Assembly: GCA_910890315.1 (NCBI GenBank)
Contig: CAJVGD010000005.1
Span: 558,001 to 622,000, forward strand
DNA: 64,000 nucleotides
Direction: 5' to 3'
Source of the DNA: Serendipita indica DSM 11827
Lineage: Eukaryota > Basidiomycota > Agaricomycetes > Sebacinales > Serendipitaceae
Position 1 is the stretch's first letter, and each line of letters starts with the position of its first letter. The translations under genes and the position numbers were made by a program. Under the pieces are notes generated by a model. The model was not told the origin of the DNA. It made no database searches and saw only the letters and a program-made list of their open reading frames with translations. Below, in pieces: positions 1-64,000 of the stretch.

Positions 1-865
1 CGATTCTACACATCCAATGTACACTACTAGTACGTCTCAAACAATACCTAGGGAAGACACAGAGGCTTACCACCTTCGTCGTCCAGTCACACAACTCTTT
101 TCCAAAGGCTGGAGTCACGATACTCCAATACCAGTAATCGAAAAGATTTACGCAGTCGTAGCTCCAGAGAACAGACACAATGCCTATCGCGCCTACAGGC
201 ACGTTCTCCTCCACGTCTCTCGACACCGTTCGCTGATCTTATTGATATAGGAACCGTATCGAGTTAAAGCGCAAGTATATACCCAAAGGAAGCAAACCCG
301 GCAACGAGCAATGGCGCTGGCATGGCACATTTTGCGGGTGTTCCATAACTACCTACACGTCCACAGGCTCCATCTGCTCCGAACGGTCTTGTTCCCTCTG
401 CGGTATCATTCGCAACTCTTACGACATCTCATGGTCCGGGCAGAAATGGGGAAGGTAACGTTTAGCCCTCATCCAGCTGTTTTCGCTTCTGACGCATCAA
501 CACAGATACGGAAGAGGTATCTACACGACATGCACATCCTCAAAAGCTGCCGACTACGCACGCACTCCACCGACCAACCCACTCAAGGCGCTCATTCTCA
601 ACGACGTCGTGATTGGCAAAGGCGCCGAGATTGCAGGCGACATGCCAAACATGACCGAACCGCCATCAGGCTACGACTCGGTATGTGAGCTCCTAATGGG
701 AGTTTCCCTCCATCTGATTATCCCCAATAGGTACTTGCCGTCCCAAGCAAGCGCCTTCATCGCGGCGGTGCACCTCGTGGGCTCAACTACGATGAGACTG
801 TCGTATACAACAACTCTGCCATTCGACCGATGTACATCATTCTGTATCTCCCACTTCCCGCATAG
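1..865 (+). CDS. PARP-like ADP-ribosyltransferase domain protein, 5' end outside the window
   Basis: This is the 3' part of a PARP-like gene; its first exons lie left of the window. The reading frame runs through three or four exons joined by short introns (about 191-250, 455-508 and 680-730). The domain carries the three hallmarks of PARP catalytic cores: a His in GNEQWRWHGT, a Tyr in GRGIYTTCTSSKAADY, and a Glu in GLNYDETVVY. Between them is a Cys-rich stretch (CSERSCSLCGIIR) shared with the four paralogues at 30-38 kb. The protein would be expected to transfer ADP-ribose from NAD, but the target is unknown. The stop codon is at 863-865, converging on NOP9 with 112 bp between. The exact boundary of the first intron is uncertain, so the reading near 190-260 is approximate. 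Confidence 0.75.
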
Positions 866-977
866 CTTTCAATCTCAACTCTGGCCTCAAACGGACATTC
901 AAGATCGGACGTCTTGGTTTCTCCTCGTCACCTACAATACGAATACATGGTCGCCATAGCGCAATAGGCAATAACCA

Positions 978-3795
978 TCACCCTTTTCGCCGTTTAGTCG
1001 TCTCGTTCTTTGGTGCAGCCTTGATGGCGTTCAAGACGCTCTCAAGATCCTTGGGCTTTGGTTTTTCTTCCGCCACTGTCGTCTTGCTGGCCCCAATAGG
1101 AGTCGCAGATGATTGGGCAGAGACTTTGCCGAAACGGTTCTCCTTTACGCCAGCAAATAGGGCATCAATCTCGTCGCCCTCCTCCTCTCGTTTCCTCTTG
1201 CGTTGTCTCTTCTTCTCTTTCCCTCCCTCGTCACCTTCCATCTCTTGTCCTTCTACTCCCGCCGTATGCACCCCTTTGCTTGTTCCCGTACTGTCTTTGT
1301 TCGGTTTGGTTTCGACTGGGACGTTGTGCTGCTTTTGTACTTGCGAATTGGAATCGACGACCTGCGCCCCCACGGTTTCTCTCGACTGCATTGCCTTCCA
1401 TTCTTCCGGTTTACGTTGGAGAAGTGTAAGTTGGAGCTTGCGCGCGAAAAACTTTCCGTAGTACGATGCGCTGAGCGTCTGTTGATGTGGGATCAAACTC
1501 CGTGCAATCTTTTCCTGCAAATTAATTAGTATTCACTCAGCAAAGCAGAACAAGCAGTGAAGAAGAAGAGAAAGAACAATGTACCTTGAGATACGGATCC
1601 GCATACGCCCAGAATCGGTCCCCGACGCGACTTCCGATTCGATCATCGACGAGCCTCTCATAGTTTCCGATGTACGCCAACACGACAGCGCGCTTCGATT
1701 TACGAGAGAGTGTAGGTGATTCGATCATCGCGTCTACGACGCGCGAGCTCGTGGCATTGTGTGAGAGAGCGAGCTTGGTGTCTGCCGGGAGGTCCTCGAA
1801 ACTGGCAATGTCCGACGGCATTAGTATCTGCAATCTGCATTTAGCGTGATGAAACATGCCTTTTAACGATGATCTCGTTGTGCGGACTTGGGAGGCGCAG
1901 GATTGCTTGAAGGAGCAAAACGCCTTGCACAGAAACGGTATCGGCCCGACTTTCGTTTTGTGGATTCTGATGAGTCTTAGATCCAATAGTTCACAATTAG
2001 AAATTGCCTACGGTCTCGAAATTTGCTCCAAGGATCTGCAGTATGAGACCTTTGCCGTCCGCCTCAACTTCGAGTGCGTTGCAAATGACCTTGAGAGACT
2101 TAGCATCGTACGACGGAAGACTATTAAGCTTACGTCGACAATCTCCTCGGGTCCAATGTTCAGCGCTGCAGACTGTTGAATCAACGCGGTGACCGGACCG
2201 AGTCGCTGTTGCTCTACAAATCGTTAGCACGCAAGAATATAGCCATAAAGCATATACTCACTAAAGCATTTTGCTACTACACCTTTCATCTCTACAATGG
2301 CATTTCGGAGTTGCTCGTCGTCGAGCCTCCCAAACGCCGTGGCCACCACAAAATTCGCTACTGGATGAACAGCGAGTCGATTCAACTTGCCCACAAAGTA
2401 GATAGACCATAATAGTCCGAATATGGGTTCAGGAGCGAGCTGGATGACTGTTTGGAACAGGTGTGATGCCGTTGCGTCCCGGAGGAGGGTACCAATATAG
2501 TCTGATTCAGCAATTGTAGCGTCATTGGATGTCTCTGGATAAAGAATAGATAAAAAAGTGCGCATTAAAAACATGATAAGACGAACCGTATGAATCAATC
2601 ATGCCCATAAGCACGCTGTCCATGAGCGAATTGGACTGGTTTGACAGATTTGAAGCTGATTCGAGCGAGATGAGGATCTAAAGGATGTGAGAGGGATACG
2701 AGTAAGGCGCTGTGATTGCTTACCCGTAATGATGGGCAGCCAACTTTGTCGGCCGCGAGCGCACGTACTTCATTCGCACTCATTTTGTCCCTAATTCTCT
2801 TGAGGATGCCCAAAGCCATGCTCTCATATTCCAGGGGTACATGTCGTTTATCCTCTGCGGGTTCCTCGTCAAAGATGGATTTCATTGGTCCGACCTTTGC
2901 TCTATAGCCAGCAGACCGCTTGGAGCGTAGATCCTGCTTGGATTGTAGATGAGAGAGAGACGGTACAAGCAGAATGACGAGACGTTGGAGGACATGGGAG
3001 CCAAACGGCTCATTGAGAAGTGACGGGGCCGAGTCGGTGACTTCCTGTGGCATGTAAGCATAAGTTAAAAATGTCTTGTAAGCGATCTACCCGGCATATT
3101 TGCGATATTAAGTCTCCCATAGTCGCCTGATCGGCGAATTGGGGAAGGGACTGTGCAGCTGGGAAGATGTTCCGGCATTCACGGTCAATTGTCAAAGATG
3201 CAGCCTCGAAAAGGGTCTCGAGAACATGGGATCCAAACCGATGCTTGGCCACTCCAATAATTCTGTTCAAACCGTCAATGCATATTTCATGCGGAGGGAC
3301 GAGAGCCTACGATCCAGTCAAAGTACTAGTGAAAATACGGCGTGCTAGGTCGTCCATGGAATGAATCATACGCTCAAGGATGACTGCTGTATCTGGGTCT
3401 GTAGCGAGCTGAAGTTCTTTTCCTTGCATTTCGGTGAGAGCAGCAGCGAAAAACATTCTCCTTTCTGCAATTGAATTGGAATCAAGGTAGATCATAGGAA
3501 AGAAAACGTCCTGACCAAGGTTTGGATCGTCAATTTCCTCGTTTTTATTTTCCATGCCTAGTTCTTGCCATTCCTTCAATTGCTTATCCACAGTCCTAAA
3601 GTATGCCTTGACATCTGGATCGCAAAATCCAAATGGCGCGTCGATATTGGGCGAATCTTCGGGGGTGGCCGCTTCAATCCATGAAGGTAAGTCATCCTTT
3701 GTCTTTTCCTGCTCATCTAGAGCTTCTTCCTGGTTGTTTTCGTGGACGATGTCATTCCTTTTTCGCTTTCCGCGTTTGCGGTGTTCGCGAGGCAT
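978..3795 (-). CDS. NOP9: Nucleolar pumilio-type RNA-binding protein Nop9
   Basis: Nop9 is a nucleolar PUF-family protein that binds pre-18S rRNA and is needed for 40S ribosomal subunit maturation. The N-terminus matches the family well: a basic MPREHRKRGKRKR start, then a DPDVKAYFRTVD segment, then the first repeat with GKELQLATDPD and SMDDLARRIF. Later exons carry further PUF repeats, for example NEPFGSHVLQRL and GCPSLR, each with the family's helix-turn pattern. The last exon has the typical LIPHQQTLSASYYGKFFARKL segment and ends in a Lys/Arg-rich acidic-basic tail suited to nucleolar location. About eight short introns interrupt it. The protein is roughly 750 aa, close to fungal relatives. 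It is divergent from ERG27, with about 149 bp between start codons that must hold both promoters. Confidence 0.9.
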
Positions 3796-3944
3796 AGTGG
3801 TGGAGGTCGAAGCTTTTCAATGGCTACTTATGAATTAGACTACTGGTCTCCTTGAATGTTCAAATTTTAACATTAGTTTGGTCAAGTTCACGACAAACCG
3901 GCAATGTATTCGGCTCCGAGGGATGCTCATCGTACGACCCAACC

Positions 3945-5308
3945 ATGTCCAGCCGACATCCTATTATTATAGTAACGGGCGCAAATGGGTACCCTTTCCT
4001 TTCAAGTGTGCTGTAATATTTCTGATTATGCTCCTAGCGGAGTTGGCTATGGCATTTGCCAGCGACTATTGCTCAATCTTTGCGGGGACGTCCCCGAAGA
4101 TGCACTTCCGCAACCAGAAGCGACGCCAGGAGCATACCAGCCATGTGATTACATCCCATGGACTAAACTTACTCTTATAATGGCTTGCCGGAGTGCACAA
4201 AGAGCAGGCGAGGCTCGTAACAATTTGCTTCAATTTCTCGACGAACATATTGCGGAACGCAAGAGGCAGAACAGCCCCTTCTCCAAAGAGATGGACGAGT
4301 TCCGGAAGAATCTAACTATCGACATTCTCCTCTTGGACCTTGCAAGCTCACAGAGCACGTTGAAGTTTTGCCGTGAGGTCTCGCAGCGGTATGCTCATCA
4401 ATATCAAGCGAGGAATATTGTTTTTCTGACCAATTCAGATACCCTTATATATCGCATGCTATTTATAATGCCGGATACGCACCATGGAACGGCATTGACT
4501 GGCCACTTGCCATCTGGGCAGTTCTGAAAAGTATCAAAAATGCTGTTACATATCCGCAATACCAGAGGCAACTCACTGGCGTACTCAGCAAAGATCAATA
4601 CGGGCTCACCTTTCAGAGCAATGTCCTTGGCCACTTTTTTATCGTACGTCCCTACTTTTACCATCCAGCAACTGCTTACTATGGTTGCAGACGAGAGCAC
4701 TCAAGCCTCTCATGGACAAATCTCCATGGCCTACACGAGTTGTATGGACCTCGAGTCTGGAGACGACCTATGCCCTCAAATACGCAAATTGGGACGACCC
4801 ACAACTCATCACATGCATAAAACCATACAGTATGTGCAAGTTCCAGACACAACTCGTCGCACATTACCTGGACCTTGAATCGCCAAGAACACGGCATTTT
4901 GTTACGCATCCTGGGGTCACCAGCACTGGCATTTTTCTCGACCAACTCAATATATTTACCTCCTTTGCTATGCTTCTTGCATTCTACATTGTATGTGCCC
5001 CAATCTCGCCTTGCATTCACACTTATCATTTGTAGGCTCGACTCCTTGGCTCTGTCCACCACCCTATTAGTTGGATAAACGGAGCGATTGCCGCCACGCA
5101 TGTCAGCCTTGTTGCATTGCCACTTCTTAACGTTCGGAAAAAGCTCGTCGTATACGGCTCCAGAGCTACTTTGTGGGGCAAGGCGTACGTCGGCGGGAAT
5201 GAGATGGACAACTATTCCCAGTATGCGGACAAAGCGAAGAATCTCGTCTCCTACTGCGATGAGCTCTACGAAACTCAAAAGCGACGCTTTACTGAGCAGC
5301 GATCATAG
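3945..5308 (+). CDS. ERG27: 3-keto-steroid reductase Erg27 (ergosterol synthesis)
   Basis: Erg27 is an NADPH-dependent short-chain dehydrogenase that reduces the 3-keto group during C-4 demethylation of sterols, acting with Erg25, Erg26 and Erg28 at the ER and lipid droplets. The start ATG at 3945 is followed by a nucleotide-binding TGANGGVG motif that is split by the first intron. Further on are LIMACRSAQRA, the conserved VVWTSSLE strand, an active-site Tyr-x3-Lys in YSMCK, and THPGVTST. The last exons read LGSVHHPI and end in EQRS at 5308. Introns are about 50 bp. The last codons of this gene coincide with the left breakpoint of the 1.5-kb tandem duplication described next. Confidence 0.88.
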
Positions 5309-5731
5309 AGAACAGACAGTAGATACGACGTACGTACTGAAGGCCATATAATGTGGTCAGATGTCTTTGTAGTTTGCATCCTGACCAACCTGCGTTAATT
5401 CCACGATCTACTATCGGACACAAATCCTCCATACGATGAGATTTCGTAGACGGTCGATGTCACCCTTATACCTTCCATGAAGCTACACTCGGGGCCGCGT
5501 AGTTTCCCGCATCATTGTGGCTCCTCGTGCAACCAGCTAGATATGAAATAGGGTAAGATATATCCAAAACCGAATAAGGTCTAGTCCATTGACACAAGGC
5601 GAGAGCCAGTCCCAGGTAGCCCATCCCCTTCCAAGTCGATTCCAAAACTGCTTAAGTTACTCGGGTTTCATGAAAGCAGTAAATTATTTCCCTTATCGAC
5701 AATGAACATATAATGACAGCCATTCAGGTTT

Positions 5732-6315
5732 CTAATCTAGCTCATCAATGCTCCTTGGGACGTGGATTCCAATCTTGCTACCATGCTACAGAATCACATT
5801 AGCGTTCATGCGCAAGAATAGATGGAGGACACATACATAGCGCATATCTTCCTTATATTCAGCGGCCTTCCTCGAATGATGACTTTGGATGGTCAGAATT
5901 CGGGTGGAAACAACTGATAAAGGACTCACTCTGCTCGGTCAATATGGTGGTCGGCCTGTCTACCGTGATGCACGGCCTCTTGCATCAACTGGTTGTAGTG
6001 TTTAACAGAATTGGGGCGGGTCTCAGCTCTGTCCATAGCAGACCTCTGGGCACTGATGTGCTGGTCCGCCTTGTTACTATGCCACTCGGCTTTACCGGCA
6101 TGTTCGTCGTGCTTGGCCTCGGCATGGAGGAATGCCCGCGTGTGAGACGGTGGGGGATTGTGTCGTGCCTTGAGATTGTTCATGTGGGTCCCGTCGCTAT
6201 AACATATTATAAGCTGACGTCATAGCAGGAGATTATGTGCTTACAGCTCGATAGGAGCAGCGGAGACGAGGAGAGCAGCGGTGGAGAGAATAGCGGCGAC
6301 GAAGGAGTAGCGCAT
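5732..6315 (-). CDS. Small His-rich secreted protein, copy 1
   Basis: I do not recognise this family. Four exons join cleanly. Exon 1 (ATG at 6313-6315) encodes a signal peptide, MRYSFVAAILSTAALLVSAA, with likely cleavage just after it. Exon 2 (to about 5930) and two short exons encode a mature protein of about 120 aa that ends in IDELD at 5732. The mature part is strongly hydrophilic and rich in His, Ala, Asp/Glu and Lys, with repeated HH pairs (VHH, DHH). This could mean metal binding, although that is only a guess. There is no Cys pair pattern of a typical effector. Introns are 45-60 bp. The upstream region has a TATA-like box and a long pyrimidine tract, which suggests high expression. 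A nearly identical copy lies at 7255-7835. Confidence 0.75.
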
Positions 6316-6445
6316 GATGTGAAAAGGTAGAAAGATTTGAAAAGGAAAAAAAAGAACTTTGAGAAGAAAAAAGTGCTGAAAGAAGAAGAAAAGAGAACCA
6401 GTTCTGAAGATTTTGGTCCAGACGGAGGCCTGCTTTTAAAGGCCT
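6316..6445 (-). promoter_or_regulatory. Core promoter and pyrimidine-rich leader of secreted-protein copy 1
   Basis: Read on the minus strand, a TATA-like CTTTAAAAG (6433-6441) lies about 118 bp upstream of the ATG. It is followed by a nearly pure C/T tract running to the start codon. Pyrimidine-rich leaders of this kind are common in strongly expressed fungal genes. The same arrangement is kept in copy 2. Confidence 0.5.
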
Positions 6446-7254
6446 CAGACTACTTTGTCCATTTATGAATCATTTCGGACTTTAGGCGGCAATATTGAGG
6501 GAAGTGCCGCCAGGGAACGAAGGGAACCAAGAAGCGAAGTTGATTGAATTGGGTAATCCAAGGCTTGGACAGCCCCCCACGGCGCCAGGAGGTCCTCAAA
6601 TGTACATAAGCGATGAACCCGCGACTTTTGCGCATTGCTTATACACTTTGCGCTCCTGGAACTCGAACTCGACAGTGGGAGGGAAGATGTGATGCCCAAT
6701 ACATGAGCTAACCTTGATTGATCCGCTCATGAACTTCGAAACACTCAGAACTATGAAAGTACAGCCAAATGCTGAGCAGAATTCATAGCGAACAGAGAGT
6801 CTGGACTCAATATAGATGCAACGTACGTACTAAAGACCTTATTTTATGGTGGACAATACGGTCAGATGTCTTTGTAGTTTGTATCTTGACCGACCTGCGT
6901 TAATACCACAATCTACTATCGCACATGAATCATCCACACAATGATATCTCGTAGACAGTCGATATCACCTTTATACTCTTCCACGAATCTACACTTAGGG
7001 CCGCGTTTCCCACATCCTTGTGGTTCCTCATGCAATCACCGAGGTAGGAATCATATCCAATATGAAATAGAGTACGATATATCCGAAACCTGTGCAAGAT
7101 CTGGGTCGTTGGCATAAGGCGAGCCAGTCCCAGCCACGCCTTTTCCCTCAGATCCAAGCCAATTCCAAGGATGCTCAGGCAACTCGGGATTTATGAAAGC
7201 AGTAAATTATTTCCCTTATCAACAACGAACATATAATGACAGCCATTCAGGTTT

Positions 7255-7835
7255 CTAATCTAGCTCATCAATGCTCCTTGGGACGTGGATTCCAATCCTG
7301 CTACCATGCTACAGAATCACATTAGCGTTCATGTGCAAGAATAGATGGAAGACACATACATAGCGCATATCTTCCTTATATTCAGCGGCCTTCCTCGAAT
7401 GATGACTTTGGATGGTCAGAATTCGGGTGGAAACAACTGATAAAGGACTCACTCTGCTCGGTCAATATGGTGGTCGGCCTGTCTACCGTGATGCACGGCC
7501 TCTTGCATCAACTGGTTGTAGTGTTTAACAGAATTGGGGCGGGTCTCAGCTCTGTCCATAGCAGACCTCTGGGCACTGATGTGCTGGTCCGCCTTGTTAC
7601 TATGCCACTCGGCTTTACCGGCATGTTCGTCGTGCTTGGCCTCGGCATGGAGGAATGCCCGCGTGTGAGACGGTGGGGGATTGTGTCGTGCCTTGAGATT
7701 GTTCATGTGGGTCCCGTCGCTATAACATATCATAAGCTAATGTCAGAGGAGATTATGTGCTTACAGCTCGATAGGAGCGGCGGAGACGAGGAGAGCAGCG
7801 GTGGAGAGAACAGCGGCGATAAAGGAGTAGCGCAT
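7255..7835 (-). CDS. Small His-rich secreted protein, copy 2
   Basis: This is a paralogue of 5732-6315 with the same four-exon structure and intron positions. By eye exon 2 is identical to copy 1. The differences are Val/Ile and Ile/Val changes in the signal peptide and a Lys-to-Arg change in the last exon, plus a few intron bases, including a 3-bp length change in intron 1. Both copies keep an open frame and intact splice sites, so both look functional. The function is unknown. Confidence 0.75.
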
Positions 7836-7985
7836 GATGTGAAAAAGGTAGAAAGATTTGAAAAGGGAAAAAATGAACTTTGCGAAGAAAAAGTGCTGAA
7901 AGAAGAAGAAAAGAAAAGAAAAGAGAACCAGTCTGAGGTTTTTTGGTCCCAACGGAGGCCCTCTTTTAAAGGCGTCGAGACGGGT
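7836..7985 (-). promoter_or_regulatory. Core promoter and pyrimidine-rich leader of secreted-protein copy 2
   Basis: A TATA-like CTTTAAAAG (7973-7981) lies about 138 bp upstream of the start codon on the minus strand, with a long C/T tract between. The layout matches copy 1 with small length differences in the tract. Confidence 0.5.
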
Positions 7986-8412
7986 CTGACCATTTATGAA
8001 TCATTTCGGACTTTAGGTCGTAATATTCAAGGGGTTTCCGCCAGGGAATCAAGGAAAGGAGCAACACAATGAAGCGATTGAATTGGACGAGCCGAAGGGT
8101 CGAAGGGTTGCGCAGCCTCAGACGAGCGCGCGCAGGCCCTTCTCAAATATGCAAAAGCGATGAACCCTGCGACTGTCGAACTTTGCGTTCCTGGAACTCG
8201 TGATGAAACGGCAAGCCTTGCCCTCTGGTCATTCGGCTCATTAGCAACGCGTCATCTCGGCTCCTCCGATCGGTGGTTCAGTGGGAGACAAGATATGAGT
8301 CCCAATACATCTTCTTTGATCCGTTCATTTGCTTCTGACAAAGTTCAAGGCCAGACCACCTTCGTGTAAATGAACCTCGAAACACTCAACCTATAAAAGT
8401 ACAGCCAATCAA

Positions 8413-8809
8413 ATATTAGCATCGAACCACGGCTGGCCTGCTAACACATGGGATCGCTTCTTTCTCCCATACCCTGGCTTGCAATTGGCGCTAGATGACA
8501 GATCCCGCCTTGCCCCTGCAAGGAACATTATGCTGACCCTTGGCAGACACTTGAGCTGTTTGAGCGCATCATCACGCCCCTCCAGTGGAGTTGTCGTAAC
8601 CGCGCAAGCTATCAACATGGGGAAGACACGGATTTTGACGACCGAGTGACAGTGCAGGAGAATAAAGTGACCCATAAACTGCTGCGACGAGTTTATCTGC
8701 ATATGAAGCACCCATCAAAGGCAGGGATACTGAGTTAGGACAGATAGATGCGAAAAATGAGATAGATTACATCGAAATCACGACTACAGACGCTAGCTAA
8801 GCATTCATT
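8413..8809. other. Intergenic, no supported gene
   Basis: Short open frames exist on both strands here, but none shows a recognisable domain, consistent splice sites or codon pattern. The stretch lies downstream of the helicase gene and beyond the right end of duplication copy 2. Confidence 0.5.
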
Positions 8810-11099
8810 TCATATTTCTAGGTCTTCTACCTCCTTTTGGATCTTCTCGCACTGTTTCAGAAAGGAATGTGTCGGTATCTCGCCTTTGGACGTGTATTTC
8901 GCCCGTAACAAGCCCTCGATGAGTTTTCCTACTGCTCCCATATCCGTCACGACTCTCCACTTTTCACCATTCCGAACATTGAACAGCCAAAGCTCAGGAA
9001 ACGGCGGTTTCTTGCGCTTTTTCGTCGGGGCCTTTGCATAATAGAGATAACCGTAGATGGCGAGTTGGATGGCGTGCTCTAAAAGGAGTGCGCTGACAAA
9101 CTTGATCTCCCAGATGGCCGATGGCTGAAGTCGAGTCGGCGCGGTAAGAAGGATATCTGCGCGACCACTGATATGTATGGTCTGAAGCGGCTGAAGTTTG
9201 TTTTCCTTCTCCTCCACTGTGAACTTGTCTTTCAGCAGCACCTCGAATCTGACGCGGGATAAATCCTTGATCTGTTCGGCTAGGCGCTGTGTCGTTGCAT
9301 CCAAATGTCCGTCAAGCCAGTCAAATGCGTGTCTCTTCATTTGTAAATGCCGAGATTGATATCCGGATGCTTGTGCGTGGTAGATGGCTGCCTCCTTTGC
9401 AAACCATCGTGCGCGTTTTGTGGCATCCTTCGGAATCTGCGACAATCGATCCGGACTCTTTCGATACGTAGAGCACTGGCCTATTAAATCCCATTCAAAA
9501 GCAGCGGTAACGGCGAGACCGCTTAAATCGCTGACGGTCTCGTAATGATTCTTTGCAACGTCGGTTAGCACCTTGTCTACCACGTTGATACAACGCGATT
9601 CTGGTAAAGGCGTTGAAACTTTTTCGATGCGTAGACACCGCTTTACCAGGTCCTCGACCACCTCATGGTCTACATGGCGTACTACATCGGTAACAAAGAT
9701 CTCTCGGGGGAGTAGGAGACCTAGTTGTAACGATCTTCCAGGTGGACGTTGAGGTTTCGGATCCTCTGATGTCAGATTGATAAATTTAGCCGTCCTATTC
9801 ATTGCTTCCCAAGACATAAACGGCACGGCTGGGTTTTCTTGTGATTGGATGACCACCAGTTGCTTGCTGGCGCGCGTCAGGGCAACAAACATAGCATTAG
9901 GACAACGATCATCGGGAAGATCGCGTCCTAAAACCTGAAAGTACCCATCATCGACCCTGTATACGATGACCAAGTCCCGCTCACTCCCTTTGAACTGATG
10001 GTAGGTCGCGACCACCACCTTTCCATACAAAACGTCGGGGTCCAATGGTGCATCGTCCGAGGTAGGAATAGCAACTGGGATCCCATGGCCTTTGGTCAAG
10101 GCATTGGTCAATAAGGGTAGGAAAGGGCTGTGGCGAACAGAAGGGGCGATAATGGCCGACCGTGCAGGCCCGTACTGCTTGATCAGCGGCAAGATGACTT
10201 TGAGGAGTTGGTGGGCTTTGAAGATGTCGGCGAGAACGTAGAGTGGTTTTGGTCCACTATGCGACCCCTCAATGTACTTCTCTCCGATGAATGCGTTGAC
10301 AAAGCCTGCTGTCTCATAAGATAGACGAAAGCTCTTGGCAAGTCGAGTATCCTGCCACCCATATGGCGACAGGGTGGAGAAGGTGGTTTCCGATAGCTGT
10401 AGATATCGTGCATCGGCACCTCGGAATTGGTAGATGGCCTGCCGCGGGTCACCCAGATTGATAATACGAGGTGCCCTCCTGAGTCGACGGGTAATGGTAG
10501 CTATGAGAACACAAGTAAACCAGTATAGGTCTGGCGTCAAGTCTTGGAGCTCGTCCAAAATAAGAATTTCGTAGTTTGGCGCCCATACAGGCAAAGCACC
10601 GCTCATCCGAAGATTTAGAAGCGCAATGTGGTCTGGGACCAGCTGCCCAAAAAGGCGACCGGCAAGACTGCCAAAAGTTAGCAAGCTCTACATATATCAA
10701 AAGTTCCACACACCCGTGAAAGGTGAAGACGTCTGCGTTCGGATATATAGCAAGTCGTTCCGCATTGTCCAGTTGGAGTCGTTTAGAGTAGGTCACAACC
10801 GCAATAGGAACATCTGGAAATGCTGCGATGACAGCTTCTCCAGTAGCCGTCTTTCCAGCGCCAGGCCTTGCCATAACCAGAACATTATTGGTCTCTACTG
10901 CCTGTACCACGGCGAGTTGCTCTTTCGATGGTTGAAAGACGCGCTCAACGGCAGTGGCCTGGCATCTTCGTATCGTAAAAGGAGTCGATAGTATTCGAAG
11001 TGAGTTTTTTGGAAATATTCGAGAGCGCGAACAGCCCCTTAGTTCTCCGAGCCCACGTGCAAACATGGGTTTTGCGCGACAAGACCGGAAGACCGGCAA
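8810..11099 (-). CDS. UvrD-type superfamily 1 helicase fused to RecB/Cas4-like nuclease domain
   Basis: Two exons (11099-10714 and 10667-8810) separated by a 46-bp intron encode about 747 aa. Helicase motifs appear in order: Q-like FQPSKEQ, Walker A RPGAGKT, Walker B ILDELQD, motif III GDPRQAIYQFRGAD, a TYHQFKGSERD motif, and motif VI ALTRASKQ. The C-terminal third carries GRADIL followed by IWEIKF and then HAIQLAIYGYLYY, which matches the D..ExK..Q/Y pattern of PD-(D/E)XK nucleases of the RecB/Cas4 group. The first ~50 residues are rich in Arg and Ser and nearly free of acidic residues, as in mitochondrial presequences. A role in mitochondrial or nuclear DNA repair is inferred. UvrD-like helicase-nuclease fusions are common in bacteria and large DNA viruses, so the origin deserves a tree. 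Confidence 0.8.
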
Positions 11100-11426
11100 G
11101 AGTATGACAAGAAGAGTTCAATGAGACTTGAATCTGTGAGATTTCCAATGCTTTAACGCGTTTTCTGGCTCAGCCAGTGAGAGGGAAGGGTGCAGCTTGA
11201 GTGAATGCGAACCACATACCCCAATCTGGTCGGTTGATACTTCTTGAACCCAAGACATTATGCACTTCGTTTGGAGTTTGCATTTCTGAAAGAAACATCA
11301 CATAATAATAACCTGAACTTGCCCGCAGGCGTTGCGCCGGAGTTGACCTGGGCTCGCAGAACTCGACGCATTAATGTAAGTGATGAGAGAATTAAGCGGA
11401 ATTACAGGATACAGAACACGTAGTGG
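11100..11426. other. Intergenic between helicase-nuclease and COQ8
   Basis: I see no gene here. The stretch should hold the promoter of the helicase-nuclease gene and the 3' end of COQ8, both on the minus strand. Confidence 0.5.
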
Positions 11427-13565
11427 TCAGTCTGCAGTTGTAAACTGATACCCAGCCGTCGCATCTTCCCAAACGTCTGCGCAATCGACCTCAGCCTTGA
11501 GTCTTCCACAAAGTAGGAATGCACCGGAGAGCTTCCTATTAAGACTATAGGTCTCTCGTGGCGGTGGTGTGAGACGATTTTGGAGCATAAACGGTATAAG
11601 CGCTCGAATTTCTTCGCTAATAGTCTGGTCTGCAAAGTCGTATGGTTGGGGTGTTGATCTCCGGAAGGGAGCAGCGAGAAGCATGATGGATTTAACGTGT
11701 GCATCGACCATTTCCTGGATAAATCATTGAATAAATGCATAACTTCATGGTCCACAGGACGTACCTGGCTCTCCTGGCCTGTGAGATATCCAAGACGCAG
11801 GGAGTATCGAGCACAGAGTTCTTTGTTACCATCAACACCGGCTTGTAGCAGCCTTAACCAATCATCCATAAACTCTTTCGAGTATTCGCGGGAGGCTCCA
11901 AAGTCGATGAGTTGGATCTAAACGCGCATAAGATGCATCCCGAGCAATTACATGACTCGTACCTTTCCATTGTTGGTGTTGTAGAGGAAGTTTGTCCAGT
12001 TGGGATCCGTTTGCATGAACCGGAAGTGGAACAGCTCTCTCAAGCATAAGCTGAGGATACCAGATGCAATCTGCCAGGATTAATTGTGTTTCCACTTAAA
12101 TTCAGTCAACCTACCTCGTTCCTCAATTCTTGGGGCCAGTTCTCTGCTCGCACAATCGGCACTCCAGTCATACGTTCCATCACCAGCACTTTTCCTGTCG
12201 ATAAATCGTCCAAAATTTGCATAACCTCGAATCTCTCGTCACCCTGCAGCTCCTGTCTGAATCGCCGCGCGCACTCTGCCTCTCGACGATAATCACACTC
12301 GTCCTCAAGTTCCGCTTTGGTCGCCTTGAGCGTATTCTCCAAGAATAAACCTTTGGGGAGGAGAGAAGAAGCGGTAAGGAGCATGGAAAGATTGTTCAGG
12401 TCCGATGTGATCGACTCTGCTACCGCGGGAAATTGTATTTTGATAGCGAGGGGCATTCCATTCGACGCGAGTGTTGCCGCATGCACCTGACCGATAGAGG
12501 CCGCAGCGATAGGGACAGGATTGAACTCGGAAAAGTGAGAGCGCCAATCAGCTCCCAGTTCTGTAGCCATGACTTTCTAAAGAGTTGTTGGTGACAAATA
12601 CATTTCTCAGTACTCCGTACCTCCATTTGCCAATTCGGCATATAGTGTGCATTATTCTGCACGCGCCGGAAGATTTGTTCCACTTGAGGTGGTAACATAT
12701 GGGAATCTGTGTATTATGAGTTACCCATCGAGCTCGTGAAGAAGCAACCACCTTGGATACTCATAAACTGGCCCAACTTGAGTGCCGCCCCTCTCATTCT
12801 CGAGAGCTTTTCCACGAGTCGTGTGACATTGGCTTCGCTCATAAGCACAGACCCAGAGGCGTCTGATGGGCTCACAGCGCGTCGCATGAACTCGCTGGCG
12901 GCACCGATTCCCATCCCGGCAGCCAAGCCTAAGAACCCATTAGAACCGCCATGACATAGAAAAGATGATTGACATACTTCCGTAGTGGAATAGCCGTCCC
13001 ATCCGTGACGAGGGCACCCGCGAGGCTTTCATTACCACTGGGCTCTGTGATGCATCAGTCTCCCTATCGGAGGTCAAAGGAGATAACTTACCGGTGCAGT
13101 ATCAATCGTCAGAGACTCGACATTTCGATAGAGCTTGCTGGGTGTCTTTGCATACCTCTCGCGAACCTCTTTCCGCGACGCAAGTGTTTTTGCATATGGA
13201 GCCTGGGAAATGGCCTCTATTTGAGGAGTTGAGCCCAATTGTGTGTGTGCTGGAGATATTGGCAACGGTGACCCCGACAAAGTCGACTCGAATGACGTTG
13301 GCTTCGTTGCTGTTTCGATAGGATTCGGCTCCTCAACCTCAGTTATTGACGCCTTAATCTCATCTACCCTTTGTTCATTTCTCTTGGTTGCTTGTTGGGC
13401 GTCAACGCTTGACGGCGGTGGCTGCTGTTGTGTGTGACAAATTTTCGACGCCTGTGCCGCTGCGACGCGCGACAGAAGATTCACGGCGGCATGCGCAGTG
13501 AATAAGACATCTAGCGCTCGAACAGAGCGCATACGCCGATGGGGCTTATGGTAGGAGCGGTTCAA
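11427..13565 (-). CDS. COQ8: ABC1/ADCK-family atypical kinase Coq8 (coenzyme Q synthesis)
   Basis: Coq8 is a mitochondrial inner-membrane, matrix-facing atypical kinase/ATPase that supports the coenzyme Q biosynthetic complex. Hallmarks are all present: KxGQ motif [11 protein letters not shown], the alanine-rich loop [10 protein letters not shown] in place of a normal P-loop, AIKIQFP with the ATP-binding Lys, CDYRREAE, then [10 protein letters not shown] and the DFG motif in IQLIDFGAS. The N-terminal 150 aa are variable and include a basic, mitochondrial-targeting-like start. An alternative start at Met12 of the first exon cannot be excluded. About six introns of 45-60 bp split the gene. The total is about 600 aa, as expected. 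The stop codon is at 11427-11429. Confidence 0.9.
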
Positions 13566-13676
13566 CGTGATTCAATTCAAGCAACCCCCGAATTTCAAAG
13601 ATCAAGAAGACCAGAAGCGACCTATATCACAGCCTAGAAATAAACGAGACAACTAGAATTAGATTGACATATACGT

Positions 13677-16600
13677 CTAAATTGCCTGCGGGCGGAGCAG
13701 AGGCTTGATCTTGGACAAGAATCAGCTAGTATTCTCTGAGCGTTAGCACGGGAAAGACTCACCATCTCCAAGAATATGGGCAAGAGCTTTGGAATATGCG
13801 TCAGCTCCGGGTGCTCAATGGACGCTGGGCCGCCTTTTCTTCGTCGTCTCTTATTGTTACTCGACGTAGACGGGCCGCGTGAATGTCCACCAGCATTTCC
13901 ATTACCACGAGTGGAAGCTAAACCTCCTCCTAATCCAAGTGAAGGAGGTGGCGTCGGCCGCATTTGTGTATTGATCCCAGCAGAACGTGGCATGGGAGGC
14001 AACGCTTTCTCCCCTGGCTTGTTGGCAAGCGTTGGTGTCGATGTCGAAGATCCAGAGAACGACTTGGATGGACGAAGGCGTGGTCGTACGGGTGGGTCCG
14101 CCGTAGGAGGTGTAGCGGCTGGCGTGTTGTGTCCCGTTTGGGCTACGGCATAAAGCGGTCTATTCCGAGTATCACTTGGACGAGAGCGAGCTCGTGAGGG
14201 TGAGCTAGCCGCAACATGAGGGTGCGGCGTCTTGATCGGACTACGCGCTCTACTTGTATCAGCACCGTCTGTCGGTGTACTCGGCTTGGGTGTTGGGGTC
14301 GGAGAGCTACTTGACGTCGTCTCATCTTCGCTGTCCTCGCTACTGCTACTCGTGTACTCTTCATCATCCTCTGCCGACTCGTCCTCGCTGTCCTCGGCAG
14401 CGATGTCATTCGCATCGCCTTTGACTAGCTCGCCAAAGCTGAGTTCTTTGACAACACCGTCGATCAATTCTTGCGCCGCAGCGTCATCTGCGTCGGCGTC
14501 CGCTCTTGCTTGAGCTCTTCCGAACCGACGACGAAGCTTTTCTTCGTAGAAGAGCTTCATCTTGTAGTAATAGAGCGCGACATCGTCCACTTCCTTGATG
14601 ATCTCTTCGCGCTCTTTGCCAGTGTGGGGAAGAATAAACTCCAAACTGGTGGCCTGTCCAAATCCATCACGTGTGAGGGAGAGGAACAATTCGATCCAGT
14701 GCATGAGCGAGTCAAACAGACCCTCGCCTTTTGACTGCACTTTGTGGACAAAACTATAAAACGCCTGTTCGTGGCGTTCGACGAGATTGATGAACATTTG
14801 GACCGTCTGATGCGGATCGTCCTGGCTCACTACAAAACAGTCAGCTCCCCATACAGTACAAATCTTTCCAACTTACAGGTTTCGCAAGACTCAATCGTCC
14901 GAATGAGATCGGTGATGAAATTCTGAAGGTCCCCCAGCGAGTCTGCGATGCTTGCCGCTTTGTAAACTTGGGCAAGAGGGGTGTAGAATATGGCAAACAT
15001 GTCCCTCAGCAAATCCGAAGTCGTCCCCTCGAAAATGAGGTCGATCAGTTGCTCTTTGTCGCGGAGACGCGAGTAGAGCTTGGCAAGGATATTCAGGTCC
15101 TCGAATAGCCACGCATCCTCATTCTCGGGTCCATCATCGTCGTCCGAATCTTGGAGTGTCTCGCGGTAGCGCATGTAATCTGCGTGTGCTCGTGCAGCGC
15201 GGATCACGCGGTGCATCTGAGGACGATTAAGGAGCGGCGGATCGCTCGAGCGTAGGATAGCCACAAGAAGGTTGATATTCTCCAAAGCTGACATGGGTCA
15301 GCATAGTATAGTGAAGAAATATTTGCTCACATGAGTCCATGCGATAGATGTTTTGAATCTCCTTTGGCGCATAGATGAACAGGCGCACTTTCTCGCACAA
15401 TGCCGGATCGCCCACTCTCTCGGCAACAGCAGCGATATCCTCTTGGAGGGCTCGAGACTCTTCAAAGAGCGAGCTCGTGAACATTCTGATCCGGAATTAG
15501 TATTTCCTGGATTCCAACTCACGTAGCATACCGCTGGAGGAGACTCTTGCCTCCAAAAGGCTGAGCCATAAAGAGATCCATAACTCCACGTATCATGGCC
15601 ATGGGATTGCTAATCTTCAATATTCCCTTGAGCATAAAATAGGGCATCAGACCGTGGAATCGTTTTAGAGCAGCAAGCGTCCCAGAGGCATCGTCGGATG
15701 CGACAAAGCTTTGAAAGATAGTCGAGGCCAGACTGTAAAAGCGAGTCAGGTTATGAACTACCAGGGAAATAAAACGCACGTAATCCGACCCCACTCGAGG
15801 ACAGCACGATAATTCGGTGGCAAGTCTTTGGCGAGTGGCGTATTCTTGACGGTCGAGAAGATGTTGACAAGTCCATCTACACTCATCAGTTCACGCTCCT
15901 ATACAAAAAGTCGGACTTACTCTTTCCCATCATATCACTCTTCACACTCCTAACAGCGTCGCGAAGACCATCCACCCTGGCCGCAACCTCGCTCGCAAAC
16001 TTTTTACGTCCCTCCTCTCTAATCCTATCAGCGTCTTCACGCCTACGTGCATCCTCTACTTCCTCGGGAGTAAGCTCCGTTGGATCCGAGAGCAAAAACG
16101 ATTTGAGGACGGGCGAATTCGCAACATGCTGAGATGACAATAGACCATGCAAGTACGAGCGAAGCGTCACACGGTTCTTTTCACGTGCTAAAGAAGACTC
16201 GGTGACGCTCGAAGCGGATGGACGCGCGCCTCCATTCGTTAGGTCATCTGTACTTGAAGCCATGGTATCCGAGCGAGTAAGCGTGTCGTATGGATTGAGA
16301 GATGCCATATTAGCTCCTGGTATCGAGTTGGGTTGTTGCTGCTGCTGTTGAGGCGCAATGGCCACAGTCCTACGGTCCTTGGGCGGCGGTCCACGAATCT
16401 CAAACTCTGGGAACGCCTTGCGAAGCTGCACAGGAATCAGTCTCGTTGCACACAAACTTTTGACGGAAACAAACCTCTTCTGCCAATGTCTTAAAATCTC
16501 CATAACGTCTAGAGACGAGCGTATCCGCCCAACCCGTTCTACGCGTACGAATGATAAACTCTTCATGCACACGACTGCGCATACGACCCTTTTCCACCAC

Positions 16601-17503
16601 AGTACGCACGCATATAATATTGACATCAAACGCATCACGCGCATATTTCATACGCGCATTCCGCTTTCTCGCCAAGATCTCCAGACGGTCCAGATCCCTC
16701 TGGGATAGACGTACGACCTCCTCTTGCTCAACCAACTTGATCGCCGATCCGACGATGAGCGAAAAGTACTTTTCCGCTTTGGCGACAATCTTCTGCCGCG
16801 AGCGCACCTCGGGATCCTCTCCTTGGAAGTTTGGATCGTCCATCCCGAGCACATCATCCGTCGTGCTCAAATTGCGCGCCATCAAAGATCCAACAAATGG
16901 CTGAACTTTGCTGGGAAAGAAGTCCTTTGGTGCAGAGGTGATAAAGGGGAACGTGAGGACGAATTGGCGGAACATGAAGCGCAGGAATGGGACATCATGT
17001 CGGGCTGCATTACGTGGTGGAGGTGTAAACGGTGGGCCTAGATATGACAATGGGGAGAGTGTAGGGATCGACGGATCCATATCCGTAAAGCCAAGCAGTT
17101 CCTTGGAGAACTGGAGCGTGACGAGCGATTTCTTAAGATAGTGCGCTCGCAGCGGTGTCAACGTGATTAGGTCATTTGGTTGCGTAATATTATTCATATT
17201 CTTCGATGTGTTTTCTTGGACCGTTTCGTTTGCCTTTTTGCCGTGGGCGTTGGGTCCTACGTCAGCTACCGGCGAGTCGTGCAGCGTGTTGAGCGTCGCT
17301 TGAGTGCCTTCGTGTACATTGTGAATAGAAGGAGACGTATGTGAGCCGAGAATAGACGGTGGAGCGTCTGCGCTCGTCGCAAGTGGTGCCAAAATTGGCC
17401 TTGTTGCGTCGTTTGTCGTCGTCGCAGTGTTCTCCAGAGGATGTTCTTGCGCGTCTTCGTAGATTGTTGATGCTGGCGATGGTTTCAAGTCACTCGTAAT
17501 CAT
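13677..17503 (-). CDS. PX-domain protein with PXB and DUF3818 regions (yeast Ypr097w/Lec1 type)
   Basis: A large fungal lipid-binding protein of roughly 1,100 aa. After a disordered N-terminus comes the PX-associated region (PLRAHYLKKSLVTLQFSKEL). A PX domain follows, with a phosphoinositide-binding RRYGDF motif, then DUF3818 helices over several exons. Near the C-terminus are very acidic and Ser/Pro-rich stretches. The last exon reads IKPLLRPQAI, stopping at 13677, after an intron following FLEM. Yeast Ypr097w (Lec1) affects sterol distribution between lipid droplets and plasma membrane; a similar role is inferred only from the shared architecture. The start at 17503 is the first ATG in frame with no upstream homology; an upstream frame extension has no Met that looks better. 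Confidence 0.82.
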
Positions 17504-17663
17504 CCCAGAAGACGCGCCGAGTGGCTGCGAGGTGGCAGTGACCAACGTGTCACCCCTATTTACCCTCGCAAATAGTACAAAAGTAAAAATCGGTATATCG
17601 CCACTGGCAGCCCATACATACAGGCGAGGACATCTAATCCAAAGAAAAAAAAAGGTATAATCA

Positions 17664-19456
17664 TTACACTCTCCGCCCATTCGCCGGCCGGTACGGATTC
17701 CGAGACTGATACCGCTCGTCGTCTGTCGTTCGGCGAGTATTGCTCTCGCTCCTCTGTGCACGCCCTTGTCCTTGTGCACTCGAGCGTCCTCGGTCAGCTC
17801 CAGATCCAGAACGCGTCACATCGGGCGTCGCCCGCGTTTGCGAAGGTTGTCTACGAACATCTGGAGCACGTGTCGTGCTCGTCTCTCTGCGCACTCCAGT
17901 CGCAGGCTGAGCTGATCCACTCCTCTGTCCACGCGAGCTGTTCTGGCGGACGGCTGGTCGCGATGGTCGTTCATCGTCCGTCGTGTTTCGCTCCCTTCGG
18001 GCCTGTTGACGAGCTATTTCCGCTCTTTCGCGTTGAGAGGGCTGACGCTTTGGTTCGGTGTTGCCCCTTTCCTCTTTGCGTTCCGTCATCTTGGCCGCGA
18101 TCGGTGCCAACGGTGGCTTGGCTTTCGTCTCGCCTGACGTGCTCACCATGTACTGTCTGGGTTTGAGCGGCGTCGTGTTTGCGCGTGCAACTGGAGGTGG
18201 CTTGGCAATCAGGTCCTTCCTCTCGCCAAATTCGTCGATATCGCTCGTATCCTTGGCTCTCCTCCTGTCCTTGCTCGGCATCTTGTCCTTGACAGTGTCT
18301 CTGACACGTTCAGAGATACTTGCTGCGTCAAACTTGAACGCCTTCTTGTGTCCGGATCCCTTTTCCTTTTCGTCATCCCACTTTTCGTACGATCGCTTCT
18401 TGTCCTTGTGCGAGTTGCGGTGAGAAATGGGTGGGGGAAGGTGTCCACGGCGCGTTGGGCCATCGAACCAACCAACCGAGGTCGTCGGGGTCGTCCAGAT
18501 GACATACCGGCCACGTTTGTGATGCCAGAATGCGAGAGCGAGAATGAACAAAAAGAGGAAACAGACTGTTGCTATTAGCCACTAATCCACAAGGGAGTTG
18601 AAATGCTACTCACGAAGGATGCAGTTGAAGAATGCAAAGGCTTGGAGGACTCGGTAGCGTGCATGGTAGACCGAATTGGAATCTAACAACTCGTCAGGAG
18701 CCATTCCCATCGCCTTGGTTTAACTCACAGCCTTCGACATTCGAGTCGACCACAACGCCTTCTTCGTCTTCCTCCCAGCACTCAACCTCGTTGTCCTTGG
18801 CAGCGGGTGTCGTCGTGTATCCAGCCAATGCTAAGCTTCATGAGCCTTGACCAATCGAGATTCACAGACCAATTACTCACACGTCCAAAGAAGAGCAAGC
18901 ACGCCGAGCCATGCGAGTTCCCACTTTGTTCGGAGGATATTCGAGACTTTGCGATTACACGGCGCAACCAATCTATTTCCCGATCAGCTTGGTGATTACT
19001 CGGCGCGGACAAAGAAGGCGGTGGGGCTTTGGAGGCAACCAGAATCGCTTCGAGTCGTGGCCAAGCCATCCAGATCCGGCGCCGGCCCAACGGCCTTTCA
19101 GGGCAAAGGGAGCAATTGCTCTGGACCGAAAAAATAGAGGAAAAAAGGAAAGAGACTCACACAACGAGGAATGTAGCAAGAGTGACCGCAGCAACAAAGA
19201 CGGAAAGGGAAACGTATGTCACTGACAAAATGTGAGCGATTGGGAGCTTGTCAACAAGAGGCGGGTGTGCGTACGTTGAGGAGCAGAGTCTACAAAGGAC
19301 ATTTGAAAGTGAATCGCTATGCCCAGCACAATAAATGTCCATGCGCCAACAGTGCCTGTAGAACGAGCAGTGGAGCCATTAGCCGTCGTGCCACTCGAGT
19401 TGCGAGGGGGACGCACCAAGCAGGGCACCGCGAACGAGAGGAAATATGTTATACAT
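17664..19456 (-). CDS. MARVEL-like four-helix membrane protein with long basic disordered tail
   Basis: Six or so exons encode four hydrophobic helices followed by a long tail. The helices are GAWTFIVLGIAIHF, YVSLSVFVAAVTLATF, KWELAWLGVLALLW and a final helix from AFAFFNCILL to FLFLFILALAFW. Spacing and the acidic extracellular-side loop (ECWEEDEEG) between helices 3 and 4 fit fungal MARVEL proteins, which organise plasma-membrane domains. The last exon adds about 250 aa of Arg/Ser/Thr/Gln-rich sequence with repeats such as RRQPSQTRATPD, probably disordered and cytosolic. The start MYNIF at 19456 is followed by a phase-1 intron with good splice sites. The family call is by pattern, not by alignment. 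Confidence 0.7.
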
Positions 19457-20132
19457 CGTCGTTACAATCGTCTAGTCGTCTAATCGAGTCGTCGGGCTTG
19501 CTGGCAAGCGGGGGGCGCACGCAAGCGTTGAAGAACTAAAACAGAAAAAAGGAGGCAAAGAGGAGCACAGGCTCGACGTCTTTGCTTCTGCTCCTATAAG
19601 ATGGAGCTCTGGTTAAAAGCAGAGCTCGTCGAAAGGCGTTCGTGCGAGGTCGTAGTGGTCAAGAAGAAAACGTGGACGGGAGCAGGTTGCCCGGTCTCGG
19701 CGGGCAAAGACCTTATCTTAGATTGGAGGAATTTTGCTTTGTTCGTAATAGAGTCGCGTTATGCACCTGAACGCTTGATTCTCGCGGCGCGCAGAGGCGG
19801 TCAGCCGCAACGCGCAGAGCGCAAGGTCGCCGCACCTCTACGACGCTCCGCAGAGGATCACAGCCGTGGCGCACCAGATGATCTACACAGCTCATGGAGG
19901 ACGAAACGCATGCGCATGCAACAAAGAGCACAAGTGTTCTATGTGAATAGCGCTTTGCCCAAGGGAATGCCTAGCCTACACTACCTTTATTTCAAAGTTT
20001 GTCAGGACCGCTCCAAGCGAAACGCTGAGCAAAAGCCACGCGTGTTCACCGACTTTTAATCTCTCCCGCCCGAGAGTCTGTTTGCTGGTAGTTTGACTCT
20101 TGCATTAAACATATCATGATGTATACATCCAA
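19457..20132. other. Intergenic upstream of the MARVEL gene
   Basis: This GC-rich stretch holds a 152-codon open frame on the plus strand (19601-20059) without recognisable domain, splice context or homologue; I do not call it. The region should contain the MARVEL gene promoter. Confidence 0.5.
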
Positions 20133-21669
20133 TTAAGCTATGCGTTTCTTATCTTTCCAATCCTCTCTATCCACGTCCGAGTCGTCATTGGGTCTAGGAA
20201 GCTTTTCCAGACTGTCCATCTGCAAGAATTAGCTTCAAACGGGCAATCTTTACTAGCTACACACCTCTACATCCGTGCTGTCGCTCCTGTGTACCGGCGT
20301 GGCAACATGCACACCCAGAGGCGGAGGTGAATGTAGTTTATCCGGGTGATCCGTGATGAAGCTAACGATTCTCGTTGCCGAGGTATGTCGTCCGTGCACA
20401 GCGGCATGCCCATTCGTATTGATCGTCCCGCTGCCCCCAATGGACATACTCGCCCGCCCCGTATTGTGGTGGATATTGGTAACCGTGATACGTGCTCCCG
20501 TAGACGCAGAGGCTTCGTGCGAGCTGGCACGTTCGCTGCGCATCTCATTGCGGGTGTTGAGCGTATACATGAGTGAAATTGCATATAGCTTCGACAGGAC
20601 AATATTGAACGCCAAATGCCTGGAAAGTTTAGTCTATATGTCTGGAAAGAGAAGCAAAGACATACGTCAATTCGATTGGACGTGTCTCAAGCACGACAGC
20701 GGTGACTACAACTCCAAGTGTCGGTGGGAGAGCCGTCTGCCATGTCATGCGCACGAGACGATCAATCAATTCTGAAGTTCTACATACCATTGAGCGTCCG
20801 AGTTCATAGCTGGTAGAGTACTCACGATCGCATGTCTGGCCGTTGCTGGTAGAGATGTAGAGCAGTTGCACCAGTAATGAGCGTGTCAACAGCAATAGCA
20901 AAGATAAAATGAACGAGAGCTGCAGCAGCGATGATTAGTATACGCCAGGTGTATCGTCGAGGCCAAAACGTACACCACGCTCGAATTCGGTGATGTTCGA
21001 CACGAGGAAGGTAGACAGTCTGCAGTTGATATGTTATAACACGAGTGAGCACCAAAGTCACCAGACGTACGACCAGAATAGCGGCAACGAGTGAAAAGGC
21101 AACACCAAGCATTGTTACACCGCAAATGATTCTTCTTCTCGTGAGCATCCAATACCGATATATGAAGAAGCTCTGGACGAGACTAGCGATAATTGCCGTC
21201 TGTGATCATAAATCTCAACTGGGGCCCAACCTGTTCAAGCAAGGGGTACTGACTGTGAGCCCGGTCGAATAGTGCCGCCAATCGACAGCAATGAGTAATA
21301 CGGTGACGTCTGGGTTACAATAGTTTGCAATGACCATGTTCCAGCAGATCAAAATGTTCTGGGCCGACTTGGTGATGCAGAGAGCGTTGAGGAGTATTAC
21401 GAGCCACGTGAACCTGTTCTTACTCCCGTCGGTGTCTCTGAATCCAAAGAAATTGGCAGTTTGACTGAATAAAATCCCTAAAGTCGAGGGGTTCAGCGAC
21501 CGATGCCTGAGCAACGGAGATGTGAAACACCTTGGAGCAACATATCCGCGAATGTACCCATGATTGGAGGAGCAATCTGAACGTTTGCTTCTGTCACAAG
21601 TTGCTGCGCGGGTGGGCTGAGAATGATTGTTGACGGCTCGAAGCCGATTGTGGTAATGTTAATGGTCAT
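20133..21669 (-). CDS. DUF6534-type seven-helix membrane protein
   Basis: This gene belongs to a large basidiomycete family of seven-helix membrane proteins of unknown function. The ATG at 21667-21669 starts a short extracellular N-terminus. Successive exons then give hydrophobic helices, including YWMLTRRRIICGVTMLG, AAAALVHFIFAIAVDTLI and LPPTLGVVVTAVVL. The hallmark segment before the tail reads KLYAISLMYTLNTRNEMR, matching the family's KLYxNSLLxxLNSR. The cytosolic tail is Ser/Thr/His-rich, and a final short exon adds EKLPRPNDDSD and stops at 20133. About seven short introns are present. Ligand and role are unknown. Confidence 0.75.
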
Positions 21670-22265
21670 ATTGCCTCTTCCTGTGCCAATTCCGTGTGTA
21701 AAGGCATACAGGGGTGGAGGAGGGAAGGGAGAAGAGAAATGGATGGTGGACGTAAACTGGCCTCGACCCTTTTAATATTGACCGGCGTTCGGCCATAAAA
21801 GTCAAAAAATGAATGATACCGCTCAGGAACGCCTCATGATACAACGTATATGGGGCAACTGCATGACCGTCCCCGTGAGTGCCTCCGCTTTTCTCGGTCT
21901 TTCTGAATGCAACACCCTCTTCAGTACCGTCATTCACCTTTATCTATCGATATCCGTTGATATTACGTCTGGCCCAGACCGGTCCATAGTCGGAGACAGA
22001 ACCGGCGACTCAACGTTTTGTGTTAGAGGCGCTTGATGGACGGATGGTAACTTCGAAATGACTAATAGAACGGGTCCAGTGTTCGTTAGCCCAGGGGACA
22101 ACCACCGTCAATCGCGGTCAAGAGATGATGGTCATCCATGCATCGCAGCTCTTGCCTCACGAGGGAATCTACCGTCTGCAAGACGAGTCACCTAGATATA
22201 CACTTCATCTATTAGCGAATATACAGATCATCACGCTCTTCAATATCATGCCTTCATCAAGATCA
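21670..22265. other. Intergenic between DUF6534 gene and NADAR gene 1
   Basis: No gene is supported. Only short unrelated open frames are seen, and the stretch should hold the DUF6534 gene promoter. Confidence 0.5.
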
Positions 22266-23287
22266 TTAAAACTGGAGGCCTTTCTTGCTGCGAAAAAAGT
22301 CTCGTAGCCGCATCAGAGTCTTACCGAGCTGGTTCTCTCCTTTGCCATTCGCACCGCAACCCCAGAAGGCGTCCACTGGCGAGTCCTGACAAAGTCAGCC
22401 TTATTTCAGTCAATAAGAGTAGAACCCCGTACCTCTATAAGCTCTGCATCCCCCGTGTTCATCAACTCGCGTTTGAGACTGGAGTGTTGGGAGAATTTGG
22501 CCTTGAGGATATTATACATCTGTCACCTGTTAGCCTATATCCAGTGGGAGGGCGAGAGCATACAAGGTCTATCTTGACCTTTGCCCAGTCTTCTCGAACC
22601 TCGGGCTGGAACCGACGAGCTTCATTGAACGCGTCTCGTGGATTCTTGGAGAACGTGCGGATATGTTCCGCAAGCCCCGGTCGATGAACGATAAACTAAG
22701 CTCAATGTCAGTCTGCATCTTTCAGGATTTGGCAAGATGAACCTTGTACGCTTGGAAGACATGCTCGGACGTTGGATACGTCCTTCCCTCGAACACAACC
22801 TACAACGCCTATAAATGACCGTTCCGAAACAATTGCAAAAGTAGAAAACGGACCGAATGGGGAAAAAGTTTGTAAACCCATAGAACGGCTTATCCTTGTC
22901 GTAGAACAAAATCTTGGTCTTCTTGGAAGGAGTCGAATAAGGAGTAGGCGAACCTCGACCTCCACCGTGTGCATTATGATCACGCGGTTGACGGGCAAGA
23001 TACGCTGGGTAGGGTACGCTGTGCGAAGCCGACGTTGCTCCCATCGAGTTTGCGCGCTTTCTCTATTCGCACCGACATAAATGGTACCGAAAACAAATAT
23101 TATATGTATAACAAGTAGCATGGAATCAGTCTACGAGACGGGTCATCGAGGACGGGCGTACAGGCACGACTGGCGGTTGGGGCTGGTGATGGATGATCTC
23201 AAGGTTCTTTGCATTGATTACAATGGGCGGCGACAATGGAATCTGCTGTGTAGTTCTCTGCAGTCGCGTCGATTTATGCGAGGACAT
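22266..23287 (-). CDS. NADAR-domain protein 1 (YbiA-like, ADP-ribose-linked N-glycosidase fold)
   Basis: NADAR domains hydrolyse N-glycosidic bonds in ADP-ribose-related compounds; some members remove ADP-ribose from guanine in DNA. The N-terminal ~90 aa, from MSSHKSTRL at 23287, are Pro/Gln-rich and probably disordered. The domain then begins: FYDKDKPFYGFTNFFP, VVFEGRTYPTSEHVFQAYK, RPGLAEHIRTFSKNPRDAF, RRFQPEVREDW, and finally DSPVDAFWGCGANGKGENQLG. These are the family's hallmark blocks in the usual order. About five introns; those before FIVHRPG and before DSPVDAF fall where NADAR gene 2 also has introns, so the pair arose by tandem duplication. An alternative upstream start at 23368 is possible. 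The protein ends shortly after the domain. Confidence 0.85.
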
Positions 23288-23572
23288 TGTGGTCAGAGTT
23301 GAAGTTGCGTTTGGGTCCCGCTTGGGGCGTCTATTTTCCAGCCGCGCCGCAGGATCCAACTTCAACAACCTTGATCAGTACACTGCTTACTTATTGAGTA
23401 GCAAGGAAACAGCAGCTCTACTGACAGCAAGGCGGGAAGATCAGACTTTGGGTATCCGGGGTACCATCCAGCACATTCAGTAACGCGCCGCACATCAAGC
23501 GGCGGCTGTATAAGAGTCGACGAAACATCCAGAATATCTCTACAAACGAAAAGAGAAGCGGGCCAAGGGAAT

Positions 23573-24936
23573 TTAGTATGGCATCGTCGGCATCATCGCT
23601 TGTCCGACTTCGGCGTGCATAGCCTCTGCATGTCTATTTGCTTGCTGAGCTGCTGTATCCTCCTGCTGTAAAGCGGCTCTTAATCGCATCAACGCGAGAC
23701 CGAGTTGGTTCTCGCCGTTACCATCCCTGCCCACTCCCCAAAATGGATCGTAGGGCGAATCCTATCCGATATCAGGCGTCTCTTCTCCGACCACAGGACT
23801 CAAAAATACCTCGATGAGCTTTAAAGTACCTGTATTGACAAGCATCTGCCGTAGTCGTGGATTCTGTGTAAACTTTTCGCGCAGAATCTCGTCCATCTTC
23901 TGAATTTTGACCGAATGCCAATCCGGTCTCCATTCTGGTTGGAATCTTCGTGCTTCTTCAAATGCGTCACGTGGACGATCCGAAAATGTCCTGATATGCT
24001 CTGCCAATCCTGGGCGGTTTACAAGGAACTGAAAGCATCTTGAATCAGTATCCATACTACTCGTTCCAGGAGATAAACACAGACCTTTTGAGCCTGGAAA
24101 GCGTGCTCAGAAGTCGGGTATTCTCTCCCAAGGTAGACCACCTTGTCGGGAGAGAAATTGGTAAACTCGTAATACGGGTCCTCTCGGTTGTAGAACTTGA
24201 GCTCGGAGACCTGTTGCTGCTGAACCTCTTGATGAACCATTGGTGCGTTGAAACCAGCGACGTTGAGCGATCCCGAGCGGCTAGGGGGATGCATGATCGG
24301 CTGTTGCATTTGTTGATTCTGATAGTACCCAGTATTCACCGGTGCAGGAGACTGAGTTTGCGGAACGGGTCGTGGAGGCAAACCATAGGCTCTGCCACCC
24401 ATGCCAACTTGGTTCATTGTCGGTTGCTGAGGGCGATTCTGGGTCATCATTGCATGAATTGGCGTGCTAGAAGCCCCAGTCGATTGTTGAATTTGCATCT
24501 GATGCTGCTGATATTGTTGATTCTGAAGCTGACCCAAAGTCGGCGGCTGCGATTGGCTGTTGGGAAGTGGTGGTGATGGTCTGCCAAACTGTCCGACGCG
24601 TGTTTGGACTAGCCCAGTTGGCACAAGTCCATTCGTACTTCCGTTGTCACTTGCGCTTCCGGGCATGAGACTCGACGGATGCGAACCGGACGATGCGCCC
24701 GTTGAATACGGATTCGGGAGATAAGGACCCATGTTCAACGGTCCAGCAGATGGTACACTGGACGGAGACGGTTGGACATATTGCAAGCCATGCTGGGCCG
24801 CAGCACCTGCCCCGATACCAGCGAGATTGGCGCCTGGGCCATTACTTGAAGGTAGCGGGTCCATGAACGGATCATTTTGCGGTGTAGGCATAGGATTTAC
24901 AGGCGAATACGACTGCATCGTAGTGGTTTCAGTCAT
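23573..24936 (-). CDS. NADAR-domain protein 2 with long Pro/Gln-rich N-terminus
   Basis: Paralogue of the gene at 22266-23287. The N-terminal ~270 aa, starting MTETTTMQSYSP, are rich in Pro, Gln, Asn, Gly and Ser (for example NQQYQQHQMQIQQ) and look like a low-complexity, condensate-prone region. The NADAR core follows: FYNREDPYYEFTNFSP, VVYLGREYPTSEHAFQAQK, RPGLAEHIRTFSDRPRDAF, RRFQPEWRPDW, LRQMLVNTGTLKLIE, and DSPYDPFWGVGRDGNGENQLG. A short tail ends in PTMPY at 23573. Introns sit before the FLVNRPG and DSPYDPF blocks, matching paralogue 1. The start could instead be 25002. Likely a nuclear or cytosolic hydrolase of ADP-ribose conjugates; the substrate is not known. Confidence 0.85.
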
Positions 24937-25584
24937 GATGGACGGAGACGGCGAGGAAAGAGAAAGGGACCAAGGCGCTGGATGACAAGTCCCACTCTTC
25001 ACCCGTACCTGCCAGCCAATTCAGCACGCTTCAGGTTCTCAAAAGAGGTACGCAATATACTCATTGCAAGTTTCCCTCAATACATGATCTACACCCAGCA
25101 GCTCGGCAAAGCGATCATACGGTAAAGAGGCGGATATACACAACTCGTCTAAACAAGGGGACATCTATAGCAAGTGAATAGCACCTACGTGAAGAGCATA
25201 TGGGTAATATAACCTCTCGGACTACCGATTCGTACGGCGACTCCCATGAATTTCGACAATAATCGACCGCCGGGGAGTGCTCGACGGTCCAACCGATGTT
25301 TACCTTTGACGGCTCTGATGGGAATTTCAATGGTCTACGGGTGCATCTTTGCATCCACAGAGTCGACGCTCGTGAAAAGGGAAACTAGGCGCGAGGAAAT
25401 GTGTCAAATATTCGTGGGCAACAAACAACGCATGTCTACTCTAAATTAGCGTCGCCTATCTTCCTGATTAGGATTTTAGATTAGGACTGCACTAATTTCA
25501 AGTAAGCCATACCCTGCTGTGAGCAAAGACGACCTAAAGGCAAAGGAATCAGGGAGAGTGTATCAATCAAGTTCAAGGCGAAAT
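24937..25584. other. Intergenic between NADAR gene 2 and the NLR-kinase gene
   Basis: I see no gene. The stretch probably holds the NADAR gene 2 promoter and the 3' end of the NLR-kinase gene. Confidence 0.5.
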
Positions 25585-28500
25585 CTAACCTGTCAAATCT
25601 CCGATGAGGGCCTCCGCTTCTTTGATCCTGGGACGGTCTTCAATGTTGGGCCAGCTCCAGCACGCTGTTAAAAACTCCCAGAATACTTCTTGTATATCGG
25701 CATCCTGAATAGTACTAGACTCGATCAAGCCAGGTTTGTGACCATCTTTGATCAATTGAAGGAGGTGAGTTGCATTTTGAGCTTGCGCATATGGCTCTCT
25801 ATCTTCCATAAGCTGCCATTCCATGAGCCATGTGTCAGTTCCAAGTCCTCATGTTTGGATCAACATACGTAAAGACCAACGCAGCCCAAGGCATAGATGT
25901 CGCCCTCAAATGTAGCACGAGGATTTGCGTTATCAGTTGTGATAAGTAGTTCCTGTGCTGTGTAGCGTGGAGTTGCAATGTATGGTGAAGTAGTGGTCAT
26001 TCCAGAGTCCCCACACCATTCCATTAAGCGTATGAGGCCAAAGTCACATAGCATGCCTGTTGGACCATCATCTACTAGTATGTTTTGCTAAGTAACATTA
26101 TTAAATACTTCTATGCATCGAAACGAGGTACTTACAGGCTTCAGGTCTCCATGAACAATGCCCAGATGGTGAAGATAGCAGAGTCCATTTACTATGTTGT
26201 GCATCTGTTGAAATTTAGCGCATATTGGGATAGAACCATTAGACACCTGACCAACTTCATTCGGATATCTGGTTCACAGTAGCCCATGCTAAGAAATTGA
26301 GCCGCATTACCAAGTGGGCACCACTGAAATGAGTTCTTTTTAGAGAGATAATCTCAGAATGTGGAGCCTACCTTGGAGATCATGGCTGGGAATAGACCAA
26401 ATCTTTGAGAATAGCCACAGAGTGGCAAGATATTCGGGTGTTTAAGGGCCGCCCAGACATTGATTTCTCTGAGAACTCGCTAATAAAGACGTTTAATTAC
26501 CTGTGGAGACAGAAATTACCCTTTCATCATACCCGTTTGAGTGCTGCTTGCCATTTTTCATTGCCCTTTGCTGGAAATCTTGTCACCTTGACGGCCACCT
26601 GGAGGTAATAAGTGTAAGAACTGTTCGGACAGTAATACCTACATTTGAGCCCCCAAAATGACCCTTATAGACAGTTGCAAAGCCGCCATGTGCAGCATCC
26701 CAAATATCTGTAACGTGAACCTGGTCGCTCAAGTCTTTGGGTCGATTTAAATCCATCAGGGCTGCCAAGCTCTTGTTTGGGTACAAATCGACATTCTCAG
26801 TGTTGGGTAAGCTATCATAGGAACCAGGTGGCTGATGTGTTGAGGCAGTTCGAACAAGGTGTAGCTGGGTCGGTCGCTGCGTCTGATCGGCATCTTGTTG
26901 TATGGCAGGTAGAGATGATTCCAATGCAACACCCGCGTTACTGATTGCGACCTGATTTGTCTTGGTTCGCTGTTCCGTATGGATGAAGGATTCAGACGGT
27001 ACGTCTGTATATACTTTGCAAATATGCGTCTGTTGTTGTCCTCGTTTATCTGGGTCTTCCAGGGCCAGTGACCGTGAGTAACTTGCCAATGTGACTGTTT
27101 GATCAAGATTTTGGGCCTCTTCAGATATCATCTGCCCATCTGAAACTTCATTGCTCGGCATCTCCGTCACCGACTGAGCCACGCTAGGTTAGTATCAATT
27201 CCGTACAAAAGTTATAGAGGATCACCTTGGGCATATTTGAGTGTTTAGACTTGTCTTTGGTGACGTGTACTGATTTCTCATGCCGTTCTGAATCCCTTTT
27301 AGCACTAGATTTTGGCCATTTGAAGAAAGAGATGGCGCCCGAAGATTTCTTTGTGCCTTCAGTGGGAGGACGTTTGGTCGTAGGGGGCGTCGGTTTAGGA
27401 TATTCAAATGACAAGAATGGGACGGAGAAGAACTCCCTTCGGTGAAACCGTGACTTTGCAGGTTGCGGTTTGTTACCCTTTGCCATTATAGCACGCACAA
27501 TATTGGTGGCATATGCATAGTCTGGATCGCCTTCCGTAAGGTCCTGTTGAATTGCTTCGGCGGACGAGAGGTCTATCTGGAAAAGAGCAAGAGCAAGTCT
27601 GGCTCGCCAAGTATAAGAGTTGTTTGGCCCATAGAGCCTTTCACTAGCATTGCATAAGGCACGGGCCGCTTGTTCTGCCTCAGCCAATCTGCCGAGTTCA
27701 TAGGACGTCCACATCAGATTTTTCGTGGCAAGGTGAGTCTCAGGATCTAAGTCCCCAAGCATTGTTGTTCGATAACGCAGAACCTGGACCTGAAGCTCCG
27801 CCGCATGGGAGAGCAGCTCTTGGATTTCCCTCTCTCCGTTTGCCAGTCCTTGGCCCCTATTTGCACTCCTGCGAGACATGGCAAGGTTATAGTAGGCCAC
27901 ACCGAGATTGTTAGCGGCGAGAATGGTTTCTACATGGTCTTTTCCGAGCACCTTCGCCCGGCGAATATAGACGTCACGTCTGAGGGCCACGGCCTCATCT
28001 CTTTGACCCAAAGCTTCATATACATTTGCAAGCTTTGCACTTGTCCCAATGGCGAGGGGGTCATCTTCGCTCTGACTCCTTCTCATTACTTCTAGGGCTT
28101 GTTGGTACAGATCTCTGGCTCTTTCATTTTCGCCAAGCCTGGCACAGGTCTCCGCCAGCGACACCTCTGCTTCTACTGTACGCGGATCTAAGGGCCCAAA
28201 GTATCGACGCATCATGTCTCTGATAGTCTCTCTATGCGCCTTGGCATCTGCGTAGTTTTGGTTTGCTTGCTCAGCAGTCGCTAGCCATGCGAGGGCTACC
28301 GGAATGTCCTCATGGTACGGCCCACACTTTTGCTGCAAGTCGTTGACGACTTGTTCAAAGAGCAACAGAGACCTTTCGTAATCGCCAGTACGGTAGAGAA
28401 CTCTGGCAAAGGTGGCCTTGTCGTTGGTGTGGAATTCACCGAAGGAAGATTCGAACTCTAGTAGTATCTGTAGAGCCAGATACTGGTCCATGGGATCTTC

Positions 28501-29735
28501 GTCCCAAGGCGAGCAGCCAAGGAGTCGAATAAACGCCGTCCGATATACCTCCGCGGTCGATTCGTCCATCCGGTTCTGTGCCCAGGATTTGACCTCTTCG
28601 TCCATAGAGACTAGAACCAGTCCCCCAGATTTGACCTCGGAGGTGAACCTAAATCGTTTCAAGGTCTCGAAGTCCTTGAGGATCCCCCCTTCGTCAAACC
28701 TGCCTCCAGCATAAAATATTTGTTTGAGAAGAGATACTGCGTCGTCTATCTCCCTTTCACTTCGCTGTATCGCTTGGTACATCTCCCGGTCGAAGCCAGT
28801 TCGGGCTCCGTGACTGACGAGTTGAAGAAATGGGAAACCCCCAGGGAAGAAGGAAGAGAGGAGGAGGAGGAGCTTCTGAGAACGACTAGAAATGGCTCTG
28901 TATGAGACGCTAAGAGCTGCGTACGTCGGAGCGTGATAAAAACCAGAACGAGCACTCTCTGCTATGAGCTCTGGTTGGAGGTGTGACAGGTAAGCATCTG
29001 GGGGTGTATTCGACGCATTTATGTATGCTGTTGCGCAAGTAAGCGCTGCGGGATGGTGCCCAAGCGCCTCTCCTATCCTCTTCAGAGTATCTTTGGATGC
29101 AGACGTGGAAGCCAGCTGGAGTTCCAGCAACTCCTCAGCTTCAGACGGCGTCATCTCTCCGAGATACACTGTAGCATGTGGTGTGACAGCAAGGTACTGT
29201 TGTGCTTGTGTCGTGATGAGGACAAGGAAATGGTCCGAAGTTGAAATATAAGGGGTAAGGTCGACAGAGGGCACAAGATTGTTGAATACGATCAAGCATG
29301 GCCCTTTCTCCGGTGCTTGAGAGCGTTCGAGATAGCGGAGGGCTTCCTGAGGATCTGCGATTCCGGATGGTTGTATATATTTCTTGAACCCGTGCGCAAC
29401 AAGTTCATCTGAGGAACTATCAATGAAGTAGGCATCTACAAATCTGCAAAGCCTCAACGTGTGAAGATAGCAACGATATCACCGACTGACTTTTGGCGGT
29501 TCCGCTCAACGAAATACAGAATCAGCTGTGTCTTTCCGCTTCCAGGAGGACCTGTGATGATAATGATATTCCTTCCAGTTGAGCGACTTGCTTCATTCGG
29601 GAAGGCATATTCTTCGAGAAGTCGCTCGGCCTCGACACGCGGGGTGTAAGTAGGCGTGATTAAAGGAAATCCCGGACCAAGAGGCCTAAGAGTATCTGGC
29701 CAGGTTGTCTTTCCTCTGAGGCTTCTCCTCGACAT
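25585..29735 (-). CDS. NLR-like NB-ARC/TPR protein with C-terminal protein kinase domain
   Basis: Roughly 1,200 aa. The P-loop domain shows Walker A TGPPGSGKTQLIL, a FVDAYFIDSSS strand, Walker B CLIVFNN, a LVLITT sensor strand, and an ALGHHPAAL segment at the GLPL position. A long block of TPR repeats follows (for example GDYERSLLLFEQVVNDL, YNLAMSRR, YELGRLAEAEQAARAL). A Ser/Thr/Lys-rich linker leads across an intron into a protein kinase: Gly-rich loop GGFATVYKG, VAVK, LREINVW, HGDLKPQN, DFGLIR, and GDIYALGCVG. The catalytic residues are present, so the kinase looks active. The linking intron has a perfect TACTAAC branch site and preserves the frame, which argues for one gene. The start is uncertain: the frame continues up to 29960. 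Fungal NLR-like STAND proteins often mediate non-self recognition; that role is inferred. Confidence 0.8.
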
Positions 29736-29960
29736 TGTGTGTCGTGCAATTGGTTGCTGTGGTGGTCCGCAAGTCGCAGGGGCTTCATGGGATAAGGGCG
29801 CAATCCTCCCAAAATGCAGGCGGCTTGCTAACCAGCAGAAAGAGCAGACCACTTCCATGTGGATCCTGCGCGGCAGCCATGCACAATCAGCGGAAATCAA
29901 ACCGGCTATCTGAGATGGTCTGCAGTGTTTTGGTGGTTTACGGTTTCTGCATACTCTCAT

Positions 29961-30201
29961 TCAAGATCCCTGCTTGGGAAGAAGCATACATGGGGTACAG
30001 TTGCCATACGCAGTGACGGTCAGGCGCAAGAACGAGATGAGGCAAGCCACCAGTAACAAAAGGCTAGAATAGCAATAGAAATCTAGATACCAATCAAAAA
30101 CCCATACAGAAAGATTCACAACGGAAAGGCAAGACAGACCAAACACTAGGCTACGAGGAGAATGAATGGACATGCATGGCAAGACAGAGTAGAGCGAATT
30201 G
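29961..30201. other. Intergenic between the NLR-kinase gene and PARP-like gene A
   Basis: No gene is seen. Together with 29736-29960 it forms the upstream region of the NLR-kinase gene and the 3' flank of PARP-like gene A. Confidence 0.5.
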
Positions 30202-32021
30202 CTAATACACAATGAGATACGCAGGTCGAATTGCATCGTTGTCGTATACGACCAGCTCGTCGTAATTGAGCGCTCCCGCGGCGTCTGGCTCGCCCAGGAC
30301 CTATCGAATTAGAACATAAGCCAACGTACACCTGCAAAGCGTCCTCAAAACGCACCGAATGATACCCCGCAGGAGGGCCAGTGAGCTGCGTGCTATTGTT
30401 CGTGAGCTTGTATCCATTGCCGACAATGACTTTGCTGAGCAGCATGGCTTTATATTGCGACGTCTTCTTGTTACTCGTATACGAGTCGCTTTTCGACGAT
30501 GTCGCCGACGTGTAAAGGCTAGCTTTCGTTAGCCACTTTGCCCTGCCCGCTCAAAGAGGTACGTACCCGCAACCAAATCGGCCCCATCCGGTCTTCCCTT
30601 TGTAGAATTTGAGGTCGAAAGACGTCCGAATAATACCGCACAGTCCGCACGTCGAGTCCGAGCAGAGCTGAGTATTCTGTCGACCAGTTAGACCGTCTGT
30701 CACTCTATTTGATCACGATAAAAACTCACTCCTGGGTCACCGAGTAAACAAGCACGGGTAGTTCCATGGAATCTTCGGTTTTCGTTGCCTGGCGTCCGCC
30801 CTTTGGCAGCAAAGCCACCTTCCTGCTCTACTCGATCTCGATAGGCGTTGTACGAGGCATTTTGAGTAGCGTTCATCAGGATCAGATAGATGAACTTTGC
30901 CGTCTTTGGCGCCATGTTCGTATGCGTCCACTTGGTATCAAACTGATTGGCGACTGTGCTCTCGTCTCAGCAACCCGGATCGAGTATATGACAGGAGGCG
31001 TACCATCTTTGAATTTTGGATGATCTGAGGGTATCTCGATGATCCCTGGAGCCATTGTTTCTGATGTTTGTACACATGCTGGCGAGCAGAAGAGGCTGTT
31101 CCGTGTTTGATCATATGGCCGTATCTTGCAGATGACACAGGCTCTTGTGCCTAGACCTGCTGCCCCGACCGCGGCGCCTAGAAGGTTCAGAAAGGCGGAT
31201 ACATTGGGAGTCAGTGTGGGCTGCTGGAGGTGTGGATTGTTGCTGAGCAGACGATGAGCGTCCACAGCATATTCGCGGACGATCAGAGCTCACTCTCGAC
31301 ATCTTTTACCACAGAACAAGGAATGGACTCCATTTGGATCCAACCAAGCGGGTTTTTGGCAGCCAGGAACGACGCATATCGCTATAGCACACCGAATTTA
31401 GTCTTGGTCCATCGCGTTGAAAGAAAGACGCACGTCCATATGTTTGTGGTGGGGCCGGGGCTGGGGCCGGGGCTGGGGGAGGTTGCTGATAAACTGGAGC
31501 GGGAGAATAGTAGGGCGGCGGTGGATAATACTGCGGCGGGTAAGGATTCTGTGGATATCCATAGTTACTCATGACTGGTGGTGGTGGATTGTATCCATTC
31601 GGGGGATATGGACCCCCCTGTTGGGGAAATTGTCCCGTCGGTTGTGGATATACGCCGCCAGGAGCGAGATATGGATTCGGTGCCTGTGGTAGTGGATTGT
31701 AGGGTTGTTGCTGAGGTGGATATTGACCAGTCGGTGATGGATATTGAGCGGGCGGGGGTGCATATGGTACTGGATTCGGCGGATACCCTGCAGGCGGCGG
31801 TGGTTGCGCGACATTAACAGGCGCAACTGGAGGCATTCCTTTTGCTGCATTCCTGCACATATTACCGCAATAGTCGAATAGCTGCCCCGTGGGGGCATCA
31901 AACCATCGCGGCTTCTGCCCACAAAACTAGAAGGGCAATGAACCGAGACCAGTCAGCCCTTGATGATTCAAACCCAGAGAGAGCAATGAAGGCTCACCAT
32001 ACATAGTGGTGCCGCGGCCAT
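30202..32021 (-). CDS. PARP-like gene A: three zinc-finger motifs, Pro/Tyr-rich linker, PARP catalytic domain
   Basis: The start MAAAPLCM at 32021 is followed by an intron that splits the first finger (LCMFCGQKPRW...YCGNMC). A linker of about 130 aa rich in Pro, Tyr, Gln and Gly follows (for example PYAPPPAQYPSPTGQYPP). Then come a second finger (CVVPGCQKPAW...FCGKRC) and a third (CVICKIRPYD...FCSPAC). The catalytic part has ENRRFHGTTRACLLGDPG, CSDSTCGLCGIIRTSFD, GLYTSATSSKSDSY and LNYDELVVYDNDAIRP. These give His, Tyr and Glu at the PARP triad positions, so NAD-dependent ADP-ribosylation is expected. The stop is at 30202. Intron positions match genes B and C. It is on the same strand as the NLR-kinase gene. 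Targets are unknown. Confidence 0.85.
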
Positions 32022-32389
32022 CGTGTTTATGGATGGTCGAGGGAGGAGAGGAGAACGGTGAGCGTCTATTCGACCTTGCTGAGAGATTTCTGCGGTACGC
32101 GGGGTCCGCTCGGAACTGCCAGCTGTGTCAGAAAGACAACCAAACTATACCCTCGGTGGGTCATCCAGCCCAGCTTGAATGTGCTGGTTGAGAGCTGCCA
32201 ATTGCCAAACTTTGGCTCCCACACTAAACATGACGAGCGACGACAATTCTATTTCCTAAATATTTATTTCTACACTTTTCATCGCGTCGCCGTCCACTGT
32301 CAGAATTTGTGGCACAATGCGGTCAAGTTCAAGTTGGGTGAACCACAGGCATTTTCAAGGAGGCGGCTAGAGAAACAACATGAGAACGT
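32022..32389. other. Intergenic between PARP-like genes A and B
   Basis: No gene is seen; the stretch should hold the promoter of gene A. Confidence 0.5.
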
Positions 32390-33891
32390 TCAATAAACGA
32401 TGAGGTACGCTGGTCGAATGGCGTCGTTGTCGTAAACAACCAGTTCGTCATAGTTCAGAGAACCGGCAGCATCCGGTTCGCCCAATACCTGGAAAGATAT
32501 CAGCCGGGATTCAGACATAGGCGAGATACTTCACCGAGTGATAGCCGCTCGGCGGAGCAGTACGCGTCGTATCATCAGTCTTTAGCTTGTAGCCATTCCC
32601 GACGACAACCTTGTTGAGAAGCATGGCCTTGTACTGTGAAGGCACCTTATTCGTGGTGTAAGAATCGCTTTTGGACGATGTCGCCGACGTGTAAAGGCTA
32701 GCTTTCGTTTAGCTACTTTGCCCCGCACGCTCAGAGGGAAACATACCCGCAGCCAAATCGACCCCATCCTGTCTTCCCTTTATAGAATTTGAGGTCAAAC
32801 GAGGTGCGGATAATACCACACAGTCCGCAGGTCGTAATCGAGCAAAGCTGGGTGTTCTGCCGATCGTTTAGTCCTCGACTCGTTCGCCCTTGCTAACGGA
32901 AACACTCACTCCTGGATCACCAAGTAAGCAAGCACGGGTGGTGCCATGAAATCTTCTATTCTCGTTGCCTGGCGTTCGACCCCTGGCGATAAAGTTGCCC
33001 TCTCTCTCGACACGGTCCCGGTAGGCATTGTAGGATGCGTTCTGGGCCTCACTGCAGAGGATGATATAGATAAACCTGGCGGGTCTAGCTGGGTTGTTCG
33101 TATGAAGCCACTTGGAGTTGAACTGGTGGGCGACTGGCAGCCACATGAGCACGCGCGAGTAATATGAACGTCATAGAGAGTGTGCCTACCTTCGCTGAAT
33201 TTGGGATGGTCAGAAGGAATTTCGACAATCCCGGGTGACATGGCCTCTCCCCGCTTGACACACGCGATCCCACAGAATAGACTTTTGCGTGCTTGATCGT
33301 AGGGTTGTGTTCTGCAGATTACACATGCTCTTGTTCCAAGATTCCAATTGTTCACGGGAGGCGCCGTCGAATTATCTGGTCGCTGGAGATGCGGATTGTT
33401 GCTGGGGACAGTACGTGAGCGCAATGAATACCCAAGGTCAAGTGCACTCACTCTCGACATGTTATTCCACAAAAGCTGCTATACCCTCCTTGGGGATTTT
33501 GCCAGGCTCGCCTATTACAGCCCGGAACGACGCAGATTGCTGTTTAATTTCGCGTCGGTACTCTATACCTATACTAGGTTCCATTCAACACTCACGACCA
33601 GCAAACGCAGGTAAGGGAGGAGGAGGCGTGTACGATGCGGGTGCGAGTGAGGTCGTGCTTTTGTTTCGAAATAGCGACCCAAACATTGACTTTTTCTTCG
33701 GGGTAGAGAGTGTCGACGAAGAAGAGCCCCCTTGAGCTGCATTCTTGCAGTGGTTTCCACAATAGCTCAGATACCGCGTTCCATCAAAGTATCGCGGTCG
33801 CCTGTTACAGTGCTATCGATTTCGCTCAGACTCGACGCGGCGCCAGTTCTTGATTAGTAGCACTTACTGCACATAGCGGAGCTGTCGCCAT
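32390..33891 (-). CDS. PARP-like gene B: three zinc-finger motifs plus PARP catalytic domain
   Basis: Start MATAPLCA at 33891; the first intron again splits finger 1 (CAHCNRRPRY...YCGNHC). The linker is short and basic, unlike the Pro/Tyr-rich one of gene A. Finger 2 (CVVPGCNRRAW...FCGITC) and finger 3 (CVICRTQPYD...FCGIAC) follow. The catalytic domain carries ENRRFHGTTRACLLGDPG near 32940 (His), a TSATSSKSDSY block (Tyr) in the exon at 32580-32700, and a LNYDELVVYDNDAIRP block (Glu) before the stop at 32390. It is the closest relative of gene A by eye across the fingers and the catalytic core. Splice sites look intact. Confidence 0.83.
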
Positions 33892-34841
33892 TGCGGAGAG
33901 GAACAAAAAGAGTGTTACCGGCAACTGAGCGTCTATCGCCCTGAACGGTGGATCTCACTACAGCCGTGGCGTTTGCTGGTCGACAGGATACCCGATCGGG
34001 GTCTGCTCCGTTTGCTCGACCCGTGGTTTCCTCATTGGCAGCAGTCAGATTTCAGGGTATTCAAGGACGCTCATTGAACACTGGATGCTTTCCAGGACTC
34101 ATGCCGAACGCAATCTGGAGTGGCTACCACCGCAATGACAAATACTCAGAGATTCAAATAAAGGGAATAATGAATGGGTACTCTGTCCAGGGATCAGGGT
34201 TTGGCGTGATGTACATAAACCGGTGAGTGCCGTTCGATTTATTTATCATCATAGCCCGGAAGCATCTGCACCTCCAGAACCTCAAGCACATTAAACAGAT
34301 ATGATCACCCGAGGGAATAATAAATCTCATCTTGAACTCTTTGTTCATTGTGTATTGATTGCCCTCAATATAGCCTCGGTTCAGCGCCCTTAGTGGTTCA
34401 AATTCTTCCAATCTATTCACCTGTTCTCTCCGTCAACGCATGACCTCCGTTCTGGCTGCCTCTTACCTTGTGTCAACTCGCGCGCCTGCTCTTCCCAATT
34501 GTCGTCGTCCAAGAGAGACATTTGAACGATATTTGGTCGTTGTCAGAGCTGATAACCGCGTATACGACCAGAGTGGTTGGATATAAAGCCGGGGGGAAAG
34601 TTTGAGAGTTCAGTTGATTCGCGCAAAAACTTTACCCCATTCCGCTAATGCAAATTTCAGGGCCTGGGTTTTGATTAACGAATCTTCCGCAAGACGTCTC
34701 CGCAAATGACCAAATACCCAGATATAACGCGCTCTCTTTTTGATGGATATAAGAGCAAAGATTCAGAGTCAAAGATCCAATGAATCAATACTTTCTAGGG
34801 AGCAAGTATTCAGCGCATTTGCTTAAGTACATCAGGGGCTC
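33892..34841. other. Gap between PARP-like genes B and C with an orphan coding-like segment
   Basis: On the minus strand at 34154-34550 there is a coding-like stretch: a start MSLLDDDNWEEQAREL near 34520, a short GT..AG gap, then EEFEPLRALNRGYIEGNQY and MRFIIPSG. The phases of the two parts do not join cleanly, so I cannot support a gene model. A 92-codon frame on the plus strand (33948-34226) has no recognisable features. The rest appears non-coding. Confidence 0.3.
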
Positions 34842-36141
34842 TCAGTATATGATGAGATACGCGGGTCGGATCGCATTATTGTCATAGACAACGAGTTCAT
34901 CATAGTTAAGAGTTCCAGAAGCGTCTGGTTCTCCCAGAACCTGTGAACAGATTAGATCGACCGAGCGGGTGGATCACAGGGCATACCGAGTGGAATCCTA
35001 CGGGAGGGGCAACAAGATTTGGACTATTCCTCGTCATCTTGAATCCCCTTCCTACCACTACCTTACTCAATATCATGGCTTTATAATCTGAAAGTTGATT
35101 GTTCGCTGTGTATTGATCGCTCTTGGACGACGTCGAGGACGTGTATATTCTCAACAAGCAGCGTTAGTTTTGCATCCGTATGACCGTATGACCGCATGAA
35201 GCATACCCTCTTCCAAAACGGCCTCATTTGGTCCGACTCTTGTAAAAGCCAAGGTCAAAAGAGTTACGAATGATGCCACACAGTGCGCAGGTTTGACTCG
35301 CACAAAGCCGCGTCTTCTATCGGGCAGGTTAAATCATGCCCATTTTAGTTTCTGGTGAATTCTACGGTACCCCGGGATCTCCAAGCAAACAATCTCGACG
35401 AGTTCCGTGAAACCTGCGATTCTCATTGCCCGCTGTACGATTTTGGGCTCTGAAACAGCCCATATTTTCGACCTGTAGTCGATATGTGTTGTAAGTCGCC
35501 TTTGATTGCGCAGTCTGTGCGATGAGATAGATGCGTTTCACAGGTCGGAATGGCGCATTGGTGTGTAGCCATTTAGAGCGAAATTGATTCTCAACTATGA
35601 CTGTTAGCATAATTTCCTTAATAAAAACGTAGCGCATCGCACCGTCTTGGTATTTGGGGTGATTCGGTGGAATATTGATGATAGCAGGGGCCAACGTCTC
35701 CGCGGCTTTCACGCAGCCGAGTGTACAGAAGAGACTTTTACGGATCTGATCAGCGGGTCGTTGCCCACAGATGACGCATAGTGGCAGTCCAGTATTCTGT
35801 TGGGTGAAGTTAGCAGGCCATGCAATCTGAGGGGCGATACGGTTAGGTTGACGCTGGACAGGCGCTACAGCGCCGAAGCCAGGTCTATAACCCTTGGATC
35901 CAACGCTTGATCTTGAAGAACTACTCCAAGGAGCAAGATTAGGTATTCCAGCTTGTTTGCCCTGAGCAGCCATCTGGGGACTGTGGTACGTGTGCAAGGG
36001 TGCGACTGAGTTTCCAGCGCAAGGGTGAATACCAAATGCTAAAGAGAACTCAGCATCAGACTGATGCGAGTCATCTGAGTAGATACAAAAATTACTCACC
36101 GCGTCGAGAGAGCTCCCAGAGCTGACCCACAGATGATGCAA
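34842..36141 (-). CDS. PARP-like gene C: one clear zinc finger plus PARP catalytic domain
   Basis: The catalytic core is intact: ENRRFHGTRRDCLLGDPG, IYTSSTSSKSDQY and LNYDELVVYDNNAIRP give the His-Tyr-Glu triad; the stop is at 34842. Upstream is one finger (CVICGQRPADQ...FCTLGC), preceded by about 80 aa of Ser/Gln/Pro-rich sequence. The N-terminus is uncertain. The first ATG in the best frame is at 36141, but its exon also contains a CIICG string in another frame, and downstream a PCAGN string sits where genes A and B have YCGN. This suggests that finger 1 has decayed or that the start lies elsewhere. Introns in the catalytic part match those of A and B. Confidence 0.75.
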
Positions 36142-36887
36142 GTATCAAGTGAGTGTGCGTCTTTACTCTGGTATATATCAATATGGATCATATGTCACGT
36201 TCGGGAACAATAACGGGGCCAGTCCGCGGGTTTGCTGGTAATGACTGCCTGTCGCTTCTGAAATGTGTTGAAAGCGCATGAATTGATAGACAGCTATTGG
36301 GCTATGGCAAGGTTCAGGGATAGGCCGTACTCCGAGAGGACAAGTCGAGGCACAGGGGGCTGGGCCACGATAAGCGTCTGGGCAATATTATCGAGCATTC
36401 TGTTGTGAATGTTGTATATAGAAGATTTCTTTCGACTGCAACATGACCTGAAAACGACGCGACGTAAATCCATGAGTGAGGAGTGCATTTACACCTAGCC
36501 TTCGATGTCCGGTATGCGCGACGACTCTGGACCGAGTGTCAGAAGTATGGTAGTAGCAGTATTTATCCATGCCTAGACCTCGAGAGTAAGGTGCTTTGCC
36601 CTAATAGCCGTATGCTATTAGGCATTCTTCAACTCGCAGATATACCTTGGTCGCACGTAGGTAGTCTCGCATACGATCCAGAATAGTACTATGTGGTTCC
36701 GAATTGTGGGCGAATTGCTGGCTGATCTGGCTGATAAAATTCAGACGTCGAATGCTGGTTGACAATGCCAGTGCCTTTGGCGCCGACTTGGACTTGTTCT
36801 CCGTCTTCAACCCTGCTCTCGGATTTCCAACAATGTCGATGCTTAGCAACTGGTGGAACGGCGGAGCAATAATTCAACGGGAATGAC
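36142..36887. other. Gap between divergent PARP-like genes C and D
   Basis: This stretch should hold both promoters. A minus-strand open frame of 82 codons (36601-36849) has even codon use but no recognisable domain and no splice support, so it is not called. Confidence 0.4.
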
Positions 36888-37908
36888 CTTTGCGAGGTAG
36901 ACCCTCTGCCACTTCTCGACTGTTGATCTATCCCGCTGAGCTGTTTCCGTCGACTCTAGGTCTGCAACGCCCGCCCAAAGTACCGCGATAGCTTTCGTGT
37001 ACATCCATATTGCGGCAAATCCTGCGCTGCAAAGGCACCCAACTGCTTCTATCCAGGATGCGGCGCAAAAGGCACGCGCGAGTATGGCGGCTACTGCTCA
37101 CAGAAACACCAAAAGGCGACGGTCTACTGCGCGAGTTGCAAATCTACACCAGCAAATCCAGGACATGCACTTTGTTCCAATTGCCAGATGATGCAGGACA
37201 AGAACAGAAACAGGCTGGTCGAACTCCCACCAAACGACACTGGATTCCAAGAAGGTGCGTTCATATTGTATGTCTATACTATATATATGCTGATAAGTGT
37301 GTGATTACAGCACAGCAAATGCTCATTAGTGGCTGGCCAAGAGGTGTTCGTCCACCACAAGTCGGACGCGTCTTCAAAATAATGCTCGGAGAAAACAGTC
37401 AACTCCTTCGCTCGCAATACAAGAATTCGGGTGACAGTTCTCGGCTCCCTATATGGTATTCTGGTCAGAACATCTGCGAGCTCGGCGGTCCGACCAAGCC
37501 CGTCGAATTTTGCCAGTACAAGTCCTGCGGTATCTGCATTCCACTCAAATCTGGCTTCAGTGCGTTTGAGTTTGGGCAAAAGTACCAAACTGGCCTGTAA
37601 GTCCCATCTCTCTTGCTCTGAATCACGTATCTAAGTCAGAATTAGCCACGGGAACGGAATCTACACAACCAGAGAACCCGCGGTTGCGGACAAGCACGCA
37701 ATATCATCCACGGGCACGCCGTATCGCGTCGTCATTCTCGCTAGTCTTACAATACCATCAAATGCGAGCAGAGAATTTGTACGTTTTCCCGTCAGACCTC
37801 TCTACAAGGTTACTAAGCCAGTACTAGATACTTGGGAACAACAACGATGTGTTCTGCAAGAATCCACTTGCCATCACCCCAGACTACCTCATCGCATACA
37901 ATTACTGA
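36888..37908 (+). CDS. PARP-like gene D: zinc fingers plus diverged, probably inactive PARP-like domain
   Basis: Four exons join with good splice sites. The first finger is LCE|VCNARPKY...YCGKSC, with an intron at the same place as in genes A and B. Finger 2 (CFYPGCGAKG...YCSQKH) and finger 3 (CASCKSTPAN...LCSNCQ) follow. The catalytic region reads IWYSGQNICELG where relatives have RFHGTTRACLLG, then CQYKSCGICIPL, NGIYTTREPAVADKHA and GNNNDVFCKN. The triad His is thus replaced and the Glu position reads Asp, so NAD-dependent transfer is unlikely. I cannot find an in-frame ATG: a stop codon precedes LCE. The gene may use an unseen upstream exon, or be decaying. It is on the opposite strand to genes A-C. 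Confidence 0.6.
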
Positions 37909-38059
37909 CCGTAGCCAGGTACACAGTTATGTTTGTCGAATAGACTCCTCTACTTGGGTCTTTGTATCGTCATAGCCTTTCAATGACTTTATATCTTCCA
38001 CGCGATTTGTGAATAGAAATGCCGTTGCTCGCGATATACTGGACAAAATTTGAATAGAT

Positions 38060-41000
38060 TTACTGACTCGCTGCCTGTTTGGCTGCCTTCTCCAGTTCGC
38101 TAAAGGTCCCGCTCTTGAGACACATGTCTCTGAACAATCCCCCCTCCTTCCGAATAAGATTCCACGGTGTGTCGAATTCAACAATATTCCCTTTATCCAA
38201 GATAAGCTGGGTGGCTGGTCAGCGTAAAGGCAACAGCGTCGGACGAGCGCATACCAGACGGTCATAGTCAATTACGGTTCGTATACGGTGAGCGATGGTG
38301 ATCAGACACGAATTCTTAAACTCTTCGCGCACTGCAGCTTGAATCTTTGCGTCCGTTTTAAAGTCGATGCTACCGGTTCATGAGGGCATACTCGTTATCA
38401 TGTCAACCTACATACCTGGATGTGGCTTCGTCGAGGATGACAATGCTGCTTTGACGCAAGAGAGCCCTGATAACGGTAAGCATTCGTGGATGATCAATGT
38501 AGAAGTCTGACCTTGCCATCGACATCAACTGTCGCTGTCCCTGACTAAATTGGCCCTCGGGCAGAGACGTCAGTGTCCAAATCGACCTTGGAGAGCTTAT
38601 CGTCCTGGGGTGCTCGTCCCGGTACAGAGGGAGTCTCCTCTGCTTCTTGAGGAGGGGATACGTCCACAACCGACGACGGACGAGTCGAACGACGCGAGGC
38701 ATATGTTGCCTCTGAGATAAGTCCGACACGATACAATGCATCTAGGCACTCCTCATCTGTATGTTCGGAGAATGGATCCAGGTTCTCTCTATAAAATGCA
38801 TTAGCTACCCGTAGTCAATTCTAGCGTATGACGAACCGGATGGTGCCGGAGAAGAGGACGCTATCTTGAGGAATAAAGGTCTGACCGTCATTAGCAAATC
38901 TCCATCAACCTTTATGGTCACTTACGACTCGCTTTCTTAGGTCGTGTAATCCAATGTTGCCGATATCAATACCGTCGATGGTAATGTTCCCCTCTGTCGG
39001 CTCGACGAAGCGCAGGAGAGACATGGCGAGAGTGGACTTTCCACTGCCTAAAAATGATTAGTTGGAGTACAGTCCACCAGCTAGGCCACCCGTTCGTCCG
39101 AGAAGTCCAATCTTCTCTCTTGCTTTACATCAAAGCTGACGCCGTGCAGAACAGCGGGTAAATCAGGTGCATATTTGATGACCAAGTTATTGACGTTCAC
39201 TATTGCCTCCGAACTCGAGGTGATCGATGGCCAATATGCTGGTGGTCGACTATTCTCGATGACCGCTGGTGGCTCTTGAGGCAATTCCATGTATTCGACG
39301 ACGCGTTCAACGGAGCTAATGCGCTGTTAGCCAGGAGAACACACAAAGTTCCAACATACTTGAGATCTAGCTCTAGTTGAGTCACCATTCTGCATGTCCA
39401 ATAGACACTTGGAAGCAGGTTAGCTTGAGTGGCTTGCATTGATTCGTAAATAGCCATACCTGCTAGTAAAGTTCATAGCACTGGTGATAGTAAGACCAGC
39501 TAGCCAGTCGGATATGAAGCCTCCAAGAACAAGTAAGGTGGTAAGGAGCACCGAGGTTGCGCCAAGCAGATCAAAGTTGAGCAATAACCAGCGATTGAGC
39601 ATCCAAAAGTTGTAAAAGTATTTGGTCGTGTCATCCACCCGCGTGTGCAGATTTTCGAGGAATCGTCGCTCCGCAGAGAATGCTCGCACAGTCACGATGC
39701 CTTCCAAAGTCTCACCAAAAGCTGCGAAGATTGGTGAGCGACTTGTGCTATCCAGCCGACGCAGGTCGCGTCCTGTGTCCATATAGCTTTGGCTAAGCTT
39801 GTAGTACTGAAAGCGACGAGTCAGAGCATAGCTTCATACCATAAAGTACGTACGCAGAATCCAATGATCGTACCAGGAACTACAAAACCCGGGAAGATGA
39901 TGACAATAGTCAAGACGGCAGCAATGAAGCCCGCAATCGAGGTCAAGGTAGAGCGCAGAGAATACGCCAATGAAGAGTCAATGGTCTCAATATCCTTTGA
40001 GAATCGATTGAGAATGCGGCCTATACCGGGGTCAGTGCGAAGAGACTCAAGAGACCAACACTCGCCTGTAGGAGTGGTGTCGAACCAACGCATGGTGGCC
40101 CTCATGACCATCTTGAGCAAGTCCGCAAACATTTGCTTGGAGGCCTTGTATGCTCCAATCGACAAAATGATTTGTCCTAGAATGTTGACAAAAACGACAC
40201 CAATTCCAATACAGGCAAATACGCCAACATAGAACAGTGGATGCTCATTCGCTGAAGGGAAGCGGTCGGTCGGGAATGGATTCTCCGCACTGATGGCGAC
40301 AGTAGACGTGAATGGGTTGAAAGTGTTATTTGGGTATCGATATGAAGTTGTAATTTGGACGTCGTGGTATGCAAACTCTTGAGCCATTGTCCTGTGGAAT
40401 GTCGAGAAGTGTACGGCTGGTGACGATTCGGTTGCACTCCCGGCCTACACTCTGATTAGTATCGATATATGAATGGATAGAAACTATGACCTCTCCCCAT
40501 ATCTGCATCCAAAGCTGATAGGAACATGAGAAAACTGTTGTTCAAGCTGGAATGAACCACACCTTTTCCGTAACGCCTCCTAATTGGGACAAGCCAAGAA
40601 TCATAAGTAGGAAAACCCACGTAAGATATCCCCTATCGATGGTGAGATTTTTAAAGAAGATCTGTATCTACTCACGTTGCTACAAGATATGCCTTGTATA
40701 CCTTCCATTTGACACTACCACGGGCACGAGCCTCAGCCTCGACAAGTTTCTTCGCCTGCTTCTTCTTCGAAGGTGCTGCCTTATTCGAATCACCATCGAC
40801 TGCTTCTTGTGTGTCCTCGGTAGCAGCTACCGCTAATTCTTCAGCGGTCACGACCTCGGGCTCGGCATTTGCCTCGGCTTCGTGAACAAAAATCTCGAGA
40901 CGCCCGTCTGATTGCAAGTCTGTGACAGTTCCTTGAATATCGATCCGACCATCGAGCATGCGAACAAAGTAATGAGCAGATGAAAGTACGAGTTCGACAT

Positions 41001-44000
41001 GATGTGTCACGAGAACCTATAGCCAGCGTCAGGAAGTCAGATTATTCTCCAATAACCAACGTACAACGGTGCGGTTGGCCATAAGAGGACCCCGAAGCAG
41101 CTTATCAACCAAATGGCGCGCTGTATGACTGTCCTGCCAATAATGAGGATAAGAAGCTTCCAGCTGAGGCCAATGCTTACAACTGCGCTAAGAGGATCAT
41201 CCAAGAGAATGTGCTTGCTCCTAGAGTAGACAGCCCGAGCCAAAGCCACCCTTTAAACTCGTGAGATTTGGGTCCTGGTAGCACAGAGTACGAACCTGGC
41301 CTTCTGTCCACCAGAAAGAGAGACACCTCGTGCTCCAATTTCCGTCATATCACCATCTTCAAGAATGTCCAAATCCGGTTTGAGGGCGCATTGTTCAATG
41401 ACTTGGTCGTATCTCGCCTTCTCAAATGGCGAACCAAACAGAATGTTGTCCCGAATTGTCAGATGCTCGAGCCATGGCGTCTGTGCACAGTACGCAACAC
41501 TATTACGTAGACCTGTTCCTTGATCTAATTGCGTTGGATGCTTTGGCAAGAAATTAACTGGCTTAGAAGCCCCTTGCTCGACTGGTGTCATCTCGCCGAG
41601 GAGCGCCATTAGGAGCGCAGATTTGCCAGAGGCTGCAAAGTTCCATTATTATCAGTTTGTGACAGTGGTCGATTTTGGCATACCTGTGGGTCCGGTCACA
41701 AGCGAAAGCTTGCCAGTAGGGAAGATGATGTTGATATCCTGCAGCTCGAATCGAGGCACTTCGACAGCCGTAGCATCTGTATCCTGTCGCTGATGCACAT
41801 TTCCATTTGTTGCAGTTGGGAGGACTGATTGACTACCGTCTGCCTGGCGCCGTTTCCAAAACTTCCAACTTGCGCTGGATTTTGGCTTCACTGGCGGTTC
41901 GACTGCCAGATTCCATCGGAACCAGCCATTCTTGATGCCTAATCTTTCGTCTGAAGTACCTGTTGGCGCTACCACTGCCGTATCGTCCTCTTCTATCAGA
42001 GCTGAGACAAATGCTGGAACCTCTTCTTCGTCCAGGTACTGATTAATGCGATCCAATGACACTTGAGTCGACAGTAGCATGGCAAGGAAAGCTGGGATAA
42101 CGTTCATAGGTCTGTGATCAAAGGCGTTAGTTACTTATTTGATTCACGTTGGAGTGAACGAACGTTTTGATCATTGAGAATATTTGAATCGCGGTGAATG
42201 CAACAGATACTGTGAGATGGTGGCCCGTATACACGTAAAGTGCAAAGGAAATGATGGACACAAGGACAGGAGCCAAGCCCCAAGTGAGACTGAAACCGAT
42301 AGAGTTTATAACGCCTATGAGCACGGTAAGACTTGAAATATGCTGTTATGCAACACAGACGAACCCTTGATAATCAACTTTAGTTCCACTCCACGCGCAG
42401 CAAGACACTTCTCGATCCATTCTACAATACTGGTTAGAGTTGCCTATCTCAAGGAACGACACTTACTATCCTCGCTGGCACCAAACTTGATAAACTTTGC
42501 TTCAGAGACCAACTCGTTGAGGACCTTCATGCGCTTGTCCGGCCTCCTGGACCGCCCTTTGTATCTCCCTACCTCGACGCATCAAGTAGTTGTTGAGAGG
42601 GGAGCCGATGATAAGGACCACGAATCCTGCGAACCCGCTAAAGCCTAGAAGTCTACGACACGTTTCAGCACAGATGGGCCCAAGTGACCGATTACCCACT
42701 GGTAAAGGAAGATTGATCCAATGACGAGCTCCAGAGGTGCAGCCTAAACAACAGTTAGACTTCTGCGAAAGGAATAAAGACTTGACGACGTACGTAAAGC
42801 ATGGTGAATGCAGATACAGTCTGAGACACCCGGTTCGCATCGTTGCTCATGATGTTGACAAGCTTTCCGATATCCGCCCCGGCCTTCTTGGTATCGTCCT
42901 TACTCTTTCCCTTTGCATCGGCATCTCCTTTGCCCTTGACCTTGTCATCAGTAGCCTTTTGCACACTACCAGAAAAGTCCTTGCGCTTCAGGCTCTTCTC
43001 GTAGATTGCTGCCATCAACTCGGATCTTATCCTCGTCGAAGCTCTCCGTGCGTACCAAAGATGCTGGAGATCAGATTGGGCTTTGAGGACCGAGGAGAAG
43101 AAGGCGAGGAACGCATAAACGTATGCCTGCCCTCGTATTTCGCGAGGATTGCGTAAGAGTGTCATTAAGTGGTGACTGAACGAGTCTGAGTTGCTTAAGA
43201 GGACAGGTCCAGCACCAGATGAGGGTTGAGACACCGCATCGAGGATTTTCTTGAGGAAGAAGGGACTGGCGTAGTTGAAGATGACAGAAGTCAGCGTGAG
43301 TAGAGCGTCGAGGATAAGGTCGAGCGAGTTGGCTTTCCAGAGCTGCTTCAACAGAGACATGCGACGTTTCGTGACTTTGTCTTCTCCTGGTGATCCGAAA
43401 GATGGGAGGGTCGACAGCAGTGCTTGAAACTTGATAAAGAGGGGCTTGGAGGAGAGTCCGGGCGACAGCGCCCACACATCCTTTTCCTCCAGCGTACGTC
43501 CGGTACCCTATGAGAATATGGATGAGTGACTTCTTGGAATCGAGTGTGGCGTACCCTCTTCAGGAGTGGATGGACCCACCAGAACGTTATCCAACCCCAG
43601 AGTGGAGTGTAGTCCTCTGGTGTGACACTCTTTCCAATCTCCTCGGCGTTGACACCTGGGGAGGAACATTCATCGGAAGCGAGAGTGTAGTAGAATGAAC
43701 AAGCAGAGGAGGTGTATCAGGATAGCCACCGCCTGTGAGTGAGATGTAGGGGTTTCAGGATTCCGTGCTTGCCACGAACGTATTCTTTGAATAAGTAGGC
43801 TCCTACATTGATGACAAGGACGACGAGCATCGAGATGTAGAGCGAGAAGAGGTCGTATGGAGCGGTCAGAACGCGCTTGCGGATGAACAGGGCCGAATAC
43901 ATGCGTAGCCACGAAAGCGCCAGCAGTGACCCTTTGTGAGCTCATAGGTCGGAGGAGCATGGCTCCCATCTCCCGAGGTGTTATTTATGGCGTGGTACAC

Positions 44001-44425
44001 GTGAGTAATGAGCCATGTGAGCCAGAATCCAAACTCGACGACTGCTGGCAAAACCAGCACGCCTCGTTTCCATTTGGTCTTGTTTTCTGCGTAAGAGTTG
44101 TCCACTGCTTCATGGTCTTCATGGTTTCCGGCTGCCTCTACTATAGAACTGGTTGGAGAAAGCTGCTGCAATTGGACGGCCTCTTCCAATGGGAGAAAGT
44201 CGGAAAATGTCGACGAAAGTGGGCGATAGTTCTTTGGAACAACTTTCTTGTATGTATATCTTGACAGGTTGAACAGGACCACAGAGGCGGGCAGTAAGCC
44301 GGTCCACCATGCTCGAATACAATTGTTGCCGAGATCCTGGAGACCATTAACTACTACAAAATAGTCTGACAGACCGTTTGACATACAATAGGCGTTCCAG
44401 AGCTACAAAGCTCGACAAGCCTCAT
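38060..44425 (-). CDS. ABCC (MRP-type) full transporter, vacuolar bile-acid-permease-like, with two apparent frameshifts
   Basis: Roughly 1,700 aa over more than 20 exons. Start [13 protein letters not shown] at 44425 opens an N-terminal membrane domain (TMD0), then TMD1, NBD1, TMD2 and NBD2. NBD1 has Walker A GPTASGKS across an intron, signature SLSGGQKAR and [12 protein letters not shown]. An Ala/Glu/Lys-rich linker follows. NBD2 has LLGRTGSGKS, signature FSQGQRQL and [12 protein letters not shown]. The NBD1 sequence [15 protein letters not shown] and the phrase RPPAYWPS resemble yeast Ybt1-type vacuolar transporters of bile acids and organic anions. In NBD2, one base seems missing near 39125 (SFDVK to REKIGLLG) and one extra base near 38560 (DVSARG to QFSQGQ). 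Either the gene is decaying or these are assembly errors. Confidence 0.8.
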
Positions 44426-45046
44426 GAAGAGAGTCGCGGTCGAGTCCAAGGATGCACTTCTGGTAAGGACGTCGACGAATGACTGGCGATGGGTTGTTGA
44501 ACAAATAAACACTTAGATTGAAATGCTTCTATTCTTCCTTCGTCCTAATAACTACTCGGCGTGCACTCGGGATGCTGTTTGCAAGGGGATACTCCCATGA
44601 ATGCATTCACTCGACCATGTAAGCATGCCACCCGAAGGGAACTTGAAATGACTCAAAGGTTCACAGGCAAATGGTGACGCCGATTCCAATTGCCAATATA
44701 GGCTTTAGCCTCCCGTTGTCTGTTATACAACAGAGCTAATTTCGTATCTACAATTCTACGTGAATGTTTCGTCTTTGCCATATTTATAAAAAGTTCATTC
44801 GCGAGTATAATCATACCCAAACCAAAAGGAGATGTGACGTGTAATTGCATTCGACAAATCGGATGAGGCTCTGAATGGTAGTTCTATCCGAGTTGAATTC
44901 ATCCACAGTCAACCCTAGACACTGACCAGACCTGTGGCCACCATACATCGTCTCAATGCACCAAAACGAAATAAATGTCTCATGAACAGCCTCTGGAACC
45001 AGGTTTGCCACTGATCCACCGTTGACCATAAAACTTAAGACCCCTT
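44426..45046. other. Intergenic upstream of the ABCC transporter
   Basis: No gene is supported. Short minus-strand frames (44653-45029) are discussed under rejected items. Confidence 0.4.
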
Positions 45047-45633
45047 ATGAGCAGGATCACGCAAACGACGGCGAGAAAGTTCTGTAGAGAGCTTATCAGA
45101 GCCACCAAAGAAGCGCCCAGGACCGATCCGTCCCCGTCTCTTCATGCCCCGCAATCGTCGAGTCTTTTTTGCAAGAAGCCGCACTTGATAATGCAGATAC
45201 ATCACCCTATAATGAAATGCAAGAACAGGAGATTATAGAGACCTTTGACCCCGCGAGCGATGCGTTGTTTTACGGATTCGTCCCGGCGACTGGCAATCCG
45301 TCATCTCTTCCTCATGTTCACTATGTGGAAGGAGAACAGATGTCGAACGAAGACACCTCGCAGCATATGTCTAGGGAACAGATTCAATTTAGCCAACACT
45401 CCCCCACTCTACCCCAAGAGCCCGAGGAGGCGAACAACCCTCCAGACATCGACAGCGAAGACTGGGAGTTTGAGTTCCCTTTACTCTCGATGGCGATGAA
45501 GATTGGCTACCACTGGCTACTCTCATCTCCCCACAGATCAAGACGACATGCCATCACAAGGAGAGGTAGATATCAGAGATTTAGAAGAGATTACTCATGT
45601 CAGCGACTTCAGAAAAGGATCACTGGAGTGATC
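45047..45633 (+). CDS. Putative small acidic protein, uncertain model
   Basis: A coding-like stretch without a recognised family. One frame opens with MSRITQTTARKF at 45047. A second frame then carries QEAALDNADTSPYNEMQEQE, DALFYGFVPATGNPSSLP and an acidic Pro/Glu-rich part with DSEDWEFEFPL. A third short part reads PSQGEVDIRDLEEITHVSDF, stopping near 45633. Composition is acidic and disordered, and the frame is free of stops for over 150 codons. Exon borders joining these parts are not clear. It may be a real small gene or a remnant. Confidence 0.35.
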
Positions 45634-45724
45634 TAGAGTAGTAGATATGCTCAACTTTGGCTCCTTTTTTTGACCATGCAAACCACTGTATTCGTGTAGC
45701 ATACTTGCTAAATCCCATCATGTA

Positions 45725-48700
45725 TCAACGACGAAGTTTACCGCGCTGAGCCGCTTTATACCTTGCTACTGCTACCGCGTTCGATGCCGCCTCACCGCCG
45801 TTACCCGCATTTCTGTTGCCCTTCTGAGTCCGACTCCTGTGAGAATACTCGATCCCCAGTATCGTTCTCCCCTCTTGAGCACCAAGAGATTTCTTTTGTT
45901 TCCTCGTTGCCCGCACATTGGCCGTCCCACTGGTATCAGCCGTCGTTCCAGCGTCTGCGTCGAAACTTGCACTCTCGCGCCCTCTCTTCAACGCACGTCG
46001 TATAGGAGACCTTGAAAGGCGCCGTTCAGGAGACTTCGGATATCCGTCCTCGTTCATCACTGCTTCAACAATATCTTGAGAGATATTCCTCTTCTTGGTG
46101 GTTGAAATCGGGTCAGAGAATGGACGAATCTCATCAGCGTCATGTTCTTCAGAGGATTCCCGGTTCAGGTGAGAGAAAGTGCCTTGATCTTGGCGAGTAT
46201 CAGTTGTAACGTGCTTGTGCACATGCACAGTAGTCGATGTCGTTGCATCAATGGGTTGTTTCGATCGTTGTTGATCCTGTATCGTTGAGTAAGAAAGTGC
46301 CACACACTTACCAGGACGAAATGAGCAAAGAAGAGCTACCGTCTTGTTTATACCGTCGTCCGGCTGGGTAAGAGGCGAGGAGCTCCAGATGTCTTTGGTG
46401 GTCATCAATTGACCTGCAGATCGCTAATCACAGTGAAGGCTTATCGTCGGACTGAATCGAGGGCCCCACCTTGTCCAGTTGTGTCGCGAGCTGCTTCTCG
46501 AGATCTTGTACCCTCGCTTGCAGCGTCTGAATGATAACATCACGCTGGAGGAGATTGTCAGAGTTTGCCAAGAATGCCTCTGATACGTACTCGTTTGATA
46601 TCATTTGCCTTCTGAATCGAGTCCCTCTCGCCGATCTGCAAGGTCGACTGGATCACCTCTTTGACGAGTGCGGCCTCCTCAGCGTTCTAACACCAGGAGA
46701 TTAGTATATACCTAAGTTTGGCCCAGATGTACCAGTCGACCATCTTTGTGACGCTGAACCATCGTGGCTGCTTGCTCCTTGAGAAAAGAGTTGCGTTCTG
46801 TGAGCGCCTTGATCTGCATTTGGAGTTCTTTCGTCGTGTTCTCAACCTCTTGAGCAATATTGTGGCTGGCAACGCTTTCTTGCGCTTTCGCAATCTCTGA
46901 TGCAATGCCTCTCGTGCTTTTGATATCTTCTGCAGCTTGGCTGATACCATGAGTGAGCGTGTCCATTCGTTGTCCAACCGTAGCCCATCGCTCATTTGCC
47001 TTTTCTAGTTCGTTACGAGCTTGATCGGCGGCCTGGATGAGCTTGGTGTTTTCTTCCTTGAACAGTCGAATGCGCTCATCCCGGTCCTTGAGGGTTGTCT
47101 GTAGATCGAACTTTGAAGCCTGATGCGCCAATTGAGCCGCTTGAGCTCTCTCACGCTCTTGTTCTTGGAGGGCAACTAGATTTTCGTTGCTCTGCTGAAG
47201 GTTTGTTATAACCGTCATGTTGTTCAGCTCAGCCTTCTGGGACGCTTCCTACTCCGAGTGAGCGTCAAAAGGCGTATACGGATAATCTTACCAGCTGTAA
47301 AGTGAGTTTTCTGATCTCTTCCACCAGATTTTCCTAATCCCGAATTAGAACGAGGTTACCTCGAGCAAGCAAAGTACCTTCTGCGTATGTGCCGTGCTCT
47401 GGGTAGTGTAAGTAGACTGATAGAGTGCCAAGTGAGTGCGTACTAGTTGCTGAGCATGCAAATCCCCTGATGAACGAAGTTCCTTTGATCGTCGCCTCGG
47501 AGACACTGAGCTTTCCTTCGAGTGCTTGGATCTTGATTGTACTGGCGTTTCTTGCCTTAATCGACGTATCCTAAGCTCACTCAGTACCGGTGCTAGTAGT
47601 AGACGGAAGGAGTACCTCTAACTCTTGGATCCGAGACTTCATTTCCAGCTTCTCGGGGTCATCGTGTAGCTGTGCCTCTAATCTCGCATTTTCAGCCTTG
47701 ACACGAGCAACCTCGGCTTGTGCGGTAGTCTGGAAAGTCGCATCAAAGGGTGAGATTCAATGGCCAATATCTCTACGCACAAGCGAGTTCGAGTTGGATT
47801 TGAGCAGGTCTTGTAGTTTCTCTCTTTCATCAAGCGCTTTTCACCAGGCTTTCGTGTTGCCGCTGAGAAACCTGTGAGCGCCCAGTATCTGTGCTCCCTT
47901 CATGTATTGAGCCTACCGCTGCCGATTCTTGGAGCTTGTCGATTTCGTCCTATCCCATGACACCTTAACTTTCAACAGAATTGCTAGAGTGAGTACTGAC
48001 CTGCAGCTTGATGGCATCCTCTCGAGCAGAGCGGTATAATACTTTGTTGTCCTCTAGGCGCTCTTCCGCTCGCTGCTAGCCGTCAGAAGAAGACTCCACT
48101 TTTAGCATAAACAAGCCTACCTGGAGCTCCTTAATTGTCGCCTCGAGTCTATTTTCTGTGAGTATTTCGAACGAGCCAAGAGCGAGCACGCACTTTATCA
48201 ATGAAGAAGAATGTTGAGAGCGAACCAGGTCCAACTCTTGTTCAAGCGTCTCTAAACGTTCCTTTTGAGCAGTGCAGCTGACTTGATGTTCTTCATGCTG
48301 AGACTCGAAGGAAGCGCAGCGAAGCCGAGCTTCCTCTAGTTGCGTTTGGAGGCTTGCGTTACGTTCGATCTGCTCCTTGGCACTACCAAGACCTCAGCTC
48401 ATATCTAATAGCATTGAGTCACACAATACCTGTCAAGCTCTTGGACCTTCGCGTCGTATCGCGTTTGTAGGACGGCGAGTTTCAGGCTTTCTTGGCGGTA
48501 TACCTCTTGTAATTCGGAGAGACTGATGGATATCAGAACAATTCCACGCACATCTGTCGCGTTACGCTTTCGAGACATGTTCTAGACTGCCAACCTTCTC
48601 AATACTCGCGTTGAGAGACGCGTGAAGAGTGTCGATCCTGCAAAGATGAGCAGTGGATTATGAAATCCTGGCAACTCACTCTCGCTGGCGTGCCATGAGG

Positions 48701-50276
48701 TCGGTCTTCTGCGACTGCACAGTCATCTGCGCTTCGTCGTAACTAGGAAGAGTTAGACCAATGCATTCTATCGGAGCATACTTACCGCTGATGAAGGGCG
48801 GCGAGCTCTTTCGTCAGCTCTTCCTCGGCGGCTTGCAGTAGGTGTTCATCTTCGGTAGCTTTCGTGACAGCCCTCCTCGTTGCAAACAGCTCGGATTCTA
48901 GTCTAGAGTCAATACCTTTCTATTCACACTTTATGGGATTACGGGTGGTCTCTAGCATCTTGAGCGTGTGCTTGAGGGTCGCATCGGCTTTGTGGGAGAG
49001 CTGTTCTAATTCTGCCGTGCGAGTCTTCGAGTCGGCCAAATTCGATACCGTCACCTCTAGCTTGTCACGAAGGAAATCCGCGTCATGTTTGGCTAGTGAG
49101 ATATGAGCAAAATCCTACGCGATAATGATCGGGCAACTTGCAATCTTCCAACTGGCGCACTAAATCCCTCATGAGTTCTGTGCGATGTTGACGTTCTTCC
49201 ACCAGCTGAGATTCGACTTCTTGTACTCGATTCACCAACTCGGCTTTGAGTTCGTCGACCTGGGGTGCAGTCCTACGAAGTTCGTCGAGACACTGCGCGA
49301 GCGACGTTTGGGATGATTGACGAATAGCCTCTGTCTCTGCTTGCGCTGCCTGGATGCTGTTTGTGATTGTCAATCACAAGTAGCCTCGCGTGTCTGTACA
49401 TACTGCTCATTACACTTTTGGATGCAGGCTTTCGCTTCTTGCTTGACACGCTGAATGGAAGCCTCGAGCGACCTTTTTGCGCTCTTGAGGTCGTCTACCT
49501 CTTGTTCAAGTCCCGCTATTTGCCCTTCCTATGAGGTATATGAGCGAGCGTCAGAAATGCATGCACAAGGAACACACCCTATCCCTCAGAATCCTATCCT
49601 TCTTCTGTTGAGAGCGGAGCAAAGAATGGAGCACATCGTAGTCGGCTGGAGCTTCGACTTCGCAATCACCTTCAAATGCCGGGGTGGAGCTCCTACCAAA
49701 CGCGGTGACACTGCATGCTCTTTGGAGACTAGGAGGAGGGACAGAATCTTGTTTAGACGCGTCAGGGTCGTTCATCGACGCGTCCCATTGCGTTGGAGCA
49801 GTTGGAGTGGGTGTCGGAGCTGGTTGTGCAGCGTTACGCGTCAAGAGCGGAGTTTTTGGTTTCAGGAAGCGTTTCGTATTTGATTGTTGATTGCCCAGCG
49901 TTTGTAAAAAGCTCGCCTTTTTAGCGGCTTGGTCCTGGGCGTGAGCAAGGTCCATCCGAGCGCGTCCAAAGCCCTCCAAGCCAGCTGAGAATCCGCGGAA
50001 AATGTCCCTCTGCTGTTCTTGCCTGGGTCCGCCGTTGCCAATCGTGCTGGGCGGCTTGGCCGAAGGTGAATTGGGACCGGCAACTTTGTTGGCGACAAGC
50101 GACTGACGCGCTTGTGTAGCAACATCGCGCAATGGAAATCCCAGAGACTTTCCAGACGCGTCAGAAGACGCGACAAATGGCTGCCTGGCTGAATGCAACT
50201 GCTGAAGACGGGGCGCAAGCTCAGCATTCGACGACGACGCCTTTGGCAGCTTCAAGCCGTCAAACCCCGCGGACAT
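45725..50276 (-). CDS. Long coiled-coil protein of unknown function
   Basis: The start MSAGFDGLKLPK at 50276 opens a disordered Ser/Pro/Ala-rich N-terminus of about 200 aa. From about 49600 to 46450, some 25 small exons encode heptad-patterned sequence rich in Gln, Glu, Leu and Lys (for example EIQALTERNSFLKEQ-like and QLEDCKLPDHYR segments), typical of a long coiled coil. The last exons add a basic Ser/Arg-rich tail (RRLSRSPIRRALKRGRES) with possible nuclear-localisation signals; the stop is at 45725. The exon break before RSAGQLMTTKD joins in frame, so I treat the whole as one gene. I do not recognise an orthologue with a known job; a scaffold role in nucleus or at microtubules is possible. 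Divergent from GH17, with 188 bp between starts. Confidence 0.7.
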
Positions 50277-50464
50277 AGCGTCTATATTTTCTTTTGTAGC
50301 GGCGGTGAGCGTGCTGTGTTGTGGCGACCAATGCGGGGCGGTCTAAGAGGCGATGTTGCCGAGAGGGCGGGAATATAATCACTTGGAAGGGCCAGAATTA
50401 GACACCTCTTGACCTCCTACCACAACCTTCCTTTTCTCTCTTTTCCCTCGTAAATTGTCTAAAA

Positions 50465-52083
50465 ATGCTTCGCGCGACGTCGATTGCACTTGGTTTGGCC
50501 TCGTTTATAGTTGCCGTGGGTGCAGCAGATCCGTCCCAATGGACTGCAGACCCAAGACTCCATCGTTCAATGTGGGGAATTGCATACACGTATGTTCCTA
50601 TTCCTATTTATACATTACTTTACTGACCCAAGCGCAGCGCCGAGCATGCAGCCAACTATCCGGCATGGTATGTCCAGTTTTGCCGCGGCCGGCCGAGACC
50701 TTGTTCCAATTATGGTTTTCCAGTGGAGATACACTTGATGAAGTCGTTAGGGATGTTCAACTCATGAGCCAACGTCCGTCCAAGTTTAGCTCAATAACCG
50801 GTTGCAGCAGCTAATTGTTACCCCGTCCGCAGTCACCACTCGTATTCGCACATATGGAACGGACTGTAACCAGCTGAGGCTCGTACAGCAAGCCATTCAA
50901 CAGACCAAGACGAACCTTCACGTCTATGCTGGCATCGTCCGTCCACCCGTCTGGCTGACAGCCGTTTATTAACCCGCTCGCTAGTATATTGATGGGAACG
51001 AGACCACGTTTGAACGTCAACGAGACGAAGCATTTGCCGTGTTTGATCAGTACGGAGTGGACAATGTCCTCGGCATCACCGTCGGGTAAGCAGGTCTGTG
51101 ATGGAATATGTGGAGAGTGTTCATGCAATTGCCCCAGGAATGAGTACCTCCTCCAGGCCTACACGGCGAATCCAGCGACTCTGGAAACTGCCCAGACCTA
51201 TTTGATCTCAAAAATCCAAGATGTGCGCACTATGCTGGCCAGCAAGAACTATGGCAAGACGATTCCCGTCGGAAGTGCAGATGCTGGTAGTCAAATTACT
51301 GCTACATATGCCCAGGCCGCAGATTTTGTGCGTATGGTGCTTCCTCAGGCCGCAGACTACTGACTCGTTGAAAGATCATGGCCAACAGTCACCCCTTCTT
51401 CTCAGGTGTCACAATTGATGGCGCAGCGATCTGGACAGCGGAATATCTCGTGAATGAGCAACCTCATTTCGCTACCGACGCTGGAAAGCTACTCCTTTCC
51501 TCTGAAGTTGGTTGGCCCACTGACGCAATGGCTACGACGGATCCTGCGGGATTGACGTTAAACGGCAGTATTGCTTCCACTGCAAATCTTCAAACGATGC
51601 TTGACACATTTGTCTGTGCCACCAATGCCAACCTCACCGCTGGTTCCGGTAAGAACTATCAATCTTCTTTGAAAGCGCTCATGGTCTATTAGCTCTGGGC
51701 CACGGATATTTCTGGTTCGAACTCTTTGACCAAGAATGGAAGGTTCAATACGGCGGCGCAGAGGTGAGTCGTCCGGGCTAAGTGGATCGCCGCAGTCTGA
51801 CTTGGGATTGCAGCCATATTGGGGTCTTTTCGACAAAGACCGCAACTTGAAGGATATCACTATTCCTTCCTGCATTGCCCCCGAGGAGGCCCCCGTTGGA
51901 AATATGGGCAACAACACTGGTTCTGGCTCGAGCAGCGGATCCTCTGGAAACGGTGGAAGCGGTGGTAGTGGCAGCAATGGTGGCAGTGGAAACTCTCAAA
52001 ATGGCGCAACTGGTTCCAACGTTGTCCTTTCCGCTTTTACGGCGTTGATCCTTGCTGCAGTCGGAGGACTTGCTCTCCTCTGA
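50465..52083 (+). CDS. GPI-anchored glycoside hydrolase family 17 (beta-1,3-glucan active)
   Basis: GH17 proteins act as endo-beta-1,3-glucanases or transglycosylases in fungal cell-wall remodelling. The gene starts MLRATSIALGLASFIVAVGAA (signal peptide) followed by MWGIAYTP. Family blocks follow: TTRIRTYGTDCNQL, LGITVGNEYL with the acid/base Glu, ANSHPFFSG, LLSSEVGWPT with the nucleophile Glu, and GYFWFELFDQEW...YWGLFDKDR. After the catalytic domain there is a Ser/Gly/Asn-rich linker of about 45 aa and a hydrophobic C-terminus (LILAAVGGLALL), the pattern of a GPI anchor. About eight short introns. Total about 400 aa. A fragment of this gene is repeated in inverted orientation at 57345-57590. 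Confidence 0.88.
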
Positions 52084-52309
52084 TCCACATTCCGGACATT
52101 CCGTCTTTGCATTCACCCGATGTTCTTTTTTTTTTTTGGACATGGGACACGGACACTCTCATGATCTGCGACACACCGCAGTTGCTTTCCACTCCTTTCG
52201 TACACCACGGACATTTGTAATATACTCTCCGTTTAATATGTCAACCGACGTATTCGAACATGACACCTTCAATGATGTCCACGGGTCATATTCGTGTACC
52301 TGGGCAAGG

Positions 52310-53579
52310 TCATGCTTTACCGCGCCCTTTGGCTCCCATTCTTCCCTTTCGTCGATGATCTTCTGGTTCGTCGAGGAATCCTCCAGCTTCCAAAGCCGCT
52401 CTCGCCACAGAATTGATATGCCTATAGTGGTTAAGAGTGTCAATAACACGAATCTGATACTCACCGAAAGCGGTCTCCGTGTAGGTGAATGCCACCAAAG
52501 TAGCGAGTAACCACGACCAAAACATCCTTCAAGTCTAATATCTGTAAGAGATGCGCTAGGCGGGCTCCCGCTGCCGTCTCTCCGTCATCGTCATTATCTA
52601 TTATTGTGTCAGAGAAGCACCCGACAAGTGATGGCGCTCACCCTGATGCATCGTGCCGTTCACCTCACATCTCCATGCATTGATCACTGGGTGTGCTGCC
52701 TTTGCCGTGGATTTGTCCTCCATTAAGTAGGACAGAATAAGCGGTACCTATTCAGGTTGAGTACACGCATTAAATGCTGAGTATCATACTTGAGAGGGAT
52801 GAGTGATTTGACAAGCTCGCCCAATGAACGTGCTCTTTCGATCGACAATAGGCTCCGAAACCCAGATTTGAACTCCATCGGGAAGTTCGGATTGTATTGC
52901 AGTCAGCGACGTGCCGGTGGACGAGATATGCTCGTCCTCAAGGACCAAATCACCATCAGGATTCTCGTCTCCATGTCCCTTTTCATCGCCTTTCTGTGAT
53001 TTTGCAGCATCAAGGGCACTCAAGCGTTCCTCGTACCAGCGTTGAATCACTTCGCGAAGGTTTTCTACACCATCAAAGATGGCCACTTCTCGAGGTGTAA
53101 ACTCTACTCTACCACGCGAAATGTACGTTTTGAGTGCTGCACCAAACAGAACAGAGTCTACCTGAAAAGCTCCAATGTAGCGCGAGAGGATTTGTAGTTG
53201 TGGAGGAGACGAGGCAGGGTATGTTGGTGGAAGGGAGACAAGTACGCGGAAATCAACGTCTTTGTGTAGTGGCGAAAGACTGCATGAGACGTCCAGACTT
53301 GAGTCGATCATAGGACAAATGCGGCACGGCTGCTTACGCGGTGCGCACGTCTAGACGGATCGTGTCTTTAGGCAGTCTGGAAGACGAAGAACTGTGTTCG
53401 GGTTTCCATATCGATATCGCCCCTTCCTCGCTGTAGATAGACTGCAGAGCTATCACAGAGAGCTCAGATGCCGTGAATAACCTTTCAATCAACGAACCTT
53501 GAATCTCTACGGCTATTTCCCCTCTTTCTGGATCGCTTTCCAGATTTTGAATCAAGTCTGCCAACTCGTTGGAAGACAT
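52310..53579 (-). CDS. YIH1: IMPACT/YIH1-family protein (RWD plus UPF0029 domains), Gcn2 regulator
   Basis: IMPACT/Yih1 binds Gcn1 and restrains Gcn2, the eIF2-alpha kinase that answers amino-acid starvation. The start MSSNELADLIQNLES at 53579 opens an RWD domain (ELSVIALQSIYSEEGAISIW, VLVSLPPTYPASSPPQL, IQRWYEERL). The C-terminal domain follows: WVSEPIVDRKSTFIGRAC, AAHPVINAWRCE, the diagnostic DNDDDGETAAG, and VLVVVTRYFGGIHL. The last intron lies after GDRFR and the stop codon is at 52310. The frame extends upstream to a Met at 53648, but that overlaps the start of ATG29 on the other strand, so the 53579 start is preferred. It converges on GH17 with about 226 bp between stop codons. Confidence 0.85.
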
Positions 53580-53618
53580 GGAGGGATCAAGTTGGAATCC
53601 AACCTTGAACTCGACCAG
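53580..53618. promoter_or_regulatory. Very short divergent promoter between YIH1 and ATG29
   Basis: The two start codons are separated by 39 bp. Transcription starts must lie in this gap or inside the first exons of the opposite gene, so the two genes probably share regulatory DNA. Confidence 0.5.
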
Positions 53619-54966
53619 ATGCCCCCGACGCAGACGCCCCCGGTTCATGTAATCGTCAAGCTTCCATACAACAGACCAGAAGGTACTGTAGATCCACCCG
53701 TGGTGAGCGCTTCACCCACACTTGTCATTGATTCGTCTCAACGGCGCAGGTAATATGGACTGCAGACAAGGAAGCCATGCTCTGGGATATAATCTCGCGA
53801 TATCGAGGATCAGATTCTAGTGGGATAGATTGTAAGCACTTATAGACTCCATACTACAGACGACTGACCTTTCTAGGGCCCGGGCTTTCTGCCCACCTCG
53901 AAGTTCCACTACCATTTCTCATGTATCGAGCGCAAGTCAGATACGAAGAAGACCTACGTGGACTACAAGGAAACTTGGGAGCCTCTATCCTTCCTACTCC
54001 CGGGACACCCAGGCCGACCATCCAAACGAAGCTGCCAGACAAGAAACCCAACTCCTTGAGCCTGCGGAGTCCTCTGCTGGGTCTTCGAACCTCGCAACCC
54101 GCACCCTTATCCAGAGGTTCCACTCCTGCCGGCACTCCACGGAACAGGCTAGCGACTCTCCACAAGTCTCCCTTGGGGCTTCAAGGTTCCCAGATGTCTC
54201 CATTGTTGACATCTAACTCTGCCTTGCTTGATCGGCCGGCGTCGACGCGACCACTACCTAGTTCCCCTCTTACCATTCGGCGACCTCCTACCCCTCCATC
54301 TCCACAATCACCAGCCTCTTCATCAAGTGAGAATAACGACTCAGAGAGAGAAAAAGAGGAGAATCGACAGCAAGTGGACAGACAACTGAAACAGCTTGAG
54401 AAGATGATGTCTAGTCAACTCCTCGGCTTCGCTCGACCAAAGACAGACGGGAAAAACAAAGAGAAATTGACATTAAGTATGGTCAGAGAGAGTCAAAGGT
54501 CCGAGGACAGAACGTCATCTGCTTCTAGTTCAATCCCATCCATCCCCTCACCTCCTCCCGATAAACGCGCCGGTGCCTTTGCGCTTTCATCAACTCCAAG
54601 AGGTATACCCCGTAATACGGCTCCAGCTGGAAACACACAGGTTGCCCGGTCTCCGCCTCACTCGCCATCCAACCAGGTCTTACGAAACAAGATGCTCGGA
54701 AAACACACAGATCGAGTGAGCAACCAGGGTTCGAGTGCGTCCAGCTTTAGTGATATCAGTGGTATGTTCCTTTGATGCGTGTGCATTCTCTAAATTAGAG
54801 CAGACGCCAGCGTATCAACGTCTGCACTTGAGGACGCCTTGACATCCAATTTTCGCCAAGGCAGTACTTCGAGGCTGTAGGTTATGTGTACTGTGTTAAT
54901 ATTCTGCTGACTAGTCTCAGATCCTCGTTCGCCCGAGGCTATAGCAGACCTGGGCCTGCGCCATAG
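53619..54966 (+). CDS. ATG29: Autophagy scaffold protein Atg29
   Basis: Atg29 forms the Atg17-Atg31-Atg29 scaffold that starts autophagosome formation at the phagophore assembly site. The conserved N-terminal domain is clear: VHVIVKLPYNRPEG, DPPVV then an intron, WTADKEAMLWDIISRY, SSGIDWPGLSAHLEVPLPFLMYRAQVR in consecutive parts. The rest is a disordered Ser/Pro/Thr-rich region with a basic-acidic coil (ENRQQVDRQLKQLEKMM) and ends in ARGYSRPGPAP at 54966. Four or five exons. In basidiomycetes the family is usually known only by this N-terminal domain, so the call rests on it. The intron after DPPVV sits at the same domain edge as in related genes. Confidence 0.82.
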
Positions 54967-55106
54967 AAATAGCCGTTTTGCATATAATTACATATACTTC
55001 TGGAATATTCGCACGGGCTGACGCGTCGTAAAGTACTCAGAGTACTATAAGATCGTGAACCATCCAGCCTCAAGCCACCCAATCAACTTCTTGACCACTA
55101 ACCGCA

Positions 55107-56712
55107 ATGCTCATTACATTCGTGACGGATATCGGCGAGTCCTATGGGCTTGAGATCGACCCAAATATGGAGATGGAGAATATTATGGCACTACTAGAGG
55201 CCGAGGTAATGCGTTCTTGACGTCTTTGACGATGCGTTTAGCGCGGAGAGGCTAACCCAGGGCGCATATTCACAGTGTGGGATACCCGTTTCAGAACAAA
55301 GAATCTCTTACGAGGGTAGAGAACTCGATGACCCGAAGAAAACAGTCAGGCAATGCGGGGTGCAAGAGAATGCCATGATCCTATTGCGGCGACGCGTCGT
55401 CGTGGCTGGTCGGTTAGTGATTCTCCCAGAGATTCACCTTTCCGACCCTATTTATTGACATTGAATCAGCTCTGCTGAACAGGACGCTGAGATGATGAGA
55501 CTCCAGGTGCTCGGTGATCCCAATTTGATGGCACAATTGCGTGCAGTGAGTATATTTATGTCGCAAACATAATCTACTGTCACGATTGACGCGGTGTCTA
55601 GACTCGGCCAGAGCTCGCAGAGGCGGCCGCTAGCAATCCCAGTAGATTCGCCGCGCTCTTGCGACAATTTAGACAGGAAACGCAGCATCGCGAGGTTGAG
55701 AGTGCAGATCCGTACGATATGGATGCACAGCGACGGATTGAAGAAGCGATTCGACAAGAGGCTATCATGGAGAATTTAAATCACGCACTCGAATACTCGC
55801 CTGAATTTTTTGGACGCGTCCATATGCTCTAGTAAGTAGTCTGTCGTACTAATGAACGGCGATACTGATTGTGTGTAGCATCCCTCTCGAAGTCAACGGG
55901 GTCAAAGTGAAGGCATTTGTGGACAGCGGTGCACAGCAGACGATCAGTGAGTGCTATGCTAGCGATTATTCTTAGCTTATACTTGTAGTGAGCCCCGAAT
56001 GCGCTGAACGATGCGGGTATGTAAACAAACGGCCCCGAGTGGCGTGTTCTTATGACTTGTCAGAATCACTCGACTGATTGATACACGGTTTTCTGGTATC
56101 GCCAAGGGTGTGGGGACGGCCAAGATTCTCGGAAGGGTACACTCTGCCCAATTGAAGATTGCGGACCTCTTCTTACCCTGCGCATTCACAATCATGGAGG
56201 TAACCCTTTACCATGAGATTTCTAGATTAATGTCATTGACAATGTCGTAGGGCAAGGATGTCGACTTGTTATTCGGACTAGATATGCTCAAGGCGCACCA
56301 GGCCAATATCGATCTCGAACATGACGTCTTACGGATCAAAGGGCGCGAAGTACGATTTCTGCCGGAACATGAACTCCCCGACAACGCTCGACCAGAGCAT
56401 AATCCGGAGATTGATGAAGCATCTACCTCGGCTTCCCAGCCTCAACAACCACGACAAGGAACTCCTTCCAGATTCCCTGGATCGGGGAACGCTCTCGGAG
56501 GTTCAAACACTCCCGTCGGAGCAGGTGGATCGCGAAATCCGTCCAACTCTGCACCTGCTCCACCCGGAGGAAATGGCGGAGGGGGAACACCTTTCCCGGA
56601 GCGAGATATTCAGACCATCATGGAGATGGGTGCCTCGCGTGAAGACGCGATTCGGACGTTGCGTGCTGCGGGCGGTAATCTCGAGATCGCCGCTTCGTTG
56701 CTCTTTTCATAG
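55107..56712 (+). CDS. DDI1: DNA-damage inducible protein 1 (ubiquitin-receptor aspartic protease)
   Basis: Ddi1 shuttles ubiquitinated proteins to the proteasome and cleaves long-chain ubiquitinated substrates. Domains in order: ubiquitin-like ([29 protein letters not shown]), helical linker ([13 protein letters not shown]), the aspartic-protease domain with active-site DSGAQQT and [23 protein letters not shown] in pieces, a Gly/Pro/Asn-rich linker, and a C-terminal UBA ([20 protein letters not shown]). Eight or so exons, all phases joining; stop at 56712. The aspartic-protease fold is shared with retroviral proteases, but this is a conserved host gene with its normal flanking domains. It lies head-to-tail 140 bp after ATG29. 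Confidence 0.92.
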
Positions 56713-57344
56713 ACTATAACTACCTGAAAAATAATCAAAGTAGCTCCAATACATTGAACCGGACGTGCGAGGTCCATCACTTTCAGAAGCTGGCAGGGTT
56801 TGCAATCATTGGCCACCGCGCTTCGTTAGTCATGTCGAGAGCAATATATTCATAACATCGGATACTCATTTTGCATATACATAATGTCTGGCTCACAAAG
56901 TGGTTGACTGCCTGATGCCTCTTGGGATCACTCCGACGACGCTCTAAACGATATCTTCCCTTCCCGACGGCGTTTACACCTTTCGCATCTCTACAGATCG
57001 GAGCTATCTCACGTTCAATAGTTTTGACAATCGTGTCACTTTCAGGACAGCCGAGAAACCGGATCTCGAAGACAGAGTGCGTGTGGAATAAATCTTCTGG
57101 GCGATATTCATGCAAACATGCAGTGGATCATTGAAGGTGGAATTGTGATATCTTTCGTAGACCGTATGCCCCTGAGATTCGACGACACTCTAGGTGTGGT
57201 GGTTGTCGACGAGCGAGCCGGGCATCCAATGGAAAATTGAGGACGGAGATAATGGGTATGTGCCATTCTCAAAGGTCACTAAAGTTGTGGCTAATCTATC
57301 GTAAGCTCATTCTTTGTTGAGCTTGAGGACGATGGTGATATCTT
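56713..57344. other. Gap downstream of DDI1
   Basis: A minus-strand frame of 110 codons (56783-57115) lacks recognisable domain or splice context. I see no supported gene. The GH17-like fragment follows. Confidence 0.4.
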
Positions 57345-57590
57345 CTTTTTGGCACCCATCAATGGACTAATGAGGGCGTTGATAAACGGCTGTCAAGGGC
57401 ACGGTGGACGAACGATGCTAGCATCATAGACGTGAAGATTCGTCTTGGTCTGTTGAATGGCTTGCTGTACGAGCCTCAGCTGGTTACAGTCCGTTCCATA
57501 TGTACAAATACGATTGGTGACCGTGGGCGGGGTAACAATTAGCTGCTGCGACCGGCTATTATTGAGCTAAGCTTGTTTGAATCGTCCGCG
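57345..57590 (-). pseudogene. Inverted fragment of the GH17 gene
   Basis: Read on the minus strand, this stretch closely matches 50780-51000 of the GH17 gene: the intron end (gcagcagctaattgttacc), the exon with acatatggaacggactgtaa and the following intron part with tgacagccgtttat. Intron sequence is included, so this copy came from genomic DNA, not from a spliced transcript. It has several substitutions and small indels and is only one exon plus flanks, so it is a non-functional fragment. Confidence 0.85.
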
Positions 57591-57628
57591 TATCCAAGAC
57601 CCGATTTATTACCAGATATACATGTACC

Positions 57629-60600
57629 CTAACGTGAATAGATCTCTCGCAGGGCTCGAGGATACTTCTCGACCAGAAGCATGTACAACTTCCTGGCTTC
57701 TGGTGCTTCCGAGGGATCCGTAACTATTGCCTGCGGGTCAAACACCTCTCCTTCACGCTCGTCAGCCAGGATGTTTGCGAGGGGTTGTCCAGCTTGCAGT
57801 CGACCGAGGATATCTTGGAGTGCTCCCCGCGCCTTGTTGTGTAATCGCCAGCCAATCTCCTCGCGAACGATGCGCCGTAAATGGTCCACCTCCTTTAGTA
57901 AAGCTTTGTCCCTCGACCCGCCATCCGTTCTAGCCTCCAGAAGCAGAGAGGACCGTGCCATAATCTCCGGATGAGATAAGGTTTCCATACGGGATGCGCG
58001 TCGTCCCCATTCCATCCCCCAGTTCTCCTTTATGCCATTCTCATCTCCCCCATCGAGTCTGACATCGAGAGCTTCCTCACCCTGTACGGACAGAATGTTC
58101 TCGACAACTTCAAAGCCTCGTTCGACCTCGCCAGCGCGGAGAAGGACCAGAATGAGTTGATTCCAGTTGTGTGCGTCAAACGCAAAGCCAGCGTCACGGA
58201 GTCGCTGCCATTGCCTTGCTACATCGAGTTGTCGGCCTGCGTCGGACATGGCGTCCATATAGATGGACAAGGGATAGCAAAGTGTCATCCTGCGAGCAGG
58301 AGTGGCGCGAAGAACACCTGCCCTTGTGGATGGTTGATTCGGCTCCATTCCCCCGTGGTCGTCAGTAGCGTTGGATCCCGTCAAAGAGCGAACGGTTGTT
58401 TCCTCCATTTCAATCAACGCTTGGGTGACGGTGATGATACGCTCCCAGGTCTCCTCCACGCGCTCAATGTTGCCACTACGTCGATAAGCGTCCATGAGTC
58501 GTGTGAGAATCGTGATCGACGGCTCATCACCAATAGTCGTGATCTGCTCCAACAACCTCTCCACCTTCTCAGGACGCATACGTTTGACATACTCGTCCAA
58601 GAGCGGTCCCGCAACTATCTCGCGACCAAGGATTTGTCCTTTGAGCATCGAATCACCCTTCTCTGAGCGCTCTTCGAAAAGTCTCGCGAGGAAGCGCTCA
58701 GCAGACTGCAAGCTTTGTTGGTGTTCCTCCTCGCTGAGATTGCCGGTAGAATCAGATTCAATGAGGGTCCTGATGATGAGCGCATAGGTCAAGGGCAGCA
58801 ATCTGAGCCCACGTCGTCTGAGCTGTTGATAAACCCACTCAGCGCCGTCAAACTTTCCTTGTTTGACGAAGCCAGCCAATATGTGCGTAAGCGCATAGAT
58901 GGGACGGTAAGATGAGAGATGTCGTGTAGTTGAGAGCTTGCGTGTTCGTCCCGGCTTGATTCCACTTCGAAGTCGTTCTACATTACTCAAACCTCTTCTT
59001 CGCTCCTCGTCATCCATGAGTTGGAAGTAGTGAACCGCGTCGTCCATCATACCTGCATCGCATGCAGAGATGATCATCATCGTCATTGAATAAGCATTTG
59101 GCTCGACGGGGAAAGCTGACTGCTCGGTGATGTTTTGAAAGACGCGTTGAACGGTGATGTACGGTGCCCCAATCGCGACAAAGGCTCGCAAGACAATGTT
59201 GTACAGACTTGTCCGTTGCTCAGACTCGGCTGCGACCACAGACGAGTCCATATTTTTGTCCGTCTTGTTACCTCCATGAGAGACGGTAGGAGCCACCAAA
59301 AGATCCTCTTCGTATAGTGTCCATATACGGGTGACACTCGCCCATTGACCGCTATCCGCATAGACTCTCATGAGCTTCAGGATAGTATTTGGACTCGGGT
59401 GAACCCCGCGGTTGATGACGGTAGCCTCCCAGAGTCGCGTCGCATTTTGCGGGTCCCGTCGCCGAATCATGAGGTTGAGGAGAATGTCCAATGTCTGCGC
59501 ACTGATGGCCCCTCGTGCGCCATGAACCTCGTCAGTCGCCACCTTCCCTTTCTGCCTTCGTTGCACCTCAATCGAATGCATGTACTCTAGCACTTTGGCC
59601 GCGGCGTGGGCATTGCCCGTGTTGGCAAAAGCGCGGAGAGCTGTATTCCACGGGATTGCATCCGAGGAGATGCCATCACTTAGCATTCGTTCAATCCAGT
59701 GCGTGACCTTGTCTACATTTCCACTCCTAGCATACGCTTCGAGAAGGGGAATATAGTCTGACACACTCGGGCCATGTGGCATCAGCATGACTTCGAAGAT
59801 CTCCTCGGCATCCTTGAGTCGGTCAGGAAGGTTGAATGAGGATGGGGAGGGCGTTGGGTCAACCGGTGGGTTACTTCGGTCGACAGAGGGAGAAGCGACG
59901 AGATCGGGGAGAATGGTGGGTGATTGAAGATCGTATAGGGGCGCTTCCAGGTATGACTGGATAAGGTTCCGAACATCTTTCTTGCTCAACCCATTATCCT
60001 TCTGTAGACTGGCGACAAGGTCCAATGCTTGCAAGATATCACCCTTTCGAGCGGCAAGAACCAGTTGTGCTGAGCGGGAGTATGTATCGAGCTCCTTGGC
60101 GCTCTCGTCCGTCGGATTCGTTTGAAGCTGGTGATTATAGAGCTCTAAAAATAATTCCGAGAGCCGTAGATGCCCGGTGCTTGCCATGTTGATGCTGAAT
60201 TTCAGGAGGAGCTGCGATGGAAGTGTATATCCTGCATCTCTCATGACTTTGATCAACTTTGCCGTTTCTGCCACGACCTGTTGCACCCGCCCGTAACGTG
60301 GACCGTCCTCTATCGCACTGAAACGGCGACTTAGGTAAAGAAAAGCGAGGAGGCCAACCCTTTGATGTGTCGATTCGTCCCAATCAAGTCGAGATTTCTC
60401 CCTCTTATTGGTAGAACGTCGTCCGGCATACCAACGTGTGATGCCCTCAATCTCCCCGAACATGTTCAGGACCTCTTTGCGGAGGAGATCACTATACTGC
60501 CTCGTCGTCGTGGGGATAGACAGCCCCGTGCCAATGAAGTGTACAGAGAGCCTTTCCCAGTGCCGACAGACGAGGAACAGGGCCTCTTCTACTTTTCCAT

Positions 60601-61282
60601 GCAGTCGAGCAGAAAAGATGTATGCTCTGAGCGTCTGCAGAACCATCGCCTGATCATGCACCTCGTCATTTATTAGGACGTTCAGCTCAGCTTCCGCCTC
60701 TGAAAGCTGCCCAAAGAAGGAGTATATCTGAGCGCGCACGCATTGTGCATAGAAAAGAAGCTCGGAAGACCCTCGCAAGTCGGAGGATTCAATACGAGTC
60801 CAAATCTGATGAGCGAGCAACACGGCCCAAGGCGAGGACCACCGCGGCCATTGAACGTCTGAGCGCAGTTTATCAGGTGTGAATTGCTTTGGAGACTCGC
60901 CAGAGGTGGTATTGGCATGCGCCGCGAGGAGGAGACAGAAGCATAGACGGAGTTGGTCAGGAAGGGAGAGTTGATGTGGGCGTTTTTCGATGAGACGCAC
61001 GACGGGGTCGAGTCTTTGCTTGTAAAAAGCCAGACGCTCGCCTTGGGCACCGGATTGCAATGCTTGGTCCAGTCTTTGCTGCGGAGTGTACTTTTTGTTC
61101 TTTCTGTGCTGGGTTTTCGAGACCGCTTTGGTGTGTTGTATGTCCTCCTGGCGTGGATCCGTAGACATGGCACGTCCTCGCCATGGAGACGTACTGGTAT
61201 CATGTAAGCGGCGATAGTTGGACCGCAAGTGATTCTGTATATGCTTGGCTAGTGAACGATTAGGGAAAAAAATGGTTGACAT
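57629..61282 (-). CDS. Large pentatricopeptide-repeat (PPR) protein, probably mitochondrial
   Basis: A single uninterrupted exon of 1,217 codons, unusual among the intron-rich genes here. The start MSTIFFPNRSLAKHIQNH has a basic, Ser-rich N-terminus suited to mitochondrial import. The protein then carries many PPR-like helix pairs, for example YIPLLEAYARSGNVDKVTHW, WNTALRAFANTGNAHAAAKV, ILTRLMDAYRRSGNIERVEE and WNQLILVLLRAGEVERGFEV. PPR proteins bind organellar RNA for processing, stability or translation. The exact target is unknown. The Arg/Lys-rich segment after residue 60 (QHRKNKKYTPQQR) may help in RNA binding. Confidence 0.85.
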   Translation of the reverse strand: MSTIFFPNRSLAKHIQNHLRSNYRRLHDTSTSPWRGRAMSTDPRQEDIQHTKAVSKTQHRKNKKYTPQQRLDQALQSGAQGERLAFYKQRLDPVVRLIEKRPHQLSLPDQLRLCFCLLLAAHANTTSGESPKQFTPDKLRSDVQWPRWSSPWAVLLAHQIWTRIESSDLRGSSELLFYAQCVRAQIYSFFGQLSEAEAELNVLINDEVHDQAMVLQTLRAYIFSARLHGKVEEALFLVCRHWERLSVHFIGTGLSIPTTTRQYSDLLRKEVLNMFGEIEGITRWYAGRRSTNKREKSRLDWDESTHQRVGLLAFLYLSRRFSAIEDGPRYGRVQQVVAETAKLIKVMRDAGYTLPSQLLLKFSINMASTGHLRLSELFLELYNHQLQTNPTDESAKELDTYSRSAQLVLAARKGDILQALDLVASLQKDNGLSKKDVRNLIQSYLEAPLYDLQSPTILPDLVASPSVDRSNPPVDPTPSPSSFNLPDRLKDAEEIFEVMLMPHGPSVSDYIPLLEAYARSGNVDKVTHWIERMLSDGISSDAIPWNTALRAFANTGNAHAAAKVLEYMHSIEVQRRQKGKVATDEVHGARGAISAQTLDILLNLMIRRRDPQNATRLWEATVINRGVHPSPNTILKLMRVYADSGQWASVTRIWTLYEEDLLVAPTVSHGGNKTDKNMDSSVVAAESEQRTSLYNIVLRAFVAIGAPYITVQRVFQNITEQSAFPVEPNAYSMTMMIISACDAGMMDDAVHYFQLMDDEERRRGLSNVERLRSGIKPGRTRKLSTTRHLSSYRPIYALTHILAGFVKQGKFDGAEWVYQQLRRRGLRLLPLTYALIIRTLIESDSTGNLSEEEHQQSLQSAERFLARLFEERSEKGDSMLKGQILGREIVAGPLLDEYVKRMRPEKVERLLEQITTIGDEPSITILTRLMDAYRRSGNIERVEETWERIITVTQALIEMEETTVRSLTGSNATDDHGGMEPNQPSTRAGVLRATPARRMTLCYPLSIYMDAMSDAGRQLDVARQWQRLRDAGFAFDAHNWNQLILVLLRAGEVERGFEVVENILSVQGEEALDVRLDGGDENGIKENWGMEWGRRASRMETLSHPEIMARSSLLLEARTDGGSRDKALLKEVDHLRRIVREEIGWRLHNKARGALQDILGRLQAGQPLANILADEREGEVFDPQAIVTDPSEAPEARKLYMLLVEKYPRALREIYSR

Positions 61283-61878
61283 GGTTCAGGCACTACGTAC
61301 GTTGACGTCGTAAACTGGACGAGCAAAGGTCCTTGTTTACTGCATTTCGCAGTAATTCACGTGCCTTCTTTGATTCGAACCCATGCGGGACAAAAGACGG
61401 GTCAAAAAACCCGAGTCGTGAGGTCTCGACCTGGACGGTAAAGGCGTTTGCTGGGTCGAATTTCTGTCGTGAATGTCTTGATACATGTTGCCTTTTGGTT
61501 TGAAAGAGCATTGAGAGGAATGGACGCGCTCGAACGCATACTTGGTCATGTTTGAGCCGCCTTTGGGCCGAGAGTTGGGCACAGAAAACGATTGCAGAAT
61601 AGAGATCTCTTGACATAGATACCCTAGAATAACATTTATGAATAATAGACCTTGATTGGAGATGATGAAATATTACCTTGCAGTCGTGCAAGGGATCAAG
61701 TTTGACGAGCGCTTCGGGTCAAATTGGTCCTCGCGTTTGGTTGGTTACGCAAGCACAAGGATTAGTCAGGATGCATGTTATTTGTAATCTAAAGAGCAAT
61801 TGCAGTGGCAAACTTGCTCTCCCCGCCATCGAGCCCCTCGTCCAAAGTACGTTTCCCACTCTGATTATAAGACTAGGA
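61283..61878 (-). other. Upstream region of the PPR gene with a doubtful open frame
   Basis: A 132-codon minus-strand frame (61293-61691) includes a coding-like part, FDPANAFTVQVETSRLGFF with FVPHGFESKKARELLRN. It may be a small mitochondrial protein or part of one, but I recognise no family and see no clear exon partner. The rest should hold the promoters of the divergent PPR and GNAT genes. Confidence 0.3.
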
Positions 61879-62633
61879 ATGCCTTCCACCGACGCTCCTG
61901 CGCACGAATTTGTCATTGCGGACGATAGCACACCCGATCTTCTCGCCCAGTGTGTAAACGTCCGTATCGCAGGTGTGTCAACTAGCCATTCCTGAAGCGA
62001 GAGACTAAAGTTTATCTAGTCTTTGTCGACGAACAGCAGTTTCCTCTCGATACAGAAATTGATAAATGTACGGCGTCGTCTGGCGTGAATAACTCTACGG
62101 GTGGCTGATACAGGGATTCCTAGACGACGAACCCGGTAAATCTACACATGTCCTCCTGAGGCTAGTTCAGGGTTTGGAACCGATTGGGACTATCCGCATC
62201 GTCCACCTCTCGCCGACGGACAAAAAGCTCGGCCGTCTCTGTGTGCTCAAACCGTATCGGAATTTTAAATTTGGAAAGGACCTAGTGCTCGCCGCCCATG
62301 ATTACATTCGCAAGCAGGCTGTCACGTCCAACGGGGAGGATGGCCCGCGACTGTCCGTGTCGCTGCATTCTCAAATCTACGTCAAGGGGTTCTATGCAAA
62401 GTATGTGTACTGGTGTTTTGATTTGGGGGTTCAGACACTAAACTTTGCGACAGGTGTGGATATGAAGAGGTGGTGCGTAGCGCATGCATACAGATTGACT
62501 GAATCTATAAACTAAGCAAAGTTTAGGGACCCGAGTTTGATGAAGATGTGAGTGGTCCGTGTCTGGTCCGTGTGTATTACTTACCTCTTTGTCCCAGGGA
62601 GCTCCGCATCAGCGAATGATCCGATATCTGTGA
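61879..62633 (+). CDS. GNAT-family N-acetyltransferase
   Basis: Six exons join in phase. The start MPSTDAPAHEFVIAD at 61879 leads to VFVDEQQFPLDTEID, THVLLRLVQGLEPIGTIRI, the acetyl-CoA-binding region KLGRLCVLKPYRNFKFGKDL, HSQIYVKGFYAKCGYEEVG, and finally GAPHQRMIRYL with the stop at 62631-62633. The V-F-V-D-E-Q start, the RLxVxxxxRxxGxG-like loop and the GFYxKxGYxxxG block are those of small soluble GNAT enzymes related to bacterial ElaA. The acceptor (small molecule or protein) is not known. Length is about 180 aa. Confidence 0.85.
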
Positions 62634-62824
62634 CATTTTAGCGTCTACGGCGGAGAAACCGATGGATTGATGGCCCTAATGAGCCATGGCGGCAACCTCC
62701 GGCGGGCCTAGTATTTGGCAGACGGTCCACGGGTACCTTGGCCTCCTTTCGTTCGTTTACTCGCTGTCGAGCCTTGACTGTATCGTGCTACTTGGAATGG
62801 ATCGAGGTCTGAAGACTAGTTATC

Positions 62825-64000
62825 ATGTTTATTATGCCAGCTAACCGCTCCAATTCGCCTCCAGCACCCAGTTATCTCTCCCAGTCAAAGGCAGAGGCAA
62901 TCTTGTCCGAAGTCAGGCCGACCAAAGTCAGGACAGAGACACTAATCTGCATCAACGTCTTTTTGGACGAACTTCTCTGGCTCGTCCTCAGCACCGCGCG
63001 CTCGTTTTCCACCGATCGTCTAAAGGTCTCGCTCGTCAAAGTTCTCCCCACCACGCTCGGCAAAGACGCGCTTCTAGAGGCTGAAGTAGAGCTCAAGGCA
63101 TACTGGGAAAAGACTGGTCTCCATGTCCTCAAAGCACTCGAGAGTGCGCCTTCGCCGAGTACGACGGAGTTTCCGCTGCAGGCAGCGTTTGAAGTAGGCA
63201 TGCTCATTTTGTTCCCATTTTCTTATACTCACACGTATTTACACAGCTTCTACGACACAAATGTGAAGCCTACTCGACGCTGGGCGAGCTAGACGAGGAT
63301 GCAGATGTAGAGTCCCGGTTGCAGACCCGTATGCTCCAGGCGTCGTCCAACCCGCCAAATGCGACAGCTGTCGCTCCTGCTGCACTCTATCTAACTGCTG
63401 TCCTCGAGTACGTCGTCTCAATTGGGCGCCCTTCGTGGGAAACAATAGCTGATGACTTTCCTTCACAGGCATATTTGCGAGTAAGGACTTCTTTGATACA
63501 CACGCAACATCATTCAGACGCTTATTGTTTCTCTAGACACATCCTGGGAAACCTCGCGCGCGTTGTTGGGCGCGATGCAAGTCGAGCCACTGCCCAGGTC
63601 GGCGACCTGTACGTGGCATTGTGCGAAGACGATACGATCTATGGACTGTTCAAAACGATGAAAGGTTCGTCTTCTCTCGTCGTTAGGCATCTTAGGCGTC
63701 GCCGTGCTCACGTATCAACTTCTTGCAGTTCAAGAACAAATCGACCGCCAAAGCAAAGGTTCCCGTCCTCGCAGGAGCAAATCGTTTGTCCGAGGCGACA
63801 GCTCGCCGTTGCGTGCCACCTCTCCACAACCGACGCCAACCGGCTCGACAGACAACATGCGAGCCTCGGCAGATGTAAATGGAGGAGGATTGGCGACGAC
63901 GCAGCCCGGACACGCGCCCTCGTCGTCTGACAAGCTCCGCGCGCTCAAAATGTTCAAGAATGGCAACAGCGACGCTGCATCGAACAAGGAGCACCAGCGC
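62825..64000 (+). CDS. Conserved fungal protein with histone-fold-like segment, truncated by window end
   Basis: Start MFIMPANRSN at 62825 (or Met at 62834). The first exon gives a helical region: INVFLDELLWLVLSTARSF and LLEAEVELKAYWEKTGLHV. After an intron comes APAALYLTAVLE, then two tiny exons, then EHILGNLARVVGRDASRATA with DLYVALCEDD. This latter block resembles the H2A histone fold (its APVYLAAVLEYLTAEIL...AIRNDEEL), as also found in the N-terminal region of SOS-type Ras exchange factors. A basic Ser-rich linker follows (GSRPRRSKSFVRGDSS) and the frame is open at the window edge. The family is not recognised beyond this. Function unknown. Confidence 0.65.

Follow-up and report, generated by a model that had tools for sequence, protein, structure and literature searches.

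The block at positions 22,266-37,908 of the window (the whole 64,000-nucleotide stretch analyzed here) is, as we read it with moderate confidence, part of a PARP-like/kinase cluster that duplicates locally and has, in one copy, a kinase joined to an NLR, with a pair of NADAR genes as probably independent neighbors. Under this model, PARP-like ADP-ribosyltransferase genes would be expanding locally, and related protein-kinase genes would lie among them. In one copy of the region, out of two assembled, a kinase would be joined to an NB-ARC-like/TPR receptor to give NLRK, where it may act as the receptor's effector or as an integrated decoy. The PARP-like proteins would modify proteins or nucleic acids, and the NADAR pair, as putative YbiA-type N-glycosidases, would lie beside the cluster by chance.

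Gene content of the block

Gene models in the block are splice models with GT/AG sites, built from the sequence. Together with Pfam searches, they confirm the gene set put forward in an earlier, sequence-only reading of this DNA: two NADAR genes, one NLR-kinase, and four PARP-like genes. These are listed below with one further PARP-like gene of the window and with the island that separates the window's contig (C5) from its second copy (C8, a separate contig of 40,012 bases).

22266..23044, minus strand: NADAR2, 196 aa, 5 exons, YbiA-type NADAR; splice model with GT/AG sites
23573..24936, minus strand: NADAR1, 419 aa; low-complexity N-terminal half and YbiA-type NADAR domain
25585..29735, minus strand: NLRK (NLR-kinase), 1251 aa, 9 exons; NB-ARC-like, TPR, linker, C-terminal kinase
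30202..32021, minus strand: PARP_A, 479 aa; cysteine-rich zinc-finger-like repeats and H-Y-E PARP catalytic domain
32390..33891, minus strand: PARP_B, 378 aa; architecture as PARP_A, H-Y-E
34842..~35973, minus strand: PARP_C, PARP_A/B family; 5' end uncertain; interrupted by an early stop in the window, open in C8
~36960..37908, plus strand: PARP_D, divergent PARP-like, triad H and E missing; start codon not found by eye
143..865, plus strand: PARP_W, catalytic part, same PARP-like cluster; H-Y-E; 5' part outside the window
24301..30057, no strand: divergent island, C5 versus C8, defined by substitution rate and lost megablast alignment

The statement that no other gene lies between those of the block holds at the Pfam level, as four open reading frames (ORFs) in the gaps gave no Pfam match at 0.01. 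Of 20 further ORFs in the window given to Pfam, nine matched at 0.001, every one to an unrelated domain (helicase, PX-associated, PPR, NOP9-PUF, ABC, RWD). Separately, the genome contains 18 RSIDELD-stop motifs, in the form printed in PMC3192844, and a reversed control returned 0, a result that fits Serendipita indica.

The PARP label holds for three of the four genes to which it was given. PARP_A (2.2e-13), PARP_B (2.3e-13), and, via its C8 copy, PARP_C (2e-14) match PF00644 above the cut-off and carry H-Y-E, as does PARP_W (5.6e-13); a genome-wide count of 12 PARP-like genes includes nine with the triad intact. PARP_D has no Pfam PARP match of its own and is a relative of PARP_A-C by profile comparison (hhalign 96.7%, E 3.5e-10, against an A/B/C/W profile). 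Among solved structures, the PARP-like proteins come closest to tankyrase and PARP4 (tankyrase-1 at 1.7e-7 for PARP_A); the phmmer alignment to tankyrase spans the Y and E part only, and the H of the triad was read from the motif. Pfam gives no further domain over cut-off in PARP_A or PARP_B, and "zinc-finger-like" for PARP_A refers to a C-x2-C...C-x3-C spacing judged by eye. The PARP_W model uses one GC-AG intron.

Between the C5 and C8 copies, PARP_A has a pN/pS of 0.07 (p 8.8e-5), and replacement differences are fewer than silent ones both for this gene and for A, B, and C pooled; silent divergence among paralogs is saturated. PARP_B is open in the window and its C8 version has small deletions at three exon places, and the window copy of PARP_C has an in-frame stop at model codon 216. 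Scans for relatives of PARP_A, based on one protein and six peptide patterns and thus reaching close relatives only, returned three pattern matches in a viral collection (viral_contigs) and 31 in a prokaryotic one (genome_contigs), none of them confirmed. A description of this PARP-like family was not found in the available portion of PMC4245714, according to which PARPs are absent from yeasts.

The PARP-like/kinase cluster and its predicted receptor-kinase

The PARP-like array extends outside the window, and seven of the 12 counted genes fall within 48 kb (C5:548-596 kb). Three more PARP-like genes lie ~22-32 kb upstream of the block, one of them at the left window edge. Between PARP-like genes sit free kinases (C5:549.8k and C5:555.3k), which in their best exons align to the NLRK kinase at 51-56% identity; whole query-anchored values are 45-47% and approximate, as introns were partly read through.

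NLRK itself matches TPR_12 (2.2e-23) and Pkinase (1.6e-34) and contains the motifs GPPGSGKT, VAVK, HGDLKPQN, and DFG. Its description as an NB-ARC/TPR/kinase gene is sound for the last two parts and indirect for the first: PF00931 has no match in NLRK at E 0.1, whereas several NLRK paralogs do match. No solved structure was matched by the NOD region at an E below 0.04. The NLR/STAND order of a P-loop NTPase and then superstructure-forming repeats is present, with GPPGSGKT, TPR_12 over its cut-off, and AAA/ATPase matches below theirs. The one-gene model depends on a predicted in-frame intron at 27174-27225 (GT...AG, TACTAAC) that joins the TPR and kinase parts; the NLR and kinase parts could instead belong to separate genes. 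NLRK's two closest NLR paralogs, at C5:1171k (62%) and C5:1629k (58-81%), have no kinase in the 2.8-2.9 kb that follow the TPRs (best E 0.72), which makes the fusion look like a feature of this locus alone. No scored genome copy of the NB-ARC-like/TPR part exceeds 81%, NLRK itself aside. We infer a sensor role for NLRK, in non-self recognition or immunity, with its kinase as effector or integrated decoy; the retained catalytic motifs suit a working effector more than an inactive decoy.

That PARP-like, kinase, and NLR families and the NADAR pair are adjacent by chance and share no functional link, with NLR and kinase also unlinked as two genes, is unlikely. The NLR family is large (at least 74 matches, with 72 of 291 candidates scored), and the remaining NADAR loci are not near PARP-like genes, both in keeping with chance; the intron that joins TPR and kinase in frame, however, and the recurrence of same-family kinases between PARP-like genes argue against it.

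The NADAR genes and the writer-eraser question

Both NADAR genes match the Pfam family (NADAR1 8.7e-35, NADAR2 1.2e-36), and domain scores of 120.8 and 126.8 bits against a curated cut-off of 35.1 place them in the superfamily. Both also pass TIGR02464, the riboflavin-intermediate N-glycosidase model (NADAR2 111 bits, NADAR1 106.7 bits; cut-off 73.7), and both fall below the cut-off of 240 for the anti-phage NADAR model NF053876 (56.4 and 74.7 bits). Aligned to YbiA 2b3w and to 8bau, each keeps the catalytic E/K/E: the strings SEHAFQAQK...LIED in NADAR1 and SEHVFQAYK...LIED in NADAR2 hold the equivalents of E43 and K50 and the last-strand glutamate. We take 8bau, listed as "NADAR domain-containing protein", to be the structure of PMC11543638, with numbering two higher by hand count. 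Those three catalytic residues are named in PMC11543638, the available part of which puts the YbiA-like members close to plant and fungal NADARs of flavin biosynthesis and treats fungal NADARs only as relatives of flavin-biosynthetic enzymes. All NADAR1 amino-acid substitutions relative to C8 lie in residues 6-157 and none inside the NADAR domain; exon 1 of NADAR2 is one base longer in one copy than in the other, and the two seem to use different donor sites. The pair consists, in our reading, of YbiA-type N-glycosidases that are probably independent neighbors of the PARP-like cluster.

The sequence-only reading saw in the block a functional module comparable to bacterial ART-NADAR pairs. In its strongest form, the PARP-like proteins would ADP-ribosylate guanine or other N-linked targets in nucleic acid, whether self or invading, the adjacent NADARs would remove the marks, and NLRK would be an optional, fast-changing sensor, the whole being a putative eukaryotic analogue of DarT1-NADAR or YarT-YbiA. 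H-Y-E in A, B, and C (C8 copy), and likewise in W, the intact NADAR E/K/E, and the bacterial ART-YbiA pair YarT-YbiA described in the consulted part of PMC11125620 make writer-eraser chemistry possible. NADAR and PARP-like genes also adjoin in both C5 and C8, which linked function would predict and random placement makes unlikely (P ~0.016, for a pairing chosen post hoc). Against this, the pairing occurs at one of the genome's four NADAR loci, the other three having no PARP-like neighbor; tankyrase and PARP4 lead the structure matches, with no DarT among the best 60 of 72 and the best 60 of 68; and the NADARs are of the TIGR02464 type and score below the NF053876 cut-off, with YbiA-like members placed by PMC11543638 close to flavin-biosynthetic NADARs. 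We consider such a writer-eraser module unlikely. What persists of the module proposal is the retained residues and the adjacency in both copies, not a pairing general to NADAR loci or a constant receptor; the bacterial likeness has its published counterpart, but both NADARs pass TIGR02464.

The second copy and its divergent island

Outside the island, C8 is 98-99% identical to the C5 region, with colinear flanks on both sides. Substitutions reach 13.7% at 24301-25015, versus 0.61% and 0.69% on either side, and 25016-30057 has no megablast alignment between C5 and C8. Sensitive blastn across the island recovers 68% identity over ~1.5 kb of the kinase part. The NB-ARC-like/TPR half of NLRK has no match in C8, which contradicts a fixed NLR sensor; with the receptor on only one of two assembled copies, a defense module of NADAR, NLRK, and PARP-like genes is possible but unproven. 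At the NLRK position, C8 has two kinase-like genes, defined by tblastn similarity (one of six C8 ORF pieces matched Pkinase, below cut-off): the first is ~61% identical to the NLRK kinase, with a similar linker, and the second ~83% identical to the free kinase at C5:555k. C8 further carries window 37991-44478 a second time, in tandem, and has small coding-sequence indels.

The tested flank has two near-full copies in the genome, C5 and C8, and window 50500-53000, beyond the extent of C8, has no second near-full copy. S. indica is most likely a heterokaryon, according to PMC3192844. C8 is probably the other nucleus's copy of the region; it could be a duplicated segment instead of an allele. Quite improbable, in our estimate, is the fuller reading that two nuclei carry different receptors at one ADP-ribose cluster, in which PARP-like writers and NADAR erasers would be constant, the sensor (NLR-kinase versus stand-alone kinases) would be kept divergent by balancing selection, and the locus would serve non-self recognition or antiviral defense, signaling via ADP-ribose. 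That the island arose through faulty assembly or represents a paralogous segment, with C8 elsewhere in the genome, would suit a separate contig with a tandem duplication and coding indels, but is very improbable given the colinear flanks, the heterokaryon conclusion (PMC3192844), and the lack of a second near-full copy of 50500-53000. Candidate writers and erasers flanking a copy-variable receptor in one mycelium would offer a concrete test site for ADP-ribose signaling and for basidiomycete non-self recognition.

Comparison with known systems

Like tankyrase and PARP4, their best structural matches, the PARP-like proteins share the triad letters of the catalytic domain; unlike them, PARP_A and PARP_B have cysteine-rich N-terminal repeats in place of other domains. 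The NADARs resemble YbiA-type riboflavin-intermediate N-glycosidases in exceeding the curated TIGR02464 cut-off, and NADAR1 differs in its long low-complexity N-terminus. With YarT-YbiA and DarT1-NADAR, as described in the available parts of PMC11125620 and PMC11543638, the locus shares an H-Y-E ART beside a NADAR and the YbiA-family glutamate. Those are bacterial operons, whereas here separate eukaryotic genes encode candidate PARP-type ARTs and putative NADAR enzymes, with an NLR-kinase between them. Finally, the accessible text of PMC12258605 reports nine Sordariales NLRs with a C-terminal kinase, termed a putative integrated decoy, and NLRK shares their layout, a full set of NLR parts with a kinase at the C-terminal end. 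The Sordariales proteins are T-NACHT NLRs with a CHK2-like kinase, whereas NLRK combines an NB-ARC-like NOD and TPRs with a kinase of the local family, and its receptor half is present on one of two contigs only.

Gene content of the block

Gene models built from GT/AG splice sites and paralog comparison recovered every gene named in the sequence-only reading, and the interval ends, 22,266 and 37,908, are the model ends of NADAR2 and PARP_D. Pfam matched NADAR in NADAR1 and NADAR2, PARP in PARP_A and PARP_B, and kinase and TPR in the gene that lies between the NADARs and PARP_A (hereafter NLR-kinase). The NB-ARC label of this gene is indirect, through its family: PF00931 has no match in the NLR-kinase but matches paralogs found alongside (e.g., C1:1755k, C31:9.4k, and C12:825k, as contig:kilobase). 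Most of the observations are accounted for by PARP-like and kinase genes that expanded locally, together with an NLR-kinase fusion that varies.

Elsewhere in the window, the small secreted DELD protein family is represented by RSIDELD-stop sites at 5732-5755 and 7255-7278 (-); a start at 6315 is signal-peptide-like by eye (MRYSFVAAILSTAALLVSAAPIEL). The genome contains 18 such sites (reversed control, 0), which points to Serendipita (Piriformospora) indica or a near relative; PMC3192844 describes 25 proteins with the C-terminal motif in S. indica and its presence in some proteins of other fungi.

Probable expansion of PARP-like genes

In the genome (24.7 Mb, 55 contigs), where the window covers C5:558001-622000, searches returned at least 50 exon matches to PARP_A and at least 19 matches to the Pfam PARP model. 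Merging the exon matches of both searches by hand gave 12 PARP-like genes, a count built on these lower bounds that adds PARP_D (found by profile) and leaves out the C8 copies, a weak match (E 0.02) at C6:1647k, and the PARP at C2:860k, which looks canonical.

PARP-like genes counted in the genome
C13:513k, PARP-like gene
C17:67k, PARP-like gene
C17:378k, PARP-like gene
C5:548k, PARP-like gene
C5:552.6k, PARP-like gene
C5:558.2k, PARP-like gene
C5, window block, PARP_A, PARP_B, PARP_C, and PARP_D
C5:1070k, PARP-like gene
C5:1657k, PARP-like gene

Seven of the 12 fall in one 48-kb stretch of C5. Two kinases of the NLR-kinase family separate the upstream PARP-like genes, which means that the alternation of PARP-like and kinase genes is repeated in the region, unlike NADAR and NLR. 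The catalytic triad (H-Y-E) occupies aligned places in nine of the 12, with PARP_C scored by its C8 copy. PARP_D is without H and E, the alignment did not recover H at C5:1070k, and E is replaced by K at C13:513k (L034). The latter gene is ~90% identical to PARP_A in the part compared. The best solved-structure matches of the PARP-like proteins are tankyrase-1 (phmmer, 1.7e-7) and PARP4 (profile, 5.1e-12); the tankyrase alignment places Y and E in register, and H, outside the aligned part, was taken from the motif FHGT.

A second copy and its divergent island

Contig C8 (40,012 bases, 40,000 used in the comparison) is colinear with window 15.3-49.3 kb at 97.7-99.0% (megablast), except for one gap at 25,016-30,057, where no alignment was returned. 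Substitutions reach 0.61% across 15,276-24,300, 13.7% across 24,301-25,015, 0.69% across 30,058-37,990, and 2.33% across 37,991-44,200. Window 37,991-44,478 occurs in two tandem copies on C8; ABC-transporter pieces lie inside it. The tested flank has two near-full genomic copies (C5 and C8) and one short 71% match, and the tested stretch beyond C8 has one near-full genomic copy and one short 86% match. We read C8 as the probable copy of the region from the other nucleus. According to PMC3192844, S. indica is most likely heterokaryotic, its two nuclei differing genetically, at 2.6 SNPs per kb, and contigs totalling 1.87 Mb are probably highly polymorphic regions; divergent regions per se are therefore not rare in this fungus.

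In the window, the NLR-kinase lies entirely within the island (24,301-30,057), as does the N-terminal half of NADAR1. The C8 counterpart of the island contains two kinase-like genes. One shares the linker of the NLR-kinase (DNA 68%, kinase ~61%). The other, possibly a pseudogene (L012, C8 ~12.1-13.5 kb), is ~83% identical to the C5:555k kinase, and its translated alignment is interrupted by an in-frame stop. Introns were read through in part, which makes these kinase identities approximate. The Pfam kinase model matched one of six C8 ORF pieces, below cut-off. Other scored genomic copies of the NB-ARC-like/TPR part are at best 58-81% identical, and no kinase occurs within 2.8-2.9 kb beyond the two closest. 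The sensor proposed as part of an ADP-ribose defence module is thus not constant between copies, as the C8 island returned no NB-ARC-like/TPR match.

Between C5 and C8, PARP_A differs by nine silent and two replacement changes (pN/pS 0.07, p 8.8e-5), and PARP_A, PARP_B, and PARP_C pooled by 15 and four (0.084, p 6.1e-7; PARP_B alone p 0.044, PARP_C alone p 0.043). PARP_D has one replacement and zero silent changes, and the same test was not significant for NADAR2 (p 0.13). NADAR1 shows 98 substitutions (pN/pS 0.47); its amino-acid substitutions all fall in residues 6-157, and the C8 copy carries two in-frame insertions. Small deletions interrupt the C8 exons of PARP_B in three places and a stop interrupts the window copy of PARP_C, so neither assembled copy of the block has all genes open; sequencing error may account for these, above all for single-base differences in runs. 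A one-base difference in length apparently gives NADAR2 exon 1 (window 22840-22880) different donor sites in the two copies.

NADAR genes and the writer-eraser proposal

Twelve NADAR exon matches in the genome represent five genes at four loci plus the C8 copies. NADAR genes have PARP-like neighbours on both C5 and C8. No other locus of the genome showed the pairing: no PARP-like gene was detected within 50 kb of the other three NADAR loci, and ~79 kb separate the nearest other pair (C5:1737k and C5:1658k). If four NADAR and seven PARP-like loci are placed at random, a pair falls within 5.3 kb with P 0.016 and within 10 kb with P 0.026, values that ignore gene density and apply post hoc to a site chosen for its adjacency. 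A writer-eraser link between the PARP-like genes and the NADARs is possible.

The window NADARs are of the common type. Both exceed the TIGR02464 cut-off, keep the E/K/E catalytic residues described in PMC11543638, and match YbiA (2b3w; 1.8e-26 and 2.9e-26) more strongly than 8bau (4.6e-6 and 2.4e-10); their sequences suggest active enzymes of the YbiA type. Published NADAR substrates include riboflavin intermediates, or guanine-ADP-ribose in DNA and RNA (PMC11543638, PMC11125620, PMC11833690), and either activity would be compatible with the sequences of the window proteins.
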